Of a stretch of 64,000 nucleotides of DNA, positions 1 to 64,000 are shown one piece after another. Made by a program: the position numbers and the translations under genes. Position 1 is the first letter of the stretch. Every line of letters begins with the position of its first letter. The DNA comes from Pseudomonas sp. S09G 359 (lineage in GTDB: Bacteria; Pseudomonadota; Gammaproteobacteria; Pseudomonadales; Pseudomonadaceae), in contig NZ_CP025263.1 in assembly GCF_002843605.1 (NCBI RefSeq), positions 4,431,501-4,495,500 on the forward strand, written 5' to 3'. The notes below the pieces were generated by a model that made no database searches, was not told the DNA's origin, and saw only the letters and a program-made list of their open reading frames with translations.

Positions 1-3000
1 TGCCGGGCACCAGCTTCAGCGCAGGGTCGGCGGCGGTGTGACGGTAATTGAGCAGGCTGTTGAACAGCGGCGCCGTGCTGCTGCATCGCTGGGCCAGGGC
101 GAGCGAGGCTTGCTCGTGGGCGAGCAAGGCACTGAGCTGGCGATGGGTGTCGTGCAGCGCATCCACCACGGTCTGCCCAGCCAGGCACAGGCGCAACGGC
201 AAGGTATTGATGAACATGCCCAGGGCCCGGTCAGCGCCCTCGCCCGCTTGCAGGCGGCCGAGCAATACGGTGCCGAACACCACGTCATCGCGACCGGCCA
301 CACGGCTGAGGACCTGCGCCCAGGCCAGGTGGAACAGGCTGGCGGCGCTGACGCCAAGGGCACGCGCCTGGGTCCGCAGGCGATGGTTGAGAGCAGCGCT
401 CACGGGCTGCTCGAAGGCCTCGATGTTGGCGCGATCGGCCTGGCGTTCCTGAAGACCAAAGGCCAGGGTCGGCTCATCGATATCCGCCAGACGCTCGCGA
501 AAGAACCCCTCATGGGCGGCCAACCGCGCCGGCAGGCGGGCTTGCGCGACCACGTTGCGATACGGCACCGGCGCCGGCAGCTGCGCTTGTTCACCAAGCA
601 GATGGGCGCGGATTTCATCCACCAGCACACCGGTCGAGGTGGCGTCGTTGACCAGGTGATGGAAACGCAGCCGCGCAACCCAGCGCTGCGGCTCTTCGGC
701 GTAATCCAGGGCCATCAGCGGCGCCTGGCGCAGGTCCAGCGCGGCACCGTCGTCGCGCAGCGGTTCGACGCGTAGCCGGGCGTGGCGCCACACGACTTGC
801 ATCGGCTGCTCGAGGGCGTCCCACGCCAGGCTGGTGCGCAGGATGTCGTGGCGGTCGATCACCTGTTGCAGGGCTTGGGCGAAGGCGTCCAGCTGCTCAC
901 GGCGCGCAAAGCTGAACAGCGCGTGTTGCTGATACGGATCCCGCGCGTCAGTGAGGTGGTGGTAAAGCAAGCCTTCCTGCAAAGGCGCGAGTGGATAGAT
1001 CTCCTGCACATTCGCGGCACCACCGGGTACGCCGGCGACGATGCGATCCAGGCTCGGCTGGTCGAGGTCGGCCAGGGCCAGCATGTCAGGCGTGATGCGG
1101 GTGCAATCCACCGGCACCCGATTGGCCGGTACCGCCACCTCGGTGCCCTCACTGACTGCCGCCAGCGCCGCCAACGTCGGTTGACCGAACAGCACCTGCA
1201 CATCCGCGTGCAGGCCCGCCTGGCGCATGCGTTGCACCAGCTGCACGGCCAGCAACGAATGCCCGCCCAACTCGAAAAAGTGGTCATGCCGCCCCACCGA
1301 CTGCACCTGCAACAGCTCGGCCCAGATCTGCGCCAGGAGCGTTTCCACGCCCTCGCGCGGCGCTTCGAACAGGCGCGTTACAAAGGCTGCCTGAGTCGGT
1401 GCCGGCAAGGCCTTGCGGTCGAGTTTGCCGTTGGCGGTCAGGGGCAACGCGTCGAGTTTCACATAGGCCACGGGCAGCATGTAGTCCGGCAACGCGGCTT
1501 GCAGATGGCTGCGCAGGGCTTCGATCGTCACCGCATGATGCGGGATGTACCAGGCCTGCAACTGCCCTTCGCGGTACTGCACCACGGCTTCCTTGATTGC
1601 CGGGTGGCTGGCCAGTGCCGATTCGATTTCGCCCAGTTCGATGCGCACGCCACGGATTTTCACCTGGTCGTCATTGCGCCCGAGGTATTCCAGGTTGCCG
1701 TCCGGCAGCCAGCGCGCGAGGTCGCCACTGCGGTACATTCGACCGCGGTTGAACGGGTCATCGAGGAAGCGTTCGGCGGTCAATTCGGGGCGGTTCAGGT
1801 AACCGCGCGCCACGCCTTTTCCGCCGATGTAGACCTCCCCCGGCATGCCAATCGGCACCGGGCGCTGCTGCGCGTCCAGCAGGTACACCGTGGCATTCGC
1901 GATGGGCCCGCCGATATGCAGCGGCCGGCCCACCTCGACACGGCCGGAGGTGGCGACCACCGTGGCTTCGGTGGGACCGTAGTTATTGATCACGTCGAAG
2001 GTCTGCGCCTGCTTGAACCCTCGCAGGCGGTCGCCGCCGATCAGCAAGGTCCGCAGGGTCGGGTGGTCCAGGCCTTGGCTGAAGGCGTACTCGGCCACCG
2101 GCGTCGGCAGGAAACTCACCTGCAACGGCTGGCTGCGCCACCAGCCCAGCAGCGCGTCGAGATCTTCCGCGCCATCGTGGGCCGGCGGCAGGTGCAGGGT
2201 CGCGCCCACGCACAGTGCCGGCCAGACCTCCCAAGCCATCGCATCAAAGCCAAACCCGGCCACGCTGGCGGTGTGGCTGCCGGCGTGCAGGTCGAAGGCC
2301 TGGCAGTGCCAGTCCACCAGGTTGACCACCGTGTGGTGCTCCACCATCACGCCTTTGGGCAGGCCGGTGGAACCGGAGGTGTAGATCACGTAGGCGAGGT
2401 TCGTGGGCGTGACGGCCACGCGTGGGTTGGGGCCGAGGTCGAAGGTCGGGCGGTCCAGCACGATCACCGGCACATCCAGCGCGGGCAGGCGCGGCAGCAG
2501 CGCCTGTTGGGTCAGCACCACCACCGGCGCGCTTTCCTGCAGCAAGTAATGCAGGCGCTCAGCGGGATGGGCCGGGTCCACCGGCACATAGCAGGCGCCG
2601 GCCTTGAGCACCGCCAACAACCCCACCAGCGTGTCAGGCCCGCGCCGCGCCAACACCGCCACGCGATCATCCGGCTGCACGCCGCGCTCGAGCAGTTGCT
2701 GGGCCAGGGCATTCGCCTGTTGGTTGAGTTGAGCGTAAGTCAGTTGCCGGCCCTGCTGCACGACGGCCACAGCATCCGGCGTACGCATCACCTGGGCTTC
2801 GATGCGCGCGTGCAGGGTATGCGGCGCAACGGTGGGCTGCGCGGTGGCATTCCAGCGTTGCAGCTGGGCCTGTTCGGCGGGCGTGACCAGGGCAAACTCG
2901 CCCACCTGCAGCGCCGTATCGTCCAGGCCTTGCTCCAACAACCCGATCAAGCGCCGCGTGAGCGCCTGCACCTCGTCGTGCTGAAAGTACGCCTCGTTGT

Positions 3001-4186
3001 ACACGCAATGCAGGCACGCCGTGGCCTGGTAGCGGTTGCTGCGCAGGTGGATGGCGATGGGCAGCGGCTCATAGTGGTTGGAGACCTTGACCGCCCGCGC
3101 CTGCACCTGGCCGAAGCGCAGGTCATGGTCGTCCTGCTCGAACGACACCGACAGGTCAAACAGCTGGCCGCGATCGCTGCGCCGCAGGCCGAGCTCACGG
3201 TTCATCTCGCTCAACGGGAAACGCTGGTGGCGAAAGTCCTGCTTGAGCTGGTCACGCACACCGCGCACCAGCGCGCTAAAGGGCAACTGCTCGCTGAACT
3301 GAAAACGCACCGCACTGACTTGGGCAAACAACCCGACGGTGCCACGAAACGCCGCGTTGGAGCGGTTGAGAATCGGCAGGCCAACCACCCACTCATCGCG
3401 TTGGTGAGCACGGGTGAAGTACACATACATTGCCGCCAGCAACACATGAAACGCCGACGCCTGATAACGCTGGGCCACGTGCTCCATGCGCCTGAGCAGC
3501 TCGACCGCAAACGGCTCTACCAACGTGTTGCTGGGTGCCTGCGCGGTGTGCCGGGGGACCAGCAACGGCTCGGGCAGCGCCTGGTATTTGCCGAGCCAAT
3601 AGGCCCGGTCGCGGGGGTAACGCGCGGAGTGGTGGTAGTGCTGGTCGGCGTGAATAAAGTCGGTATAGGAGGCTGCCACCGCGTCCACCGGCCGGCCCTG
3701 CTCCAGGGCGCTGTACAGCTGCGCCAGCGATTGCAGCATCTGGCCGAACCCCCAGCCGTCGAGGATCAGGTGGTGGGCCTGGGTGCCGAGGCGGTAGTGG
3801 GTGTCGTCGAGTTTGACCAGGAAAAACCGGAACAGCGGCGCGCCTTCCAGCACATAGGGCCGGGCCATTTGCGCATGCATCAAGGCCTGGCTCGCGGCCT
3901 GCGGGTCGGGCAGTGCCGAGACGTCATGCACAGGCACCTCCACCACCATGGCGGGGGCAAAGACCTGGCGCGGCAAACCGTCGGCATCGCTGTGCAACTG
4001 CGTGCGCAACGCATCGTGCCTGGCCACCAATTGCTCGACGGCGCGCTGGATCAGCTCGGGCACCACGGCCCCGGCGAAGTCCACATAGCCGCCGATGTTG
4101 TACAGCGGCGAGTCGCCCGCGCGCAGTTGGTCGAGCCAGACGTCCTGCTGGGCGGCGGTAAGAGGGAAGCTGGAGGAGTGCTTCAT
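1..4186 (-). CDS. Non-ribosomal peptide synthetase, loading end (C-starter, Leu A domain, T, second C); C-terminus outside window
   Basis: At least 1395 residues are in the window and the gene continues past the left edge. The start is the ATG at 4186, preceded by AGAAGGA. Order seen: a condensation domain from residue 1 (opening PLTAAQQDVWL, active site HHLILDGWG near residue 140), an adenylation domain (about 470-970; YTSGSTGLPKG, FDAMAWE, NNYGPTEAT, LTANGKLDRK), a carrier domain (ELGGHSLL, phosphopantetheine serine about 977), then a second condensation domain (YPLAPLQEGLLYHH, then HHLVNDA). The specificity positions read D-A-W-F-L-G-N-V-V plus the A10 lysine, the classical leucine code. 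An N-terminal C domain with no preceding module is the hallmark of fatty-acyl-initiating lipopeptide synthetases. The HH-L-TDARDP stretch of the second C domain resembles the dual epimerisation/condensation signature (normally HHxxxxxGD), which would make the first residue D-Leu; this is inference. With the adjacent luxR and nodT-like genes it is very probably a cyclic lipopeptide gene, but the product cannot be named from one module. Confidence 0.95.
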   Translation of the reverse strand, partial: MKHSSSFPLTAAQQDVWLDQLRAGDSPLYNIGGYVDFAGAVVPELIQRAVEQLVARHDALRTQLHSDADGLPRQVFAPAMVVEVPVHDVSALPDPQAASQALMHAQMARPYVLEGAPLFRFFLVKLDDTHYRLGTQAHHLILDGWGFGQMLQSLAQLYSALEQGRPVDAVAASYTDFIHADQHYHHSARYPRDRAYWLGKYQALPEPLLVPRHTAQAPSNTLVEPFAVELLRRMEHVAQRYQASAFHVLLAAMYVYFTRAHQRDEWVVGLPILNRSNAAFRGTVGLFAQVSAVRFQFSEQLPFSALVRGVRDQLKQDFRHQRFPLSEMNRELGLRRSDRGQLFDLSVSFEQDDHDLRFGQVQARAVKVSNHYEPLPIAIHLRSNRYQATACLHCVYNEAYFQHDEVQALTRRLIGLLEQGLDDTALQVGEFALVTPAEQAQLQRWNATAQPTVAPHTLHARIEAQVMRTPDAVAVVQQGRQLTYAQLNQQANALAQQLLERGVQPDDRVAVLARRGPDTLVGLLAVLKAGACYVPVDPAHPAERLHYLLQESAPVVVLTQQALLPRLPALDVPVIVLDRPTFDLGPNPRVAVTPTNLAYVIYTSGSTGLPKGVMVEHHTVVNLVDWHCQAFDLHAGSHTASVAGFGFDAMAWEVWPALCVGATLHLPPAHDGAEDLDALLGWWRSQPLQVSFLPTPVAEYAFSQGLDHPTLRTLLIGGDRLRGFKQAQTFDVINNYGPTEATVVATSGRVEVGRPLHIGGPIANATVYLLDAQQRPVPIGMPGEVYIGGKGVARGYLNRPELTAERFLDDPFNRGRMYRSGDLARWLPDGNLEYLGRNDDQVKIRGVRIELGEIESALASHPAIKEAVVQYREGQLQAWYIPHHAVTIEALRSHLQAALPDYMLPVAYVKLDALPLTANGKLDRKALPAPTQAAFVTRLFEAPREGVETLLAQIWAELLQVQSVGRHDHFFELGGHSLLAVQLVQRMRQAGLHADVQVLFGQPTLAALAAVSEGTEVAVPANRVPVDCTRITPDMLALADLDQPSLDRIVAGVPGGAANVQEIYPLAPLQEGLLYHHLTDARDPYQQHALFSFARREQLDAFAQALQQVIDRHDILRTSLAWDALEQPMQVVWRHARLRVEPLRDDGAALDLRQAPLMALDYAEEPQRWVARLRFHHLVNDATSTGVLVDEIRAHLLGEQAQLPAPVPYRNVVAQARLPARLAAHEGFFRERLADIDEPTLAFGLQERQADRANIEAFEQPVSAALNHRLRTQARALGVSAASLFHLAWAQVLSRVAGRDDVVFGTVLLGRLQAGEGADRALGMFINTLPLRLCLAGQTVVDALHDTHRQLSALLAHEQASLALAQRCSSTAPLFNSLLNYRHTAADPALKLVPG

Positions 4187-4656
4187 AAGATCCTTCTCAT
4201 GGTCAGGCATTGGCCGCGCAGGGACGGCGAAATGGCCGGATTTGAGCATGGGCTCCGGGGGCGGTCTGACACCCGAAACCCGGACATCCAAAGCGATGGA
4301 AACGGGCTTGGCTGAAGGTTCACTGCTGAAACGATTAAAGGGCTGTAGGAGATTGGCTATAACTGGCCGATGTCGGATTTTTTAGAACGTTTTTTAAAAT
4401 ATAAATTTACGTTAAATATCAACTAGTTAAATAAATATAAAGGCTATTTTAAAATTTTCTTCGCCGGAATTGCATGTCAGAAACCTCGAATTAATGACGA
4501 TGTTTTTATGGCACGTTGTGTCCCTCGTTTCTGCTACATACGTAGGACGAATCCCCAGGCTAAATACACTCTCGAGTGCCGACTCTGCTTCATGAGGAAC
4601 GGATCGCCCCGCAGAGGCCCAGGGAGTTTGTGACGGTTTTCGACATCAAGGATGAG
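4187..4656. promoter_or_regulatory. Divergent promoter region between the NRPS and luxR-type gene, with an AT-rich core
   Basis: No credible gene lies here. From about 4376 to 4465 the sequence drops to mostly A and T (runs such as TTTTTTAAAATATAAATTTA), in strong contrast to the GC-rich genes on each side. This is the expected place for the NRPS promoter and for binding of the adjacent LuxR-type activator. No individual -10/-35 or operator can be assigned with confidence. Confidence 0.55.
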
Positions 4657-5457
4657 ATGGCTATGAGTTTGACGAGCAGTATGAACAACACGCACAGCCC
4701 GCATTTTTATGCCGAAATGGGTGAGTTGATTTCCAGCAGCGGCCAGGCGAATTTTGCCGCCCACATGTTGAACCTGGTGGATAAATGGGTGCCGATCCAC
4801 CTGGTGGATCTCAGTGAGTGGACCCTCGACGAGCTGCGCGACCGCGTGCTCGACATCACCTTGCTCGGCAGCGCCGGCCAGAAGCAGGACCTGCCTGCGC
4901 CCCTGAGCTTGCCTTCGATCAATGATCACCCCCTGCTGCGCGACATGCTCGGTATGCAAGACCCGCTGCTGATCCAGCTCAAGGCCAAGGCCGACAGTGC
5001 GCACCCGCGAGGCACCTCGCACCAGTGCAACCTGGTATCGCGCCAGGGCAACCGGCGCTATGTAATTTCGTTCTACCGCCCGCCCGCCCAGCGCGGGTTT
5101 TCCTTGGCCGAATTGTCGTTTCTCAAGTGTTTATCGGACACCCTGCTGCCGCTGATCGAGTGCCACGCCCAGAGCCTGCGCCAGGTACCGCAGACCGAGG
5201 CCGCGCCGGCTCACACGTTGCTGGAGCAATCGCAGTTGCAACGTGAGTTCTACAAGCGCCTGTCACTGGGTGACATCACCCTGTCGGCGCGGGAGCAGGA
5301 GGTGTGCCTGGGCCTGTTGACCGGCGGCACCGTGCCGCAAATGGCGGAAAAACTCAGCGTGAAAAACAGCTCCATCGAGACTTACCTCAAGCGCGCCGCC
5401 GCCAAGCTGGGCGTGAGTGGTCGGCATGGCCTGGCCAAATGGATGGTGGGCGCTTGA
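4657..5457 (+). CDS. LuxR-family transcriptional regulator of the lipopeptide cluster
   Basis: 266 residues from the ATG at 4657, which has AAGGA just upstream. A GTG at 4576 would add 27 residues but has no ribosome site. The C-terminus is a LuxR-type helix-turn-helix ([18 protein letters not shown], then [18 protein letters not shown]). The N-terminal 200 residues show no acyl-homoserine-lactone-binding signature that I can recognise. Regulators of this type flank Pseudomonas lipopeptide synthetase genes (viscosin, massetolide and orfamide systems) and activate them. Here the gene diverges from the NRPS and its TGA overlaps the ATG of the next gene by one base (TGATG), so the regulator and the exporter lipoprotein are probably co-translated. 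Confidence 0.85.
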
Positions 5458-6866
5458 TGAAGAGTCACACGTTGACCACTGTCGGCCTGGCCTGGATGCT
5501 CGGCGGTTGCTCGCTGATCCCCGAATACCAGCGGCCCGTGGCCCCTGTGCCGGCGCAGTACCCCCAAGGCGGGGTGTATCGCACTGCGCCCACCTCGGAC
5601 TGGCAAGGCGTGTTCCACGACCCGGCACTGCAGCAGTTGATTGACACGGCCCTGATCAATAACCGCGACCTGCGGGTGGCGACGCTGAACGTCGAGGCGT
5701 TCCAGGCGCAGTACCGTATCCAGCGCGCCGACCTGTTCCCGGCGGTGTCCGCCACGGGCGCCGGCAAGCGCCAGAGGTTGCCGGGGGATGTGACCGGCAC
5801 CGGCAAGCCCGCGATCACCTCCAGCTATTCCGCCACGTTGGGCATCAGCGCCTATGAACTGGACTTGTTCGGCCGCGTGCGCAGCCTCAGCGAACAGGCG
5901 ATGCTCACCTACCTGGGCACCGAACAGGCCCGGCGCAGTGCACAACTGAGCCTGGTGGCCAACGTCGCCAACGCCTACCTGACCTGGCGTGCCGACCAGG
6001 AGCTGCTGGCACTCGCCCAACAAACTCTGGCCGCCGACGAGCACAGTTGGCAACTGACCTCGCGCAGCAAAACCGCCGGCAAGGCCTCGGCGCTGGACGT
6101 GGTGCAGGCGCGCACCAGCGTCGAAAGCACCCGCGCCAGCGTGGCCCGTTATGCACGCCAGGTGGCGCAGGACCTCAACAACCTCACCTTGTTGGTGGGC
6201 GGCGCGGTGGATGAACATCTGCCGGCGCGGCCCTTGGCCACTGATTTGGTCGCGCGCGTGCCCGCCGGGCTGCCATCTGACCTGCTGCAGCGCCGCCCGG
6301 ATATCCTCCAGGCCGAGTACCAACTGCAAGCCGCCAACGCCAATATCGGCGCGGCCCGTGCGGCGTTTTTCCCGTCAGTCACCCTCACCGCCAACGCCGG
6401 CAGTGCCAGCACCGAACTGTCAGGGCTGTTCAAGGGCGGCTCGGGCACCTGGACCTTCCAGCCGCAGATCAACCTGCCGATCTTCAACGCCGGCAGCCTG
6501 CGCGCCAGCCTCGACTACGCCAAACTGCAAAAAGACATCGGCGTGGCGCAGTACGAACAATCCATCCAGACCGCCTTCCAGGAAGTCGCCGACGGCCTCG
6601 CCGCCCGCCAGACATTCACCGACCAGCTCGACGCACAACGGGATTTTGTCGCCGCCAACCAGGCCTATTACGACCTGGCCCAACACCGCTACCGCAGCGG
6701 CGTGGACAGCAACCTCACGTTCCTCGACGCCCAGCGTTCACTGTTCAGTGCCCAGCAGGGGCTGATTGTGGATCGACTGGCGCAGCTGGTGGCGGAGGTG
6801 AATTTGTATACCGCGTTGGGCGGCGCCTGGGGGCAAGCGCCGGCGCTGACGGCCAAGGCTTACTGA
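5457..6866 (+). CDS. Outer-membrane efflux lipoprotein, NodT/OprM type (TolC-like)
   Basis: 469 residues. An N-terminal lipoprotein signal ends in LGGC (Cys18), followed by [14 protein letters not shown], the usual beginning of OprM/NodT proteins. Two OEP repeats follow, with typical landmarks such as [13 protein letters not shown] [25 protein letters not shown] and the long helical segment ending [10 protein letters not shown]. The protein would form the outer-membrane duct of a tripartite exporter (RND or MacAB type); no inner-membrane pump or adaptor is seen next to it in this window. Orthologues of this gene beside luxR at lipopeptide loci are presumed to export the peptide. It starts on the last base of the luxR stop codon. 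Its 3' end overlaps the convergent lipoprotein gene by seven bases. Confidence 0.92.
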
Positions 6867-7366
6867 TAGGGAATCAAGCGATCGTGGTCGAGGTCGCGCA
6901 TCAGCTCGCCAAGCATTTCACTTTCGCTGCGCGGCTCGGCCATGGGGATGTACCAGGTGGTGGCGGTCCAGCCGCCGCGCTTGTAGGCATAGGATTTCAG
7001 CAGTTCACCGTCCTTGTACAACGTGCCGTGCAACTGACGCTCATAGGTGTAGGGAATCGGCACGGTCAGCAGCGTCAGCGCGCCGAGTACGGCCGGCAGC
7101 ACCCCGGCGCCTTTGCCGCCGCTCTGGTCCAGGCGCAGGCTGTAGCCGGTCTTGCTGAAACCACCGTCGAGGAAACTGAAGGCGCCGGTGCCACGCAGTA
7201 CCTGGATGACTTCACGCTGCTTTTGCTCATCGAAGCGCGACGCGGCCGGCGGCAGGCTCACGCTCATCGGCACATAGGCGCGCTCGGCCTTGTAGTCCAG
7301 CGGTTTGAGGGCGGTGCTGCAACCACTGAGCAACAGCACACCGGCCAACAGGCTGATTCTGATCAT
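6860..7366 (-). CDS. Small lipoprotein of unknown function (third gene of lipoprotein trio)
   Basis: 168 residues. The signal [16 protein letters not shown] has a clear lipobox with Cys16. The mature part begins with a charged stretch, then has a glycine/leucine-rich hydrophobic segment around residues 87-105 ([21 protein letters not shown]) that could be a membrane-associated or re-entrant piece, and a soluble C-terminus. The overall plan (lipobox, about 70 residues, hydrophobic patch, [19 protein letters not shown]) parallels the upstream gene, suggesting paralogy. The ATG overlaps the stop of the upstream lipoprotein gene by four bases. No family recognised. Confidence 0.8.
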
Positions 7367-7881
7367 TGCGCGCTCTCCACCGGCAGCAGGCCATCGCGTT
7401 GTACATCCTGGGCAAACGCGCGGGCGATGCGCGTGCTGTTTTCTTGCTGCATGCCGCCGATACCATCGAGCAGCCAGCTGTATTTATGGGTGACGTTGCG
7501 GTAACGGTACTGCTTCAACGACTTGCCATCCTGCTGCAGGGAAAACTCTGTGGTGGTGTCGATGCTCACCGACAACGGCAGCAGAAACAGGGTCGCCGCG
7601 CTCAGCAGCACCACGGGGAACGGCGGCATGTCGCGCTGCACGTCGGAGCGAATCAGCACTGAATAATCCCCGGGCTTGCCCATGCCGGCTTCGACGCTGC
7701 GAAATATCCCGGTTTCGCGCAGCTGGTTACGCACCTGCGCGGCATTCTCCGGGTCATCGACCATCACATGGATCGGCTTGAGGTAGTCCTTGCCATCGGG
7801 CAACGTGCGCTCGGGCAAGGTGTTGGTGCTCGCGCAACCAGCCAGCAGCGCCACGGCGCCAAGGGTCATACAGCGGTTCAT
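7363..7881 (-). CDS. Small lipoprotein of unknown function (second gene of lipoprotein trio)
   Basis: 172 residues. Lipobox LLAGC with Cys16. The mature protein contains a hydrophobic stretch (FPVVLLSAATLFLLPLSVSI, about residues 92-111) followed by TTTEFSLQQDGKSLKQYRYR, the same architecture as the downstream lipoprotein. The N-terminal half reads VMVDDPENAAQVRNQLRETGIFRSVEAG, reminiscent of proteins that describe a paired value per residue, but I assign no function. It sits between two other lipoproteins with four-base overlaps on both sides, so the three proteins are made together and probably act together in the cell envelope. Confidence 0.8.
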   Translation of the reverse strand: MNRCMTLGAVALLAGCASTNTLPERTLPDGKDYLKPIHVMVDDPENAAQVRNQLRETGIFRSVEAGMGKPGDYSVLIRSDVQRDMPPFPVVLLSAATLFLLPLSVSIDTTTEFSLQQDGKSLKQYRYRNVTHKYSWLLDGIGGMQQENSTRIARAFAQDVQRDGLLPVESAQ

Positions 7882-8540
7882 GGGCGACTCTCTTGAAGGG
7901 TGTTCTGACCCGCACCGCCAGGCAGCGGCGCGATGATGTACGGGGCGGCGCTGCGATAATCCAGCGGCAGCAACTGCAGGCTCGGCAAGCCCGGCACCGA
8001 CTGGCGCGCGAGCGGTTCGTCGCGACCTAGCTGGTCACGCCAACGGAAGGCGCACAGGGATGCACCGAGGCACAGCGAGCGGAATTCGCCGAGGTAATAG
8101 GCCTTGCCGGCCTGCAGGCGCAGCGGCAGGTTGAATTTCTCCCGCGCCTGGCGCGAGATGTAAGTGGTGCCCAAGGTCGGCGAGTAGTTGCTGGAGAAGA
8201 ACTGGAAATCGTAGAACTCGTAATCCCCAGGCTTGAGCGCCAGCACGAACACGCTGGCGGCGCCGTCCTTGTCCTGCACATCCTGCGGCGTTTCGCGCCC
8301 GGCGCCTACCCACACACCGGCCGCGCCATACGCGGAACCGCGCTTGCGAAACAACAGGCGTTGGTTGGGTGCGGGTGAGGCAGTGAGGCTCTGCGGGCCG
8401 ATGGAGCCCACCAGGTAAGCCACCGGCTCGGTAGGGCCGGGTTGCAGCGGCTGGCTGACCAGCGAGGCGGGTTGCGTGCCGCACCCGGCCAGCGCGGTCG
8501 CCAGCAAAAATACGGCCAATGGCCTGGAAAAACGAAGCAT
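7878..8540 (-). CDS. Lipoprotein of unknown function (first gene of lipoprotein trio)
   Basis: 220 residues from the ATG at 8540, chosen because it gives a clean lipoprotein signal (MLRFSRPLAVFLLATALAGC, Cys20). The mature protein is rich in beta-type segments (VAYLVGSIGP, ASVFVLALKPGDYEFYDF, LRLQAGKAYYLGEF), a pattern seen in predicted periplasmic beta-sandwich proteins that monitor or decorate the envelope. Two cysteines occur in LCLGASLCAFRW. It is the first of three tightly overlapping lipoprotein genes. I recognise no named family. Confidence 0.8.
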   Translation of the reverse strand: MLRFSRPLAVFLLATALAGCGTQPASLVSQPLQPGPTEPVAYLVGSIGPQSLTASPAPNQRLLFRKRGSAYGAAGVWVGAGRETPQDVQDKDGAASVFVLALKPGDYEFYDFQFFSSNYSPTLGTTYISRQAREKFNLPLRLQAGKAYYLGEFRSLCLGASLCAFRWRDQLGRDEPLARQSVPGLPSLQLLPLDYRSAAPYIIAPLPGGAGQNTLQESRP

Positions 8541-8613
8541 GTCGAATCCTGAACGCGGGCAAAAAGGAAGCTGCAAGCGCAACAGGACACACATGCGATG
8601 CCATCCTGGCGCT

Positions 8614-8637
8614 GCGCCTCACGTCATTGTGAGGCGC
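8614..8637. terminator. Perfect 9-bp stem hairpin between the sorbosone-dehydrogenase-like gene and the lipoprotein trio
   Basis: GCGCCTCAC at 8614-8622 is exactly complementary to GTGAGGCGC at 8629-8637, with a six-base loop. It lies in the 137-bp gap between two minus-strand units. There is no T-run on the minus strand side, so a canonical intrinsic terminator is not certain; a regulatory dyad is equally possible. Confidence 0.4.
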
Positions 8638-8677
8638 GCGCATGGTACGGCAGGGTGAGGGGTTTTGGCCAGGCGGC

Positions 8678-10018
8678 CTAAGGTTTGCGCTGTGCCACCC
8701 GCCAAACGGTGTTGCCCACATCATCCGCCACCAGCAACGCACCCTGCCCGTCCAGGGTCACGCCCACCGGCCGGCCCTGGGCTTCGCCGCTGGCATTGAG
8801 GAAGCCGGTAAGGAAGTCCACCGGGGTACCCGCTGGCTTGCCGTCCTTGAATGCGATGAACACCACCTTGTAGCCCGCCTGCGGGTTGCGGTTCCACGAG
8901 CCGTGCTCGCCGACAAACACGCCATTGGCAAAGGCCGCCGGCATGCCTCGCGCATCGGAGAAGGCCAGGCCCAGGGGCGCAACGTGGGTGCCCAAGGCGT
9001 AGTCAGGCGCGATGGCCTGGGCGACTTTATCCGGGCGCGGCGGTTGCACGCGCACGTCGACATGGCCGCCGTAGTAGCTCCACGGCCAGCCATAGAAGGC
9101 GCCGTCCTGCACTGAGGTGAGGTAGTCGGGCACCAGGTCGCTGCCGATTTCGTCGCGTTCGTTGACCACCGTCCACAGCTGCGTGGTACCGGGTTTCCAC
9201 GCCAGGCCATTGGGGTTGCGCAGGCCGCTGGCGAACAGGCGTTTTTCGCCGCTGGCGACGTTCAGTTCCCAGATGGCGGCGCGGCCTTCTTCGGCGTCGA
9301 GGCCGTTTTCGCCGACATTGCTGTTGGAGCCCACGGTGATGTACAGCCGCGTACCTTCAGGGTTGGCCAACAGGTTTTTGGTCCAGTGGTGGTTGATGCC
9401 GGCGGGCAAGTCGGTGACTTTCACCGGCGTCGCGTCGATATGCGTCTGGCCTGGGGTATAGGGCACCTTGACCACCGCGTCGGCGTTGCCGATGTACAGC
9501 TCATTGTCCACCAGCGCCATGCCGAAAGGCGACGTGAGGCCGCTGAGGAATTCGCTGCGCACTTCGGCGTGCCCATCGTGGTCGGCATCGCGCAGCAAGG
9601 TGATGCGGTTGGCACTCGGGGTGTCGGCACCGACGCGGCTCATTACAATGCCCATTGCCGTGCTACGCGCCCAGGCGACCACGCCGCTGCCGCCGTCGGT
9701 CGCGCCTTCGGGCATCGGCGGGTGGTTGCTTTCGGCGACCAGCACATCGCCATTGGGCAGGGTGTAGACCCAGCGCGGGTGGTCGAGGTTGTCGGCCAGG
9801 GCGGTGACCGTGAAGCCTTCCGGCGCGGTAGGTTGCACATGCTCGGGCCAGCCGACCGCCTTGGAAACTTTGAGCGTGGGGATCAGCGAGGTGCTGGGTT
9901 CCGGCAGTTGGGGCATGGGCCCGACACCGGCCTGGAATGGCAGATTGGCGGATTCACCGCAGGCGGTGAGAGCAGCAGAAGCGGTGATCAAGAGCGCAAG
10001 GCGGCTCGGGAAAGTCAT
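8678..10018 (-). CDS. Sorbosone-dehydrogenase-like / PQQ-type sugar dehydrogenase lipoprotein
   Basis: 446 residues, with lipoprotein signal ending LTAC (Cys20). The mature part is a six-bladed propeller-type protein of the glucose/L-sorbosone dehydrogenase family: GFTVTALADNLDHPRWVYTLPNG, LTSPFGMALVDNELYIGNAD, FASGLRNPNGLAWKPGTTQLW and the C-terminal FVGEHGSWNR are typical blade motifs. Such proteins use PQQ to oxidise sugars or related alcohols in the periplasm. No dedicated PQQ or cytochrome gene is adjacent, so the substrate and electron acceptor are unknown. The gene stands alone on the minus strand, upstream of the lipoprotein trio and separated from it by a hairpin. Confidence 0.85.
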   Translation of the reverse strand: MTFPSRLALLITASAALTACGESANLPFQAGVGPMPQLPEPSTSLIPTLKVSKAVGWPEHVQPTAPEGFTVTALADNLDHPRWVYTLPNGDVLVAESNHPPMPEGATDGGSGVVAWARSTAMGIVMSRVGADTPSANRITLLRDADHDGHAEVRSEFLSGLTSPFGMALVDNELYIGNADAVVKVPYTPGQTHIDATPVKVTDLPAGINHHWTKNLLANPEGTRLYITVGSNSNVGENGLDAEEGRAAIWELNVASGEKRLFASGLRNPNGLAWKPGTTQLWTVVNERDEIGSDLVPDYLTSVQDGAFYGWPWSYYGGHVDVRVQPPRPDKVAQAIAPDYALGTHVAPLGLAFSDARGMPAAFANGVFVGEHGSWNRNPQAGYKVVFIAFKDGKPAGTPVDFLTGFLNASGEAQGRPVGVTLDGQGALLVADDVGNTVWRVAQRKP

Positions 10019-11004
10019 GGTTGAAACCTCGAAAAAAATCCCGGGGGAGTATTGCGCGATGGGGGCTGGTTAAACACCGGAGCTGACGCAATAGAGTGTT
10101 AACCGGGGGGCACGAATGCTAAGGATAGTGGGTTTTCGTCAGACCGCTGGTGCGCAGGCTTACGCTGGCTTGCCTGCGATGCAGGCAGCTCGGCTCAGCA
10201 GATAAACCGAGGTGATGCCATCGCAGGCAAGCCAGCTCCCACATTTGATCATCTGCACCCTGGAAATCGTGCCCGGCCGCCCAGGGCTGGCAACAGAGCA
10301 TTCCTCTGTGGCGAGGGAGCTTGCTCCCGTTGGGCTGCGCAGCAGCCCCTGTAAAGACCAGCTCGTTTTTTCAGGCACGACGCGTTTACCGGTTCAGGGG
10401 CCGCCTGCGCATGAGCCCGGCGCTTTTTGTGGGAGCTGGCTTGCCTGCGATGCAGGCAACTCGGTCCAGCAGATAAACCGAGGCGATGCCATCGCAGGCA
10501 AGCCAGCTCCCACATTTGCTCGCCTGCACCCTGGAAATCGTGCCCGGCCGCCCAGGGCTGGCAACAGAGCATTCCTCTGTGGCGAGGGAGCTTGCTCCCG
10601 TTGGGCTGCGCAGCAGCCCCTGTAAAGACCAGCTCGTTTTTTCAGGCACGACGCGTTTACCGGTTCAGGGGCCACCTGCGTATGAGCCCGGCGCTTTTTG
10701 TGGGAGCTGGCTTGCCTGCGATGCAGGCAACTCGGTCCAGCAGATAAACCGAGGTGATGCCATCGCAGGCAAGCCAGCTCCCACATTTGCTCGCCTGCAC
10801 CCTGGAAATCGTGCCCGGCCGCCCAGGGCTGGCAACAGAGCATTCCTCTGTGGCGAGGGAGCTTGCTCCCGTTGGGCTGCGCAGCAGCCCCTATAAAGAC
10901 CACCGCGTTTTCTCAGGAACGACGTGTTTACCGGTTTTGGGGCCGCTTCGCGGCCCAACGGGAGCAAGCTCCCTCGCCACGAAAAAGCGCTTCAAGGGCC
11001 GGTA
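10019..11004. repeat. 986-bp gene-free stretch dominated by REP/REPIN sequence
   Basis: Short reading frames occur on both strands here, but they only reflect the GC-rich palindromes and repeat with the same period as the DNA. From 10167 the sequence is built of three tandem 271-bp units, each holding an inverted pair and a single REP. I see no convincing gene or promoter in the non-repetitive part (10019-10166). Confidence 0.85.
10167..10980. repeat. Three tandem 271-bp units carrying REPIN and REP palindromes
   Basis: Units begin at 10167, 10438 and 10709 (GGCTTGCCTGCGATGCAGGC), an exact 271-bp period. Each contains an inverted pair (GGGAGCTGGCTTGCCTGCGAT ... ATCGCAGGCAAGCCAGCTCCC-type arms) and a second REP (GTGGCGAGGGAGCTTGCTCCC). 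The copies differ by scattered single bases, for example CTCGGCTC versus CTCGGTCC. The third diverges from about 10890 and closes with the inverted mate of the second REP at 10950-10981. REPs of these types are known from P. fluorescens genomes and are mobilised by RAYT proteins elsewhere in the genome; no rayt gene is visible here. Confidence 0.9.
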
Positions 11005-11937
11005 TCACCAACTTCCCATCGCCAGGCTGTGCGGCGAAAATTCCGCGAACTGCCATCTCAACGCCAGGGCTGCCGGGCGGCGTACCACCTGTTCGACGGT
11101 GAGCGTCCATAACCGCTGTGCACCCTCGAACCTGGCCACTTCTGGCCCGTCGAGAATCAGCGAGGTACGCCCGGCAACCTGCAGCACCTCCCCCGAGGCA
11201 AAGTCGATAAACAGCAGGCCCGCCACCGGGTTTGCGTGCAGGTTGCCCAAGGTGTTGAAGAACAGATTGCCGGCAAAGTCGGGGATGGTCAGCACGTTGC
11301 CCTCCACGCGCACAAAACCGCTATTACCGCCACGATGAGAAACGTCCACCGAGCGTTCGCCGTCCACATCGACGTAGCTGGCGACGAAGAAGGTGTCGGC
11401 GTTGCGGATCATGGCTTGCGCGGTGGCGTCCAGGCCGCTGCTGCGTTCGGCCAGGGTGCCGGGTTTGCGCGCGATACCATCCACGGGCCGCAGTTGGATG
11501 TATTTGGGGCAATTGCCGAAGGTGTGCACCACGTCGACGGCAAAGCCGTCGTGACCCAGGCGGCCGATGCGCCCGTTCATGCGGTTGCGGCGGCGGGTAT
11601 TGAGGTCGATACCCAGCAGGCCGACGCTGGCGCCGCGACGCAAGCCGGAGCGTGCCGGGTCGCTGCGGGACGGCAAGCTGTCGACTTGCAAAACCAGGGG
11701 ATCGGGCGAATGGGCAAAGCCCGGCGCGCCTTCCAGTATCGTCGCCCAGGGAACCCCCTGCTCATCTACCACACCCAGCAGCAGGTAGGGCAACAAGGGA
11801 TAGAAGTCGCGGTGCTGCTCGGGCAGGTGATCACGAATCACCTTGGGGCCGATCACCGCCATGCGCTCGGCGGCGCCGGCGCTTTCCTGCAACTGGCGTT
11901 CGCCTTGGTGCCACGGGGACTGTTCGATGGGGTTCAT
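11005..11937 (-). CDS. Pyridoxamine 5'-phosphate oxidase-family (FMN-binding split barrel) protein
   Basis: 310 residues from the ATG at 11937, which has GGAGGTGA upstream. The protein has the features of the large PPOX-like family found in Pseudomonas: AMIRNADTFFVASYVD, then SHRGGNSGFVRVEGNVLTIPDFAGNLFFNTLGNLHANP, the split-barrel flavin-binding region, and an N-terminal domain (HRDFYPLLPYLLLGVVDEQG). Members bind FMN and some are fused to ferredoxin-type reductase domains; this one ends before any [2Fe-2S] domain. It follows two LysR genes on the same strand after a 79-bp gap. Substrate unknown. Confidence 0.8.
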   Translation of the reverse strand: MNPIEQSPWHQGERQLQESAGAAERMAVIGPKVIRDHLPEQHRDFYPLLPYLLLGVVDEQGVPWATILEGAPGFAHSPDPLVLQVDSLPSRSDPARSGLRRGASVGLLGIDLNTRRRNRMNGRIGRLGHDGFAVDVVHTFGNCPKYIQLRPVDGIARKPGTLAERSSGLDATAQAMIRNADTFFVASYVDVDGERSVDVSHRGGNSGFVRVEGNVLTIPDFAGNLFFNTLGNLHANPVAGLLFIDFASGEVLQVAGRTSLILDGPEVARFEGAQRLWTLTVEQVVRRPAALALRWQFAEFSPHSLAMGSW

Positions 11938-12016
11938 GGTGCTCACCTCCGTTTGGATGAACGTATGCTGCGCCCCGCCAGCCGACGACGGAATAGCCAC
12001 GCCAGGCAATCCACTG

Positions 12017-12901
12017 TTACGCCAACTGAAATGCCGGATGCTCACGCAAGGCTGCCACGCAATGGTCGACAAAACTGCGCACGCGCATCGGCGCGTTGCG
12101 CCCCTCGCGGTACACCACGTGCAGGGGCAAGGGCGGTGACTCGAAGTCCGGCAGCACACGACACAACTGGCCGCTGAGCAGGTATTCATGCAGCGGGTAG
12201 CTGAGGCAGCGAATCAACCCGGCGCCCTGCACGGCCGCATTGATCGCGCCTTGCACCGTGGCGCAACTCAAGCGCGCGTGGCCCTTGAACTGACAACCTT
12301 GAAAAGCCCATTGCACCTGCCCGGCACTGGCGATCAGGTGATGTCTCTCGAGGTCGCCGGGATGTCGAGGTTCGCCATGGGCCGCGAGGTACTCCGGGCT
12401 GGCACACAGAATCGGCCGCACCTGCCCTACCCGCCGCGCAATCAGGGTTGAGCTGGGCAACTCGCCGACCAGGATCGCCACGTCCAGCCCCTCTTCGTGC
12501 AGGTTGGGGTAGTAGTCATGGTAGCGCGCCTCCAGGCGCACATCGGGATAGCGCTCCAGGTAGCCGGCCAAAACCGGCGCCATCACATAGCGGCTGAACA
12601 GCAGCGGCAAGAATACCCGCAGGTTGCCCTGCGCCTCATCGTGCAGGCCCTTGGCCGAAGCTTCGGCGGCGGCCACGGCGGCGAGCAGGCGCAGGCAGTC
12701 GGCCAGGTAGGCGTGGCCGGCGTCGGTCAGGCTGGCGCCGCGCGTGCTGCGTGCCAGCAATGTCACATGCAGGCGTGCTTCCAGGCGGGCCACCGCGCGC
12801 ATCAGGGTCGGGCCCGACACCTGGGCACGGCGCGCCGCCGAGGCCAGGCTGGGTTGCCCGGCCAGCGCGGCGAACAGGTGCATATCGCGATAACGCTCCA
12901 T
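12017..12901 (-). CDS. LysR-family regulator (second of an overlapping pair)
   Basis: 294 residues. The ATG at 12901 overlaps the upstream TGA by one base (TGATG). The N-terminal winged helix is clear (MHLFAALAGQPSLASAARRAQVSGPTLMRAVARLEARL), followed by the effector domain (LRVFLPLLFSRYVMAPVLAGYL; GLDVAILVGEL; LPLHVVYREGRNAPMRVRSFVDH). It belongs to the AaeR/PtrR-like group of short LysR proteins that usually control a neighbouring operon. It is clearly related in sequence to the upstream LysR, so the pair probably arose by duplication. Confidence 0.9.
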   Translation of the reverse strand: MERYRDMHLFAALAGQPSLASAARRAQVSGPTLMRAVARLEARLHVTLLARSTRGASLTDAGHAYLADCLRLLAAVAAAEASAKGLHDEAQGNLRVFLPLLFSRYVMAPVLAGYLERYPDVRLEARYHDYYPNLHEEGLDVAILVGELPSSTLIARRVGQVRPILCASPEYLAAHGEPRHPGDLERHHLIASAGQVQWAFQGCQFKGHARLSCATVQGAINAAVQGAGLIRCLSYPLHEYLLSGQLCRVLPDFESPPLPLHVVYREGRNAPMRVRSFVDHCVAALREHPAFQLA

Positions 12902-13821
12902 CAACCGCGCCGCTTCATCGCCGGGTTCAGGCTGGCGTCCTGGCCGAGGCGATGGCTGAGAAAATCCACAAAGGTGTTGATCTTGGCCGGCACCCGCGAG
13001 CTTTTCTGGAACACCACCTGGATCGGCAGCGGCGCCGGCTCGAAATCCTCGAGCACAATCTCCAGTTCACCGGCCGCCACCGCCGCCGCCACTTGATACG
13101 ACAGCACTCGCGTCATGCCCCAGCCCAAACGCGCCAGGTTGATCGCCGCATTGTTTGCGGTGACCACCAGGCGCGGCTCAATCGCCACGCTCAACGGCTG
13201 GCCATCTTCGACAAACTGCCACTCACTCACCAGTTGGCTGGAGGATGAGGTGGCGATCTTGGCTTCGCGCAACTGCGACGGATGCCGGGGCCGACCGTGC
13301 TGGTCGAGATACGCCGGCGCCGCGCACACCACCCGACGCACTTCGCCGACCTTGATCGCCTGCTGCCCCGGCTCATGCAGATGGCCGATGCGCACGGCCA
13401 CATCAACCCCCTCATCGGTCATGTTGACCACGCGGTCGACCAGTAACGCGTTGATATTCACCAAGGGGAAACGGTCGAGGTAATCCCCCAGCGCCGGCGC
13501 CACATACAGCTCGCCAAACAGCACCGGCGCGGTCACCGCCAGATGGCCGCAGGGAATCGAATAACTGCCCGCCGCCGCCTCCTCCGCCTCATCGAGGTCG
13601 GCGAGGATGCGCCGGCAGTCTTCCAGATAACGCTGGCCGGCTTCGGTCAGATGCAGGCTGCGGGTGGTACGCGCCAGCAATTGGGTGCCGATGCGTGCTT
13701 CCATGGCGGCGATGGCCCGGGTCACGCTGGGCGGCGAGGTTTTCAGGCGGCGCGCGGCGGCGGCAAAGCCCTCTTCCTCGGCCACGGCCAGGAACACCTG
13801 CATTTCATGGAATCGGTCCAT
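12901..13821 (-). CDS. LysR-family regulator (first of an overlapping pair)
   Basis: 306 residues. N-terminal helix-turn-helix (MQVFLAVAEEEGFAAAARRLKTSPPSVTRAIAAMEARIG), then a LysR substrate-binding domain (GHLAVTAPVLFGELYVAPALGDYL; GVDVAVRIGHL; LPIQVVFQKSSRVPAKINTFVDF). It lies 18 bp downstream of the GST gene on the same strand and directly overlaps a second LysR gene. A regulator next to GST suggests control of a detoxification gene, but no operator was identified. Confidence 0.9.
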   Translation of the reverse strand: MDRFHEMQVFLAVAEEEGFAAAARRLKTSPPSVTRAIAAMEARIGTQLLARTTRSLHLTEAGQRYLEDCRRILADLDEAEEAAAGSYSIPCGHLAVTAPVLFGELYVAPALGDYLDRFPLVNINALLVDRVVNMTDEGVDVAVRIGHLHEPGQQAIKVGEVRRVVCAAPAYLDQHGRPRHPSQLREAKIATSSSSQLVSEWQFVEDGQPLSVAIEPRLVVTANNAAINLARLGWGMTRVLSYQVAAAVAAGELEIVLEDFEPAPLPIQVVFQKSSRVPAKINTFVDFLSHRLGQDASLNPAMKRRG

Positions 13822-13839
13822 CGGCAGCCCTCTCGAAGG

Positions 13840-14472
13840 TTAGTGTGTTTGCAACCCCACCGCCGTGCGCGGCATGCCCACAAACCCAGGCAATGCTTCG
13901 ATGCTGGCCAGCCAGGCGCGCACGTGAGGGTAGTCGGCCAGCGACACATTGCCTTCCGGCGCGTGGGCCACGTAGGTGTAAAAGGCGATATCGGCGATGC
14001 TCGGCTGTTCGCTGGCCAGGAAGCGGCTGTTGCGCAACTGCTGCTCCACCAACTGCAACAAAGCATGGGAACGGCTGATAGCGGCGTGGGTGTCGACCTG
14101 GGCACCAAACACCAGGGCCAGGCGTGCAGCGGCGGGGCCTGCGTGCAGTTGCCCGGCGGCGGCCGACAGCCAACGCTGTACGCGGGCCAGGCCCTCAGGG
14201 TCGCTGGGCAGCCACTGGCCTTTGCCGTATTTGCTGGCCAGGTAGACCAGGATCGCATTGGAGTCCGCCAGCACGGTGCCGTTGTCGTCAATCGCCGGCG
14301 CTTGGCCGAAGCTGTTGAGCGTGGCGATAAAGTCGGGCGCTTTCTGCGCGCCTTGCTTGAGGTCCACCAGGATAAATTCCCGCGGCAAGCCCAACAGCGA
14401 GAGCATCAGCTCGACGCGATGGGAGTGGCCGGACAGTGGAAAACCATAATGTTTGATCGCAGGCTGAGACAT
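13840..14472 (-). CDS. Glutathione S-transferase
   Basis: 210 residues from the ATG at 14472. Thioredoxin-fold N-terminal domain (HYGFPLSGHSHRVELMLSLLGL, with a candidate catalytic serine in the SGHS turn; NSFGQAPAIDDNGTVLADSNAIL, the cis-proline and glutathione-gamma-glutamyl SNAIL-type motif). All-helical C-terminal domain (SIADIAFYTYVAHAPEG). Length and motifs fit the bacterial GST family acting on an electrophilic substrate in the cytoplasm. It is the first gene of a minus-strand group with two LysR genes. Confidence 0.9.
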   Translation of the reverse strand: MSQPAIKHYGFPLSGHSHRVELMLSLLGLPREFILVDLKQGAQKAPDFIATLNSFGQAPAIDDNGTVLADSNAILVYLASKYGKGQWLPSDPEGLARVQRWLSAAAGQLHAGPAAARLALVFGAQVDTHAAISRSHALLQLVEQQLRNSRFLASEQPSIADIAFYTYVAHAPEGNVSLADYPHVRAWLASIEALPGFVGMPRTAVGLQTH

Positions 14473-14577
14473 GAGCGGCTCCAAGGGGTGGGGTTTCGAG
14501 GCTTCGCATGTTCCGCCGCTGCGCTGATCGAAGGAATCACCAGGATTTACAATCCAGCATTTCAGCCACTGAAACAA

Positions 14578-15450
14578 TCATTCGCCAAACAATTCCATGA
14601 TCAGGTTGAACAGCGTGGTCTTCACCGCGCTGTCCAGCTCGGTCCAGGCCAAGCCGGTACTGGCCTCGAACCCACCCAGCTCCAGGTGCCGCGACACACA
14701 ATTGGCCGGCAACGCCCGCGCCGCCTGCAACGGCAACACGCCCACACCCAGCCCGGCAGACACCAGCGCGAGCATGGTGGTGAATTCGCCCAGCTCCGAC
14801 GCGATCTCCAGGGTAATGCCCAGGGCCTGGATAAATTCATCGTAGAAGCCCGGTGCGTAACGCCGCGCCAGGATGTACACCGGCACGTCCATCAGGTCGG
14901 CAGGCTGAAGAGTCTGCTGGGCCGCCAGCGGATGATCGATCGGTAACGCCACGCAGAAACTCTCATGCAGCACCGCGCGGGTGTGCACGCCGGGGTAGGC
15001 GGCGGGCAGGCGCATCAGGCCGAAATCCAGCTGGCCGTTCTTCAACGCGGCGGCTTGGTCGGGGCCGGGCATGTCCTTTAGTTCCAGCTCGATACGCGGG
15101 TAACGCTGGTGCACAGCGCGGATCAACTGCGGCAACAGGTTCGGCAACACCGAGGAGACAAACCCCAGGCGCACCCGGCCGATTTCCCCACGGCTGGAGG
15201 CCCGCGCCGCATCCGCCGCGCGGGCGGCCTGGTGCAAGGTGGCCTGGGCTTCGGGCAGGAATACCCGCCCGGCTTCGGTCAGCGTGACCGAGTGGCGATT
15301 GCGGTCGAGCAAGCGCACGCCCAAGCCGCCTTCCAGCAATTTGATCTGCATGCTCAACGCCGGCTGCACAATCGACAGCTGCGCCGCGGCCCGGCCGAAA
15401 TGCAGCTCTTGGGCCAATATCACAAAGGCGCGTAAGTGCTTGAGCTCCAT
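14578..15450 (-). CDS. LysR-family regulator divergent from the idnO/idnD-like genes
   Basis: 290 residues from the ATG at 15450, preceded by AGGAGGG; a longer frame from 15510 has no ribosome site. MELKHLRAFVILAQELHFGRAAAQLSIVQPALSMQIKLLE is a textbook LysR N-terminus. The effector domain includes RVRLGFVSSVLPNLLPQLIRAV and GLGVGVLPL. It is transcribed away from the sugar-acid dehydrogenase genes, with a 145-bp shared intergenic region, so it most probably controls them in response to the sugar acid. Confidence 0.9.
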   Translation of the reverse strand: MELKHLRAFVILAQELHFGRAAAQLSIVQPALSMQIKLLEGGLGVRLLDRNRHSVTLTEAGRVFLPEAQATLHQAARAADAARASSRGEIGRVRLGFVSSVLPNLLPQLIRAVHQRYPRIELELKDMPGPDQAAALKNGQLDFGLMRLPAAYPGVHTRAVLHESFCVALPIDHPLAAQQTLQPADLMDVPVYILARRYAPGFYDEFIQALGITLEIASELGEFTTMLALVSAGLGVGVLPLQAARALPANCVSRHLELGGFEASTGLAWTELDSAVKTTLFNLIMELFGE

Positions 15451-15595
15451 CAAGCCCTCCTGGTTATCACGGATATTGATCAACCGATCATAAATGAACA
15501 TTGGACCCACACCCTACTCTGCGCTGAAGTGAAGTCCAGCCACTCGAACATGAAAGTGTTTTGTTTATCACCGTGCGCCAGGAGATTCAGGCCCC
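15451..15595. promoter_or_regulatory. Divergent promoter region, LysR / idnO-like
   Basis: 145-bp gap between divergent start codons. The plus-strand gene has AGGAGATTCAGGCCCC before its ATG at 15596. The expected LysR binding site (T-N11-A type) must be here, but no single site could be singled out. Confidence 0.5.
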
Positions 15596-16369
15596 ATGCA
15601 AAGCGTTTTAGACAACTTCCGCCTCGATGGCCGGCTCGCGCTGGTCACCGGTTCCAGCGCCGGTATCGGCCTGGCCATTGCGCGCGGCCTGGCCCAGGCC
15701 GGGGCGCGGGTGGTACTCAACGGGCGTAACCGCAGCACCTTGCGCGATGCCGCCGCGCTGCTGACATTGGAAGGCCTGGAGGTGCACACCCAGGCGTTCG
15801 ATGTCACCGACAGCACGGCGATCCAGGCCGCCGTGGCGGCTATCGAAGAACGCCTCGGCCCGCTGGAGATTCTGGTCAACAACGCCGGCATGCAGCGGCG
15901 CGGGCCGCTGGAAGACTACAGCGAGCAGCACTGGCGCGAACTGATCAGCACCAACCTCGACAGCGCGTTCCTGGTGGGCCAGGCCGTGGCGCGGGCGATG
16001 ATCCCGCGCAAGCGTGGGCGTATCATCAATATCTGCTCGGTGCAGAGTGAACTGGGGCGCCCGGGCATCGCGCCGTACGCGGCGAGCAAGGGCGCGTTGA
16101 AAATGCTCACCAAGGGCATGGCGATTGATTGGGGCCCCCATGGGCTGACCGTCAACGGTATCGGCCCGGGCTACTTCAAGACCGAACTGAACGCCAACCT
16201 GGTGGCCAACCCCGAGTTCAGCGACTGGCTGGTACAACGCACGCCGAGCCGGCGTTGGGGCGATGTGGCCGAACTGGCCGGCGCCGCCGTATTCCTCGCC
16301 AGCGACGCCGCGAGCTTCGTCAACGGCCATATCCTCTACGTCGACGGTGGCATCACCGCGTCACTGTAA
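15596..16369 (+). CDS. idnO: Short-chain dehydrogenase, gluconate 5-dehydrogenase-like
   Basis: 257 residues. Rossmann motif TGSSAGIG (from residue 18), NNAG (95-98), catalytic Ser148, Tyr161 and Lys165 (YAASK). The closest family I recognise is gluconate 5-dehydrogenase / IdnO, which interconverts 5-ketogluconate and gluconate with NAD(P)H. The next gene is an L-idonate-5-dehydrogenase-like zinc enzyme 14 bp downstream, the same pairing as in E. coli idonate catabolism. A divergent LysR gene probably regulates both. The precise sugar acid is inferred, not proven. Confidence 0.88.
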   Translation: MQSVLDNFRLDGRLALVTGSSAGIGLAIARGLAQAGARVVLNGRNRSTLRDAAALLTLEGLEVHTQAFDVTDSTAIQAAVAAIEERLGPLEILVNNAGMQRRGPLEDYSEQHWRELISTNLDSAFLVGQAVARAMIPRKRGRIINICSVQSELGRPGIAPYAASKGALKMLTKGMAIDWGPHGLTVNGIGPGYFKTELNANLVANPEFSDWLVQRTPSRRWGDVAELAGAAVFLASDAASFVNGHILYVDGGITASL

Positions 16370-16383
16370 TCCCGGAGAACCTT

Positions 16384-17436
16384 ATGCACGCGATTGTCTG
16401 CCATGCCTCGAAAGACCTGCGGGTGAGCCCCCAGGACGAAGCCCCAACCCTCGCCCCCGAGCAGTTGCGCGTGCGCATCGCCCGGGGCGGTATCTGCGGC
16501 TCGGACTTGCATTACTACCAGCACGGCGGCTTCGGCACCGTGCGCCTGCGCGAACCGATGGTGCTGGGCCATGAGGTGTCGGCGGTAATCGACGCGGTGG
16601 GTGCAGACGCCGGGCTGTTCAAGGTCGGCCAGCGCATTGCGGTGTCACCGTCACGCCCGTGTGGCGGCTGCCGGTATTGCCATCAAGGCCTGCCGAACCA
16701 TTGCCTGAACATGCGTTTCTACGGCAGCGCGATGCCCTTTCCGCATATCCAGGGTGCGTTTCGCCAGAGCCTGGTGATTGAGACGCACCAGGCCCATGTG
16801 TTGGCCGATCACGTCAGCCTTGCTGAAGGCGCACTGGCCGAGCCGTTGTCGGTGGGTTTGCATGCGATCCAACGCGCCGGGGCGGTATTCGGCAAACGCG
16901 TGCTGGTGACCGGCTGCGGCCCCATCGGCAACCTGCTGATCGGCGGTTTGCGCGCGGCCGGCGCGGCTGAAATCGTCGCTGTGGACCTGTCCGCCAGCGC
17001 CCTCGCCTGCGCCGAAAAAATGGGCGCCACGCGCACCCACAACATCGCCGACGGCGCCGATGCACTCAAACGCTACAGCGCTGAAAAGGGCTATTTCGAT
17101 GTGATGTTCGAGGTCTCCGGCAGCGCCCAGGCCTTGCGTAACGGCCTGGAATGCATCGCCCCGCGAGGCGTGCTGGTCACGGTTGGGTTGGGCGGGGATG
17201 TGTCGTTGCCGCTGAACCTGCTGGTCAGCCGCGAGATTGACTTGCGCGGCACCTTCCGCTTCCACAGCGAATTTGCCCAGGCGGTGGATCTGCTCAATCG
17301 CCGGATCATCGACGTGCGCCCGGTGATCTCGCATACCGTGCCATTTGAACAGGCGGTACAGGCATTTGAACTGGCGGCGGATAAAACCCAGGCGATGAAA
17401 GTGGTGCTGGATTTTGGTGTCGCGGACCTGCCCTGA
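16384..17436 (+). CDS. idnD: Zinc-dependent alcohol dehydrogenase, L-idonate 5-dehydrogenase-like
   Basis: 350 residues, MDR superfamily. Catalytic zinc ligands Cys38 (GGICGSD) and His63-Glu64 (GHE); structural zinc cysteines 93, 96, 99 and 107 (CGGCRYCHQGLPNHC); nucleotide fold VTGCGPIGNL near residue 175. It matches L-idonate 5-dehydrogenase / sorbitol dehydrogenase-like enzymes and follows idnO by 14 bp. The last 24 codons (from 17364) are repeated twice more downstream as part of a 379-bp triplication; the gene itself is intact. Confidence 0.88.
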   Translation: MHAIVCHASKDLRVSPQDEAPTLAPEQLRVRIARGGICGSDLHYYQHGGFGTVRLREPMVLGHEVSAVIDAVGADAGLFKVGQRIAVSPSRPCGGCRYCHQGLPNHCLNMRFYGSAMPFPHIQGAFRQSLVIETHQAHVLADHVSLAEGALAEPLSVGLHAIQRAGAVFGKRVLVTGCGPIGNLLIGGLRAAGAAEIVAVDLSASALACAEKMGATRTHNIADGADALKRYSAEKGYFDVMFEVSGSAQALRNGLECIAPRGVLVTVGLGGDVSLPLNLLVSREIDLRGTFRFHSEFAQAVDLLNRRIIDVRPVISHTVPFEQAVQAFELAADKTQAMKVVLDFGVADLP

Positions 17437-17678
17437 TCACCAGCCCGGCCTGGGCACAAAAAGCCTTGTTATGCCCACAATGCCGAGTCAACCTCCTGTG
17501 GCGAGCGGGCTTGCCCGCGTTGGGGTGCGCAGCAGCCCTAAAACCAGGCGCCAAGACAGGCCTGATACACCGCATGCGTCAATGCAGGGGCCGCTTCGCG
17601 CCCCAACGCGGGCAAGCCCGCTCGCCACAGGTGACGGGCCCGATAACAAGTGGCAAGCCCGCTCGCCACAAATGAACC

Positions 17679-17815
17679 TCAGGCGCGCTCTTCGAGCCTG
17701 AAACGCAAGAACCGATGGCTCGCGGAAAACAACCGCCGGTAGATTTGAACTGGCGGCGGATAAAACCAAGGCGATGAAAGTGGTGCTGGATTTTGGTGTC
17801 GCGGACCTGCCCTGA
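17679..17815. pseudogene. Duplicated gene tails: fetB 3' end (64 nt, minus) joined to idnD 3' end (73 nt, plus)
   Basis: 17679-17742 repeats the last 64 bases of fetB, and 17743-17815 repeats the last 73 bases of idnD. They meet tail-of-one to tail-of-other at the junction between units 1 and 2. Neither fragment has a start codon or promoter; they are debris of the tandem duplication. Confidence 0.85.
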
Positions 17816-18057
17816 TCACCAGCCCGGCCTGGGCACAAAAAGCCTTGTTATGCCCACAACGCCGAGTCAACCTCCTGTGGCGAGCGGGCTTGCCCGCGTT
17901 GGGGTGCGCAGCAGCCCTAAAACCAGGCGCCAAGACAGGCCTGATACACCGCATGCGTCAATGCAGGGGCCGCTTCGCGCCCCAACGCGGGCAAGCCCGC
18001 TCGCCACAGGTGACGGGCCCGATAACAAGTGGCAAGCCCGCTCGCCACAAATGAACC

Positions 18058-18194
18058 TCAGGCGCGCTCTTCGAGCCTGAAACGCAAGAACCGATGGCTC
18101 GCGGAAAACAACCGCCGGTAGATTTGAACTGGCGGCGGATAAAACCCAGGCGATGAAAGTGGTGCTGGATTTTGGTGTCGCGGACCTGCCCTGA
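18058..18194. pseudogene. Second pair of duplicated gene tails (fetB and idnD 3' ends)
   Basis: 18058-18121 is another copy of the fetB tail and 18122-18194 another copy of the idnD tail, at the junction between units 2 and 3. Both are non-coding remnants. Confidence 0.85.
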
Positions 18195-18436
18195 TCACCA
18201 GCCCGGCCTGGGCACAAAAAGCCTTGTTATGCCCACAACGCCGAGTCAACCTCCTGTGGCGAGCGGGCTTGCCCGCGTTGGGGTGCGCAGCAGCCCTAAA
18301 ACCAGGCGCCAAGACATGCCTGATACACCGCATGCGTCAATGCAGGGGCCGCTTCGCGCCCCAACGCGGGCAAGCCCGCTCGCCACAGGTGACGGGCCCG
18401 ATAGCACGTGGCAAGCCCGCTCGCCACAAATGAACC

Positions 18437-19231
18437 TCAGGCGCGCTCTTCGAGCCTGAAACGCAAGAACCGATGGCTCGCGGAAAACAACCGCCGGTAG
18501 GTGAGCAACACCGCGCCTACGGTGCCCAGGGCCGATGACGCGGCGATCAGGAACATGATCACGATCTGATAGCGCACCGCGTCCACCGGGCTCTCCCCCG
18601 CCAGCACCTGCCCGGTCATCATGCCGGGCAGGCTGACGATGCCGACCACGGTCATCTGGTTCAGCGTCGGGATCATCCCGGCGCGTACCGCCTGGCGGAT
18701 CGCCTCCTGCGCCGCCTCCCAGCGCGAGCCGCCGAGGGCCAGGATCATCTCGATGGTGTTGCGGCCCGAGGTCAATTCCTGGGTCATGCGTTCAATCCCC
18801 AGCGACACTCCGGTCAAGGTATTGCCGAGGATCATCCCCAGGATCGGAATTGCATACTGCGGCTCGTACCACGGGTGGATGCGAATCACCGCAAACAACC
18901 CCACCGCCGTCACCAGCCACGAACTGCCCCACACCGACAGAATGCTGTCGACCCGTTGCCCGCGGTACGTGCGCCGCCCACGCCCCGCCGCCGACAGGCC
19001 GGCGATCAAGGTCATCGCACACATCAAGGGCAACACCACATACCAGTAGGCGAACTCGAATACCCAACCCAACAGATACCCGATGGCCAACAGTTGCACC
19101 ACGGTGCGCACCGCGGCCCACAGCAACTGGCGGCCCAACCCCAGGCGCAACAGCAGTGACAGCGCGCCGTTGATCAGGATCAGCGAGGCGGCGATGCCCA
19201 TGTCCAGCGCTGTGAGATTCTGATAGTTCAT
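18437..19231 (-). CDS. fetB: FetB-type ABC transporter permease (YbbM family)
   Basis: 264 residues with about seven hydrophobic segments (for example ASLILINGALSLLLRLGL, WYVVLPLMCAMTLIAGL, IVIMFLIAASSALGTVGAVLLTY). The family signature is visible: ILGMILGNTLTGVSLGIERM, then LALGGSRWEAA and GIVSLPGMMTGQVLAG. FetAB of E. coli exports iron and gives peroxide resistance. The gene overlaps fetA by four bases (ATGA). Its final 64 nt are part of the 379-bp triplication, which ends just inside the gene and leaves it intact. Confidence 0.9.
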   Translation of the reverse strand: MNYQNLTALDMGIAASLILINGALSLLLRLGLGRQLLWAAVRTVVQLLAIGYLLGWVFEFAYWYVVLPLMCAMTLIAGLSAAGRGRRTYRGQRVDSILSVWGSSWLVTAVGLFAVIRIHPWYEPQYAIPILGMILGNTLTGVSLGIERMTQELTSGRNTIEMILALGGSRWEAAQEAIRQAVRAGMIPTLNQMTVVGIVSLPGMMTGQVLAGESPVDAVRYQIVIMFLIAASSALGTVGAVLLTYRRLFSASHRFLRFRLEERA

Positions 19232-19905
19232 GCCTGGGTCGCCTCGCTCAAGACACCGGCACTCATGTGCAGGTGGATGGCGCTCATGCGTTGAGCCTGG
19301 TCGAGGTCATGGGATACCCAGATATAGGCGCGTGAGGGATCGCCGGCATACCACGCCTCGATCAGCGCTTCCACATCCCGGGATGAGGTGGGATCAAGGG
19401 CGGCGGTGGGTTCGTCCAGCAACAGCACTTCGGGGTTGAGCTGCAGGGTGCGGATCAGCGAGACCACCTGGGACTCACCGCCCGACAGGTCACCGGCGTT
19501 TTTCTTTAGGAAGTCCGGCGCCTTGCCCGCATGCCCCAGCAGCGTGGTGACCGCCGCCAGATCAAAACGGCGCTGGCGCAGGGTCTTGAGGCTATAGGGC
19601 AAACGCAGGTTGTCCTCCACCGTGCCCTCAAGCAGCGCCGGACGCTGGGACAGGTAGCTGATATGGCTGCGGTAGTGCGGGATCTGCGCGTTGGCGATGG
19701 GCTGGTTATTCCACACCACCTGCCCCGAAGTGGGCGCATCCAGCAGGGCCAGGGCGCGCAGGAACACGCTTTTACCGGAGCCGGAGGAGCCGGTGATGGA
19801 CACCCGGTCGGCGGCGTTCAAACTGAAATCGGTGGGCTGCAGCAACAGCACCTGGCGGCGCTCATCCATGCGCGTGAGGGCGCGGGTTTCGATCAGTGCG
19901 CTCAT
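19228..19905 (-). CDS. fetA: FetA-type ABC transporter ATP-binding protein (YbbL family)
   Basis: 225 residues from the ATG at 19905, with AGGAAGG upstream. Walker A GSSGSGKS (39-46), signature LSGGE, Walker B LLLDEP and switch histidine WVSHDLDQ are all present. Together with the overlapping permease it forms the FetAB exporter, which pumps iron out of the cytoplasm in E. coli. The short ATPase and the pairing with a YbbM-type permease separate it from importers. Confidence 0.9.
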   Translation of the reverse strand: MSALIETRALTRMDERRQVLLLQPTDFSLNAADRVSITGSSGSGKSVFLRALALLDAPTSGQVVWNNQPIANAQIPHYRSHISYLSQRPALLEGTVEDNLRLPYSLKTLRQRRFDLAAVTTLLGHAGKAPDFLKKNAGDLSGGESQVVSLIRTLQLNPEVLLLDEPTAALDPTSSRDVEALIEAWYAGDPSRAYIWVSHDLDQAQRMSAIHLHMSAGVLSEATQA

Positions 19906-20011
19906 GAACGCGGCCTTCCTGTTCGTACGGTTGGGCGCAATGGTGCCGTACGGAGTGCACTGGGTCAAAATGTGGGTGTGTCAGTCACTGATGTATAGAC
20001 TGATACTCCCT

Positions 20012-20039
20012 CATCGGGGGCAAGCCCCCTCCCACATTT
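20012..20039. repeat. Single REP palindrome
   Basis: CATCGGGGGCAAGCCCCCTCCCACA matches one arm of the REPINs found at 29.8, 34.3 and 63.8 kb. It lies between fetA and the amino-acid ABC operon, and no inverted partner is seen nearby. Confidence 0.8.
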
Positions 20040-20078
20040 TGACCCAGTACATCAGGTAAACCGGCGGGCTGTGTGCCG

Positions 20079-20912
20079 TTACGGCAGCGGCTCGAACTTC
20101 AACGCGCTCAAGCTCTGTACCTTGTCTTCACGCACCATCTTGTACTCGGTGTTCGGGCCGATCCAGCGATCCCAGATCGCGTCGATTTCGCCGGCCTTTT
20201 CCATCGCCATCAGCGACTCGTTGACCTTGGCCAGAAACGCCGGCTCATCGCGGCGCATGCCTGCGCCGATCGGTTCCAGGGCCATCGGTTCTTTCGCCAG
20301 CGCCAGTTCGACACCGCCAGCCTTGGCCTGGTTGACCAGCTTGAGGGCGGTCATGGTGTTGGTCACCAGGCCCACCACCTTGTTCTGCTGCAGGGCCATA
20401 TACGCCGAGCCGGTGTCCTGGAAGGTCACCGGGGTGGCACCGGCCAGGCGGATCGATTGCTCGGAGGTGGAGCCCTTGGTAGAGCTGATGCGCTTGTCCT
20501 TGAAGAAGCTTTTCGGCTGGTCGGCATTCACTGCGCGCACCACCAGGGTTTCCTTGGCTATGTAGTACGGGTCGCTGAACTGGATCTGCTCGGCGCGGGT
20601 CTTGGTGTAGGCCAGGTTGGCGAAGATCACGTCGACGCGGCCCATCTTCACTTCCGGAATGCGTGCTTCAACCGACAGTGGCTTGAGTTCCAGGGCCACG
20701 CCCATGGTCTTGGCCAGGGCCTTGCACAGGTCGACGTCCATGCCCACCAGCTCGCGGGTTTTCGGGTCTGGCGCGGAGAACGGCGGCACGTCGGCGTATA
20801 CGCCGCAGCTCAGGGATTGTTTGGCGAGGATGTCGCTCAATTGGTCGGCCTGTGCGCCGGCCATCGCCAATGGACCCAATGCCAGCGCAGTGAACAGATG
20901 CTTCATACCCAT
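20079..20912 (-). CDS. Periplasmic amino-acid-type ABC substrate-binding protein
   Basis: 277 residues from the ATG at 20912. Signal peptide with cleavage after AQA (about residue 22), then a type II binding protein of the SBP_bac_3 family (LVGMDVDLCKALAKTMG; GRVDVIFANLAYTKTRAEQIQFSDPYY; the C-terminal IDAIWDRWIG). This family serves polar amino acids such as glutamate, glutamine, cystine and arginine. It is the last gene of a transporter whose ATPase and two permeases lie upstream on the same strand, and the whole set trails the biotin-carboxylase/PxpABC genes. The ligand may therefore be the substrate of that machine (5-oxoproline or a urea-like compound); this is inference. Confidence 0.88.
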   Translation of the reverse strand: MGMKHLFTALALGPLAMAGAQADQLSDILAKQSLSCGVYADVPPFSAPDPKTRELVGMDVDLCKALAKTMGVALELKPLSVEARIPEVKMGRVDVIFANLAYTKTRAEQIQFSDPYYIAKETLVVRAVNADQPKSFFKDKRISSTKGSTSEQSIRLAGATPVTFQDTGSAYMALQQNKVVGLVTNTMTALKLVNQAKAGGVELALAKEPMALEPIGAGMRRDEPAFLAKVNESLMAMEKAGEIDAIWDRWIGPNTEYKMVREDKVQSLSALKFEPLP

Positions 20913-20970
20913 GGTAAATCTCCAGAAAGTTGGACCAGCAAAATGGCAGAGGGAGCAAAGCCGCCGCAGC

Positions 20971-21708
20971 TCAGTGGGCCCGCAGGTCGGCGATAAAGCG
21001 TTGCGCTCGCGGGTGCGAAGGCTGGGTGAAGAAGGCGTCGGGGCTGCTCTTTTCCAGAATCTGCCCCGCGTCCATAAACCAGATGGTGTCGGCCACTTCA
21101 CGGGCGAAATTCATCTCGTGGGTCACACACATCATGGTCATGCCATCCTTGGCCAGCCCCTTCATCACGCTCAGCACTTCACCGACCATTTCCGGGTCGA
21201 GGGCGCTGGTGGGCTCGTCGAACAGCATCACCGGCGGTTCCATCGCCAAGGCCCGGGCAATCGCCACGCGTTGTTGCTGGCCACCGGAGAGCTGTGCCGG
21301 GTAGGCGCCGGCCTTGTGGGCCAGGCCGACGCGGTCGAGCAGCTCCATCGCCTTGGTTTTGGCGGCTGCGCCTTTAAGGTTGCGCAGTTTGTTCGGGGCC
21401 AGGGTGATGTTTTCCAGCACCGACAGATGCGGGAACAGGTTGAAGCTCTGGAACACAAACCCCACGCGACTGCGCAGGCGGTTGATCTGCGCATCGGTGC
21501 CGTGCACGTCCTGGCCATCGAACAGGATCTGGCCGTTCTGGATGTCTTCCAGGCGGTTGACCGTGCGAATAAGCGTCGACTTGCCCGAGCCCGATGGGCC
21601 ACACAGCACCACCACTTCGCCGGGTTGTACCTCGGCGGTGATGTCGGTGAGGGCCTGGTATTCGCCGTACCATTTATTGATTTTCGAAAACATGATCATT
21701 GGATGCAT
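20971..21708 (-). CDS. Polar amino-acid ABC transporter ATP-binding protein
   Basis: 245 residues from the ATG at 21708 (AGAGGG upstream). A TTG further upstream, overlapping the permease stop, is possible but less likely. Walker [11 protein letters not shown]-loop [10 protein letters not shown], signature LSGGQQQR, Walker B VMLFDEP and H-loop CVTHEM identify a GlnQ/GltL-type ATPase. It powers the two permeases encoded immediately upstream. Confidence 0.93.
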
Positions 21709-21722
21709 GAGCGCAGCCCTCT

Positions 21723-22472
21723 TCAATTATCGGTGACCAGCAACGGTGCGCCAGGCTGGGTTTGCCCGCCGTCGCCCAGGCGCTTGCGCGCAATGCGTTG
21801 CTCTACCCAGCCAGCCAGGCGAGTCAGGCCGAAACACAGCAGGTAGTAGATGATCGCCAGGATGAAAAACACCTGGAACGGCTTGGTCAGCAACTGGTTG
21901 TTGACCTGGTTGGCTGCAAAGGTCACTTCCTGCACGTTGATCACGTAGCCCAGGGAGGTTTCCTTGATGATCGAAATAAACTGGCTGATCAGGCTCGGCA
22001 GCGCGTTGTACAGCGCCTGAGGCAAGATCACCCAGAGCGTGGTGCGCACATAACCCAGGCCCAGGGCACGGGACGCTTCGTACTGACCGCTGGGCAACGC
22101 CTGGATACCCCCGCGAATGATTTCGCACAGGTAGGCACTCTGGTAGATCACCAGGGTGCAGAGCATGGTCATGAAGCCGGTGATGTTATGGCCGATCAGC
22201 AAGGGCACCAGGAAGTAGGTCCAGAAGATCACCATCAGCAACGGGATGCCGCGCAGCACGTAGACCCACACCGTGGCGACCCAGTACAGGCCCTTCCACG
22301 GCGACACCCGCGCCAGTGCCAGCAGCAAGCCGAACGGGAATGCCAGCAGCAACGCCAGCGCGGCCAGGATCAGGGTGCTTGCGAGGCCGCCCAGGGGACC
22401 ATGGGGGTATTGGCCGATGAGGAACAGCGTCCAGTTGTTCTGCAGGATTTCAACGATATCGAACATCGCCAT
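21723..22472 (-). CDS. Polar amino-acid ABC transporter permease (second)
   Basis: 249 residues, His/Glu/Gln/Arg/opine family permease. The EAA-type loop is visible as [23 protein letters not shown]. About five hydrophobic segments, including [22 protein letters not shown]. It starts directly after the stop of the preceding permease (TAGATG). With its partner it forms the heterodimeric channel of the importer. Confidence 0.92.
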
Positions 22473-23174
22473 CTACCTCGCCAAGGCTTTGCTGTAGTGC
22501 CGGGCGAGCAACGCGCCGGCGCCCATCAGCAGCAGGGAAAACACCAGGTAGAACACCGTGGCCACCAGGTACGACTCAAAGGTGCGAAAGGTGTAGTTCT
22601 CCACTTCACGGCTGGCGTACGTCAGTTCCATCACGCCAATCGCCATCGCCAGGCTGGTGTTCTTGAACAGCAGCACGGTGTGGTTGATCAGCGACGGCAG
22701 GCAGTTGCGCACGCCTTGGGGCAGGATCACGTAACGCATTGAACGCACATACCCCAGGCCCAGCGCCCTCGACGCTTCGGTCTGCCCGGCGGGAATCGCG
22801 CGCAGGCCGCTGCGCATGTCTTCACAGAAGTACGCGGCCTGGCACAACCCCAGGGCGATCACCGAGAACAGGTATTCGGTGTTGTGGCTGGCCAGCCACA
22901 GTTGCGTATTTTCGCTGAGCAGCGTCGGCACGCCGAAGTACCACAACATCAGTTGCACCAGGGTCGGCACATTGCGGTGGTAGGACACGTACCCCGCCAC
23001 CAGGCGGTCGGCGAGTGTATTGCCGGTCAGGCGCACCGTGACCAGCGTCAGCGCCAGCACCATCGCCAGCAGCCAGGCGAACAACGCCAGCTGCAAGGTC
23101 ATTTCGATGCCCTTGACGATCAGCTCGGCGTACTCGCCTTGCAGAATCGCGGCCAAATCGAAGTCTTGCTTCAT
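22473..23174 (-). CDS. Polar amino-acid ABC transporter permease (first)
   Basis: 233 residues from the ATG at 23174 (AGGGA upstream). Same family as the next permease, with [23 protein letters not shown] as the coupling loop and membrane segments such as LALFAWLLAMVLALTLVTV. It is the first gene of the four-gene importer; 110 bp separate it from the SDR gene upstream. Confidence 0.92.
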   Translation of the reverse strand: MKQDFDLAAILQGEYAELIVKGIEMTLQLALFAWLLAMVLALTLVTVRLTGNTLADRLVAGYVSYHRNVPTLVQLMLWYFGVPTLLSENTQLWLASHNTEYLFSVIALGLCQAAYFCEDMRSGLRAIPAGQTEASRALGLGYVRSMRYVILPQGVRNCLPSLINHTVLLFKNTSLAMAIGVMELTYASREVENYTFRTFESYLVATVFYLVFSLLLMGAGALLARHYSKALAR

Positions 23175-23284
23175 GGTCAATCCCTATCGGCATTGGGCTA
23201 GGGCAGAAATCAAAATCACCCGGCGTGGCCGAGGCGGGATACAGCGATGACGGATCGATCCGTTCTGTTTTAAGCGGCTGTTGT

Positions 23285-24037
23285 TCAGCCTTGGTAGTCC
23301 TGAGGCCGTGCGGTGGAGAGCCCACCCGGCACTTGCAAGGTCGGGGTGATTTCCATATGCCCGATGTTCACCGCAATCGGCGCGGCAATCGCAAAAGCGA
23401 TGGCGTTGGCGATGTCTTCGGCCTGGGGCAACTCAAAGCCTTCGACGAAGCGCTTGTAGGTCTCTTCGGAATCACCGTGCACGTGGGCGAAGATATCCGT
23501 GGCGACCCGCCCCGGGCAGATCTCGGTGACGCGCACGCGCTTGCCGAACGCATCGATGCGCAACTGGCGCGAAAGCATGCTCACCGCGGCCTTTGTCGCG
23601 TGGTACGTCGAGTTGCCACCGAAGTTGTAGGCCGCAGCAATCGAGCTGATATTGATGATGTGCCCGCAGTCGCGCTCGACCATGCCCGGCAGCGCCAGGC
23701 GTGCCAGGTGCAGCACGGCGCGCAGGTTGACGTCGATCAGCAGGTCGATGCCGTCGGCGTCGGCCTTGAGCAGCGAGCCGGGTTTGTCGACGCCGGCGTT
23801 ATTCACCAGGATGTCGAAGGTATTTTCGGCGAACAACCGGGTCAGCCCGGCGAGGTCGGTGACGTCGATGGCGTGGGCGATACAGCCGGTCCTGGCTGCC
23901 AGTTCCTGCAACTTGTCGGCACTGCGAGCCAGGGCATGCACCTGCACGCCTTCCTGGCACAGGCGCTCGACAACGGCGGCGCCGATGCCGGAGGAAGCCC
24001 CGGTGACCAGCGCGGTTTTGTAGTCGGAAAATGGCAT
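23285..24037 (-). CDS. Short-chain dehydrogenase/reductase, YdfG-like
   Basis: 250 residues. TGASSGIG at the N-terminus, NNAG in the middle, catalytic YHATK. The sequence style (NISSIAAAYNFGGNSTYHATKAAV and ICPGRVATDIF) fits NADP-dependent 3-hydroxy-acid / serine dehydrogenases of the YdfG group. It sits between PxpA and the ABC transporter on the same strand and may act on the product of the carboxylase-hydrolase set, although this cannot be shown from sequence. Confidence 0.85.
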   Translation of the reverse strand: MPFSDYKTALVTGASSGIGAAVVERLCQEGVQVHALARSADKLQELAARTGCIAHAIDVTDLAGLTRLFAENTFDILVNNAGVDKPGSLLKADADGIDLLIDVNLRAVLHLARLALPGMVERDCGHIINISSIAAAYNFGGNSTYHATKAAVSMLSRQLRIDAFGKRVRVTEICPGRVATDIFAHVHGDSEETYKRFVEGFELPQAEDIANAIAFAIAAPIAVNIGHMEITPTLQVPGGLSTARPQDYQG

Positions 24038-24130
24038 GGGGTGGTCCTTGTGCTACGGGTTATGGTTCGACTCTATCCAGCCTTCAGGCGCTGGACCAAG
24101 ACGCAATGGTTGTGTGGCGATAAGGCCTGC

Positions 24131-24904
24131 TTATGACGCGGCCAGCAGCTGTGAAATCGGGGTTATACACCCGCCCATGCGCTGGATTTCCGCGCGGATC
24201 GTGCGCGCCAGTTCCACCGCACCCGGCGTGTCGCCGTGCAGCAGGATCGAATGGGCCGGCACCCGCAGCACCTTGCCGCTCAGCGCCGTCACTGTGCCCT
24301 CCTGCAGCAACTGCCGCACCCTGTGCAGCACGGCTGCCGGCTGCTTGATCACCGAGCCTTCGACCTTGCGCGGCACCAGCAGGCAGTCATCGTCATAGGC
24401 GCGGTCGGCGAGGAAGGTGGTGGCCACGCGCAGGCCGCATTTTTCCGCCGCGCCTTCGATGGCACGGCTGCTGGACGAACTGATGATCAGCGTCGGGTCG
24501 AACGCCGCCACCGCCCGCACCAACGGCTCGGCCAGCGCGGCATCGGCGGCGGCCATGTTGCCCAGGGCGCCGTGGAAGCTCATGTGGGTCAGGCGATGGC
24601 CATTGACCGCTGCGATACCGGCCAGGGCGCCGAGCTGGTAGATCACATAGGTGGCCAGCTCCTTGATCTCGATATTCATCTGGCGCCGGCCAAAGCCCAT
24701 CAGGTCCGGGAAACCCACATGGGCCCCCAGGTCGATGCCGCCAGCCTTGGCCAGGCGCACCGTGGTGTCCATGATCAGCGGGTCGCCGGCGTGATAACCG
24801 CAGGCGACGTTGGCCGATGAGATCAGGCTCATCAGCGCTTCATCCTCGCCCATGCGCCACGGGCCGAAGCCTTCGCCGAGGTCGGCGTTCAAGTCGATCT
24901 TCAT
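24131..24904 (-). CDS. pxpA: 5-oxoprolinase subunit A / LamB-YcsF family
   Basis: 257 residues from the ATG at 24904, which overlaps the previous stop by four bases. The family signature is clear from the N-terminus: MKIDLNADLGEGFGPW, then SANVACGYHAGDP and GAHVGFPDLMGFGRR. The C-terminal half carries LADRAYDDDCLLVPR and ILLHGDTPGAVELA. PxpA works with PxpB and PxpC to open 5-oxoproline in an ATP-dependent reaction. All three are encoded within 2.8 kb here, together with biotin-dependent carboxylase parts. Confidence 0.93.
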   Translation of the reverse strand: MKIDLNADLGEGFGPWRMGEDEALMSLISSANVACGYHAGDPLIMDTTVRLAKAGGIDLGAHVGFPDLMGFGRRQMNIEIKELATYVIYQLGALAGIAAVNGHRLTHMSFHGALGNMAAADAALAEPLVRAVAAFDPTLIISSSSSRAIEGAAEKCGLRVATTFLADRAYDDDCLLVPRKVEGSVIKQPAAVLHRVRQLLQEGTVTALSGKVLRVPAHSILLHGDTPGAVELARTIRAEIQRMGGCITPISQLLAAS

Positions 24905-25293
24905 GCCTGATACTCCACACCAAGGAAGGCTTCGCCATAACCGACGGTAGTACCGCACGGCACGCGTATATCGATGACACGCGCGGCAGTCGGGCTGCGC
25001 TGGGGCAACAGCAGTTCACCCACTTGCAGCACGGCGACCAGTTGCCCGGCGCTGAGCTGATCGCCGACGGCCACGAATGGCTCGCGCAGTTCGGGATGGG
25101 TCAGCAGCAAGCGGCCCAGTCCGGTGGTGCGCAGCACCTTGTCGTCAACCGCAACGGCGGCAGGCGCAGCAACGCTGACGGGCTCGCCACCGCGCTTGAG
25201 GGTCAGGTGCAGGCCCGGCCGACTCATCTCGGCACCGGCCAAGTGGTGCTCCTTGAGCCACAGCGCCAGTTGGCGAATTTCCGAAAGGGTCAT
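24901..25293 (-). CDS. BCCP-like protein lacking the biotinylation lysine
   Basis: 130 residues. The C-terminal half aligns without gaps to the biotinyl domain of the AccB-like protein encoded at 28.3 kb (VGDQLSAGQLVAVL against VGQAIEAGQTVAVI). The biotin motif EAMKM is replaced by QVGEL, so the acceptor lysine corresponds to Glu93 here. Fold elements of a biotinyl/lipoyl domain remain. It cannot carry biotin and is more likely a structural or docking partner for the carboxylase. It overlaps both neighbours (PxpC and PxpA) by four bases. Confidence 0.82.
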   Translation of the reverse strand: MTLSEIRQLALWLKEHHLAGAEMSRPGLHLTLKRGGEPVSVAAPAAVAVDDKVLRTTGLGRLLLTHPELREPFVAVGDQLSAGQLVAVLQVGELLLPQRSPTAARVIDIRVPCGTTVGYGEAFLGVEYQA

Positions 25294-26264
25294 ACTTTTA
25301 CTCCTTCACGGTGCAGGTCCACCAAGCGGCCGACCTCGCGCAGGTAACGTCGATTGGTTTCCAGGGCCTCGACGGCCTCGGCGTAACTGCACTCGATAAA
25401 GCGCACCTTGCCGCCAATCGGCGCCTGGCCGAGCCGCCACAAATCCGCCTCGATTACGCTACCGAACTTGGGGTAGCCGCCACTGGGCTGGGCGTCGCGC
25501 ATCTGGATGATCGGCTGCCCGCCATGGGGCACCTGGATCACGCCCGGCACGATGCCGTGGGAGCGGATTTCCATTGGCGCGATAGGCAGCAACGGCTGGC
25601 CTTCCATGCGATAGCCGTAGCGGTTGCTCTGGGTGGTGATCTTCCATTCACCGGCCCAGAACGCGGCGCGGGAGGTCTGTTGAAAACGCGCGTATTCGGC
25701 GGCGGGCAGCACGCGCATGGCGGGCACCCCGTCGACGTGCAGCGGCAGCGCCAAGCTCGGGGCCAACACCCCAAAGTCCAGCGGTAACGGGCTGATGCCC
25801 GGGCGCAGCGCCCCCAGCCGATCACCCTGTTGCAGCGCGCGGCCGTGCAGGCCACCGAACTCGCCGCGCAATTGGGTGCTGCGCGAGCCCAGCACAGCCG
25901 GCACATCCACACCACCGGCCAAACACAGGTAGGCGCGGCTGCCGGACGTTGGGTAACCCAGGTTCAACACCTGGCCTTCACGGCCCTGGCACACCCAGTT
26001 CGGCGGCAGTGGCTGGCCATCCAACGTGGCATCGCAGGCGGCGCCGGTCACGGCAAAGGCACAGTCCTGGACCAGGCGCACCTCGAACGGAAACAGCGGT
26101 ATCTCAATCGCGGCGGCGTCTTCGGGGTTGCCCAGCAGCAGGTTGCCCAGGGCCAGGGCCAGGTGGTCCATGGCACCCGAGGTACCCACGCCGTAACCGA
26201 GGCTGCCGAAGCGGCCGAAGTCCTGCACGGTGGCCAGGGCGGTGGCCGATAGAATCTCGATCAT
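25290..26264 (-). CDS. pxpC: 5-oxoprolinase subunit C / KipA-AHS2 carboxyltransferase-like
   Basis: 324 residues. Signature elements of the AHS2/KipA family: TVQDFGRFGSLGYGVGTSGAMDHLAL near the start, GYPTSGSRAYLCLAGGVDVPAVLGSRST, then EWKITTQSNRYGYRMEG and the C-terminal GGYPKFGSVIEADLWRLGQ. The same domain forms part of the carboxyltransferase of urea carboxylase. It overlaps PxpB by four bases. Confidence 0.93.
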   Translation of the reverse strand: MIEILSATALATVQDFGRFGSLGYGVGTSGAMDHLALALGNLLLGNPEDAAAIEIPLFPFEVRLVQDCAFAVTGAACDATLDGQPLPPNWVCQGREGQVLNLGYPTSGSRAYLCLAGGVDVPAVLGSRSTQLRGEFGGLHGRALQQGDRLGALRPGISPLPLDFGVLAPSLALPLHVDGVPAMRVLPAAEYARFQQTSRAAFWAGEWKITTQSNRYGYRMEGQPLLPIAPMEIRSHGIVPGVIQVPHGGQPIIQMRDAQPSGGYPKFGSVIEADLWRLGQAPIGGKVRFIECSYAEAVEALETNRRYLREVGRLVDLHREGVKV

Positions 26265-26917
26265 CGAATGATCCTCTCGATGCGCAAGCGCAGGAAATCA
26301 CCCGGCCGCAAGATCGCCGGCGGGGTTTGGGCAGGGTCGAAAAACGCCATTTCGGTACGGCCGATAGTGTTCCAGCCGCTGGGGCCGGCAGACGCGGAGA
26401 CGCCGGTTTGCACGCCGCCGATGGACACCGAGCCCGCGCCGATATCCAGCACCGGCACCTGGCGCCGTGGCGTGGCCAGGCGTGGGTCCATGCCGCCGAG
26501 GTAGCAGTAACCCGGGTGGCTGCCCAGGGCGTACACCGGGTACAACGGTTCGCAATGCAGGTTGGCGATGGTTTCGATGTCCAGCCCGGTGTGGGCGATC
26601 ACATCGGCCATGTGCGGGCCGAATTCACCGCCGTAGACCACCGGCAACTCGACGATGCGCCCTTCCAGGGGCAACGGTTCGCTGCTCTCCCAGGCGTGCA
26701 GCAGGCGCTCGCACAGTGCATTCAATTCGCGCGGCGGTTGGAGAAACGTGAGCATCAGGTTGTTCATGCCGGGCACGGCTTCGTGGATTTCCGGCCACTC
26801 ACCGGCTTGCAGGGCCAGGCTCCAGATGCGCTGCTGCGGGGCCAGGTCCAGCTCGCCCGGCGCTTCGAAGAGCAAGGCGCTGGAACCCAGCAGGCTGATG
26901 GAAGGTGCGGTGCTCAT
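26261..26917 (-). CDS. pxpB: 5-oxoprolinase subunit B / KipI-AHS1
   Basis: 218 residues. Typical AHS1/KipI features: [49 protein letters not shown], then [27 protein letters not shown]. It partners PxpC in 5-oxoprolinase, and in urea carboxylase the fused AHS1-AHS2 pair forms the carboxyltransferase. Overlaps both biotin carboxylase and pxpC by four bases. Confidence 0.93.
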
Positions 26918-28266
26918 GCGGGGCTCCTTTGCTGCAACCAGCGCTCCAGGTGATGAATATCGACACCGCCGGCGCAGAAAGCCGGGTCGTCAAGAATGTC
27001 GCGGTGCAAGGGGATATTGGTGCTGATGCCGTCCACGATCATTTCGCTGAGGGCCAGGCGCATGCGCGCCATGGCCTCTTCGCGGGTGGCGCCATGGGTG
27101 ATGACCTTGGCCACCATCGAGTCGTAATACGGCGGCACGCGATAGCCGGTGGTCACATGGGAATCAACCCGCACGCCAAAGCCGCCGGGCACTTCCCAGC
27201 GCTGGATCAACCCAGGCGTGGGCATGAAGGTGAGCGGGTCTTCGGCGTTGATGCGGCATTCCAGGGAGTGGCCGTTGAGCTGCACGTCCTCTTGACGCAG
27301 GCTCAGCACTTCACCGCGCGCCATGCGCAGCTGCTGCTGGACGATATCGATGCCGGTGGTCATCTCGGTGACCGGGTGCTCCACCTGCAAACGGGTGTTC
27401 ATCTCGATGAAAAAGAACTCGCCGTCCTCATACAGAAACTCGAACGTACCGACGCCGCGATAACCGATCTGCCGGCAGGCCTCGGCGCAGCGTTCACCGA
27501 CCTGGGCGATCAGCGCAGGATCGATACCGGGTGCGGGGGCTTCCTCGAGCACTTTCTGGTGGCGGCGTTGCAGCGAGCAATCACGGCAACCGAGCCAGAT
27601 GGCATGGCCATGGGCATCACACAACACCTGGATTTCCACGTGCCGGGGGTGACCGAGGAATTTCTCGATGTACAGTTCCGGGTTGCCGAACGCCAGCCGC
27701 GCCTCTTCACGGGTAAGACCAATAGCGGCGAGCAACTCGGCCTCGGCCTGCACCACGCGCATGCCACGGCCACCGCCGCCACCAGCGGCCTTGACGATCA
27801 CCGGGTAGCCGATGTCGGCAGCGATGGCGAGGATGCTCGCGTCGTCGGTGGGCATCGTCGAATCCGGCCCGGGCACACAGGGCACGCCGGCTTCGCGCAT
27901 GGCGCGCTTGGCCGCCACCTTGTCACCCATGGTTCGGATGCACGCCGCGCTGGGGCCGATAAAGGTCAGGCCGGTGGCCTCGATGCGTTCGGCAAAGCCG
28001 GCGTTTTCCGAGAGGAAGCCATAGCCGGGGTGAATCGCCTGGGCCCCCGTGACCTTGGCGGCAAACAGCAACGCGCTCTGGTTGAGGTAGCTCAGCCCAG
28101 GCGCGGCCGGGCCGATGCACAGCGACTCGTCGGCATTGTGTACGTATTGCGCGTGGCGGTCCGCTTCGGAGTGCACCGCCACGGTCTTGATGCCCAGGCC
28201 ATGGCAGGCACGCTGAATGCGCAGGGCGATTTCGCCACGGTTGGCGATCAGCACTTTGTCGAACAT
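26914..28266 (-). CDS. accC: Biotin carboxylase (AccC-like, accessory copy)
   Basis: 450 residues from the ATG at 28266 (AGGTGA upstream; a GTG three codons earlier is poorer). Biotin carboxylase N-domain ([20 protein letters not shown]), ATP-grasp with [14 protein letters not shown], catalytic loop [20 protein letters not shown] and the C-terminal domain. The enzyme carboxylates biotin with ATP and bicarbonate. Its operon partners are the AccB-like carrier (33 bp upstream) and PxpB/PxpC rather than an acetyl-CoA carboxyltransferase, so this is an accessory carboxylase and not the housekeeping fatty-acid enzyme. Confidence 0.92.
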
Positions 28267-28299
28267 TGAATTCACCTGAATAACAAATATGCGTGGGGG

Positions 28300-28707
28300 T
28301 CAACCGAGTCGGAACAAAGCCTGGCCGGCTTCGACTTCAACCCCGCTCTGGGCCAGGATCTCAAGGACCTGGCCTGCAGCCTTGGCCTTGACCGGGTGGA
28401 ACATTTTCATCGCCTCGATCACCGCCACGGTCTGGCCGGCTTCGATGGCCTGGCCCACGGTCACGAACGGCGCTTCACCGACGGCGGGCGTCAGGTGCAG
28501 CACGCCGTAGAGGCTGGCCTTGATCTCAATGGCGGTGGCCGCCGGCGTGGCTTTGGGCGCGGCAACCACGCTCGGTGTGACGCTGATTACCGCCTGCCCC
28601 GGCTGCTTGAACAGCCGCAACGTGCTGTCGCCTTCGGTGAGGCTCAGCTCCAGCAGATCGGATTCGGCGAGCAAATCCATCAACCCCTTGATACGTGCTG
28701 AATCCAT
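28300..28707 (-). CDS. accB: Biotin carboxyl carrier protein (AccB-like, accessory copy)
   Basis: 135 residues from the ATG at 28707. Short linker rich in Ala/Pro (residues 43-60), then a biotinyl domain with the intact acceptor motif EAMKM, biotin lysine at 101. It is shorter than housekeeping AccB. It is probably the first structural gene of the operon and supplies the carboxyl carrier to the biotin carboxylase downstream. Confidence 0.9.
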   Translation of the reverse strand: MDSARIKGLMDLLAESDLLELSLTEGDSTLRLFKQPGQAVISVTPSVVAAPKATPAATAIEIKASLYGVLHLTPAVGEAPFVTVGQAIEAGQTVAVIEAMKMFHPVKAKAAGQVLEILAQSGVEVEAGQALFRLG

Positions 28708-28811
28708 GTATGGCCCCTGCCTGTCGAGCGTGTCTTGAGTGGATGGGCCCAATCTACCGAGCCCCTCGAAAAGCGGCCAAGACGCTTTGGCTTTGGGGTG
28801 ATAAGCCGCCC

Positions 28812-29756
28812 TTATGACGCGCTGCCACGCATCTGCGCCACCAGCTCCAGCAGGATCGCCTTGACCGCCTGGGCCGGTACCGACAACGGCAGATGCCCGG
28901 ACAGGCACAAGGCCAAGGGCGCCTCGACTTCGGGCTCGACGATGCGGCACAGATGCACCGCAGGGTCCGCCGCCATCACCCGCGCGGACGACTCCGGCAA
29001 GATGGTCGAACCAAAGTGATCGGCCACGGCGGCGGTGAGGGTTGTGGAGGATTCAATCTCGGCCACCACCCGCACGCCGAGGCCGATACGCAGGAACGCT
29101 TCGTCCACCAAGCGGCGCATCACGTTGTAGGGACGCGGCAGCAGCATGTCCATGTCGGCCAGCTCGGCCAGGGGAATGTCTTCTCGGCTGGCGATGGCCG
29201 GGTCGGCACTCACCAGGTACAGCGGCTCGCGCAGCAGCGAGACAAAACTCAAGCCGTGCACCTCGCGCCCACCATAGAGCACCGCCATGTCCATGCGGCC
29301 GTTCATGATCAGCTCGCTGAGGGTGGTGCCGAAGTTTTCATTGAGGTACAGCAGGATGCCGGGATGGCGCTCGCGCACCGTGCGCAGCAGCGGCAGCGAC
29401 AAGGTCGACGCCGCCGTCCCCGGCGCCAGGCCCACCGACACCTGCCCGGACAAGGCATGCCCGGTGGCATTGATATCACTCTGCGCCTGCTCGCACTGGC
29501 GCAGGATGATCTGCGCATGGCCGTACAGCACCTTGCCCGCCTCGGTCGGCGTGACGCCACGCTTGGTGCGGATCAGCAACTGCTGCTGCAACTCCGCTTC
29601 CAGGGTGGCCAGTTGTTGGCTCAGCGCGGGCTGCGCCACATGCAGGACGTCGGCGGCCTGGGTCATGCTGCCGATGTCGACCAGTTTCACGAAATACTTC
29701 AATCGGCGCAGGTTCAAGTGGGCGGTGCTCGTGTGAGGGGGATTGCGGGCTAACAC
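28812..29756 (-). CDS. LysR-family regulator of the carboxylase/PxpABC operon
   Basis: Up to 314 residues from GTG 29756; the start is uncertain because no ribosome site is obvious and a REPIN begins just upstream. Helix-turn-helix: LRRLKYFVKLVDIGSMTQAADVLHVAQPALSQQLATLE. The effector domain (GQVSVGLAPGTAASTLSLPLL; FVSLLREPLYLVSADP) resembles the Nac-like group of LysR proteins that tune nitrogen use. It lies on the same strand 104 bp upstream of accB, so it probably controls that operon. Confidence 0.88.
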   Translation of the reverse strand: MLARNPPHTSTAHLNLRRLKYFVKLVDIGSMTQAADVLHVAQPALSQQLATLEAELQQQLLIRTKRGVTPTEAGKVLYGHAQIILRQCEQAQSDINATGHALSGQVSVGLAPGTAASTLSLPLLRTVRERHPGILLYLNENFGTTLSELIMNGRMDMAVLYGGREVHGLSFVSLLREPLYLVSADPAIASREDIPLAELADMDMLLPRPYNVMRRLVDEAFLRIGLGVRVVAEIESSTTLTAAVADHFGSTILPESSARVMAADPAVHLCRIVEPEVEAPLALCLSGHLPLSVPAQAVKAILLELVAQMRGSAS

Positions 29757-30090
29757 TTTAAATGTGGGAGGGGGCTTGCCCCCGATAGCGGTGTGTCAGT
29801 CAGCACATCCGGCACTGGTACACAGCCATCGGGGGCAAGCCCCCTCCCACAGGGGTCAAGGGTGGTCTGCAAAAGGTAGGCCAGCCTGGTGATCAGCCAT
29901 AAGGCTTTGCTATGGCTGCCCTCAATCCCCCACCCAAAGCACCCGCCCGGAGCAACCAGGGCTGGACGCACCGCAACAGTGCAGCCCCAGCCATAAGCAC
30001 TGCCTATCAAACCAGAACGATCTCGTCTTATGGCGCCCTGCCCCGTGCCTCGTACTGTGACCCTGCCAACGTCATCAACGAGGAACGCCC
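29757..30090. repeat. 334-bp gene-free stretch between LysR and aminotransferase, mostly a REPIN
   Basis: A REPIN fills 29761-29851. The remaining 240 bp up to the aminotransferase start contain no gene I can support and presumably carry the aminotransferase promoter. Confidence 0.7.
29761..29851. repeat. REPIN (inverted pair of REP palindromes)
   Basis: Left arm ATGTGGGAGGGGGCTTGCCC, right arm GGGCAAGCCCCCTCCCACA (about 29833-29851), separated by roughly 50 bases of unrelated sequence. Same arms as the pairs at 34.3 and 63.8 kb. Confidence 0.9.
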
Positions 30091-31299
<1,209 letters not shown>

Positions 31300-31305
31300 G
31301 GACCG

Positions 31306-32841
31306 ATGATGACCGTGGCGGCCCACCCTCCCCTGAGTTTCAAGCAAGCCTTGCTGGCCATGCTCGGTATCTCTCTGGTGCTGATGCTTTCGGCACTGGA
31401 CCAGACGGTGATCGGCAATGCCTTGCCGAGCATCGTCGCCGAGCTGGATGGCTTTGAACTCTATGCGTGGGTCGCCACCGGTTACCTGCTGGCGTCCATC
31501 GTTACCATTCCGATTTTCGGGCGGCTGGGGGATTACTACGGGCGCAAGCCATTCGTGCTGGCGGCCACGTTGATTTTCACCCTGGCGTCGCTGGTCTGTG
31601 CCTTGGCCAATGACATGCTGGTGCTGGTGATTGGCCGCGCGTTACAGGGCATCGGCGGTGGCATGTTGATCGGCACGGCGTTCGCCTGCATTCCCGAACT
31701 GTTCCCCGATACCCGCCAACGCCTGCGCTGGCAGATGCTGTTGAGCGCGCTGTTCAGCGTGGTCAATGCCATCGGCCCGGGCTTGGGCGGGTATCTCACT
31801 GGCGCATTCGGCTGGCGCTCGGTGTTCTACATCAACCTGCCATTGGGTGGCCTGGCGCTGTTGATCGCCTGGCGTTGCTTGCCGTGGTATCGCCCGCAGC
31901 AACGCGTCGGCATCCGCCTGGATTGGCCTGGCGCGCTATTGATCGCCCTGGCGCTGGGCAGCCTGCAGCTGTTTGTGGAGTGGCTGGGGCATTCGAGCCT
32001 GGCCCTGAGTGCGGCGCTGGGGCTGGGTTGCATCAGCGCGATCATCGCGTTGTGGCACTGGGAGCGCCGCTGCCCCCACGCCCTGTTGCCTGCGGCGTTG
32101 TTCAGCCTGCCGAGCCTGCGGGTGTTGTTCATCCTGTCGGTGGCCGCCGGCGCGATCATGTTTTCGCTGCTGTTCTACTTGCCGTTGCTGCTCCAAGGCG
32201 CCTACGGCTACTCGCCCCAGGACGCCGGTTTATTGATCACGCCGTTGGCGCTGAGCATCACCTTGGGGGCCATCGTCAATAGCCGCATCGTTACCCGCCT
32301 GCGCAATCCCAATCTGTTGCCGTTGGCGGGGTTTGTCGCGCTGCTGCTGGCGTGCGTGGGCCTCGCGGTGGTCGGGCGTGGGGCCTCGTTCAATGAGCTG
32401 CTGGGCTTGATTCTGCTGGCGGGACTGGGCCTGGGCTTCATCCTGCTGAACCTCACGGTGTTTACCCAGACCCTGGCCGAACGGCAGTTCCTCGGTGTCG
32501 CCACGGCGCTCACGCAATCGTTGCGTCTGGTCGGCGGGTTATTGGGTACGGCGGGTATGGGTGTGCTGGTCAACCTGCTCTACGGCGCCCAGTTGCAGCG
32601 GGTGTTTTTAGCCGCCAACCACGCTGAGGGGATTGCCCTGTACGCCGACCCGCAGGCGCTGTTGCACACCCCGCTTGAAGCCTCGCCCTGGCTGGACCTG
32701 GCCCGTGACGCATTGGCCCAGTCGGTAGGCGTCGGCCTGTTGCTGTGCGCCGGCATCGGCGTGCTTGCCCTGATGATTCTGTACCGCTTGCCGCCGGTGC
32801 GACTGCATGTCGTGTCGGCCACCGTTGCTCCTGAAAAATAA
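31306..32841 (+). CDS. DHA2-family major facilitator exporter (EmrB/QacA type, 14 TM)
   Basis: 511 residues. Motif C-type and A-type features of DHA2 drug:proton antiporters: LDQTVIGNALPSIVAEL in TM1, GRLGDYYGRKPF loop, GRALQGIGGGMLIGTAFACIPELFP. About 14 hydrophobic segments. It is co-transcribed with the aminotransferase (6 bp spacing). It probably exports a drug-like or amino-acid-derived compound. Confidence 0.9.
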   Translation: MMTVAAHPPLSFKQALLAMLGISLVLMLSALDQTVIGNALPSIVAELDGFELYAWVATGYLLASIVTIPIFGRLGDYYGRKPFVLAATLIFTLASLVCALANDMLVLVIGRALQGIGGGMLIGTAFACIPELFPDTRQRLRWQMLLSALFSVVNAIGPGLGGYLTGAFGWRSVFYINLPLGGLALLIAWRCLPWYRPQQRVGIRLDWPGALLIALALGSLQLFVEWLGHSSLALSAALGLGCISAIIALWHWERRCPHALLPAALFSLPSLRVLFILSVAAGAIMFSLLFYLPLLLQGAYGYSPQDAGLLITPLALSITLGAIVNSRIVTRLRNPNLLPLAGFVALLLACVGLAVVGRGASFNELLGLILLAGLGLGFILLNLTVFTQTLAERQFLGVATALTQSLRLVGGLLGTAGMGVLVNLLYGAQLQRVFLAANHAEGIALYADPQALLHTPLEASPWLDLARDALAQSVGVGLLLCAGIGVLALMILYRLPPVRLHVVSATVAPEK

Positions 32842-32902
32842 AAATTTTACTGCCGCCTTTGACTGCCCTGAAAAAAACCAACCACACATGGGGATGACAC
32901 CG

Positions 32903-34234
32903 ATGGAGCTTTTCAATCGCGCACCAACCGTACTCGCCGGCCTCTGCGGCCTGATGATCGCCCAGCAGGGCTACGCCGCAGGCCTGGTCGAAGACAGCAA
33001 ACTCAATGTACTGGCCCGCAACTTCTTCAGTAACGCCGACAACCGCAGCGGCGCGGCCGACCCCAACTACACCCAGGAATGGGGCCAGGGTTTCATCGCC
33101 AACTTCGAGTCGGGTTTCACCCAGGGCACCGTGGGCTTCGGCGTAGACGCCATCGGCATGTTCGGCGTGCGCCTGGACTCCGGCAAGGGTCGCCACTACA
33201 ACCCGCAAAGCACCGCGTTCAACGGCAACGTGTTCCCCACTGATCATGACGGCCGCGCGGTAGACGAGTTCGGCAGCCTGGGCCTGACCGCCAAGGCGCG
33301 CTTTGCCAAGACCGAGCTGAAATACGGCACCCTGGTGCCGATGCTGCCAGTGGTGATGTCCACCGACCGCATGCTGCAACAAACCTTCAATGGCGGCCAG
33401 GTGCAGTCCAAGGACCTGGAGAACTTCACCTTCACCCTCGGCCAGTTGGAGCACGTGAAGGGCCGTGGCTCGAGCGACCAGATGGGCATGTCGATCCCCG
33501 GCGCCAACAACGCGCGTACCGGCACCTTCGTCAACAAGTTCTATTACGGCGGCGTGGACTACAAACCCAGCAAAGACCTGACCCTGCAGTACTACTACGG
33601 CAACCTGCAGGACTTCTACAAACAGAACTTCCTGGGCCTCAAGTACGACTGGCAGGTCGGCCCCGGCACCCTGCGCACCGACCTGCGCCACTTTGATAAC
33701 CACTCCGACGGCGCCAACGGCAATGACCCGGCCTACTACACCTTCGGCTATTACGGCGACGGCGTTACCAAGGGCAAGGTCGACAGCCGCTTGAACAGCG
33801 CCCTGTTCACTTACCTGGTCAACGGCCACACCATTGCCGCCGGCCTGCAACAGGTCAGCGGCGACAGCGATGCGGTGTGGTTGAACCAAGGTGATGGTTC
33901 CACGGCGTATTTCATGACCGAGTCGATGATCGGCAAATTCCAGCGCGCCGGGGAAACCACCTGGCAGGTGCGTTACGGTTACGACTTTGCCAGCGTCGGC
34001 GTGCCGGGCCTGAGCTTCATGGGCATGTACGAAAGCGGCTCGAATATCCGCACGCCAACCGGCGATAAAAGCGAGTGGGAACGCAACCTGACGGTGAGCT
34101 ATGTGATCCAGCAAGGCCCGCTGAAGAACCTGAGCATCGCGTTGCGCCATGCTTCGTTGCGCACCGAAGTGACCACCCAGCGTGACAGTGATGAGCATCG
34201 GGTGATTGTCAGCTACCCGATGAACATCCTGTAA
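32903..34234 (+). CDS. OprD-family outer-membrane porin
   Basis: 443 residues from the ATG at 32903 (GGGGA upstream); ATGs at 32888 and 32894 are in frame but lack a ribosome site. Signal peptide ending in YAAG, then AGLVEDSKLNVLARNFF, a characteristic OprD start. The body has typical strands such as FTFTLGQLEHVKGRGSSDQM, YYGGVDYKPSKDLTLQYYYG and the terminal HRVIVSYPMNIL. OprD porins admit small basic or carboxylic nutrients. It follows the aminotransferase and exporter on the same strand. Confidence 0.92.
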   Translation: MELFNRAPTVLAGLCGLMIAQQGYAAGLVEDSKLNVLARNFFSNADNRSGAADPNYTQEWGQGFIANFESGFTQGTVGFGVDAIGMFGVRLDSGKGRHYNPQSTAFNGNVFPTDHDGRAVDEFGSLGLTAKARFAKTELKYGTLVPMLPVVMSTDRMLQQTFNGGQVQSKDLENFTFTLGQLEHVKGRGSSDQMGMSIPGANNARTGTFVNKFYYGGVDYKPSKDLTLQYYYGNLQDFYKQNFLGLKYDWQVGPGTLRTDLRHFDNHSDGANGNDPAYYTFGYYGDGVTKGKVDSRLNSALFTYLVNGHTIAAGLQQVSGDSDAVWLNQGDGSTAYFMTESMIGKFQRAGETTWQVRYGYDFASVGVPGLSFMGMYESGSNIRTPTGDKSEWERNLTVSYVIQQGPLKNLSIALRHASLRTEVTTQRDSDEHRVIVSYPMNIL

Positions 34235-34252
34235 ACCCGAGTTGTGAAGATC

Positions 34253-34347
34253 AAATGTGGGAGGGGGCTTGCCCCCGATGACTGAGTGTCAGTTAATAAA
34301 TTTATAACTGACCCACCGCTATCGGGGGCAAGCCCTCTCCCACATTT
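34253..34347. repeat. REPIN between convergent porin and pfeE
   Basis: Inverted REP arms AATGTGGGAGGGGGCTTGCC and GGCAAGCCCTCTCCCACATT (one base differs from the perfect partner) enclose about 50 bases. Located between converging genes, where it may also end transcription. Confidence 0.9.
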
Positions 34348-34358
34348 TTTCATGCGCG

Positions 34359-35234
34359 TTATGGCTGCTGGCTGATGTGTTCCAGGGTGTAGTGCAGTGA
34401 CGCGGGCAGCATGGGCCCATGACTCAAGCCAGGGAATGCCTGGTACTGCACTTTCAACCCCTTCACCTGCTGCAACGAGGCCAACAGTTGCTTCGCTGCT
34501 CCCCCCTGTTCGCCCTTGGGCCCGGTGCGCATCGCCGGGCTCGCGGGCTCTTCATCCCCACGCATCATCAGCAATGTGCGCGGCTTGCCGTGCAGGCGTT
34601 GCGCCAGGCCTTCGGTATTGATCACCCCGCCATTCCACCACAGCGACGGGCTCGCAGCCGCGTACTCATCGAATGCCTGTGGCCGGGTCATCAGCGTGTA
34701 CAACACCAGCAACCCACCATAGGAATGCCCCCACAACACCTGGCGCCTGGGCGTCTCTTGCAGACGCTGGTTGATCAGTGGGCGGATCTGCTCGGTCAGC
34801 AGGTCCAGGAACGGCTCCGCGCCGCCGCTGGGCACAGCCGTCAGCGGATCGCGTTGCGCGCCCTCGCCCACTTGGGGGGTGTAATCGAAAGTGCGGGCGT
34901 TGCGCTCGATGCGCAGTGGCGTGGCGTAGCCCACCGCGACCAGCACCGGCGGTGCGGCGCTGTGGGCCAGGCGGTGGAGCAGCGGCGTATCCAGCGCCGC
35001 CATCGCCGCGTTGCCGTCCAGCAGGTAGGCGACGGGGTTGGCGGTGCTGACCTTAAGCGGTCGGCCGAGCCAGATGCGATAGTGCCGAGCGCCATCGGCG
35101 GAGTCCAATTCCAAGGTGCTGAAACTGTAATCGCTGGCCTCGCGCAGCACCGGCGCATCCATCAGTTGCTCGGGGGCCGGCTTGGCATAGGCGCACTGGG
35201 CGAACAGCATGGCCAGCAGGATCACGCGCCCCAT
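34359..35234 (-). CDS. pfeE: Periplasmic enterobactin-type siderophore esterase (PfeE-like)
   Basis: 291 residues with signal peptide cleaved after AYA. Alpha/beta hydrolase of the Fes/IroE/PfeE family: WGHSYGG nucleophile Ser171, partner histidine in the C-terminal GLSHGP. The gene starts on the last base of the TonB receptor stop (TGATG). In P. aeruginosa the esterase PfeE opens ferri-enterobactin in the periplasm, and the same gene order pfeR-pfeS-pfeA-pfeE is seen here, which is strong context. Confidence 0.9.
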   Translation of the reverse strand: MGRVILLAMLFAQCAYAKPAPEQLMDAPVLREASDYSFSTLELDSADGARHYRIWLGRPLKVSTANPVAYLLDGNAAMAALDTPLLHRLAHSAAPPVLVAVGYATPLRIERNARTFDYTPQVGEGAQRDPLTAVPSGGAEPFLDLLTEQIRPLINQRLQETPRRQVLWGHSYGGLLVLYTLMTRPQAFDEYAAASPSLWWNGGVINTEGLAQRLHGKPRTLLMMRGDEEPASPAMRTGPKGEQGGAAKQLLASLQQVKGLKVQYQAFPGLSHGPMLPASLHYTLEHISQQP

Positions 35235-37477
35235 CAGAACGACGCCGTGAGGCTGGTGTACAGGGTGCGGCCGGACTGGTTGTAAGTGGCAGCGCCGGCA
35301 CCGTCGATGTTGTTCACGCCCTGGGCGTTGCCTTCACGCCACAGGCGTTTGTCGAAGACGTTATCGACACCGGCAGTGAGGCTCAGGTTCTTGGTGATGG
35401 CGTAGGTGCCGCTCACGCCGGCAATCGCGTACGGCGACAGTTGGTTGTTGGCCGAACCGGTCACGCGGTTGCCGTGGTAGTCATATTTTTTCGGGGTTTG
35501 CTTGCCGTAGTAGGCCACGCTGGCTTGCAGGGACAGGTCCTGGGTGGCCTGCCAGTCGAGCATCGAGTTGAGGGTGTATTTGGGCGTGACCGAGAGCACG
35601 TCGCCAGTCTGTTTGTTTTTCGATTGCAGCATGTAGGTGAAGTTGTTGGTCCAGGTCAGCGACTCGGCCAGCGGCAGGCTGAGGTTGCCTTCCAGGCCTT
35701 CGACCAGGGCCTTGGGCACGTTTTCCCACTGGAACACATTGGCGTTGGCGGTGCTGCCGGTGCCGCCTGTGGCAGTGCCGACCGGCGTGAGGCCGGACTC
35801 GATCTTGTTCTTGTAGTCATTGCGGAAATAGGTCAGGCCGGCAACCACGCCGTCATTGTTGCGGTACTCGATACCCAGCTCCTTGTTGACGCTGGTTTCG
35901 GCGTCCAGGTCCGCATTGCCTTGCAGGTAGCAGCTCTTGGTCGAGCCATAGCAACCCTGGCCGTTGCTGTACAGCAGGTAGTTAGGGTTGAGCTGGTAAA
36001 GGTTCGGCGCCTTGTACGAACGGGCGATACCCGCCTTCAGCGTCAGGGTGTCGGTGAGCACCTGGGACAGGTTGAGCGACGGGCTCCAGTTGTCGCCGAC
36101 GATATCGTGGTGATCCAGGCGCAGGCCGGGGGTCAGGCGTGTGCCGGGGCGCAGTTCGAGGTTGTCTTCGGCAAACACCGAGAAAATCCGCGCCGACGAG
36201 GTGCTGCTGCGATTGGTGCTGGTGAGCCCCGAAACAGCGCCGCCGGCGGTGGTGGTCTGGGTATTGGCGCTGGGGTCGTCGAGCTTGGATTCGACCCACT
36301 CAGTGCCCAGGGTCAGCACCTGGTCGACCCCGGCGTGCAGCGGCAGGTTGACCTCGCCATGGGCGGTCAGGTCACGCAGCACGCTGGTGTAGAAACTGGT
36401 GTTGGCGAAGATGCCTTCGGTGCCGCCCGCCAGGCCCTCATTGATGCGGCTATTGCGGGTCTTTTCATATTGCAGGTAGGCGAGGCTGCTGCCGAAATCC
36501 CATTCGCCACGGTGGGTCAGCGCATAGTGCTCACGATAGAGAATATTGGTCTCATGGCCGAGCATGCTTTTCACGCTGGCGTTGGAGTTGGTGTTCTGGG
36601 TGTCGCCGGTATAGATGTTGCCCTGGCGGCTGAAACCGGCTTCCAGGTCGAGGGTCTGCTCGGGGGTCATTTTCCAGCTGAGCAAGCCGTTGACGTCTTT
36701 GTTGCGCACCCCTTCGCGACCCGCCGGCAGCGTGCCGATCTGGGTGCCGTAGCGCGTGGATTCGTGGCCGCTGTTGATGTCGGCGTCATCGGCGTCTGTC
36801 TTGGCAATGTTGCCGTACACGCGGTAGCTGAGGGCATCGGTGAGCGGGCCGTTGAGGCCGAAGTTCATGCGCTCGGTCTCGCCCTCGGCTTTGTGCTGGG
36901 CGAAGTTGTGGTAGATCGTCGCCGAGCCATGGGTTTCGGTGCCCGGTTGCTTGGTGATGATATTGACCACGCCGCCCGCTGCGCCGTTGCCATAGCGCGC
37001 GGCCGCCGGGCCGCGGATGACTTCGATGCGTTCGACCTGATCGGCCGGCACCCAGTTGGTGTCGCCCCGGCTGTCACGCTCGCCGCGCCAGCCGTAGCGC
37101 ACCGAATTGCGGCTGCTCACGGGCTTGCCATCCACCAGGATCAAGGTGTTTTCCGGGCCCATGCCGCGGATGTCGATCTGGCGGTTGTTGCCGCGCTGGC
37201 CGCTGCTGGAGTTACCGGTAAGGTTTACGCCCGGCATGGTGCGGATGATCTCCGACAGGTCGTTGGCCGGCGGGCGCTTCTTGATGTCTTCGGCGGTGAT
37301 GATCGACACGCCGGGCATCTGCTTGATCTCTTCCTGTGCGGTGCCCAATACGGTCTGGGTCGGCAATTCCATCGGCGCGGACGGCTCCGTTTGCGCAGGC
37401 AATGGGGCCTGCGCGGCGAAACTGCTGACAGGCAACAGGCTGCAAATACTCACGGCAAGCAGGGACAAGCGGAACAT
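35234..37477 (-). CDS. pfeA: TonB-dependent ferric enterobactin receptor (PfeA/FepA-like)
   Basis: 747 residues from the ATG at 37477 (GGAG upstream); a TTG 21 bases earlier is rejected. Signal peptide ending SFAAQA, TonB box-like ELPTQTVLG, plug domain (IIRTMPGVNLTGNSSSGQRGNNR; GPENTLILVDGKPV; RGPAAARYGNGAAGGVVNIITK) and a 22-strand barrel ending RTLYTSLTASF. The FepA/PfeA family takes up enterobactin and related catecholates. It lies downstream of the PfeSR two-component genes, and a Fur-like site sits 50-70 bp upstream. Confidence 0.93.
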   Translation of the reverse strand: MFRLSLLAVSICSLLPVSSFAAQAPLPAQTEPSAPMELPTQTVLGTAQEEIKQMPGVSIITAEDIKKRPPANDLSEIIRTMPGVNLTGNSSSGQRGNNRQIDIRGMGPENTLILVDGKPVSSRNSVRYGWRGERDSRGDTNWVPADQVERIEVIRGPAAARYGNGAAGGVVNIITKQPGTETHGSATIYHNFAQHKAEGETERMNFGLNGPLTDALSYRVYGNIAKTDADDADINSGHESTRYGTQIGTLPAGREGVRNKDVNGLLSWKMTPEQTLDLEAGFSRQGNIYTGDTQNTNSNASVKSMLGHETNILYREHYALTHRGEWDFGSSLAYLQYEKTRNSRINEGLAGGTEGIFANTSFYTSVLRDLTAHGEVNLPLHAGVDQVLTLGTEWVESKLDDPSANTQTTTAGGAVSGLTSTNRSSTSSARIFSVFAEDNLELRPGTRLTPGLRLDHHDIVGDNWSPSLNLSQVLTDTLTLKAGIARSYKAPNLYQLNPNYLLYSNGQGCYGSTKSCYLQGNADLDAETSVNKELGIEYRNNDGVVAGLTYFRNDYKNKIESGLTPVGTATGGTGSTANANVFQWENVPKALVEGLEGNLSLPLAESLTWTNNFTYMLQSKNKQTGDVLSVTPKYTLNSMLDWQATQDLSLQASVAYYGKQTPKKYDYHGNRVTGSANNQLSPYAIAGVSGTYAITKNLSLTAGVDNVFDKRLWREGNAQGVNNIDGAGAATYNQSGRTLYTSLTASF

Positions 37478-37529
37478 GCGGGGATCTCCAAACGTCAACC
37501 CAACCGATAGCGGTGGGCCATCAAAGATC

Positions 37530-37548
37530 GCAGATGATAATCAGATGC
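37530..37548. promoter_or_regulatory. Candidate Fur box upstream of pfeA
   Basis: The core TGATAATCA (37535-37543) matches nine consecutive positions of the 19-bp Fur consensus GATAATGATAATCATTATC; the outer arms are weak (about 12 of 19 overall). It lies 53-71 bp before the pfeA start and between pfeA and pfeS, as expected for an iron-repressed receptor gene. Confidence 0.6.
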
Positions 37549-37574
37549 AATTGCGAGTAAAGCAACTTAACTTT

Positions 37575-38918
37575 CTAAACATTTGCCGCCGGCAGGCGCA
37601 GGTTCATGCGCAAACCCGCGGCCCCCTGGGTTGCCCATAGCTCGCCGCCCTGCAGGGCAATGGCGCGTCGCGCAATGCTCAAGCCCAGGCCGAACCCCGT
37701 ACCCTGGGTGCCGTCCAGCCGCAGGTAGGCGTCGAAGATACGTTCCAGATCGCCTGCCGCCACCCCCGGCCCCTGGTCTTCGATCACCAGCCACCAGGTG
37801 TCGCCTTCGCGCTGCCCACTCAGGCGCACCACCCCGTGTGCGGGCGAGTGGCGGATGGCGTTGCGCAGGATATTTTCCAGGGCCTGGGCAAAGCTGTTGA
37901 GGTGCACGCGCACCTGGCAGGTGCTGTCCAGCTCACACACCAGCGCCGCCAGCGGCCAGCCGGTTTCGAAATGCGCATCCTGCACCAGGGCTTCCCACAC
38001 CGAGGCCACCACCACGTCTTCGGCGTCCAGGCGCGGTTTTTCGGTGTCGAGCCAGGCCAGGTTGAGGGAGTCGTCCACCAGCCGGCGCATGTCCTCCACC
38101 TCGCGGGCCAGGCGCTGCTCCAACTGCTCGGGGGGCAGGCCGCTTTCGCTGGCGATCTTCAAGCGCGCCAGCGGTGTACGGATTTCATGGGACAAGGTGC
38201 GCAGCAATTGCCGCTGCTGCTGCAGGCTCTGGCGCAGGCGCTCGGCCATGTGTTCATAGGCGCGAGCCAGCTCGCCCAACTCGTCCGGGCGGCGCGTAAC
38301 GCTGCTGCTCGCCAGCGGCGCCAAATCACCTGCGCTGAGCGCATTGGCGCGCTCACGCAGTTCATTCAACGGCTGCACCACGTGGCGATACAGCACTAAC
38401 CCCAACGCCAGCGCCAGCAACCCCGGGACCACGCCATGGGTAAACACATGGGTCCAGGGCGTCAGCCCCGGTGGCAGCAGGCGTTCCGGCAATTGCATCA
38501 CCAGGCGGCCGCGCTCGGGGTGTTGCGCGAAGGCGATGCTGACGTAGGGCAGCTCATCCTCCAGGCGCTTGCTCATCGGCCAACTGAGCTTGCGCATGAA
38601 GGTCAGGTGGCTGATCTGCTCGGCGGTCAACGGCGTGGTGCCCAGGCTCTGCAGGTGCTCATCCAGCACCGCGACCCAGGTGTGTTCACGCCTCTGCAAA
38701 GCCAGGCGCCAACGCTCCAGCGCTTCGCGATCGCCGCTGGCCGCCACCTGCTCGGCCTCGGCGGCATAGGCGGCCAGCGCGCCGCGGTCGGGTTGTTCGA
38801 GGAAGTAGGTGTTGCGTTCGACCTTCAAGCCCCAGTTCCACACCAGCCACACCAGCAGCAGGCAGGCGCACACTTGCAGCACCGCCATTTTCCACAGCAG
38901 TGGATGCCGTAGCTGCAT
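37575..38918 (-). CDS. pfeS: Sensor histidine kinase of the pfe locus
   Basis: 447 residues; the start ATG at 38918 overlaps the response-regulator stop (TGATG). A GTG 15 bases earlier is possible. Transmembrane segments at about 11-30 and 159-178 bracket a periplasmic sensor of roughly 128 residues. HAMP segment, phospho-acceptor His244 (TLSHEIRTPLARL), then N box (NILRNAIRHSP), G1 (DQGPGV) and G2 (GFGLGLSI). PfeS in P. aeruginosa senses periplasmic enterobactin and activates pfeA through PfeR. Confidence 0.92.
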   Translation of the reverse strand: MQLRHPLLWKMAVLQVCACLLLVWLVWNWGLKVERNTYFLEQPDRGALAAYAAEAEQVAASGDREALERWRLALQRREHTWVAVLDEHLQSLGTTPLTAEQISHLTFMRKLSWPMSKRLEDELPYVSIAFAQHPERGRLVMQLPERLLPPGLTPWTHVFTHGVVPGLLALALGLVLYRHVVQPLNELRERANALSAGDLAPLASSSVTRRPDELGELARAYEHMAERLRQSLQQQRQLLRTLSHEIRTPLARLKIASESGLPPEQLEQRLAREVEDMRRLVDDSLNLAWLDTEKPRLDAEDVVVASVWEALVQDAHFETGWPLAALVCELDSTCQVRVHLNSFAQALENILRNAIRHSPAHGVVRLSGQREGDTWWLVIEDQGPGVAAGDLERIFDAYLRLDGTQGTGFGLGLSIARRAIALQGGELWATQGAAGLRMNLRLPAANV

Positions 38919-39649
38919 CAGGCGCCGTCGCACATCAGCACATAACCCTGGTAACGCACGGCGTCAATGCGCAAACCTTGCACATGGATGGCCGCCAGCT
39001 TGCGCCGCAGGTTGCACACATGCACATCCAGGCCGCGATCCAGCCGGGTATAGGGTCGGTGCAGCACGTGTTGGTAAAGGAAGGCTTTGGTCAACGCCTC
39101 GCCGGTGTGCTCGTGCAGTGTGCACAGCAAGCGGAACTCCGAGGAGGTCAGCCCGGCGGCGTGGCCGTTAAGCCTCACATCGTGTGCATACGCGTCGAAC
39201 TCCAGGGCCGAGCTTCGGCGGGGCAATTGCGCGGCTTGGCTGCCGCAATCAATCGCCACCCGGCGCAGCAAGGCGTCAATGCGCACATCCAGCTCGGCGA
39301 GGCTGAAGGGCTTGGGCAAGTAGTCATCCGCGCCCTGGCTGAAGCCGGTGATACGGTCTTGCTCGGCGCCGAGGGCCGACATCAAAATCACCGGCGTGCC
39401 GCGCTCATGGCGCAGCCGCGCGAGGATAGTCAGGCCACTTTCATTCGGCAGCATGATGTCCAGCAGAATCAGTTCCACCGGCATGCGCAGCGCCAGGTCC
39501 AGGCCTTGATCGCCGCTATGCGCGCAGTTCAATGCAAAGCCACGCCGACTGAGATGGTTGCTCAGGTGCGTGCACAGCTCGACGTCATCCTCGATGATCA
39601 GGATGCGTGGAGTGGGTGCCGGGATAGATTCCAGATGATAAGTATTCAC
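38918..39649 (-). CDS. pfeR: Response regulator of the pfe locus (OmpR/PhoB type)
   Basis: 243 residues from GTG 39649 (no ATG fits before the receiver domain). Receiver with phospho-acceptor Asp64 (ILLDIMLPNESG), DDYLPKPF for the conserved lysine, and a winged-helix output domain (RLDRGLDVHVCNLRRKLAAI). The protein should activate pfeA when enterobactin is sensed. The ribosome site is weak. A perfect dyad GCGAAA-CA-TTTCGC lies just upstream. Confidence 0.9.
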   Translation of the reverse strand: MNTYHLESIPAPTPRILIIEDDVELCTHLSNHLSRRGFALNCAHSGDQGLDLALRMPVELILLDIMLPNESGLTILARLRHERGTPVILMSALGAEQDRITGFSQGADDYLPKPFSLAELDVRIDALLRRVAIDCGSQAAQLPRRSSALEFDAYAHDVRLNGHAAGLTSSEFRLLCTLHEHTGEALTKAFLYQHVLHRPYTRLDRGLDVHVCNLRRKLAAIHVQGLRIDAVRYQGYVLMCDGA

Positions 39650-39671
39650 AATTACGTCAGTTTCGCATTCG

Positions 39672-39685
39672 GCGAAACATTTCGC
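39672..39685. promoter_or_regulatory. Perfect dyad GCGAAA-CA-TTTCGC upstream of pfeR, candidate operator
   Basis: A 6-2-6 perfect palindrome within a 55-bp gap. It is flanked on one side by a direct copy of TTTCGCA (39661-39667), so TTTCGCA occurs twice 19 bp apart. This is a plausible binding site for PfeR autoregulation or another repressor; not proven. Confidence 0.4.
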
Positions 39686-39704
39686 AATGTGCGCCGAGCC
39701 TAAC

Positions 39705-40286
39705 TCACGGCCACACCGGTTCCCCCAGGTTCAGCATCAACCGGTTGGCCCAGGCGAAGATCGCGATGGCGTGGATCAGGTCAAGGATCTCGCCATCCTC
39801 CAGGCCCTGCTCGCGCAGTGCCGACAACGAAGCGGCACTGATCTCACCCGGGCTGAGCGTGAGGTCGATGGCAAAGCGCACGATGGCCTGTTCCCGAGCG
39901 GTGGTGCCGGCGCTATGCGGGTCAGCGAACACCTGGGCAATCACATCATTGCGCTTGGCCAACTGTTCGAAACGCTGGGCATGCACCGAGGCGCAGAACA
40001 CACAGCTGTTGATGCGCGACACCACCGCACTTGCCAGCTCACGCTCGGCGCGCGACAGGCCGCCCGGCGCATACATGATCGCGTTGAACGCCAGGGAGCG
40101 CTGGCGCAGTACCTCGGGCTGGTGGATCAGGGTCAAGTAATACTCGGAGACCTTGGCCTGGGGATGGCTCTCTTCGAGTACCGCCAGTTGCGTCGGGTTG
40201 GCCTGGGCCAGCTCGAGGGTCGGCAGCCAGGCTTTCCAGCCCAGGCTGCGGTTGGTGAAGCCTTGAATATCCAGGGGTTCGCTCAT
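39705..40286 (-). CDS. AhpD-like alkylhydroperoxidase domain protein (last gene of ten-gene operon)
   Basis: 193 residues. The redox motif is intact: SCVFCASVH with Cys95, Cys98 and His102, in a carboxymuconolactone-decarboxylase (CMD) fold. The arrangement of a CxxC CMD protein next to a non-CxxC CMD protein matches the pair I recall as the Avi_7169/Avi_7170 families. AhpD-type proteins reduce peroxides or disulfides with lipoyl partners. It overlaps the preceding gene by four bases and ends the operon 55 bp from pfeR. Confidence 0.85.
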   Translation of the reverse strand: MSEPLDIQGFTNRSLGWKAWLPTLELAQANPTQLAVLEESHPQAKVSEYYLTLIHQPEVLRQRSLAFNAIMYAPGGLSRAERELASAVVSRINSCVFCASVHAQRFEQLAKRNDVIAQVFADPHSAGTTAREQAIVRFAIDLTLSPGEISAASLSALREQGLEDGEILDLIHAIAIFAWANRLMLNLGEPVWP

Positions 40287-40747
40287 CGCAACTGCTCCAA
40301 TGCTTTCAGCCCGCTCGCCAGGCGCACTTGGTAGGAAATAAAGGCGATCAACTGGCCGAGGGTGACCACGTCAATGGTCTCAAGGCCTGCGTCCAGCAAC
40401 GGTGCCAATGCCTGGCGATCACCTTCCACGGGGGCCAGCACCAGGGTGCGGGTAAAATCCAGGATGGCTTTCAGGCGCGGCGAGTCCTGGGTCGCGGGCA
40501 GTGCTTGCAGGCGCTCGAGGTAGTGCGCGGCCAGCTCGGGTTGTGGCGTGAGCTGGCAGGCATATTCGGCTACCAGCAAACGTTCCTGCAGGCTCAGGCT
40601 GCCGGGCAAGTTTTCGGCGAACAGCGCCTGGTAACTGCCTTCGGTGGCATCGGTCACTTTGGCCCGCGCCTGGCGCAGGCCCTGCACGGGGCTGTGCTCG
40701 CTGAGCAACAGCCGGGTCAGCAGGTCGGGTAATACAGGACTGTTCAT
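40283..40747 (-). CDS. CMD-domain protein without the CxxC motif
   Basis: 154 residues. Helical CMD-like sequence (LSLQERLLVAEYACQL; TIDVVTLGQLIAFISYQVRLASGLKAL) with only one cysteine, so it cannot form the AhpD disulfide. It probably works with the AhpD-like protein encoded next, which has the CxxC pair, as a heteromer. Four-base overlaps on both sides. Family assignment (Avi_7170-like) is from memory of the gene order. Confidence 0.78.
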   Translation of the reverse strand: MNSPVLPDLLTRLLLSEHSPVQGLRQARAKVTDATEGSYQALFAENLPGSLSLQERLLVAEYACQLTPQPELAAHYLERLQALPATQDSPRLKAILDFTRTLVLAPVEGDRQALAPLLDAGLETIDVVTLGQLIAFISYQVRLASGLKALEQLR

Positions 40748-42003
40748 TGCAACTCCTTCAAATGCGCGCGGCGCGTGGCGACGGCGTCATGCAGAAAATC
40801 CACCACGGCCTGCCACGACTGCTGGTTGGCCTGGGCATTCGCCTCAGGCTGGCCGTCGTCGCTGTAGGTGCTGGGAATGTAAGGCAGCAAAATGCTGTGG
40901 CCGGCCAACGGAAAGTCGCGTTGCTGCACCGGCCAGGGGTGTTCGAATTGCGCCAGGCGCTCAGTGACCATCCGCCCGAAACGGCTGGACGGCCACGCCG
41001 CATCATCGCCAGCGGTGAGCAACAGCACCGGCCCGCGAATCCGTTCGACGGCTATACGCGCGCGCTCCACTGCGTCGCGGTCCTCAAGCGCGGTATTCAT
41101 CGCCAACGCATTCCGCAAGCCGGCGTCCCGCGCGGCCCAGGACGCATGGCGGTTGTTGTTCCACAGGTGTACCAGCGGCTTGCCGCGATACACCCAGGCC
41201 GGGCCATCGCGCCCCACCGCCGGGTCGGCGGCGGCCTGCCCGCCGTGCACCAGGGCGCTGGGCACGTAACCAATCACCGCCGATACCGACGCGGGAAACA
41301 GGCTGGCCAGCAACAACACCAATTCGCCGCCACGCGACTGCCCGCTCAGGGCGATAAAACCATCGGCGGGCGCCAGTTCGCGATGCATCCAGGCCAGGCC
41401 TTGTTCAAAGTATTCCAGCGGGGTGTTGGAGATATACTCCGACAGCCCCGGTGCCTTGAAATACCCCAGTGCCAGCGCGTTGTAGCCGCGCGACGCATAG
41501 AGCGCGGCGCGGGCCTCGTTGATGCCGCCACCGGAGCCATTGAGCACCATCACCGCCGGGTGTGGCCCGGCGCCGGCGGGCTGGAACAGGGTACCCACCA
41601 GGCCATCCTCACGCACCTCACGCCGGGTCACACCGGCTGCGGCCAGGCGTTGCACCAGCACCAGCGCTTGATCGCTGCCTTGCACGTCGATGCGGGTCTG
41701 CAACGGTTGCAGCACCGTCTCGGGAAACACCGCGGCACTGTGGCCCTGCTCGATACGCTGGCTCCACAACAAGCCCATGGCCGATACGCCGAGGTAGTCA
41801 CCCGCCACCGGCGCATCCCGCTCGAGATCCACGCGCCCATGGGCGTCGGCGACAAACGTCGCGGTGCTGCGCCAGGGCCGGTCGCCGCCGCGCAGGGTGC
41901 GGCTGTTCAACGTCACTTGCGCGCCGGGCGCCAGCCCTTCAACCACGATGCGCCGTGGTTCATCGAGCAAACCATCAAGAGGGGTGATTGCCAGGCGCGC
42001 CAT
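40744..42003 (-). CDS. Acyl-CoA thioesterase/BAAT-family alpha/beta hydrolase
   Basis: 419 residues. N-terminal Acot/BAAT immunoglobulin-like domain (1-130) and C-terminal hydrolase domain with nucleophile Ser223 in GQSRGG and histidine in PLAGHSILLPY. In animals and bacteria this family hydrolyses acyl-CoA or conjugates acyl groups to amino acids; a serine nucleophile indicates hydrolysis. No signal peptide, so it is cytoplasmic. In this operon it likely cleaves an ester, thioester or amide bond in the imported substrate. Confidence 0.85.
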   Translation of the reverse strand: MARLAITPLDGLLDEPRRIVVEGLAPGAQVTLNSRTLRGGDRPWRSTATFVADAHGRVDLERDAPVAGDYLGVSAMGLLWSQRIEQGHSAAVFPETVLQPLQTRIDVQGSDQALVLVQRLAAAGVTRREVREDGLVGTLFQPAGAGPHPAVMVLNGSGGGINEARAALYASRGYNALALGYFKAPGLSEYISNTPLEYFEQGLAWMHRELAPADGFIALSGQSRGGELVLLLASLFPASVSAVIGYVPSALVHGGQAAADPAVGRDGPAWVYRGKPLVHLWNNNRHASWAARDAGLRNALAMNTALEDRDAVERARIAVERIRGPVLLLTAGDDAAWPSSRFGRMVTERLAQFEHPWPVQQRDFPLAGHSILLPYIPSTYSDDGQPEANAQANQQSWQAVVDFLHDAVATRRAHLKELQ

Positions 42004-43568
42004 TACTTTTCCTCCGTCACCATCGAGGCGGTGGTGCGGTCGCTCACCAGCGGGTTGACACGCAGGCCTTTGCGGGCAGCCCAGATATTCTGGTAGTGGA
42101 ACAACGGCAGGATGCCCACGTCGTCGCTCACGCGCTGCACCGAATCACGCAGGATCGCTTCGCGCTTGCCTTCATCGAACTCGGCCGACGACAGTTCCAG
42201 GTCCTTGTCCACCTGCGGGTTGCTGTAGCGCCCCCAGTTCGACGAGCCCTGCCCTTTGCTCGGATCGGCGCTGGCCAGCACATTGAGCAGGCCATAGCCG
42301 GCCTCACCGGTGCCATTGCCCCAGGCGATCACAGTGACGGCGTATTCGTTTTTATTCGCGCGGCTGGCGTATACCGACCAGGGCACCACTTGCAGGTCGA
42401 CCTTGATGCCGACCCGCGCCCAGAACTGCGCCACCGCCTGCAAGGTTTCCGGCGCCAGTGGGTAGCGGTCGCCGGGCACATGCACGGTCAGTTGGAACCC
42501 GTCGGGGTAACCGGCTTCGGCGAGCAGCTTTTTCGCCTGGGCCGGGTCGTTGGCGATGTCTTTGACGTCTGGGTTGTAGCCGAAGGTATCGGCGGGCATC
42601 CACTGATTGGCCACGGTGACGGTGTTCTGCAAAATGCGCTCGGCAATGGCCTTGCGGTTGATCGCCAAGGACAGTGCCTGGCGCACCCGCACATCGCGCA
42701 GCGGGTTCTCGGCCAGCGGCTTGCCCTGGTTATCGCGGATAAATTCATTCGGCCCGACGCGGAAGCTTGGCTGGATCAGCAGCGCACGCAACCCGGGGTA
42801 GGCGAACACCTTGACGCTGGAGGTGGCCTGGAGTTTTTTCACGTCCTGGGGCGAGACCTTGTCGATCACATCGACGTCACCGGCCAGCAACGCGGCGGTG
42901 CGGCTCGCCGGGTTGGCGATAAAACGGTAGTCCACGGTGTCCCACAACGGCGGCTTGCCCCAGTAGTCCTTATTGCGCTCGAACAGCGTGCGGTCGCCCT
43001 GAGCGTACGACACCAATCGATAAGGCCCGGTGCCAATCACCGCCTTGCCGCTGTTGTAGTCCTCGGTACTGGATTTGGCGCCGATATGCCGGCTGACGAT
43101 GTAGACCGAGTCGATGTTCTGCACCAGCAACGGGTTGGGTACCGAGGTCTTCACGCGCAGGGTGTAGGGGTCGGGCGCACTGACCGATTCCACGGTGCGC
43201 AAACTGCTGGAATACGGCGCGACGCTGCCAGGCACATTGCGTGCGCGCTCCAGGGAAAACACCAGGTCATCGGCAGTGAACGGCTGGCCGTCCTGCCATT
43301 TCACCCCCTGGCGGATCTTGAATTCCCAGGTGTTGGCGTCGATCGCCTTCCAGCTTTCGGCCAGGCCCGGCAGGTTTTTGTCATCGCGGCGGTCGAGCAG
43401 GGACTCCCACACATGCAGCGCGATGGAACGGTCACCGGCGTGGTTGTTCAACTGCGGGTCCAACGACGATACCGGGTCGGCGTAGGCAATGCGCAGGGGC
43501 TGGGCGGTGGCCCCGTTGGCGCCGGTCAACAGCGCGGCAGTCAGTAGCGTCAGCAGCAAGGGCTTCAT
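42003..43568 (-). CDS. Oligopeptide/nickel-type ABC substrate-binding protein
   Basis: 521 residues. Signal peptide ending ATA-Q (cleavage near 22), then the SBP_bac_5 fold (LRIAYADPVSSLDPQLNNHAGD; LAESWKAIDANTWEFKIRQGVKWQDGQPFTADD). This family delivers peptides, nickel or glutathione-like solutes to Dpp/Opp importers. All transport partners lie immediately upstream, nine bases or less apart. The ligand is not predictable from sequence. Confidence 0.92.
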   Translation of the reverse strand: MKPLLLTLLTAALLTGANGATAQPLRIAYADPVSSLDPQLNNHAGDRSIALHVWESLLDRRDDKNLPGLAESWKAIDANTWEFKIRQGVKWQDGQPFTADDLVFSLERARNVPGSVAPYSSSLRTVESVSAPDPYTLRVKTSVPNPLLVQNIDSVYIVSRHIGAKSSTEDYNSGKAVIGTGPYRLVSYAQGDRTLFERNKDYWGKPPLWDTVDYRFIANPASRTAALLAGDVDVIDKVSPQDVKKLQATSSVKVFAYPGLRALLIQPSFRVGPNEFIRDNQGKPLAENPLRDVRVRQALSLAINRKAIAERILQNTVTVANQWMPADTFGYNPDVKDIANDPAQAKKLLAEAGYPDGFQLTVHVPGDRYPLAPETLQAVAQFWARVGIKVDLQVVPWSVYASRANKNEYAVTVIAWGNGTGEAGYGLLNVLASADPSKGQGSSNWGRYSNPQVDKDLELSSAEFDEGKREAILRDSVQRVSDDVGILPLFHYQNIWAARKGLRVNPLVSDRTTASMVTEEK

Positions 43569-43577
43569 GGCAAATTC

Positions 43578-44553
43578 CTAAGAGGCAAGGTTGAGGTGGC
43601 AGGCGCTCAAGTGGTCGGGTGACACTTCTCGAAGCGGCGGTATTTCTTCACGGCAACGCGCCGTGGCATGCGGGCAACGCGGGTGAAAGTGGCAGCCCGT
43701 GGGCGGGTTCAAGGGGCTCGGGATTTCGCCGCGAATCGCCTGGTACTGGCTGCGACGCAATTCGAACTTGGGGATCTGCGCCAGCAACGCCTGGGTGTAA
43801 GGGTGGTTAGCGCGGGCGAACAGTTCATCCACGGTCGCCGACTCCACCACCCGCCCCAGGTACATCACCACCACGCGGTCGCACAGGTGCTCGACCACGC
43901 CGAGGTCATGGCTGATAAACAGGTAGGTCAGCCCCAGTTGCTCGCGCAGGTCCATGAACAGGTTGAGGATCTGCGCCTGGATCGACACATCCAGCGCCGC
44001 CACCGACTCGTCACACACCAGCAACTGCGGCTGCACGGCCAGGGCGCGCGCGATACCGATGCGTTGGCGCTGACCGCCGCTGAATTGGTGCGGGTAACGC
44101 TGGCGCAACTCGGGGCTCAGGCCCGCACGGCGCAACTGGGCGCTGACGTAGTCGTCATACCCGCCACGGTCGATCAACCCCTGGCGCAATGCCCCTTCGC
44201 CGACAATACGGTCGACCCGCAGCCGTGGGTTGAGGCTGGCGTACGGGTCCTGGAAGATCATTTGCACCTTGAGCCTTTGCGCCGCGCCCAGCGCGTGCAT
44301 CGGCTGGCCGTCCAGCGCCACGCTGCCACTGGAAGCCGGCAGCAGGCCGGCGACCATGCGCCCCAGGGTGGATTTGCCGCAACCGGACTCCCCCACCAGC
44401 CCTACCACTTCGCCGCGGGCAATACGCAGGTCGACGTTGTCTACCGCGCGCGTCAGCGGACGTGGGCGGCTCAGGCCGAGGCGTTGCAACAGGCCGCCGG
44501 GCGCCTGGCCAAACTGTTTGCTGACCTGTCGCAACTCAATCAACGGCACGGGT

Positions 44554-44564
<11 letters not shown>
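43578..44564 (-). CDS. Oligopeptide-type ABC transporter ATP-binding protein (DppF/OppF-like)
   Basis: 328 residues from the ATG at 44564 (GGAGGTG upstream). Walker A GESGCGKST, FQDPYASLNPRLRV, signature FSGGQRQR, Walker B LLVCDESVAALD, H-loop ISHDLGVV, and the C-terminal cysteine cluster CHFHPRCPHATARC typical of Opp/Dpp ATPases. It overlaps the other ATPase gene by 11 bases. Confidence 0.93.
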
Positions 44565-45548
<984 letters not shown>

Positions 45549-45552
<4 letters not shown>

Positions 45553-46433
45553 CGCTGCAACCTCGGATTGAGCACGTCCCGCAGGCGGTCGCCTACCAGG
45601 TTGATCGCGACGATGGTCAGCAGTAGCGCCAAGCCGGGGAACACACTGATCCAATATTCATCACCGAGCATGAACTGGAAGCCGTTGGCGATCAGCAGGC
45701 CCAGGGACGGTTCGGTAATCGGTACGCCAAGGCCAAGGAACGACAGGGTCGCCTCCAGGGTGATGGCGCGGGCGATCTGCAGCGCACCGATCACAATCAG
45801 TGGCGGCAGGCAGTTGGGCAGGATATGCCCGACCAGGATGCGCCAGCGGCTGATGCCCTGACCACGGGCGGCCTCGACGTACTCACGGCGGCTTTCCACC
45901 AGCGCCTGGCCACGCGCGGTACGTGCGTAGTACGCCCACTCCAGCACCACCAGGGTCAGCACCACGTTGCCCACGCCCTTGCCCAGCCAGGCCAGGATCA
46001 TCAGCGCCATCAGGATGCCGGGAAACGACAACAGCAGGTCCACCAGGCGCATCAGCAGCGCATCCACCCAGCCGCCGGCATACGCCGACACCAGCCCGAG
46101 CAACGTACCGATCACGGCGGCGATCAACGCCGAGCCAACCCCCACCAGCAGGCTGATACGCAGCCCGTAGACAATCGCCGAATACAGGTCACGCCCCTGG
46201 CCGTCGGTGCCCAGCCAATAGGTGTAATGCCCTTCGCCGCTGGTGGCGCCGGGCGCCAGGCGTGCATCCAGTACATCCAGCTGCATCAGGTCATAGGGAT
46301 TTTGCGGAGTGATCCACGGCGCCAGCAGCGCGGCCAATACGATCACCGCCAGGATCAGCAGGCCGACAATCGCCAGGGGCGAACGCATGAAATCCATGGC
46401 GCCGCGTTGCCACAGTGACTGCACGCGGGTCAT
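45549..46433 (-). CDS. Oligopeptide-type ABC transporter permease (DppC-like)
   Basis: 294 residues from the ATG at 46433. N-terminal anchor (LAIVGLLILAVIVLAALLAPWI), then the DppC periplasmic segment (HYTYWLGTDGQGRDLYSAIVYGLRISLLVGV) and coupling loop EYVEAARGQGISRWRILVGHILPN. Four-base overlaps on both sides. Confidence 0.93.
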
Positions 46434-47404
46434 TGCGCACCTTCCAGGCGCACGCGCGGATCCAGCAGGCGATACAGCACATCCACCAGCAGGTTGAGGC
46501 TGACGAAAATCACCACGACCACCATCAGGTACGCCACCACCACCGGCCGATCGAGGCTGTTGATGCTGTCGAGGATCAGTTTGCCGGCGCCGGGCCAGGC
46601 GAAGATGCTTTCGGTGACCACCGCGTAGGCGATGGTCGAGCCCAGCTCCAGGCCGAGCACCGTCACCAGCGGAATCAAGGTATTGCGCAACACATGCATA
46701 AGCGTCACTCGCAGCGGCGACAGCCCCTTGGCCCGGGCGAACTTGACGAAATCCTGGGGCAGGATTTCGCGCACGCCGGCGCGGGTCAGGCGCAGCACCA
46801 GGGAAATTTTGAACAACGCCAGGTTCAACGCCGGCAGCAACAAGTGCTGCCAGCCATCGAGGGTCAACCATGACCATTGGATACCCAGCCATTCACGTGT
46901 CGCGCCACGCCCACTGGCGGGCAGCCAGCCCAGGTGCACCGAAAACAGCATGATCAGCATCAGCGCTACCCAGAACGACGGCAGCGAGAAACCGACGATG
47001 CTGCCCGTCATCATCAACCGTGAGGCGAAGTGTTCCGGATACAGGCCGGCAAACAGCCCCAGCGGTACGCCGATCACAATCGCCATGAGCAAGGCGCTGA
47101 AAGCCAGCTCGAAGGTCGCCGGCAACCGCTGCAGGATCAGCTGCAATGCGTCTTCGTGATGCACGAAACTCTTGCCCAGGTGACCGTGCAGCGCGCCGTT
47201 GAGGAACGTGAGGTATTGCTGCCACAGCGGCTGGTCCAGGCCCAGGCGTGCAATGGCCTGCAAGCGTTCGGCCTGGTTGAGGTCTTCGCCGATGAGGATA
47301 TCCACCGGGTTGCCGATGGCATTCAGGCCGACGAACACGATCAGGGTCATCAGCAGCATCACCAGCACGGCCTGGCCCACACGCCGGAGTAACCACGCGG
47401 TCAT
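46430..47404 (-). CDS. Oligopeptide-type ABC transporter permease (DppB-like)
   Basis: 324 residues from the ATG at 47404. DppB hallmarks: LLRRVGQAVLVMLLMTLIVF at the N-terminus, GVPLGLFAGLYPEHFASRL, and coupling loop DFVKFARAKGLSPLRVTLMHVLRN. First gene of the ABC part and overlapping the monooxygenase stop by four bases. Confidence 0.93.
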   Translation of the reverse strand: MTAWLLRRVGQAVLVMLLMTLIVFVGLNAIGNPVDILIGEDLNQAERLQAIARLGLDQPLWQQYLTFLNGALHGHLGKSFVHHEDALQLILQRLPATFELAFSALLMAIVIGVPLGLFAGLYPEHFASRLMMTGSIVGFSLPSFWVALMLIMLFSVHLGWLPASGRGATREWLGIQWSWLTLDGWQHLLLPALNLALFKISLVLRLTRAGVREILPQDFVKFARAKGLSPLRVTLMHVLRNTLIPLVTVLGLELGSTIAYAVVTESIFAWPGAGKLILDSINSLDRPVVVAYLMVVVVIFVSLNLLVDVLYRLLDPRVRLEGAQ

Positions 47405-48861
47405 GTACGCCGCTCCTCGGCCCGCAGACTGCCCACCTGCCATTCATCGCCTTGCAGCTCTGGTTCGGCATAGGTTTGCATGGCGGCGAAGTGCAGCTCG
47501 ACGTCATCGTTGAACAACTGCCCGGCCAGGCCCTGGGCCATACGCTTGGCGCCTTCGCTGATGGCCGGGATGTCGCCGGATACGCCGCCGTAAGTCAGCG
47601 CTGCCGGGTAACTGAAGCAATGCACGCGGTCCAGGCCAGGGCAGGCGCCGGGCGTGCGCGGCTGGAATTCGAACAGCGCGCCGAGGTCCGGCAGTTGCGA
47701 CAGCTCCAGGTCTTCCTGGCCGGCGGGCGCGGTGTAGCGGTCGCGCCAGAGTTTGATATGCGGCGCGAACGGCGCGAATTCCGGACGCAAGTCGAGGTTG
47801 CTGCGAAACCCGGTGGCGAACACCAGAAAGTCGTAGCTCAACCGCGCCGTGGGGGTGTGCAGCACCAGGCTGCCGTCGCCTTGGACCGCCACCGACTCGA
47901 CGGGGCTGCTCAGCAGAAAGCGTGCATTGGCGTGGCGCGACACCCGCAAGGTGCTGCCATGGGGCGGCGGCACCTGCTGCAAGTTCAGGTAATGGCGGAT
48001 GCTCCACTTCCAATCGTCCGGCAAGCGCCAGTAGCCATGGGTCATGCCCGGGCTGCCGGCGCCTTTGCCCTTGTTGATACGTGGCAGATCCTTGCGCCGT
48101 ACCAGCAGGTCGACGTTAAGCGCGCCGGCTTCCAGCGCGGTACCGGCAGCGTCCATCGCCGAGGCGCCGCCGCCGATTACCGCCACGCGCTTGCCGACAA
48201 ACCAGGCATCCTCCAGGCCATCGGCGGAATGCGCCCAATACTCGCGGGGCAACTGGCGCGCCAGCTCAGGCACCCAAGGGCCGCCCAACCCATCGCGCCC
48301 GGTGGCCAACACCACGTGCCGTGCCGAGAACACCTGTGCCTGGCCTTGCACCTCAACGTGCAACTCCACGCGCCCATCCGCCAACGGTTGCACCCGGGTG
48401 ACACGGTGCTGGTTGCGCACATCCAGGCGCAGCACCTGGCGATACCAGCGCAAGTAATCGGCCCATTGCAGGCGCGGAATTTTATCCAGCGCCTCCCACG
48501 CCTGCAGGCCGAACTGCGCCTGGAACCAGGCGCGGAACGTCAGCGCCGGCAAGCCCAGGGCCGGTCCGCTCAACTGCTTGGGCGAGCGCAGCGTTTGCAT
48601 GCGCGCGGTGGTTGCCCACGGCCCTTCGAAACCTTGCGCCGCCTGGTCGAACACCACCGCCCGCACGCCCAGGTGGCCAAGCTCAGCCGCCACCGCCATG
48701 CCCGCCATCCCGCCGCCGATCACGGCCACTTCCAGCAAGGGCCGCCCCTCCAGCTGGCGCGGTTTCACCCAGGGCTGGGCGGGAAGGTCGAGCCACTCCA
48801 GGTCCTCGCGCAGGCGCGCTTCGAGGGCGGGTAGACCGATGGGTGCGGTGGTGTGCGGCAT
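47401..48861 (-). CDS. FAD-dependent monooxygenase / oxidoreductase (FMO-like)
   Basis: 486 residues. Two Rossmann motifs, GGGMAG at about 50-55 (FAD) and IGGGASAMDAAG around 225 (NADPH), the pattern of flavin monooxygenases and Baeyer-Villiger-type enzymes. Later FATGFRSNLDL matches the ATG-type motif. The protein lacks a signal peptide. Its position between the TonB receptor and the ABC permease, with a four-base overlap to the latter, suggests that it oxygenates the imported compound, perhaps at sulfur or nitrogen, before the hydrolase acts. Confidence 0.87.
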   Translation of the reverse strand: MPHTTAPIGLPALEARLREDLEWLDLPAQPWVKPRQLEGRPLLEVAVIGGGMAGMAVAAELGHLGVRAVVFDQAAQGFEGPWATTARMQTLRSPKQLSGPALGLPALTFRAWFQAQFGLQAWEALDKIPRLQWADYLRWYRQVLRLDVRNQHRVTRVQPLADGRVELHVEVQGQAQVFSARHVVLATGRDGLGGPWVPELARQLPREYWAHSADGLEDAWFVGKRVAVIGGGASAMDAAGTALEAGALNVDLLVRRKDLPRINKGKGAGSPGMTHGYWRLPDDWKWSIRHYLNLQQVPPPHGSTLRVSRHANARFLLSSPVESVAVQGDGSLVLHTPTARLSYDFLVFATGFRSNLDLRPEFAPFAPHIKLWRDRYTAPAGQEDLELSQLPDLGALFEFQPRTPGACPGLDRVHCFSYPAALTYGGVSGDIPAISEGAKRMAQGLAGQLFNDDVELHFAAMQTYAEPELQGDEWQVGSLRAEERRT

Positions 48862-48906
48862 CGTTGGGGTACTCGATCAAGTGAGCGGGCACACGGCCCG
48901 CATAGG

Positions 48907-51405
48907 TTAAAAGTCGATGTTCAGGCGGCTGTAGTAGAACGCCCCGTAGGAACCGAATGGCGAGATCGACGAGTAGTAGGAACCGCCGGAAACATCGGTC
49001 ACGGTGTGCTTGTCCGGGTAGACGTTGAACAGGTTGTCAGCGCCCAGGGAGACCCGCACGTTGTCGGTCAGGGCATACGTCACGTCGACATCGGTGATCC
49101 ATTTGGCGCCGAAGGTTTCATCCACCCCGGTGGTGCCGCTGCCCAGGCGCTTGACCTTGCCGTAGCGGGTGGTGCGTACGCCGACGTCCCAGTCATTGAC
49201 CTGCCAGTTGAGGCCGACGATGTACTTGCTCTTGGGGGTCAGGTCGGTAATCCCACCCAGCTCGGTGCGCTCGAAACGCTGCAGGCCGAGGCTCTGCAAT
49301 TGCGCCGGGTTGGCCTTGAGGTCGGTGATGGTGGCCTTGTTCCAGTTGGCGCCAACGTTCCAGCGCAGGCGGCCGAAACGCTCCAGGTACTGGGTGTAGT
49401 CGGCTACCAGGTCGAGGCCCTTGGTGCGGGTATCGAAGGCATTGGCGTAGTACTGCACCTGCTGCACATGGGAAAACCCGTTGGCCGCGAGGATCTGGTC
49501 GACGGCCGCGCCCGACAACGGGCTGATCAGCGCGATGCGATCCTGCAGGTCGATCACGTAGGCATCCAAGGCCACGTTGAGGTCTTTGACCGGGGTCCAG
49601 GTCAGGCCGGCAGAGATGCTTTGCGACTTCACCGGCTCGAGGTCTTCGGCGCCCAGTGCACGGCCGATAGCCGAATAGGTCTGCACGCGCTTGATCATGA
49701 TGTCTTGGGTGGTGTTGCCCACGGTGCGACGGCCCAGCCCCGTCTTGGCGTACCCCTGCTGCACCATCGAGGGTGCAACGAAACCACTGCTGAGCGCGCC
49801 GCGTGCAGCAATCTCCGGGGTGAAGGCATAGCGGGTGGAGAGCTTGCCGGTCCAGGTATTGCCCGAGCTGTCGGTGTAATGCTCGAAACGCCCGGCGGCG
49901 CCCACGAACCATTTATCAGTCACGTCCAGGCCAAGATCGATATAGGCCGCCGTGTCACTGCGACGCAGGTTGACCTCATCCTCGGGCAGCAACAGGTAAT
50001 TGCCGAGGGCGCCGATAGCCGCCAACTGGCCTGCACGCGGGTGGCCGACCGGGTAGCGATAGTTGCCATTGCGGTAGGAGTCGACATCGCCGGACTCCGT
50101 GCGGTACTGCTCGAAGCGGTATTCCAGGCCGGTGGCAAAGTTCAGCGGGTTGCGCGTGCCGATATCGAGCTTGCGGTTGAGGTCCAGGTTGGTGGTCCAC
50201 TGCGTGAACTGGTTGGTCTGCAAGGTGAAGTCGGTGGGGCTGGCAGTGCCCAGGGACGGGTTGAGGTTGTTTTCGGTCATCTGCTTCTGGCGGTTGGCGC
50301 CATACGAGGTGCTCAGGTCCCAGCCCCACCCTGCCAGGTCATCACCACGGGCACCGAAGGTGCTTTGGTAGTCGAGGCTTTCAAAGGTGAAATCCGGCGC
50401 AATGCCATCCGGGTACAGCTCGTTGATGATGGTGTTGGAATTGGGCCGCCGAAAGCCAATGGACACCAGAGCATCCTGCTTGCCCAAGGTGCTGAAGGAA
50501 TACAACGAGGTTGAATCGTTGAGCGGCAATTCGGCGTTGTACGACAGGTTGATCTGCTCGATTTCAGGCAGGCCGCCACCAAAGCTGCGCTTCTCCACGG
50601 TGTTTTCGCGGGGGTCGGGTTGGCCGTTGACCGGGTAGTAGAACGCACCGGTGGCCACGCCGGAGCGCTTGGTGCTGTCCTGCTTCTTGGCGTCGAGGGC
50701 GAAATTGAAGAACCCTTCGTTGGGCAATGGCAAACCGTAGTTGAAGGTTTGTTGGTAGGTCTCACCGTTGGAGCCGACGCCGCTGGCGTAATGGGAGCGG
50801 CGCCCGGCCATGGTGCTGGAACTGCCGCCGCTGCTGTCGGACTTGAGGATGATATTGATCACCCCGGCAATGGCGTCCGAACCATATTGGGCGGCCGCAC
50901 CGTCGCGCAGCACCTCGACACGGTCGATGGCGCTGATGGGAATCAGATCGAGGTCCGCCGGGTTCCAGCCCTCGACCAATACCGAGTTCTCCGACGCGAC
51001 CGAGCCGCCATGCCGGCGCTTGCCGTTGACCAGTACCAGCACATAACCGCCGCCCAAACCGCGCAGGCCGGCCGCCCGTGCCACGTTGCTGTAGGCACCG
51101 CCCGTGACCTTGGCCACGTTGAACGAAGGCAACAGGTGCTCAAGCGCATCGCGCAGCGCCGTGCTGCCGCCCTGCTTCTGCAGGTCTTCGCCACCGATCA
51201 CGTCGATCGGCACGGCGCTCTGCGCCACGGTGCGCTGGTTGCCGCGGTTGCCCACCGACACCACGGTCTGCATGACCGGCTCGGCTTTCTTGCGTTCTGT
51301 GTCTGGGTCGTCATCGGCCAACAGCGGTGTAGACGCCAGGCACAACCCGGTCAGCGCGAAGGCTGCCGGTGAAAAAAATGCGTTCGATGAAAAGCTGGGT
51401 TGCAT
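48907..51405 (-). CDS. TonB-dependent outer-membrane receptor (first gene of ten-gene operon)
   Basis: 832 residues from the ATG at 51405 (GGGGAG upstream; the TTG two codons earlier is rejected). Signal peptide ending in LLAD. Plug domain: VPIDVIGGEDLQKQGGSTAL, AGLRGLGGGYVLVLVNGKRRH and VLRDGAAAQYGSDAIAGVINIIL. The remaining 600 residues form the barrel, ending FYYSRLNIDF. The GKRRHGGS style is of the large CirA/BtuB-unrelated receptors that take up non-siderophore nutrients. It opens an operon with a monooxygenase, oligopeptide-type ABC importer and hydrolase, so it probably imports the same compound. No Fur-like site was noticed upstream. Confidence 0.92.
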   Translation of the reverse strand: MQPSFSSNAFFSPAAFALTGLCLASTPLLADDDPDTERKKAEPVMQTVVSVGNRGNQRTVAQSAVPIDVIGGEDLQKQGGSTALRDALEHLLPSFNVAKVTGGAYSNVARAAGLRGLGGGYVLVLVNGKRRHGGSVASENSVLVEGWNPADLDLIPISAIDRVEVLRDGAAAQYGSDAIAGVINIILKSDSSGGSSSTMAGRRSHYASGVGSNGETYQQTFNYGLPLPNEGFFNFALDAKKQDSTKRSGVATGAFYYPVNGQPDPRENTVEKRSFGGGLPEIEQINLSYNAELPLNDSTSLYSFSTLGKQDALVSIGFRRPNSNTIINELYPDGIAPDFTFESLDYQSTFGARGDDLAGWGWDLSTSYGANRQKQMTENNLNPSLGTASPTDFTLQTNQFTQWTTNLDLNRKLDIGTRNPLNFATGLEYRFEQYRTESGDVDSYRNGNYRYPVGHPRAGQLAAIGALGNYLLLPEDEVNLRRSDTAAYIDLGLDVTDKWFVGAAGRFEHYTDSSGNTWTGKLSTRYAFTPEIAARGALSSGFVAPSMVQQGYAKTGLGRRTVGNTTQDIMIKRVQTYSAIGRALGAEDLEPVKSQSISAGLTWTPVKDLNVALDAYVIDLQDRIALISPLSGAAVDQILAANGFSHVQQVQYYANAFDTRTKGLDLVADYTQYLERFGRLRWNVGANWNKATITDLKANPAQLQSLGLQRFERTELGGITDLTPKSKYIVGLNWQVNDWDVGVRTTRYGKVKRLGSGTTGVDETFGAKWITDVDVTYALTDNVRVSLGADNLFNVYPDKHTVTDVSGGSYYSSISPFGSYGAFYYSRLNIDF

Positions 51406-51630
51406 GGGCAAACTCCCCGAAAAATCGCCAAAAAGGGTGTAACTGGTCGTGCGGCGATTTGCCGAGGTCGGCTGGATGTCCGCGAAGCAAGATGAGCTGG
51501 GTGAACAGTCATCAATTCGTTTTCGTGATTCATTGGCGCATTGAATGCGGTAAATGAATACTAAGGCGCATCACTTATTCCATCTACTAATTAATAGAGC
51601 TATGCATATCTCCAAATTGAATATAAAGGG
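51406..51630. promoter_or_regulatory. AT-rich gap upstream of the TonB receptor operon
   Basis: 225 bases between the receptor start and the LysR stop, with an AT-rich core (about 51540-51630). This is the expected promoter of the ten-gene unit. No site is assigned. Confidence 0.5.
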
Positions 51631-52581
51631 TCAGCTGGCGTAAATGCGCTGCATCAAGGCGTCATGCGCGTTGGCCGGGTGGATGATCATGCCCGGGAGT
51701 AACTCCTGGGAGCAGGCTTGCAGCGCCTCGATCAATGCCTGGGCCACCTCGGACAGCGGGCTGGCGTAGGCGGAAATCAAGCCGAAGAAAAACGGAATGG
51801 TGCTTTCGATCGGCCGCACCACCACGCCGCTGAGCGGCACGCCAAACGCAGTGAACGGATCGACCAAGGCCACGCCGAGACCGGCGCGGGCCATTTGCAT
51901 GGCGGTCAACGAGGTGTTGGTTTCGAGGATGTGCTGGGGCTCGGCGCCGACGTTTTCAAATGCCTTGTTGATCCGGCGGCGAAAGCGAAACGGGTTGGAA
52001 ATACTGATCAGCGTGTGCTGCGCCAGGGTCTGCATGCTCAGTACCGACTCCGCCGCCAGCGGTGAGTCCTCTGCCAGTACGGCCACGCAAGCGGCCTCAC
52101 CGATCCAGTGCACTTCCAGGCCACGGTGCTCCAGGGGCAGGCTGACCACGCCGAGGTCAACGGTTTTGGCCAATACCGCCTGCACCACACCTTCGGGCGT
52201 GAGGCTCTGGATCTGCAATTGCTGAGGGCGCAGGTGGTTCGGCAAGCGCGCCAGGGCCGGGGGTACCAGGCCGGCCGCCAGGGCCGGGGTTGCGACCACG
52301 CGCAGGCTGAGGTTCTCGTCACGGGCGATGTTCAAGGCCCGCTGCTGCACATGCCGAACCCCTTGCAGCGCACTGTCCACCTCGGCCGACAGCTTGAAGG
52401 CTTTCTGGGTGGGCGTGACTTTGGGGCCGCTGCGCTCGAACAACGCAAAGCCCAGCTCCTGTTCCAACTCCTGGATCAGGCGCGTGACCGTCGGCTGCGA
52501 ACGGCCCAGCATCTGCCCGGCACCGGTGACACTGCCTGCCGACATGACTGCGGCAAATGCTTCCAGCTGGCGTAGATCCAC
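51631..52581 (-). CDS. LysR-family regulator between the two uptake clusters
   Basis: 316 residues from GTG 52581, which has a strong AAAGGAGA six bases upstream; an upstream frame start at 52623 has none. Helix-turn-helix LRQLEAFAAVMSAGSVTGAGQMLGRSQPTVTRLIQELEQELG, effector domain LSLRVVATPALAAGLVPPAL, GLGVALVDPF. It lies upstream of the TonB-FMO operon on the same strand and diverges from the NMT1-like gene, so it could regulate either or both. Confidence 0.9.
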   Translation of the reverse strand: MDLRQLEAFAAVMSAGSVTGAGQMLGRSQPTVTRLIQELEQELGFALFERSGPKVTPTQKAFKLSAEVDSALQGVRHVQQRALNIARDENLSLRVVATPALAAGLVPPALARLPNHLRPQQLQIQSLTPEGVVQAVLAKTVDLGVVSLPLEHRGLEVHWIGEAACVAVLAEDSPLAAESVLSMQTLAQHTLISISNPFRFRRRINKAFENVGAEPQHILETNTSLTAMQMARAGLGVALVDPFTAFGVPLSGVVVRPIESTIPFFFGLISAYASPLSEVAQALIEALQACSQELLPGMIIHPANAHDALMQRIYAS

Positions 52582-52752
52582 CGGAATCTCCTTTGAAGTA
52601 ACTGATGGCGGTGGAGTGTACACAGCAGCACTCGCTCAGGGCAGAGCCGAACCACGCGGTTATATCCATAGCAATAAAGGATATTGGTATATACCAGATT
52701 GCTCGCTTATAAATCGCTCCCATCAAAGGACGTTGGGCTGGAGTAACACGCG
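52582..52752. promoter_or_regulatory. Divergent promoter region between LysR and NMT1-like gene
   Basis: 171 bases. Contains TATATCC and GGATATTGGTATATACC, AT-rich palindromic-looking sequence near 52660-52697, in the right place for a LysR operator and promoters. No TPP-riboswitch motif (CTGAGA) was found. Confidence 0.5.
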
Positions 52753-53673
52753 ATGGTGTCGGTAAAGGTAATGCTGGAGTACTTTCACCCATGGCCGAAT
52801 TCGGCGGGTTTGTACCTGGCACGGGAGCGCGGCTGGTATGCGGAGTTGGGCCTGGATGTGGAACTGGTGGTGCACGACCCCTACCGTGGCGACACCCTGG
52901 AGCACCTGCTGAACGGCGCCGCCGATTTCGGCGTATTCCCCAGCAACCGCCTGCTGGTACGCCGTAGCCTGGGCCAGGCGTTGCAAGGCATCGCGGCGAT
53001 CAACCATGCCGGGCTGGAGTCCATCCAGACCCTCACCGATTCCGGCATCCGGCGCCCCCGCGACCTGGTGGGCAAGCGCCTGGCGCTCAACCCCACGCCG
53101 CGTGGCCTGGCCATGGTGCGTCACTTGGTCAGCCGCGACGGCGGCGACCCCGATGGCGTGATCCTGGTGGACAGCGGCGTGCGCGAGTTGCGCCCCGAGC
53201 AACTGGCAGAAGGCGTCGCCGACGCCAGTTTCGGTGGTTACTGGGCCTGGGAAGCACTGATGCACAGCCCCATCGAGGCGGCGCGCCGGGTGGTGTTGCC
53301 GGTGGACGAGATCGGCGCACCGGCCTATCACAGCTACCTGCTCGGCGCCCACGAACGCACGTTGGCGGACAAGCCCGAGGTGGTGCGCGACTTTCTCGCC
53401 GCCACCGCCCGCGGTTACCTGGCCGTGGCCGAGGAGCCGTCGATTGCCCTCAGCGCGTATGAACACACCACGCCGTATTTCCCGGCAGAACTGCTGAGCG
53501 CCTCGCTGCATAAAATCGCCCCCACCTGGCTGCACCAAGGCCGCTGGGGCGAGCAACGCCAGGCGCTGATCGCGCCTTACGCCGAGTGGTTGCACCACCA
53601 TGCGGTGCTCGACAACCCGCAAGTGTGGCGAGGCGCGACCAGCAACGCCTACCTGCCCGAGGCGCGCCCATGA
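52753..53673 (+). CDS. NMT1/THI5-like protein without signal peptide
   Basis: 306 residues. The fold is that of ABC substrate-binding proteins of the NMT1/THI5 family (VKVMLEYFHPWPNSAGLYLARERGWYAELGLDVELV; TLEHLLNGAADFGVFPSNRL; LVGKRLALNPTPRG). Those in importers carry a secretion signal. This one starts directly with the mature-type sequence and has no hydrophobic leader, so it is cytoplasmic. In yeast a cytosolic THI5 makes the thiamine pyrimidine, but the cysteine-rich motif of THI5 is absent here. It overlaps a phosphotransferase gene by four bases. Function unassigned. Confidence 0.8.
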   Translation: MVSVKVMLEYFHPWPNSAGLYLARERGWYAELGLDVELVVHDPYRGDTLEHLLNGAADFGVFPSNRLLVRRSLGQALQGIAAINHAGLESIQTLTDSGIRRPRDLVGKRLALNPTPRGLAMVRHLVSRDGGDPDGVILVDSGVRELRPEQLAEGVADASFGGYWAWEALMHSPIEAARRVVLPVDEIGAPAYHSYLLGAHERTLADKPEVVRDFLAATARGYLAVAEEPSIALSAYEHTTPYFPAELLSASLHKIAPTWLHQGRWGEQRQALIAPYAEWLHHHAVLDNPQVWRGATSNAYLPEARP

Positions 53674-54782
53674 ACCCGCAACGTACCGCCCATGGCCTGG
53701 GGCTGGAGCCTGTCACCGCGGATTGGCCGGCCCTGCACGAAACCGACATCGAACACCTGCTGCGTGATTACCCGCAACTCGGCCCGCTGCACAGCCTGCA
53801 TTGGCACAGCCCGCGGCCATTTTCCGCTGCCGGCTTGATCACCACCGCCGATGCGACGCTGTTCGTCAAACGCCATCACCAGCAGGTGCGCCAGGCCGCG
53901 TGGCTGGAAGAAGAACACCAACTGATCGCCCACCTGCATCGCCAGGGCGCGCCGGTAGCAGCCGTGGTGCCGAACCGCCACGGGGCGACGGCCACCGTGC
54001 TAGGCGAGTGGACCTATGAAGTGCACCACCTGGCCGAGGGTCTCGACCTGTACCGCGACGCGCTGTCGTGGTCGCCGTTCCAGCACCACCAGCATGCCCT
54101 CGCCGCTGGCCAGGCCCTGGCCCGTTTGCATCAAGCCGCCGAACACTACGCCGCGCCGCCACGCCGCACCGCCGTGCTGCTGGCCAATGCGCGGCTGATC
54201 GAGCACGAGGCACCGCTGCACGCCATCGCCAACCGCCACAGCGCCTACCTCGCCGACAAAGATTGGCACGCCCAGCTCAGCGAGCTGCTGTTGCCATGGC
54301 ACCAAGCGCTACAGCCCTTATTACGCAACCAGCCACCGCTGTGGACCCACAACGACTGGCACGCCTCCAACCTGCTGTGGAGTGCAGACGGCAGCGTCTC
54401 CAGCGTGCTGGATTTCGGCCTGGCCGACCGCACGTTCGCGCTCTTCGACCTGGCCACCGCCATCGAACGCAACGCCGTGCCCTGGCTGGACCTGGACAGC
54501 GGCGGCACGGCCAGCGCCGACCTCGACAGCGTTGATGCCCTGCTCAATGGTTATCACCAGATGCGCCCGTTGAGTGCACACGACTTACACACACTCAGCG
54601 CCTTGCTGCCGCTGGTGCATGTGGATTTTGCCCTGTCCGAGGTCGCGTATTACCAGGACGTGGTCGGCTCCAGCGCCAGCGCCGACGTGGCCTACTACGC
54701 CTACCTGCTCGGTCATCTGCGCTGGTTTGCGGGTGCCGAGGGGCAACGCCTGCTTGGGCATATCCGGCGCCGAAGCGTATGA
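53670..54782 (+). CDS. Aminoglycoside-phosphotransferase-fold kinase
   Basis: 370 residues from the ATG at 53670. APH/choline-kinase superfamily: ATP lysine Lys67 (LFVKRHH), Brenner motif HNDWHASN with catalytic Asp229 and Asn234, and DFG-like LDFG with Asp248. Family members phosphorylate small alcohols such as choline, homoserine, thiamine or aminoglycosides. Its overlap with the NMT1-like gene and the rhodanese gene, and the downstream e(P4)/PnuC genes, suggest a vitamin- or nucleoside-like substrate, but no motif fixes it. Confidence 0.85.
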   Translation: MNPQRTAHGLGLEPVTADWPALHETDIEHLLRDYPQLGPLHSLHWHSPRPFSAAGLITTADATLFVKRHHQQVRQAAWLEEEHQLIAHLHRQGAPVAAVVPNRHGATATVLGEWTYEVHHLAEGLDLYRDALSWSPFQHHQHALAAGQALARLHQAAEHYAAPPRRTAVLLANARLIEHEAPLHAIANRHSAYLADKDWHAQLSELLLPWHQALQPLLRNQPPLWTHNDWHASNLLWSADGSVSSVLDFGLADRTFALFDLATAIERNAVPWLDLDSGGTASADLDSVDALLNGYHQMRPLSAHDLHTLSALLPLVHVDFALSEVAYYQDVVGSSASADVAYYAYLLGHLRWFAGAEGQRLLGHIRRRSV

Positions 54783-55651
54783 GCCTGCTGGTCGATGCCC
54801 AATGGTTGCACGCACAGCTGGCCGACCCGGCGCTGGTGGTGCTGGACGCCACGGTGCTGCTGCCGTCGCCGCAATTCGACGGTGACTATCGGGTTGCCAG
54901 CGGTTATGACGGCTGGTTGCAAGCGCATATTCCCGGCTCGCGACACGCTGATTTGTTGACGGCACTGGCGGATACCCAGGCCAGTTTCAGCTTTGCCTTG
55001 CCAGCGCCCGACGCGCTGGTGCAAGGCTTGGCAGCGCTCGGCGCGGGGGTGGATAAAACCTTGGTAATCTACGATCGCGCCGACGGTTTCTGGGCCGCCC
55101 GCCTGTGGTGGATGCTGCGCGGCGTGGGCATCGAAGCGTCGGTACTCGATGGCGGATTCAACGCCTGGCGCCAAGCGGGTTTGCCCGAACACGGCGGACC
55201 TGCGGCATCGATTGCTGCGGTGCAACCTTGGCCGATCAACCGGCGCCCGCAGGCGTGGATCGACCGCGTCGGCGTCGAAGCCATTGTCGCCGGGCAAGCG
55301 CCTGGGGTCTTGATCTGCGCCCTGGGTGCGGCACTCTTCGACGGCAGCGCCGCCACCCGCTACGCCCGGCGCGGGCATATCCCCGGCAGCCGTAACCTGC
55401 CGGCGCGCAACCTGTTCGACGCCCATGGCCGCTACCTGCCCAAGGATGCCCTGGCCCTGGCTATCGGCCCCACGCTGCTGCACAGCGAAGGCCCCCTGGT
55501 GTTGTATTGCGGCGGCGGTATCTCGGCCGCCGCCAACGCCCTGGCCCTGACCCTGCTGGGGCGCCAGGACATCACACTCTACGACGGCTCCCTGCAGGAA
55601 TGGGCCGCCGACGCACGCTTACCAATGACTACCGGAGCAGCTCCGGCCTGA
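54779..55651 (+). CDS. Two-domain rhodanese (sulfurtransferase)
   Basis: 290 residues, two rhodanese domains. Domain 1 carries LVIYDRADGFWAARLWWMLR (inactive). Domain 2 has the active-site loop YCGGGISA with Cys244, resembling the thiosulfate/3-mercaptopyruvate loop CGSGVTA. It transfers sulfur from a donor such as thiosulfate to an acceptor. It overlaps the kinase gene by four bases and ends 125 bp before the TonB receptor. Confidence 0.88.
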   Translation: MSLLVDAQWLHAQLADPALVVLDATVLLPSPQFDGDYRVASGYDGWLQAHIPGSRHADLLTALADTQASFSFALPAPDALVQGLAALGAGVDKTLVIYDRADGFWAARLWWMLRGVGIEASVLDGGFNAWRQAGLPEHGGPAASIAAVQPWPINRRPQAWIDRVGVEAIVAGQAPGVLICALGAALFDGSAATRYARRGHIPGSRNLPARNLFDAHGRYLPKDALALAIGPTLLHSEGPLVLYCGGGISAAANALALTLLGRQDITLYDGSLQEWAADARLPMTTGAAPA

Positions 55652-55776
55652 CGCCCTCTGCGGCGAACTCGGCTTTTTCATTTCGTACTGGCAACCCGTC
55701 GTTGCGCAGCGCTGGGCACCCTGTTGCCCGATAAAAGCGTACGGCAGCGGCGGCAGGCCTTTGGAGCGCTCTTTTC

Positions 55777-57924
55777 ATGGCTACACCTTACCGTCACACC
55801 CTGCTCGCCTTGAGCATCACCCTCGCCGCTGCGGCGGCTCACGCCCAGGACACGACCCTGGACACCGTCACCGTGGTCGGCCAGGAGGCCACCGACTACC
55901 AGGCCAAAAAAGCCGCCGTGGCCGGCTTCGACAACGCGCCGTTGCTGGACACCCCGGCGTCCGTCTCGGTGATCACCGAAGGCCGCTTGAAAGACCAGCA
56001 GGCGCGCCTGCTCAGCGAGGTCTTGAAGAATGACGCCTCGGTCGGCGACAGCTATGCCCCCGTCGGCTACTACGAGAATTTCGTGATACGCGGCTTTGCC
56101 CTGAACCCGGCCAGCAGCTACAAGATCAACGGTCGCACCATCACCGGCGAGCAAAACGTGGCGCTGGAGAACAAGCAGCAGGTGGAAGTGCTCAAGGGCC
56201 TGGCCGGCTTGCAGAGTGGCGTCTCGGAGCCCGGCGGCCTGGTCAACTACGTGAGCAAACGCCCGGAGAATGTGCGCTCGGTCACCGTGTCCACCAACGA
56301 ACAGGGCGAGCGCTACCTGGTCACCGATATCGGCGGTTGGCTTGGCACCGAACAGCAGGTGGGCGTGCGCATCAACCTGGCCCATGAGGATATTCGCTCC
56401 TACGTCGACCACGCCGACGGCAAGCGCGATTTCGCCTCCCTGGCGCTGGACTGGAACATCAGCCCCAACGCCTTGCTGCAACTCAACGCCGAGTACCAGA
56501 ACCGCGAGCAGCGCTCGGTGCCGGGCTATCAATTGCTCGGGGGGACCGAGGTGCCGCACCATGTCTCGCCCAAGGATCTGCTGGCGTACCAGAGCTGGTC
56601 GAACCCGGTGGGTATCCAGTCGCTGAACCTCGACGGGCTGTTCGAGTACCGCTTCAACGACGCGTGGAAAGCCAGCTTCAGCGCATCCCGCAGCCGCGTG
56701 GTGATCGACGACTACAGCACCTTCGCCTGGGGCTGCTACGGCGCCGCCAGTTGCGCAGGCACCGCGGTGCCCAACCACTTCAGCGCCGAGGGCGACTACG
56801 ACATCTCCGACTACCGCAGTCCCGATGACACGCGTAGCAATGAGGAAGCCCAGGCCGCGCTCAACGGCCAGTTTGACACCGGCTTTCTCAAGCATGACCT
56901 GACCGTTGGCACCAGCGCATTCCGCCGCCTGGTGGACCGGCGCCAATCGGTCAACGAGTACATCGGCGAAGGCAATATCTATCAGCCGTCACCGGTGCTG
57001 GAACCCTACGACGGCCCGCTGGGCCACACCTACCGGCGCCTCGACAGCCGCCAGTACGGCCTGTTCGCCAGCGACCGCATCAGCTTCAACGAGCAATGGC
57101 AAACCATCCTCGGCGGGCGCCAGGTGCGTCTCGACGAAGAGACCTACAACCAGGCCGGCGCCACCACCCGCCATACCCAGCGCAGCGTGTTCCTGCCCCA
57201 GGCGGCGTTGATCTACAAGCCGCGCCCGGACACGTCGTTGTACGCCAGCTACAGCAAGGGCCTGTCCCTGGGTGGCGAGGCGGCGTGGTTCAGCAACAAC
57301 GCCGATGAGGTGTTGCCACCCACCACCTCGCGCCAGCTGGAAGTCGGGATCAAGCGTGACTTCCAGCGCCTGAGCCTGACGGCCGCGTTATTCCAGATCA
57401 GCCAGGACCTGCAATACAACCGCCCCAACGAAGACGGCACGATCACCTTTGTGCAGCAAGGCAAGCAGAAGAACGTCGGCATCGAACTGTCCGCCAACGG
57501 CCGCGTGACCTCCGACCTGCAAGTGTCGGCCAGCGTCGCGGCGATTCGCGCCCAGGTCAGCGGCAGCGGCACCGATGACTATGACGGCCACCAGGCGATC
57601 AACGTGCCCAAACTGCGCGCCAGCCTGCACGGCGACTACAGCATCCCCGGCGTACCCGGCCTGGCCCTGCTCGGCGGGGTGCAATACAGCGCGAGTAAAT
57701 ACGCCAACCGCGAGGCCACGGTGAAGGTCGACGACTATGCGGTGTTCGATGTGGGCGGCCGCTACACCACCAAGGTCGGCGATTACGCTACTGTGCTGCG
57801 CCTGACCGTCGACAACCTGTTCGACAAACGCTACTGGCGGGATGTGGGTGAATCCGCAGGCGACGGCTACCTGTTCCTGGGCGCGCCACGTACTGCGCGG
57901 CTGTCCGCCACCGTCAATTTCTGA
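55777..57924 (+). CDS. TonB-dependent receptor, siderophore-receptor type
   Basis: 715 residues. Signal peptide ending AHAQ. TonB box-like DTVTVVGQ, plug domain (VSVITEGRLKDQQARLLSEVL; KQQVEVLKGLAGLQSG; PGGLVNYVSKRP) and barrel ending RTARLSATVNF. The fold fits the family used for siderophores, but the next genes encode a phosphatase and a PnuC-type transporter, so the ligand may be a phosphorylated vitamin or a nucleotide and not a siderophore. Confidence 0.9.
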   Translation: MATPYRHTLLALSITLAAAAAHAQDTTLDTVTVVGQEATDYQAKKAAVAGFDNAPLLDTPASVSVITEGRLKDQQARLLSEVLKNDASVGDSYAPVGYYENFVIRGFALNPASSYKINGRTITGEQNVALENKQQVEVLKGLAGLQSGVSEPGGLVNYVSKRPENVRSVTVSTNEQGERYLVTDIGGWLGTEQQVGVRINLAHEDIRSYVDHADGKRDFASLALDWNISPNALLQLNAEYQNREQRSVPGYQLLGGTEVPHHVSPKDLLAYQSWSNPVGIQSLNLDGLFEYRFNDAWKASFSASRSRVVIDDYSTFAWGCYGAASCAGTAVPNHFSAEGDYDISDYRSPDDTRSNEEAQAALNGQFDTGFLKHDLTVGTSAFRRLVDRRQSVNEYIGEGNIYQPSPVLEPYDGPLGHTYRRLDSRQYGLFASDRISFNEQWQTILGGRQVRLDEETYNQAGATTRHTQRSVFLPQAALIYKPRPDTSLYASYSKGLSLGGEAAWFSNNADEVLPPTTSRQLEVGIKRDFQRLSLTAALFQISQDLQYNRPNEDGTITFVQQGKQKNVGIELSANGRVTSDLQVSASVAAIRAQVSGSGTDDYDGHQAINVPKLRASLHGDYSIPGVPGLALLGGVQYSASKYANREATVKVDDYAVFDVGGRYTTKVGDYATVLRLTVDNLFDKRYWRDVGESAGDGYLFLGAPRTARLSATVNF

Positions 57925-57936
57925 GGCTGAGTGTTT

Positions 57937-58773
57937 ATGCGTAATCTGATGTTTGCCAGTGTGTGCCTGCTCTCCACCGCCCTCGTCGGCTGCCAGCAGC
58001 AACCGCCCGCCAACGACCAACTGGACGCAGTGCTGTGGACCCAGACCTCCATCGAGCACGAGCTGATTTACCGCCAAATCTTCGCCAGCGCCACCCGTCA
58101 GCTGGACGTCGCCCTGGCCGACCCGACCTGGGACGCCCTGCCCTTGCCACCCCGCAACCTCAGCGGGCTGCCGCCGGCGGTGGTGGTCGATATCGACGAA
58201 ACCGTACTCGATAACGTGCCGCTCAACGCCCGGGACATTCTCAGCAACCAGGTCTACTCCTACGACCGCTGGAACACCTGGGTCGACCAGGCCAAGGCGC
58301 AGGCCCTGCCAGGCGCCGTCGAGTTCCTGCAGGCGGCGGATAAAAAAGGCGTCAGCGTCTACTACATCACCAACCGCGAACACAGCCAGGTCCAGGCCAC
58401 GGTCAACAACCTGCGCCTGCGCGGCTTTCCGGTGGCGCGTAACGAACAGGTGCTGGCTGCCAGCACGCCCACCGGCCATTGCGAGCAGGCCGGCTACGGC
58501 AAGAACTGCCGGCGTCAATGGGTGGCCAGCCATGCCCGGGTGCTGATGCTGGCGGGCGATTCCTTCGGTGACTTCATGCAAGCCGAACACAACACCCTGG
58601 CGGACCAACGCAAGGCCGCCGCGCCGTACCTGGCCTGGCTTGGCCAACGCTGGTTCCTGTTGCCCAACCCCACCTACGGCAACTGGTACAGCGCGCCCTA
58701 TGGCGACCAGGAAAAACTGCCCTTCGAACGCAAGCGCCAGCTCAAGCAACAGGCGCTGCATCTGGAAAACTAG
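57937..58773 (+). CDS. Acid phosphatase lipoprotein, e(P4)/class C HAD family
   Basis: 278 residues from the ATG at 57937; a GTG two codons upstream is possible. Lipobox LVGC with Cys19. HAD motif DIDETVLDN with Asp85 and Asp87, then YYITNR and GDSFGDF (about 207-213). In Haemophilus influenzae e(P4) removes phosphate from NMN so that nicotinamide riboside can enter, and related enzymes act on other phosphorylated nutrients. It is 12 bases downstream of the TonB receptor and 15 bp before the PnuC-like gene, the arrangement expected for receptor-to-transporter salvage. Confidence 0.9.
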   Translation: MRNLMFASVCLLSTALVGCQQQPPANDQLDAVLWTQTSIEHELIYRQIFASATRQLDVALADPTWDALPLPPRNLSGLPPAVVVDIDETVLDNVPLNARDILSNQVYSYDRWNTWVDQAKAQALPGAVEFLQAADKKGVSVYYITNREHSQVQATVNNLRLRGFPVARNEQVLAASTPTGHCEQAGYGKNCRRQWVASHARVLMLAGDSFGDFMQAEHNTLADQRKAAAPYLAWLGQRWFLLPNPTYGNWYSAPYGDQEKLPFERKRQLKQQALHLEN

Positions 58774-58788
58774 TTCCGAGAGAACCCT

Positions 58789-59355
58789 ATGTCGCCACTC
58801 GAAATCGTCGCCGTGTTCTTCAACATCGCCGGGGTCTGGCTCACCGCACAGCGGGTGCGCTGGTGCTGGCCGGTCAGCGTCGTCGCGGTGTTGTTGTATG
58901 CCTGGATCTTCTTCGATGTGAAGCTGTATTCGGACATGCTGCTGCAACTGGTATTTGCCGTACTGCAAGGTTATGGCTGGTGGCGCTGGAGCACCGGGCG
59001 CATTGACGCGGGCAAGGTGCGTGTAGAGCGCCTGCCGCCTCAGGAGGCGTGGCGACACCTGTTGGCGGGGCTGGTCGGCGCCGTGGCCCTGGGCGCCGTG
59101 ATGCATCACTTCACCGACGCCGCCCTGCCCTGGCTCGACTCGCTGCTCACCGCCTTCAGCCTGGTGGCCAGCCTGTGGGCGGCGCGCAAATACGTGGTCA
59201 GTTGGTGGCTGTGGATCGTGCTGGACGCGGCCTATGTGGGCCTGTTCCTGTACAAGGACCTGCATCTGACCGCCGCGCTCTACGCCGGTTTTGTGCTGCT
59301 GGCGGCCTATGGTCTGCGGGCCTGGCAGCGTGACCTCCGCCAACAGGAAAGGTAG
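58789..59355 (+). CDS. pnuC: PnuC-family vitamin/nucleoside transporter
   Basis: 188 residues with about six to seven hydrophobic segments. PnuC landmarks: IVAVFFNIAGVWLTAQR at the start, VVAVLLYAWIFF, and the C-terminal WWLWIVLDAAYVGLFLYKDLHLTAALYAGF. The family moves nicotinamide riboside (PnuC), thiamine (PnuT) or riboflavin (PnuX) across the inner membrane by facilitated diffusion. Which one applies here is not decided by sequence; the phosphatase neighbour fits NMN/NR or thiamine phosphates. Confidence 0.9.
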   Translation: MSPLEIVAVFFNIAGVWLTAQRVRWCWPVSVVAVLLYAWIFFDVKLYSDMLLQLVFAVLQGYGWWRWSTGRIDAGKVRVERLPPQEAWRHLLAGLVGAVALGAVMHHFTDAALPWLDSLLTAFSLVASLWAARKYVVSWWLWIVLDAAYVGLFLYKDLHLTAALYAGFVLLAAYGLRAWQRDLRQQER

Positions 59356-59392
59356 AGTCTGCCCACGTCATGCCTGCACACGGAACCCCAGG

Positions 59393-60127
59393 ATGCCTTT
59401 CGACCCCATTTCGCCCCATTACCAGCGCATCCGCGAACAGATTGCCAATGACATCAGCGCAGGCAGCCCCCAGGCCGACGAGAAGTTCCCCTCCGAACGG
59501 GACATGATCGAACGCTTCGGCTGCACCCGCGTAACCCTGCGCCAGGCCTTGCAGCAACTGGAGGCCGAGGGCCTGGTGTACCGCGAAAACCGCCGGGGCT
59601 GGTTCGTCAGCCCCCAGCGTATCCGCTACGACCCGACGCGCATCAGCGGCTTTATGGATTACGTCAGTGCCCAGGGCCGCACGCCCCGCACCGAATGCCT
59701 GCACGCCGAACTGCGCCCGGCCGGCGCCTGGCTGGCCAGGCGCATGGGCCTGGCCTCGGCGGACGAGCCGGTGTTTTTCCTGCAACGCCGCCGCTGGATC
59801 GACCGCCGCCCGGTGCTGCTGGAATTCAACGCATTGCTTGCCAGCTGGTGCCCCGGCCTGTTGGACGCCGACCTGAATACATCCCTGACGCAACTGCTGC
59901 GCGAGCGTTTTGCGCGGGTGCAATCGCGGTGTGAACTGCAGATGCACATCGGCACGGTCAATGAAGAACAGGCCGAGCTGTTGCAATTGTCACCCGGGGC
60001 CACCAGCGTCTACCTGGAACGCCTGAACTTCGGCGAGGACAACCAACCGGTAGAATTCGACCAGGAATTCTGGCGCCCGGATGCCCTGTCGATCGTGATG
60101 GAGACACGCTACCCCGGCACGCCTTGA
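59393..60127 (+). CDS. GntR-family regulator with UTRA effector domain
   Basis: 244 residues from the ATG at 59393; the longer frame is not supported by a ribosome site. Winged helix: HYQRIREQIANDISAG, FPSERDMIERFGCTRVTLRQAL. UTRA domain: TECLHAELRPAGAWLARRMGL, PVFFLQRRRWIDRRPVLLEFN. HutC/FarR subfamily, which binds small effectors. It is the last gene of the TonB-phosphatase-PnuC run, 37 bp after pnuC, and probably regulates it. Confidence 0.9.
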   Translation: MPFDPISPHYQRIREQIANDISAGSPQADEKFPSERDMIERFGCTRVTLRQALQQLEAEGLVYRENRRGWFVSPQRIRYDPTRISGFMDYVSAQGRTPRTECLHAELRPAGAWLARRMGLASADEPVFFLQRRRWIDRRPVLLEFNALLASWCPGLLDADLNTSLTQLLRERFARVQSRCELQMHIGTVNEEQAELLQLSPGATSVYLERLNFGEDNQPVEFDQEFWRPDALSIVMETRYPGTP

Positions 60128-60136
60128 GCCTCCGAC

Positions 60137-60625
60137 TCAGTGCCGCAGCAACTTGCGCAGCGGCACGCCGTCCTTGAGCACCGGCGACTTGATGACGATG
60201 TAGCTGAAGTACTTGGAGATGCCGATGTTCTTGTCCAGCAGGCTCTCGACCACTTCCTGGTAGTGCTGGATGCTGCGGGTCATGAAGCGCACCAGGTAGT
60301 CGTAGCCACCACTGATCAGATGGCATTCGAGCACTTCGTCGACCAGGCGGATGTTCGATTCGAACTTGGCGAAGTCTTCGCGCTTGTGGTCGCTGAGGGT
60401 GATCTCGGTAAACACCGTGACCGAGTCGGTGATCTTGGCCAGGTTCAAGTGCGCCTTGTAGCTGGAAATATACCCGGCCGACTCCAGCCGCTTGACCCGC
60501 TGCAAACACGGGCTGGCAGACAAGCCCACGGCGTCGGCGAGGCTGACATTGGTCATCCGGCCGTCCTTTTGCAGTTCAACCAGAATACTGATGTCGATCC
60601 GGTCCAGCTTCACTTGCCCTTCCAT
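60137..60625 (-). CDS. Lrp/AsnC-family regulator
   Basis: 162 residues. Helix-turn-helix LDRIDISILVELQKDGRMTNVSLADAVGLSASPCLQRVKRLE, then a RAM ligand domain (ECHLISGGYDYLVRFMTRSIQHYQEV). Ribosome site GAGGT at the ATG 60625. The nearby HAD and gabT genes on the same strand suggest that it controls amino-acid use (for example 4-aminobutyrate). Confidence 0.92.
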   Translation of the reverse strand: MEGQVKLDRIDISILVELQKDGRMTNVSLADAVGLSASPCLQRVKRLESAGYISSYKAHLNLAKITDSVTVFTEITLSDHKREDFAKFESNIRLVDEVLECHLISGGYDYLVRFMTRSIQHYQEVVESLLDKNIGISKYFSYIVIKSPVLKDGVPLRKLLRH

Positions 60626-60670
60626 TGCCTACCTCTTGACTGCCGTTTGTAAGACAATCTTCTAGCAAAA

Positions 60671-61315
60671 TCAGCGCCGTAAAGACAGCTGATGCTGCGC
60701 CACCAGGTCCGCCATGCTGTTGATGCAATAATCCGCGGCGCACGGCGAAGGCTGCCGGGCCCGGTGGCGGCCGATCAAACAGCGGTCCAGCGCGCCCTCT
60801 GCGTCGACGGATGGACCTGTCACATGCAGCACCGGTTGCACCTCTTCGGCTTGCGCGCTGAGCCATTGCGGGTCATCGGCCAGGGAAATGAAATCTTCCG
60901 GTGCAATGCCCAGGCGTTCGCACAACACGCTGCGATCCTCGGCGTCGCGGTCGCCACGCACCAGCAAGCGGTAAAACTTGCGCAAGTAGAGCATAGCTCC
61001 CGGTGCGTCCTCGAACAGTGACCAGTTGCCCGCAGAACGGGCGAAGCTCATGCCCTCCTCCCAACTGGCGTGCAGCCCCCAGCTTTCGGCCAGTTGGCGA
61101 TGGGCGAAGCACAACACGCCACTGAAGCCCAGCTCCGCGAAACGCGGGTACAGCGCCGCGACCACCTGGTTGTACTCAGCCAGTACCTGCTCCCTGTGCG
61201 GCTGCCCGCCACGGCTCTCGAGCAGCGGTTGCAACGCCGCCCAGACCCCCGAGTCACGGTCCACCAGCACTTCATCGCAGTCGATCAGCAACGCTCGATA
61301 ATCTGTCAGTCCCAT
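60671..61315 (-). CDS. HAD-superfamily hydrolase
   Basis: 214 residues. First HAD motif LLIDCDEVLV (nucleophile Asp and Asp+2). Motif II/III are less obvious; SLADDPQWLSAQ may be the acidic motif III. Length and alternating alpha/beta pattern fit the haloacid dehalogenase / phosphoglycolate phosphatase group. It lies between Lrp and gabT on the same strand. Substrate unknown. Confidence 0.8.
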   Translation of the reverse strand: MGLTDYRALLIDCDEVLVDRDSGVWAALQPLLESRGGQPHREQVLAEYNQVVAALYPRFAELGFSGVLCFAHRQLAESWGLHASWEEGMSFARSAGNWSLFEDAPGAMLYLRKFYRLLVRGDRDAEDRSVLCERLGIAPEDFISLADDPQWLSAQAEEVQPVLHVTGPSVDAEGALDRCLIGRHRARQPSPCAADYCINSMADLVAQHQLSLRR

Positions 61316-61363
61316 GTGGGGTCAAGCCTCCAATGATGCGGTTCAGCCTGAACAGGCTCAGGC

Positions 61364-62656
61364 TCAGTTCAAGACCCGTGCCAAGGCGGCGTCGAGAATC
61401 TGTACGGCTTCGTCGACCTGGGCCTCGGTGGCCACCAACGGTGCGAGAAAGCGCAGCACGTTACGGTGCACGCCACACTTGATCACCAGCAGCCCCCCGG
61501 CACGGGCGGCGTCGATCACGCGCTGGTTGAGGTCGGCATCCGGGCTGCGGGCCGGGTCAGCCTTGATCAACTCCATCGCCAGCATAAAGCCGGTGCCGCG
61601 CACATCGCCAATGCGTGGGTAGCGTGCCTGCAAACCGAGCAGGCCCTGGCGCAGGCGTTCGCCCAGCACTTGGCTGCGCGCGAGCAATTGCTCTTGTTCG
61701 AAGGCGTCGATCACCGCCAGCGCTGCCGCACACGCCAAGGCGTTGCCGCCATAGGTGCCGCCGAGGCCGCCGGGCAGCGGTGCGTCCATGATGTGCGCCT
61801 TGCCGACCACCCCGGACAGCGGCAGGCCACCGGCCAGGCTCTTGGCCACGGTGACCAGGTCGGGCTGGATACCGGCGTGCTGGAAACCGAACCAAGTGCC
61901 GGTGCGGCCGAAGCCGGTCTGGATCTCGTCGAGGATCAACACAATGCCGTGCTTGTCGGCCAACGCGCGCAGGGCCTGGAGAAACTCCGGCGGCGCGGTG
62001 AGGAAACCGCCGTCGCCCTGCACCGGTTCGATGATGATCGCCGCCACCCGCTCCGGCGCCACCTGGGTCGCCAGCAGTTCATCGAGGGCGTTCAGCGCTA
62101 CGTCGCTGGTCACGCCGCGATAGGCATTCGGGTAAGGGGTGTGGAACACCTCCGGGGCGAACGGCCCGAAGTTCTGTTTGTAGGGCTGGCTCATGCCGGT
62201 GAGCGTGGTGCCGAGCAAGGTACGGCCATGGAAGCCGCCCCGAAACGCGATCACTGCCGAGCGATTGGTATGGGCGCGGGCGATTTTCACCGCATTTTCC
62301 ACTGCCTCGGCGCCGGAGGTGAAAAACGCCGCTTTGTAAGCCTCCTGCCCGCCGACCATTTCACACAGGCGCTGCGCCAGATCGAGGTAAGGCTGGTAGG
62401 CCACCACCTGGAAACAGGCATGGGACACCTTCTGCAACTGGGCCTGCACCGCAGCCACCACCTTGGGGTGGTTGTGGCCGATGTTGAGCACGCCGATGCC
62501 GCCGACGAAGTCCAGGTAACGCTTGCCATCCACGTCCCACAACTCGGCGCCCTGGGCCCGGTCGATCACCAGCGGGTGCGCGGTCACCAGGCCACGGGGC
62601 ACGAATTGATCGCGCTGACGGAGCAAATGAGGGGTTTCGTCGACTTTGCTGTTCAT
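61364..62656 (-). CDS. gabT: 4-aminobutyrate aminotransferase
   Basis: 430 residues from the ATG at 62656; an ATG four codons earlier is possible. Class III aminotransferase: FTSGAEAVENAVKIARAHT, RGGFHGRTLLGTTLTG, ILDEIQTGFGRTG, PLP lysine Lys272 (VAKSLAGG). GabT moves the amino group of GABA to 2-oxoglutarate. No succinate-semialdehyde dehydrogenase (gabD) is next to it in this window. Confidence 0.92.
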   Translation of the reverse strand: MNSKVDETPHLLRQRDQFVPRGLVTAHPLVIDRAQGAELWDVDGKRYLDFVGGIGVLNIGHNHPKVVAAVQAQLQKVSHACFQVVAYQPYLDLAQRLCEMVGGQEAYKAAFFTSGAEAVENAVKIARAHTNRSAVIAFRGGFHGRTLLGTTLTGMSQPYKQNFGPFAPEVFHTPYPNAYRGVTSDVALNALDELLATQVAPERVAAIIIEPVQGDGGFLTAPPEFLQALRALADKHGIVLILDEIQTGFGRTGTWFGFQHAGIQPDLVTVAKSLAGGLPLSGVVGKAHIMDAPLPGGLGGTYGGNALACAAALAVIDAFEQEQLLARSQVLGERLRQGLLGLQARYPRIGDVRGTGFMLAMELIKADPARSPDADLNQRVIDAARAGGLLVIKCGVHRNVLRFLAPLVATEAQVDEAVQILDAALARVLN

Positions 62657-62849
62657 GGCATTTCCCATCGTGAGTCCGGCAACCGGAAGGCGGTTGCGAT
62701 GCTGTTCAGATTACGGCGTGCCCGCAACGAACTACGCCGAACTTGGCCCGTGAGAAATTCGGATCAACTGTTTTGCCCCTGCCTTTCAACAGATCCTGCG
62801 CCGGCCTTGGGGGATGATGATCGCTACCTAAACCCTGCAGGAAATGCCC
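62657..62849. promoter_or_regulatory. Divergent gap between gabT and ghrA
   Basis: 193 bases containing promoters for both genes; no individual site identified. Confidence 0.4.
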
Positions 62850-63776
62850 ATGGCCTTGCTCTATAAAGCTGACCCGGTGCGCGGCCAACACTGGCAGGCG
62901 CTGTTTGCCGAACACGCGCCGGATATCGAGTGGCGCGCCTGGCCGGATATCGGCAACCCCGAGGAAGTCGAGTACCTGGCCGCCTGGCAGGCGCCGGATG
63001 ATCTGCAGCAAGTGCTGCCCAACCTGAAAGTGTTGTTTGCCTTGTCGGCAGGTGTAGATCAGTTGGACCTGTCCCGCTTGCCGCCCGAACTGCCGGTGGT
63101 ACGCCTGCTCGACCCGGGCATCACCCGTGGCATGTGCGAATACGCCAGTTGGGCGGTGCTCAGCCTGCACCGGGATATGCTGCGCTACCGTCAGCAGCAG
63201 GCCGCACGCTGCTGGCAGGCGCACCTGTTGCAGCCGGCGGCGAACCGCCGCGTCGGCGTGATGGGCCTGGGCGCCCAGGCCCAGCAGATTTTGGCAACCT
63301 TGGCACCGCTTGGGTTTGCCTTATCGGGCTGGGCCCGTAGTGTTCATGCGATTGCCGGTGTGGACTGTTATGCGAGCGAGGCGCAGTTGCCGGCGTTTCT
63401 GAATCAGTGCGACATTCTGCTGTGTGTGCTGCCGTTGACCGAGCAGACCCAGGGCATTCTCGACCGCCAGCTGTTTGCGCAACTGCCACGGGGCGCAGCG
63501 CTGATCAACATGGGCCGTGGCGCGCACCTGGTGGAAGAGGACTTGCTGGAAGCACTCGACAGCGGCCAACTGAGCGCTGCAGTGCTGGATGTGCTGCAGG
63601 AGGAACCGGCACCGGCGGACCATCCATTCTGGGACCACCCGCAGGTTGTGCTGACACCGCATATTGCCGCCATGACCCAGCCGGCGAGTGCGTTTGGGGT
63701 GTTGTTGGAGAATATTCGGCGATTTGAACGGGCAGAACCAATGGTAGGTGAAGTGGACCGCCACAAAGGCTACTGA
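62850..63776 (+). CDS. ghrA: Glyoxylate/hydroxypyruvate reductase A
   Basis: 308 residues from the ATG at 62850, six bases after AGGAA; the ATG at 62844 is too close to it. D-isomer 2-hydroxyacid dehydrogenase: GVMGLGAQAQQI dinucleotide site, NMGRGAHLVEEDLLEALDSGQL, QEEPAPADHPFWDHP and catalytic histidine region LTPHIAAMT. Reduces glyoxylate or hydroxypyruvate with NADPH. Confidence 0.92.
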   Translation: MALLYKADPVRGQHWQALFAEHAPDIEWRAWPDIGNPEEVEYLAAWQAPDDLQQVLPNLKVLFALSAGVDQLDLSRLPPELPVVRLLDPGITRGMCEYASWAVLSLHRDMLRYRQQQAARCWQAHLLQPAANRRVGVMGLGAQAQQILATLAPLGFALSGWARSVHAIAGVDCYASEAQLPAFLNQCDILLCVLPLTEQTQGILDRQLFAQLPRGAALINMGRGAHLVEEDLLEALDSGQLSAAVLDVLQEEPAPADHPFWDHPQVVLTPHIAAMTQPASAFGVLLENIRRFERAEPMVGEVDRHKGY

Positions 63777-63792
63777 TGCATGCAAATCAAAA

Positions 63793-63886
63793 TGTGGGAG
63801 GGGGCTTGCCCCCGATAGCGGTGCATCAGCTACAAAATCTGTTGCTGACCCAGAGCTATCGGGGGCAAGCCCCCTCCTACATTTTT
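63793..63886. repeat. REPIN downstream of ghrA
   Basis: Arms ATGTGGGAGGGGGCTTGCCC and GGGCAAGCCCCCTCCTACAT (one substitution). Same arms as at 29.8 and 34.3 kb, loop sequence similar (TGATG/CTGACCC). Confidence 0.9.
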
Positions 63887-63899
63887 AACCGTGTTCGCG

Positions 63900-64000
63900 T
63901 TAGAGATGGAGCCTTTCGGTAATTGCCCAGCCGACATCCTGGGTTGAACCTTGCCCGCCCAGATCCGGGGTAATCGGCCCTTCTGCAATCACCGCCTCAA
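63900..64000 (-). CDS. C-terminus of an isocitrate/isopropylmalate-type dehydrogenase, tartrate dehydrogenase-like (partial)
   Basis: The last 33 codons are visible and end at the TAA 63902-63900. The reading EAVIAEGPITPDLGGQGSTQDVG is the conserved C-terminal stretch of the isocitrate/isopropylmalate dehydrogenase family, closest to tartrate dehydrogenase/D-malate dehydrogenases in style. The N-terminal part is beyond the right edge. Confidence 0.7.
   Translation of the reverse strand, partial: EAVIAEGPITPDLGGQGSTQDVGWAITERLHL

Follow-up and report, generated by a model that had tools for sequence, protein, structure and literature searches.

A tightly packed ten-gene operon in Pseudomonas and a possible role for its FMO-CMD core in organosulfur scavenging

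What compound is acquired and broken down by a bacterial operon that combines an outer-membrane receptor, an ABC importer, and several enzymes? The question is raised by ten genes within the window, the stretch of 64 000 nucleotides from the genome of Pseudomonas sp. S09G 359 that was analyzed here (Table 1). A sequence-only reading had described them as tightly packed minus-strand genes that form a single operon for acquisition and breakdown. All ten are present in one tight run with the identities given there, and the view of a single acquisition-plus-breakdown operon is supported. The receptor and FMO-like genes are separated by 45 bp, and the junctions that follow measure −4, −4, −4, −11, +9, −1, −4, and −4. 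The arrangement does not reflect chance: other pseudomonads have the genes in the same order, and so, apart from the receptor, do Burkholderiales (Opp+BAAT loci between L063 and L076; 45–79% identity per protein). The start of the receptor gene is placed at 51405; a TTG-initiated ORF reaches 51411.

Table 1. Positions in the window of the operon genes and adjacent features.
Feature	Coordinates	Strand	Basis or remark
LysR regulator	51631..52581	−	same strand, 225 bp upstream of operon
Operon upstream region	51406..51630	−	
TonB-dependent outer-membrane receptor	48907..51405	−	PF00593/PF07715
FMO-like FAD/NAD(P)H oxidoreductase, predicted monooxygenase	47401..48861	−	Lys_Orn_oxgnase match; two dinucleotide-binding motifs, FATGF
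Opp/Dpp-type ABC permease B	46430..47404	−	BPD_transp_1, OppB type
Opp/Dpp-type ABC permease C	45549..46433	−	BPD_transp_1, OppC type
Opp/Dpp-type ATPase D	44554..45552	−	Pfam/NCBIfam
Opp/Dpp-type ATPase F	43578..44564	−	Pfam/NCBIfam
Family-5 solute-binding protein	42003..43568	−	SBP_bac_5, 315.5 bits
BAAT/acyl-CoA thioesterase-type hydrolase	40744..42003	−	BAAT N+C domains
CMD1, AhpD-fold partner without CxxC	40283..40747	−	TIGR04029
CMD2, AhpD-like, E-x11-CxxCxxxH	39705..40286	−	TIGR01926
Response regulator, histidine kinase, PfeA-like receptor (downstream)	35234-39649		

A consensus scan of positions 38800–52800 returned one promoter-like site, on the plus strand (shuffle mean 2.4), and four terminator-like sites (shuffle mean 10.4). 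A gap of 55 bp separates the operon from the downstream response regulator, histidine kinase, and PfeA-like genes, which look like a separate unit. The LysR regulator probably controls the operon, and a homolog of it (67–87%) precedes the FMO-like or receptor gene in the other 15 Pseudomonas loci with an FMO ortholog. A sigma54-like site upstream matches at 13 of 15 positions, but 45 of 300 shuffles reach the same. Control by iron or zinc was rejected: in a consensus search of the upstream region, 282 and 285 of 300 shuffled sequences reached the scores of the best Fur- and Zur-like boxes.

Comparison across genomes divides the ten-gene set into a core and accessory parts. FMO-CMD1-CMD2 is conserved as a unit, accompanied in most cases by a LysR gene, and is found in alpha-, beta-, and gammaproteobacteria. 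An FMO-family gene is present in 23 of the 298 Pseudomonas genomes searched, including all 19 with a strong CMD2 match (>130 bits). The importer type is swapped among lineages that carry the core. For example, a polar amino-acid ABC importer adjoins LysR-FMO-CMD in Pantoea, Rhizobium, and Thioclava, and other carriers adjoin TRAP, Tct, or MFS transporters. BAAT was encountered with the Opp-type importer only, at 26 of 26 BAAT loci. Counts of TctC genes were uninformative as a sign of a tricarboxylate-type substrate, with such genes in 4/40 control windows too. Among 16 Pseudomonas loci, four have both the TonB receptor and BAAT, and twelve have neither; mutual dependence of the two was rejected, as BAAT occurs without the receptor in Burkholderiales and in two alphaproteobacteria (L085 and L086). 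Because core and accessory parts separate across loci, the earlier proposal of ten genes acting as one indivisible pathway has to be given up. Nor does the core require the ‘large’ substrate that went with it, since in other carriers its neighbors are transporters of the amino-acid ABC, TRAP, Tct, or MFS type.

The genes found near the core point towards sulfur. With markers picked after the first loci had been inspected, and across phylogenetically related loci, tblastn located cysteine desulfhydrase or desulfurase genes in 18 of 91 FMO+CMD2 loci (73 have none), compared with 0/51 FMO-only loci and 0/40 control windows. When near-identical loci were removed, the counts were 18/87 and 0/50 for the two classes of loci. 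These figures are a tblastn recount, the gene caller having overlooked the FMO in 9/142 loci and, at L084 at the least, CMD2 as well. A set of loci fetched later had markers in 3/17 FMO+CMD2 loci (3/15 without near-identical ones), two of the three genes being 93–95% identical to those in the discovery loci. All but one of the 18 genes lie at most two genes from an FMO, CMD2, or LysR gene. They score 554 bits for the Cds1-like desulfhydrase, 535 for the IscS-like desulfurase, and 135 for the SufS-like class V enzyme, all under the NCBIfam equivalog cut-offs and the last far under. An IscS-like gene adjoins LysR in L062, which has the window's own layout with receptor and BAAT; Cds1 adjoins CMD1 in L085, of the Opp+BAAT layout; and RidA lies between FMO and Cds1 in the Pseudomonas loci L054 and L225. 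Two Rhizobium loci also have a TauE/SafE exporter together with an MBL protein, a Blh-type persulfide dioxygenase; the one that was scored reached 537.8 bits.

The receptor itself, with at most three candidates scored per genome, has orthologs (75–100%) in 4/296 Pseudomonas genomes, and looks like an addition to the operon in a few pseudomonads. Its nearest paralogs are located in sulfonate/luciferase-monooxygenase clusters, as marked by LLM, SsuA, SsuD, or TauD, at 18/20 loci compared with 1/40 controls (16/18 once two loci that supplied markers were removed). Two of the 20 loci are without these markers, and no such marker was seen beside a paralog with 43.6% identity in the operon's own genome (L299). 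Sulfur-, selenium-, and acyl-containing substrates had all been suggested for the operon; sulfur is now favored, because cysteine-sulfur enzymes occur near the core and receptor paralogs in sulfonate-type clusters. Support for an organosulfur link is fairly good. A rival reading is that sulfonates or sulfate esters are used as in Ssu/Tau/Ats systems, the FMO taking the place of a luciferase-type desulfonase, as the SsuA/TauD/LLM setting of the receptor paralogs would suggest. However, SsuA, SsuD, TauD, and sulfatase were not found among the operon's matches, and the neighbors of the core suggest cysteine, not sulfite, as the product; we regard this reading as quite improbable. Homology queries found no LLM, SsuA, SsuD, TauD, or four-domain-rhodanese homologs in the window. 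The PAO1 sulfur-starvation paper gave no lead on CMD/FMO genes: alkylhydroperoxidase, PA2330, PA2331, and flavin were not found in its main text.

The chemistry of the FMO-like enzyme allows more than one reading. Both GxGxxG/A motifs and a FATG-type motif are present in all 17 aligned sequences. FxGxxxHxxx(Y/F/W), the fingerprint of canonical flavin-containing monooxygenases, is absent from the window's own FMO and present in 1/17. Among the matches listed for this family (120 of 3971), all are at least 65% identical. The protein matches PF13434 at 60 bits, and its predicted model (pLDDT 65.9), of moderate confidence and used for fold class only, finds its best structural matches in amino N-hydroxylases, PvdA and SidA among them; N- instead of S-oxygenation is therefore possible. 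An opine-like or N-linked amino-acid conjugate could then serve as a carbon or nitrogen source: the flavoprotein would N-oxygenate the amine, BAAT would split an amide or ester bond, and the oxidized product would be dealt with by the CMD pair, with sulfur incidental. Consistent with this, genes of the octopine/nopaline-dehydrogenase family lie near FMO-CMD at six plasmid loci (five annotated, one by similarity), and the solute-binding protein, whose nearest solved sequence is 5u4o, is next akin to dipeptide and agrocinopine binders. The cysteine-sulfur genes near the core and absent from controls, the sulfonate clusters around the receptor paralogs, and the failure to find an opine dehydrogenase among the operon's family matches all argue against such a conjugate, which we consider rather unlikely.

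The importer and the hydrolase were compared with known families. The binding protein scores 99.7 bits against TIGR04028 (KPN_01854 binding protein), under the cut-off of 468.5, and it and the permeases match nickel and staphylopine transporter families at scores below the cut-offs. Such matches might indicate metallophore uptake, or making and uptake, in which the TonB receptor and Opp-type importer act like their counterparts in opine-metallophore systems, alongside a hydroxylase of the IucD/PvdA kind; the SidA/PvdA-like fold predicted for the FMO and the PfeRS-PfeA-like unit directly after the operon would fit. This is very unlikely, given upstream Fur/Zur-like sites no better than shuffled expectation, siderophore synthesis genes not found among the operon's family matches, and an FMO-CMD core that elsewhere has TRAP, Tct, MFS, or amino-acid importers as neighbors. 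The hydrolase scores 99.6 bits for PF04775 and 81.2 bits for PF08840, both above cut-off. Its S223 (within G-Q-S223-R-G), D333/D334, and H369 align with the catalytic residues of ACOT4 as a putative Ser-Asp-His set, in line with a predicted BAAT/acyl-CoA thioesterase-type enzyme.

The two CMD proteins had been likened to an Avi_7170/Avi_7169-type pair, which is supported. CMD1 reaches 105.6 bits against TIGR04029 (CMD_Avi_7170; cut-off 100.75). CMD2 stays under the cut-off of TIGR04030 (perox_Avi_7169; 175.6 bits, cut-off 233.15), which is reached in 0/298 Pseudomonas genomes, and passes TIGR01926 (peroxidase-related; 207.6 bits, cut-off 81.8). The AhpD-type thiol motif E-x11-CxxCxxxH is present in 34/34 CMD2 sequences and CxxC in 0/30 CMD1 sequences, and the two are fused in eight named loci. 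The motif in CMD2 might suggest that the pair is a peroxidase and that the genes detoxify an electrophile, peroxide, or xenobiotic instead of acquiring a nutrient; a 2-hydroxychromene-2-carboxylate isomerase-type protein and MATE exporters do adjoin some FMO-CMD loci. Import across two membranes would, however, be costly for a toxin, some importer gene is labelled in 77/84 gene-called FMO+CMD2 loci (some types, such as TctC, being frequent in controls too), and neighboring genes release or use cysteine sulfur, leaving detoxification with a low probability.

The best explanation, for which we see close to an even chance, is that the operon serves to scavenge organosulfur. Its substrate would most probably be an S-substituted cysteine, either as such or in acylated or peptidyl form. 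We infer the substrate, the direction of transport, and each reaction as follows. The substrate would pass the outer membrane via the TonB receptor and enter the cytoplasm through the binding protein and Opp-type importer. The BAAT serine hydrolase would take off an acyl, ester, or amide part. Oxygenation of the thioether by the FMO-like enzyme would lead to C-S cleavage, giving a carbonyl compound and cysteine sulfenic acid or thiol. CMD2, through its CxxC and with CMD1 as partner, would reduce the reactive sulfur product, and cysteine or sulfide would enter metabolism.

A broader proposal is more speculative, and we offer it tentatively. FMO-CMD1-CMD2 may be an undescribed, widespread trio for oxidative C-S cleavage of modified cysteines, in which an FAD monooxygenase, not a luciferase-type enzyme as in Bacillus, would make a sulfoxide or sulfenic product for a heteromeric AhpD-like reductase in which one subunit is catalytic and the other degenerate. 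Each lineage would couple the trio to an importer suited to its own form of the substrate, with a hydrolase to match (BAAT with Opp), and a sulfur-type TonB receptor would be added in some pseudomonads. No description of the trio or the operon's gene set was found in the literature searched (titles, abstract openings, and term counts). If true, the proposal would assign a function to a large FMO-like family as well as to two CMD families entered in NCBIfam as hypothetical equivalogs, provide a proteobacterial counterpart of Bacillus cysteine salvage, and involve pseudomonad TonB receptors in modified-cysteine uptake. For an operon of unknown substrate, the analysis arrives at a small number of compounds and reactions that can be tested.

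Parallels with known systems help to place these proposals. CmoO/CmoJ of Bacillus subtilis are reported to convert S-alkylcysteine to a sulfoxide and then to sulfenic acid and an aldehyde, with reduction and deacetylation following (PMC10863075); reduction of a sulfenic intermediate is what we propose by analogy for the CMD pair. The scm (yxe) genes of the same species are described as serving S-(2-succino)cysteine breakdown (PMC10863075, PMC9706529, PMC12757645). The likeness to Cmo/scm would lie in C-S cleavage of a modified cysteine by a flavin monooxygenase, acyl removal, and cysteine as product, whereas the scm enzyme YxeK is FMN-dependent and the oxygenase here is FAD/NAD(P)H FMO-like (PMC10863075, PMC9706529, PMC12757645). 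The operon has the CMD pair and BAAT in place of the acetyltransferase and M20 deacetylase, with the TonB receptor and Opp importer as extras; unlike in Cmo/Scm clusters, no acetyltransferase, LLM, or M20 deacetylase is among its Pfam/NCBIfam matches. In the KPN_01854-type cluster, defined by TIGR04028/04029/04030 (binding protein, CMD, and AhpD-like protein), a CMD pair likewise accompanies an ABC importer of peptide type and a flavin monooxygenase, presumably an LLM; the operon differs from it in an FMO-like oxygenase and in a binding protein and CMD2 that fall under the TIGR04028 and TIGR04030 cut-offs. SppR-SppABCD, a putative xenosiderophore system of P. aeruginosa, presumably shares the TonB receptor and Opp-type importer and is not known to have FMO or CMD genes. 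In the same genome as the operon, the sulfonate/LLM clusters L278 and L279 carry NtaA/DmoA LLM and SsuA-like genes (L279 also TauD), with no FMO, BAAT, or CMD2 labelled. Their TonB receptors are 47–50% identical to that of the operon, and in L278 an Opp importer and a monooxygenase are present too.

The run of ten minus-strand genes claimed from the sequence alone, joined by overlaps or small gaps, is confirmed by gene coordinates, junctions and protein families: it extends from 51405 to 39705, with one junction of 45 bp followed by junctions of -11 to +9 bp. The operon is real and conserved. It lies in a genome of one contig (6.77 Mb), a LysR gene of the same orientation precedes it by 225 bp, and the nearest named relatives of its FMO protein in a protein similarity search are pseudomonads. 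Directly downstream (34359-39649), family matches identify an esterase, a PfeA-like TonB receptor, a histidine kinase and a response regulator, a unit that we take to be akin to PfeRS-PfeA enterobactin uptake. Upstream of LysR, a plus-strand run (52753-58773) encoding an NMT1/THI5-like binding protein, an APH-type kinase, a rhodanese, a TonB receptor and an acid phosphatase is possibly a further acquisition operon.

Features of the operon, its downstream neighbours and a related receptor locus
Feature	Location	Remark
TonB receptor; FMO-like FAD/NAD(P) oxidoreductase; OppB, OppC permeases	minus strand	family matches
Two Opp ATPases; SBP_bac_5 protein; BAAT hydrolase; CMD1; CMD2	minus strand	family matches
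Response regulator	38918-39649	downstream of operon, separate unit
Sensor (histidine) kinase	37575-38918	downstream of operon, separate unit
PfeA-like TonB receptor	35234-37477	downstream of operon, separate unit
L278 TonB receptor, 50% identical to the operon's	G000:C1:4524210-4526558	about 29 kb beyond window end

Of 298 Pseudomonas genomes, 16 have an FMO ortholog (69-100% identity) and seven more carry relatives of 38-43%. Eleven of the 16 loci consist only of LysR-FMO-permB-permC-atpD-atpF-SBP-CMD1-CMD2, four (this genome, G132, G149 and G164) have both receptor and BAAT, and one (L053) reads LysR-FMO-CMD1-CMD2 and continues with a different Opp importer. Wider searches with stringent thresholds detected the FMO family in 3/369 class-level and 13/299 phylum-level genomes, each including this one, and in 24/349 order-level genomes from the order of G521. 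A scan of named genomes gave 83 FMO relatives and returned 80 loci, of which 68 (L059-L126) were used and the weak partial matches left out. The complete ten-gene set recurs in P. aegrilactucae (L062); Opp and BAAT genes without the receptor are found in Achromobacter, Comamonas, Herbaspirillum, Ralstonia, Collimonas and Burkholderia; and loci of Acidovorax, Variovorax, Pusillimonas and others include FMO-CMD1-CMD2 without the Opp-type importer. Polar amino-acid ABC importers adjoin the core on plasmids of Pantoea, Rhizobium and Thioclava, while plasmids of Agrobacterium, Sinorhizobium, Aminobacter, Nitratireductor and Shinella combine it with PotF/PhnS-like ABC importers and octopine/nopaline-dehydrogenase family genes (recognised by similarity in Sinorhizobium). 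TRAP, Tct, LIV-type and MFS genes lie near other cores, some as common background, chiefly TctC (4/40 control windows). Metallophore uptake is disfavoured by such receptor-free cores with unrelated importers and by the absence, upstream of the operon, of Fur/Zur-like sites exceeding shuffled expectation. Across 142 fetched FMO loci searched by tblastn (91 with CMD2, 51 without), all 26 with BAAT also carry the binding protein and permease of the Opp importer.

FMO and CMD2 are coupled. A TIGR04030 profile search matched 19 of 298 Pseudomonas genomes above 130 bits, and all 19 with CMD2 at that level fall among the 23 in which the FMO family matches strongly. The other four, which have FMO only (G051, G071, G073, G287), carry relatives of 42-43%, with a CMD match of 95 bits in G051. 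CMD2 and FMO share a strand in 78 of 84 gene-called loci and are at most two genes apart in 38, the Opp layout placing importer genes between them. The CMD2 motif E-x11-CxxCxxxH is kept in all 34 sequences, and CMD1 and CMD2 are fused in one ORF of 388-421 aa at eight loci (L063, L064, L067, L070, L071, L083, L090, L111), which suggests an obligate pair. The predicted CMD1 model (pLDDT 94.1) matches AhpD-type structures (best E 5.9e-4 for 3c1l, 6.5e-4 for 6k40) and CxxC is present in 0/30 CMD1 sequences; on this modelling, CMD1 is therefore the AhpD-fold partner of CMD2 lacking the cysteine pair.

All 17 aligned FMO sequences have two GxGxxG/A motifs and an FATGF-type motif, one has the classical FMO fingerprint, and the top NCBIfam score is a weak match to ArsO (53.9 bits, cut-off 425). 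The moderate AlphaFold model (pLDDT 65.9) ranks the amino N-hydroxylases PvdA, SidA and DfoA first, then bacillithiol disulfide reductase YpdA, then FMOs. The protein is therefore likely a monooxygenase; a role as S-oxygenase is inferred. The SidA/PvdA-like fold and the opine-dehydrogenase genes neighbouring the core make N-oxygenation of an opine-like or amine substrate by the flavoprotein a possible alternative.

We consider an organosulfur role for the operon fairly likely. A Cds1-like L-cysteine desulfhydrase gene (one scored, 554 bits, cut-off 600) adjoins FMO or CMD in five loci of the discovery set, namely L054 and L057 of Pseudomonas, L085 of Pseudochrobactrum, L087 of Bradyrhizobium (overlapping CMD1) and L093 of Thioclava, and, among loci fetched later, in L225; RidA accompanies it in L054, L057, L093 and L225. 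An IscS-like cysteine desulfurase (one scored, 535 bits, cut-off 548) adjoins LysR in Herbaspirillum, Collimonas and P. aegrilactucae and follows CMD2 in Pseudomonas sp. JUb42. In Rhizobium TAL182, the core is flanked by genes for a SufS-like class V enzyme (135 bits against a cut-off of 475) and an accompanying Lrp/AsnC regulator, for a TauE/SafE exporter, and for a Blh-type persulfide dioxygenase (537.8 bits against a cut-off of 625); R. tumorigenes has a similar set eight genes away. With the Cds1-like, IscS-like and SufS-like families, chosen from the discovery set, as markers, tblastn found them in 18/91 FMO loci with CMD2 versus 0/51 without CMD2 and 0/40 control windows; removing near-identical loci gives 18/87, 0/50 and 0/40 (Fisher p 1.6e-4 and 7e-4, the loci being related). 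In 17 of the 18 scoring loci, the marker is at most two genes away from FMO, CMD2 or a LysR gene. Among FMO loci with CMD2, the later set gives 3/17 (3/15 without near-identical loci), two of the three with marker genes 93-95% identical to those of discovery loci.

Receptor orthologs (75-100%) occur in four of 296 Pseudomonas genomes, always within this operon, and the next relatives share about 50% identity, at most three candidates being scored per genome. In the operon's own genome, paralog locus L278 holds a class II aldolase, an SsuA-like SBP (144.8 bits, cut-off 163.5), the receptor, an NtaA/DmoA monooxygenase, a TIGR04028-like SBP and an Opp importer, a layout repeated in several Pseudomonas genomes; L279 holds SsuA (208 bits), TauD (215 bits), a four-domain rhodanese, SsuD-like and AhpC/TSA genes. 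Luciferase-type monooxygenase (LLM), SsuA, SsuD or TauD homologs occur in 18 of 20 receptor-paralog loci taken from the higher-ranking candidates, versus 1/40 control windows, and in 16/18 without the two query-supplying loci (Fisher p 3e-11 versus controls). Two of nine other receptor windows of this genome score, both overlapping the L278 or L279 stretch; another of the nine, L299 (G000:C1:3100001-3118000), has a 43.6% paralog and an SBP_bac_5 gene within 10 kb, and a search there for LLM, SsuA, SsuD and TauD homologs found none. Of the genome's 56 TonB receptor matches, seven, including the two scored paralogs, have an LLM gene or an SsuA match above 100 bits no more than 10 kb away, a modest excess over the rotation mean of 2.9 (207 of 5000 rotations reach seven).

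Bacillus S-alkylcysteine salvage (PMC10863075) proceeds by acetylation, sulfoxidation (CmoO), C-S cleavage (CmoJ, oxidatively, yielding sulfenic acid and aldehyde), reduction and deacetylation; a related set breaks down S-(2-succino)cysteine (PMC9706529, PMC12757645). By analogy, the operon has a candidate for each role. The TonB receptor would pass substrate across the outer membrane, the SBP/Opp importer would take it up, BAAT (S223, D333/D334 and H369 aligned with ACOT4) would deacylate it, FMO would oxidise and cleave it, the CMD pair would reduce the sulfenic acid, and Cds1/RidA or desulfurases, where found, would use the cysteine product. The likeness is one of roles, not membership, because the LLM, acetyltransferase and M20 deacetylase of Cmo/Scm-type systems are absent among the operon's family hits. 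This modified-cysteine mechanism is tentative, somewhat less likely than an organosulfur role at large. No description of the gene set was found in the portions of open-licence PMC literature searched, PMC12581299 included; the wide distribution of the core trio, which has no assigned function, makes testing worthwhile.

Some FMO relatives have other surroundings. In Pseudomonas L054, L057 and L225, two small permease-like genes, an ABC ATPase, FMO (36-39%), RidA and the Cds1-like gene are co-oriented, a divergent Lrp/AsnC gene precedes them, and CMD1-CMD2 lie close by; judged by length and sequence alone, the importer is polar amino-acid-importer-like. On the pTi plasmid of Agrobacterium fabrum Kin001 (L155), a 37% relative directly follows two luciferase-type monooxygenases and precedes an Opp importer with an acyl-CoA dehydrogenase-family gene, aiiB adjoining. 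A single region of Rhizobium terrae (L104) has two FMO-family matches, the first with a PhnS-like importer, a DsbA-like protein and an M19 dipeptidase, the other adjoining an Opp-type permease.
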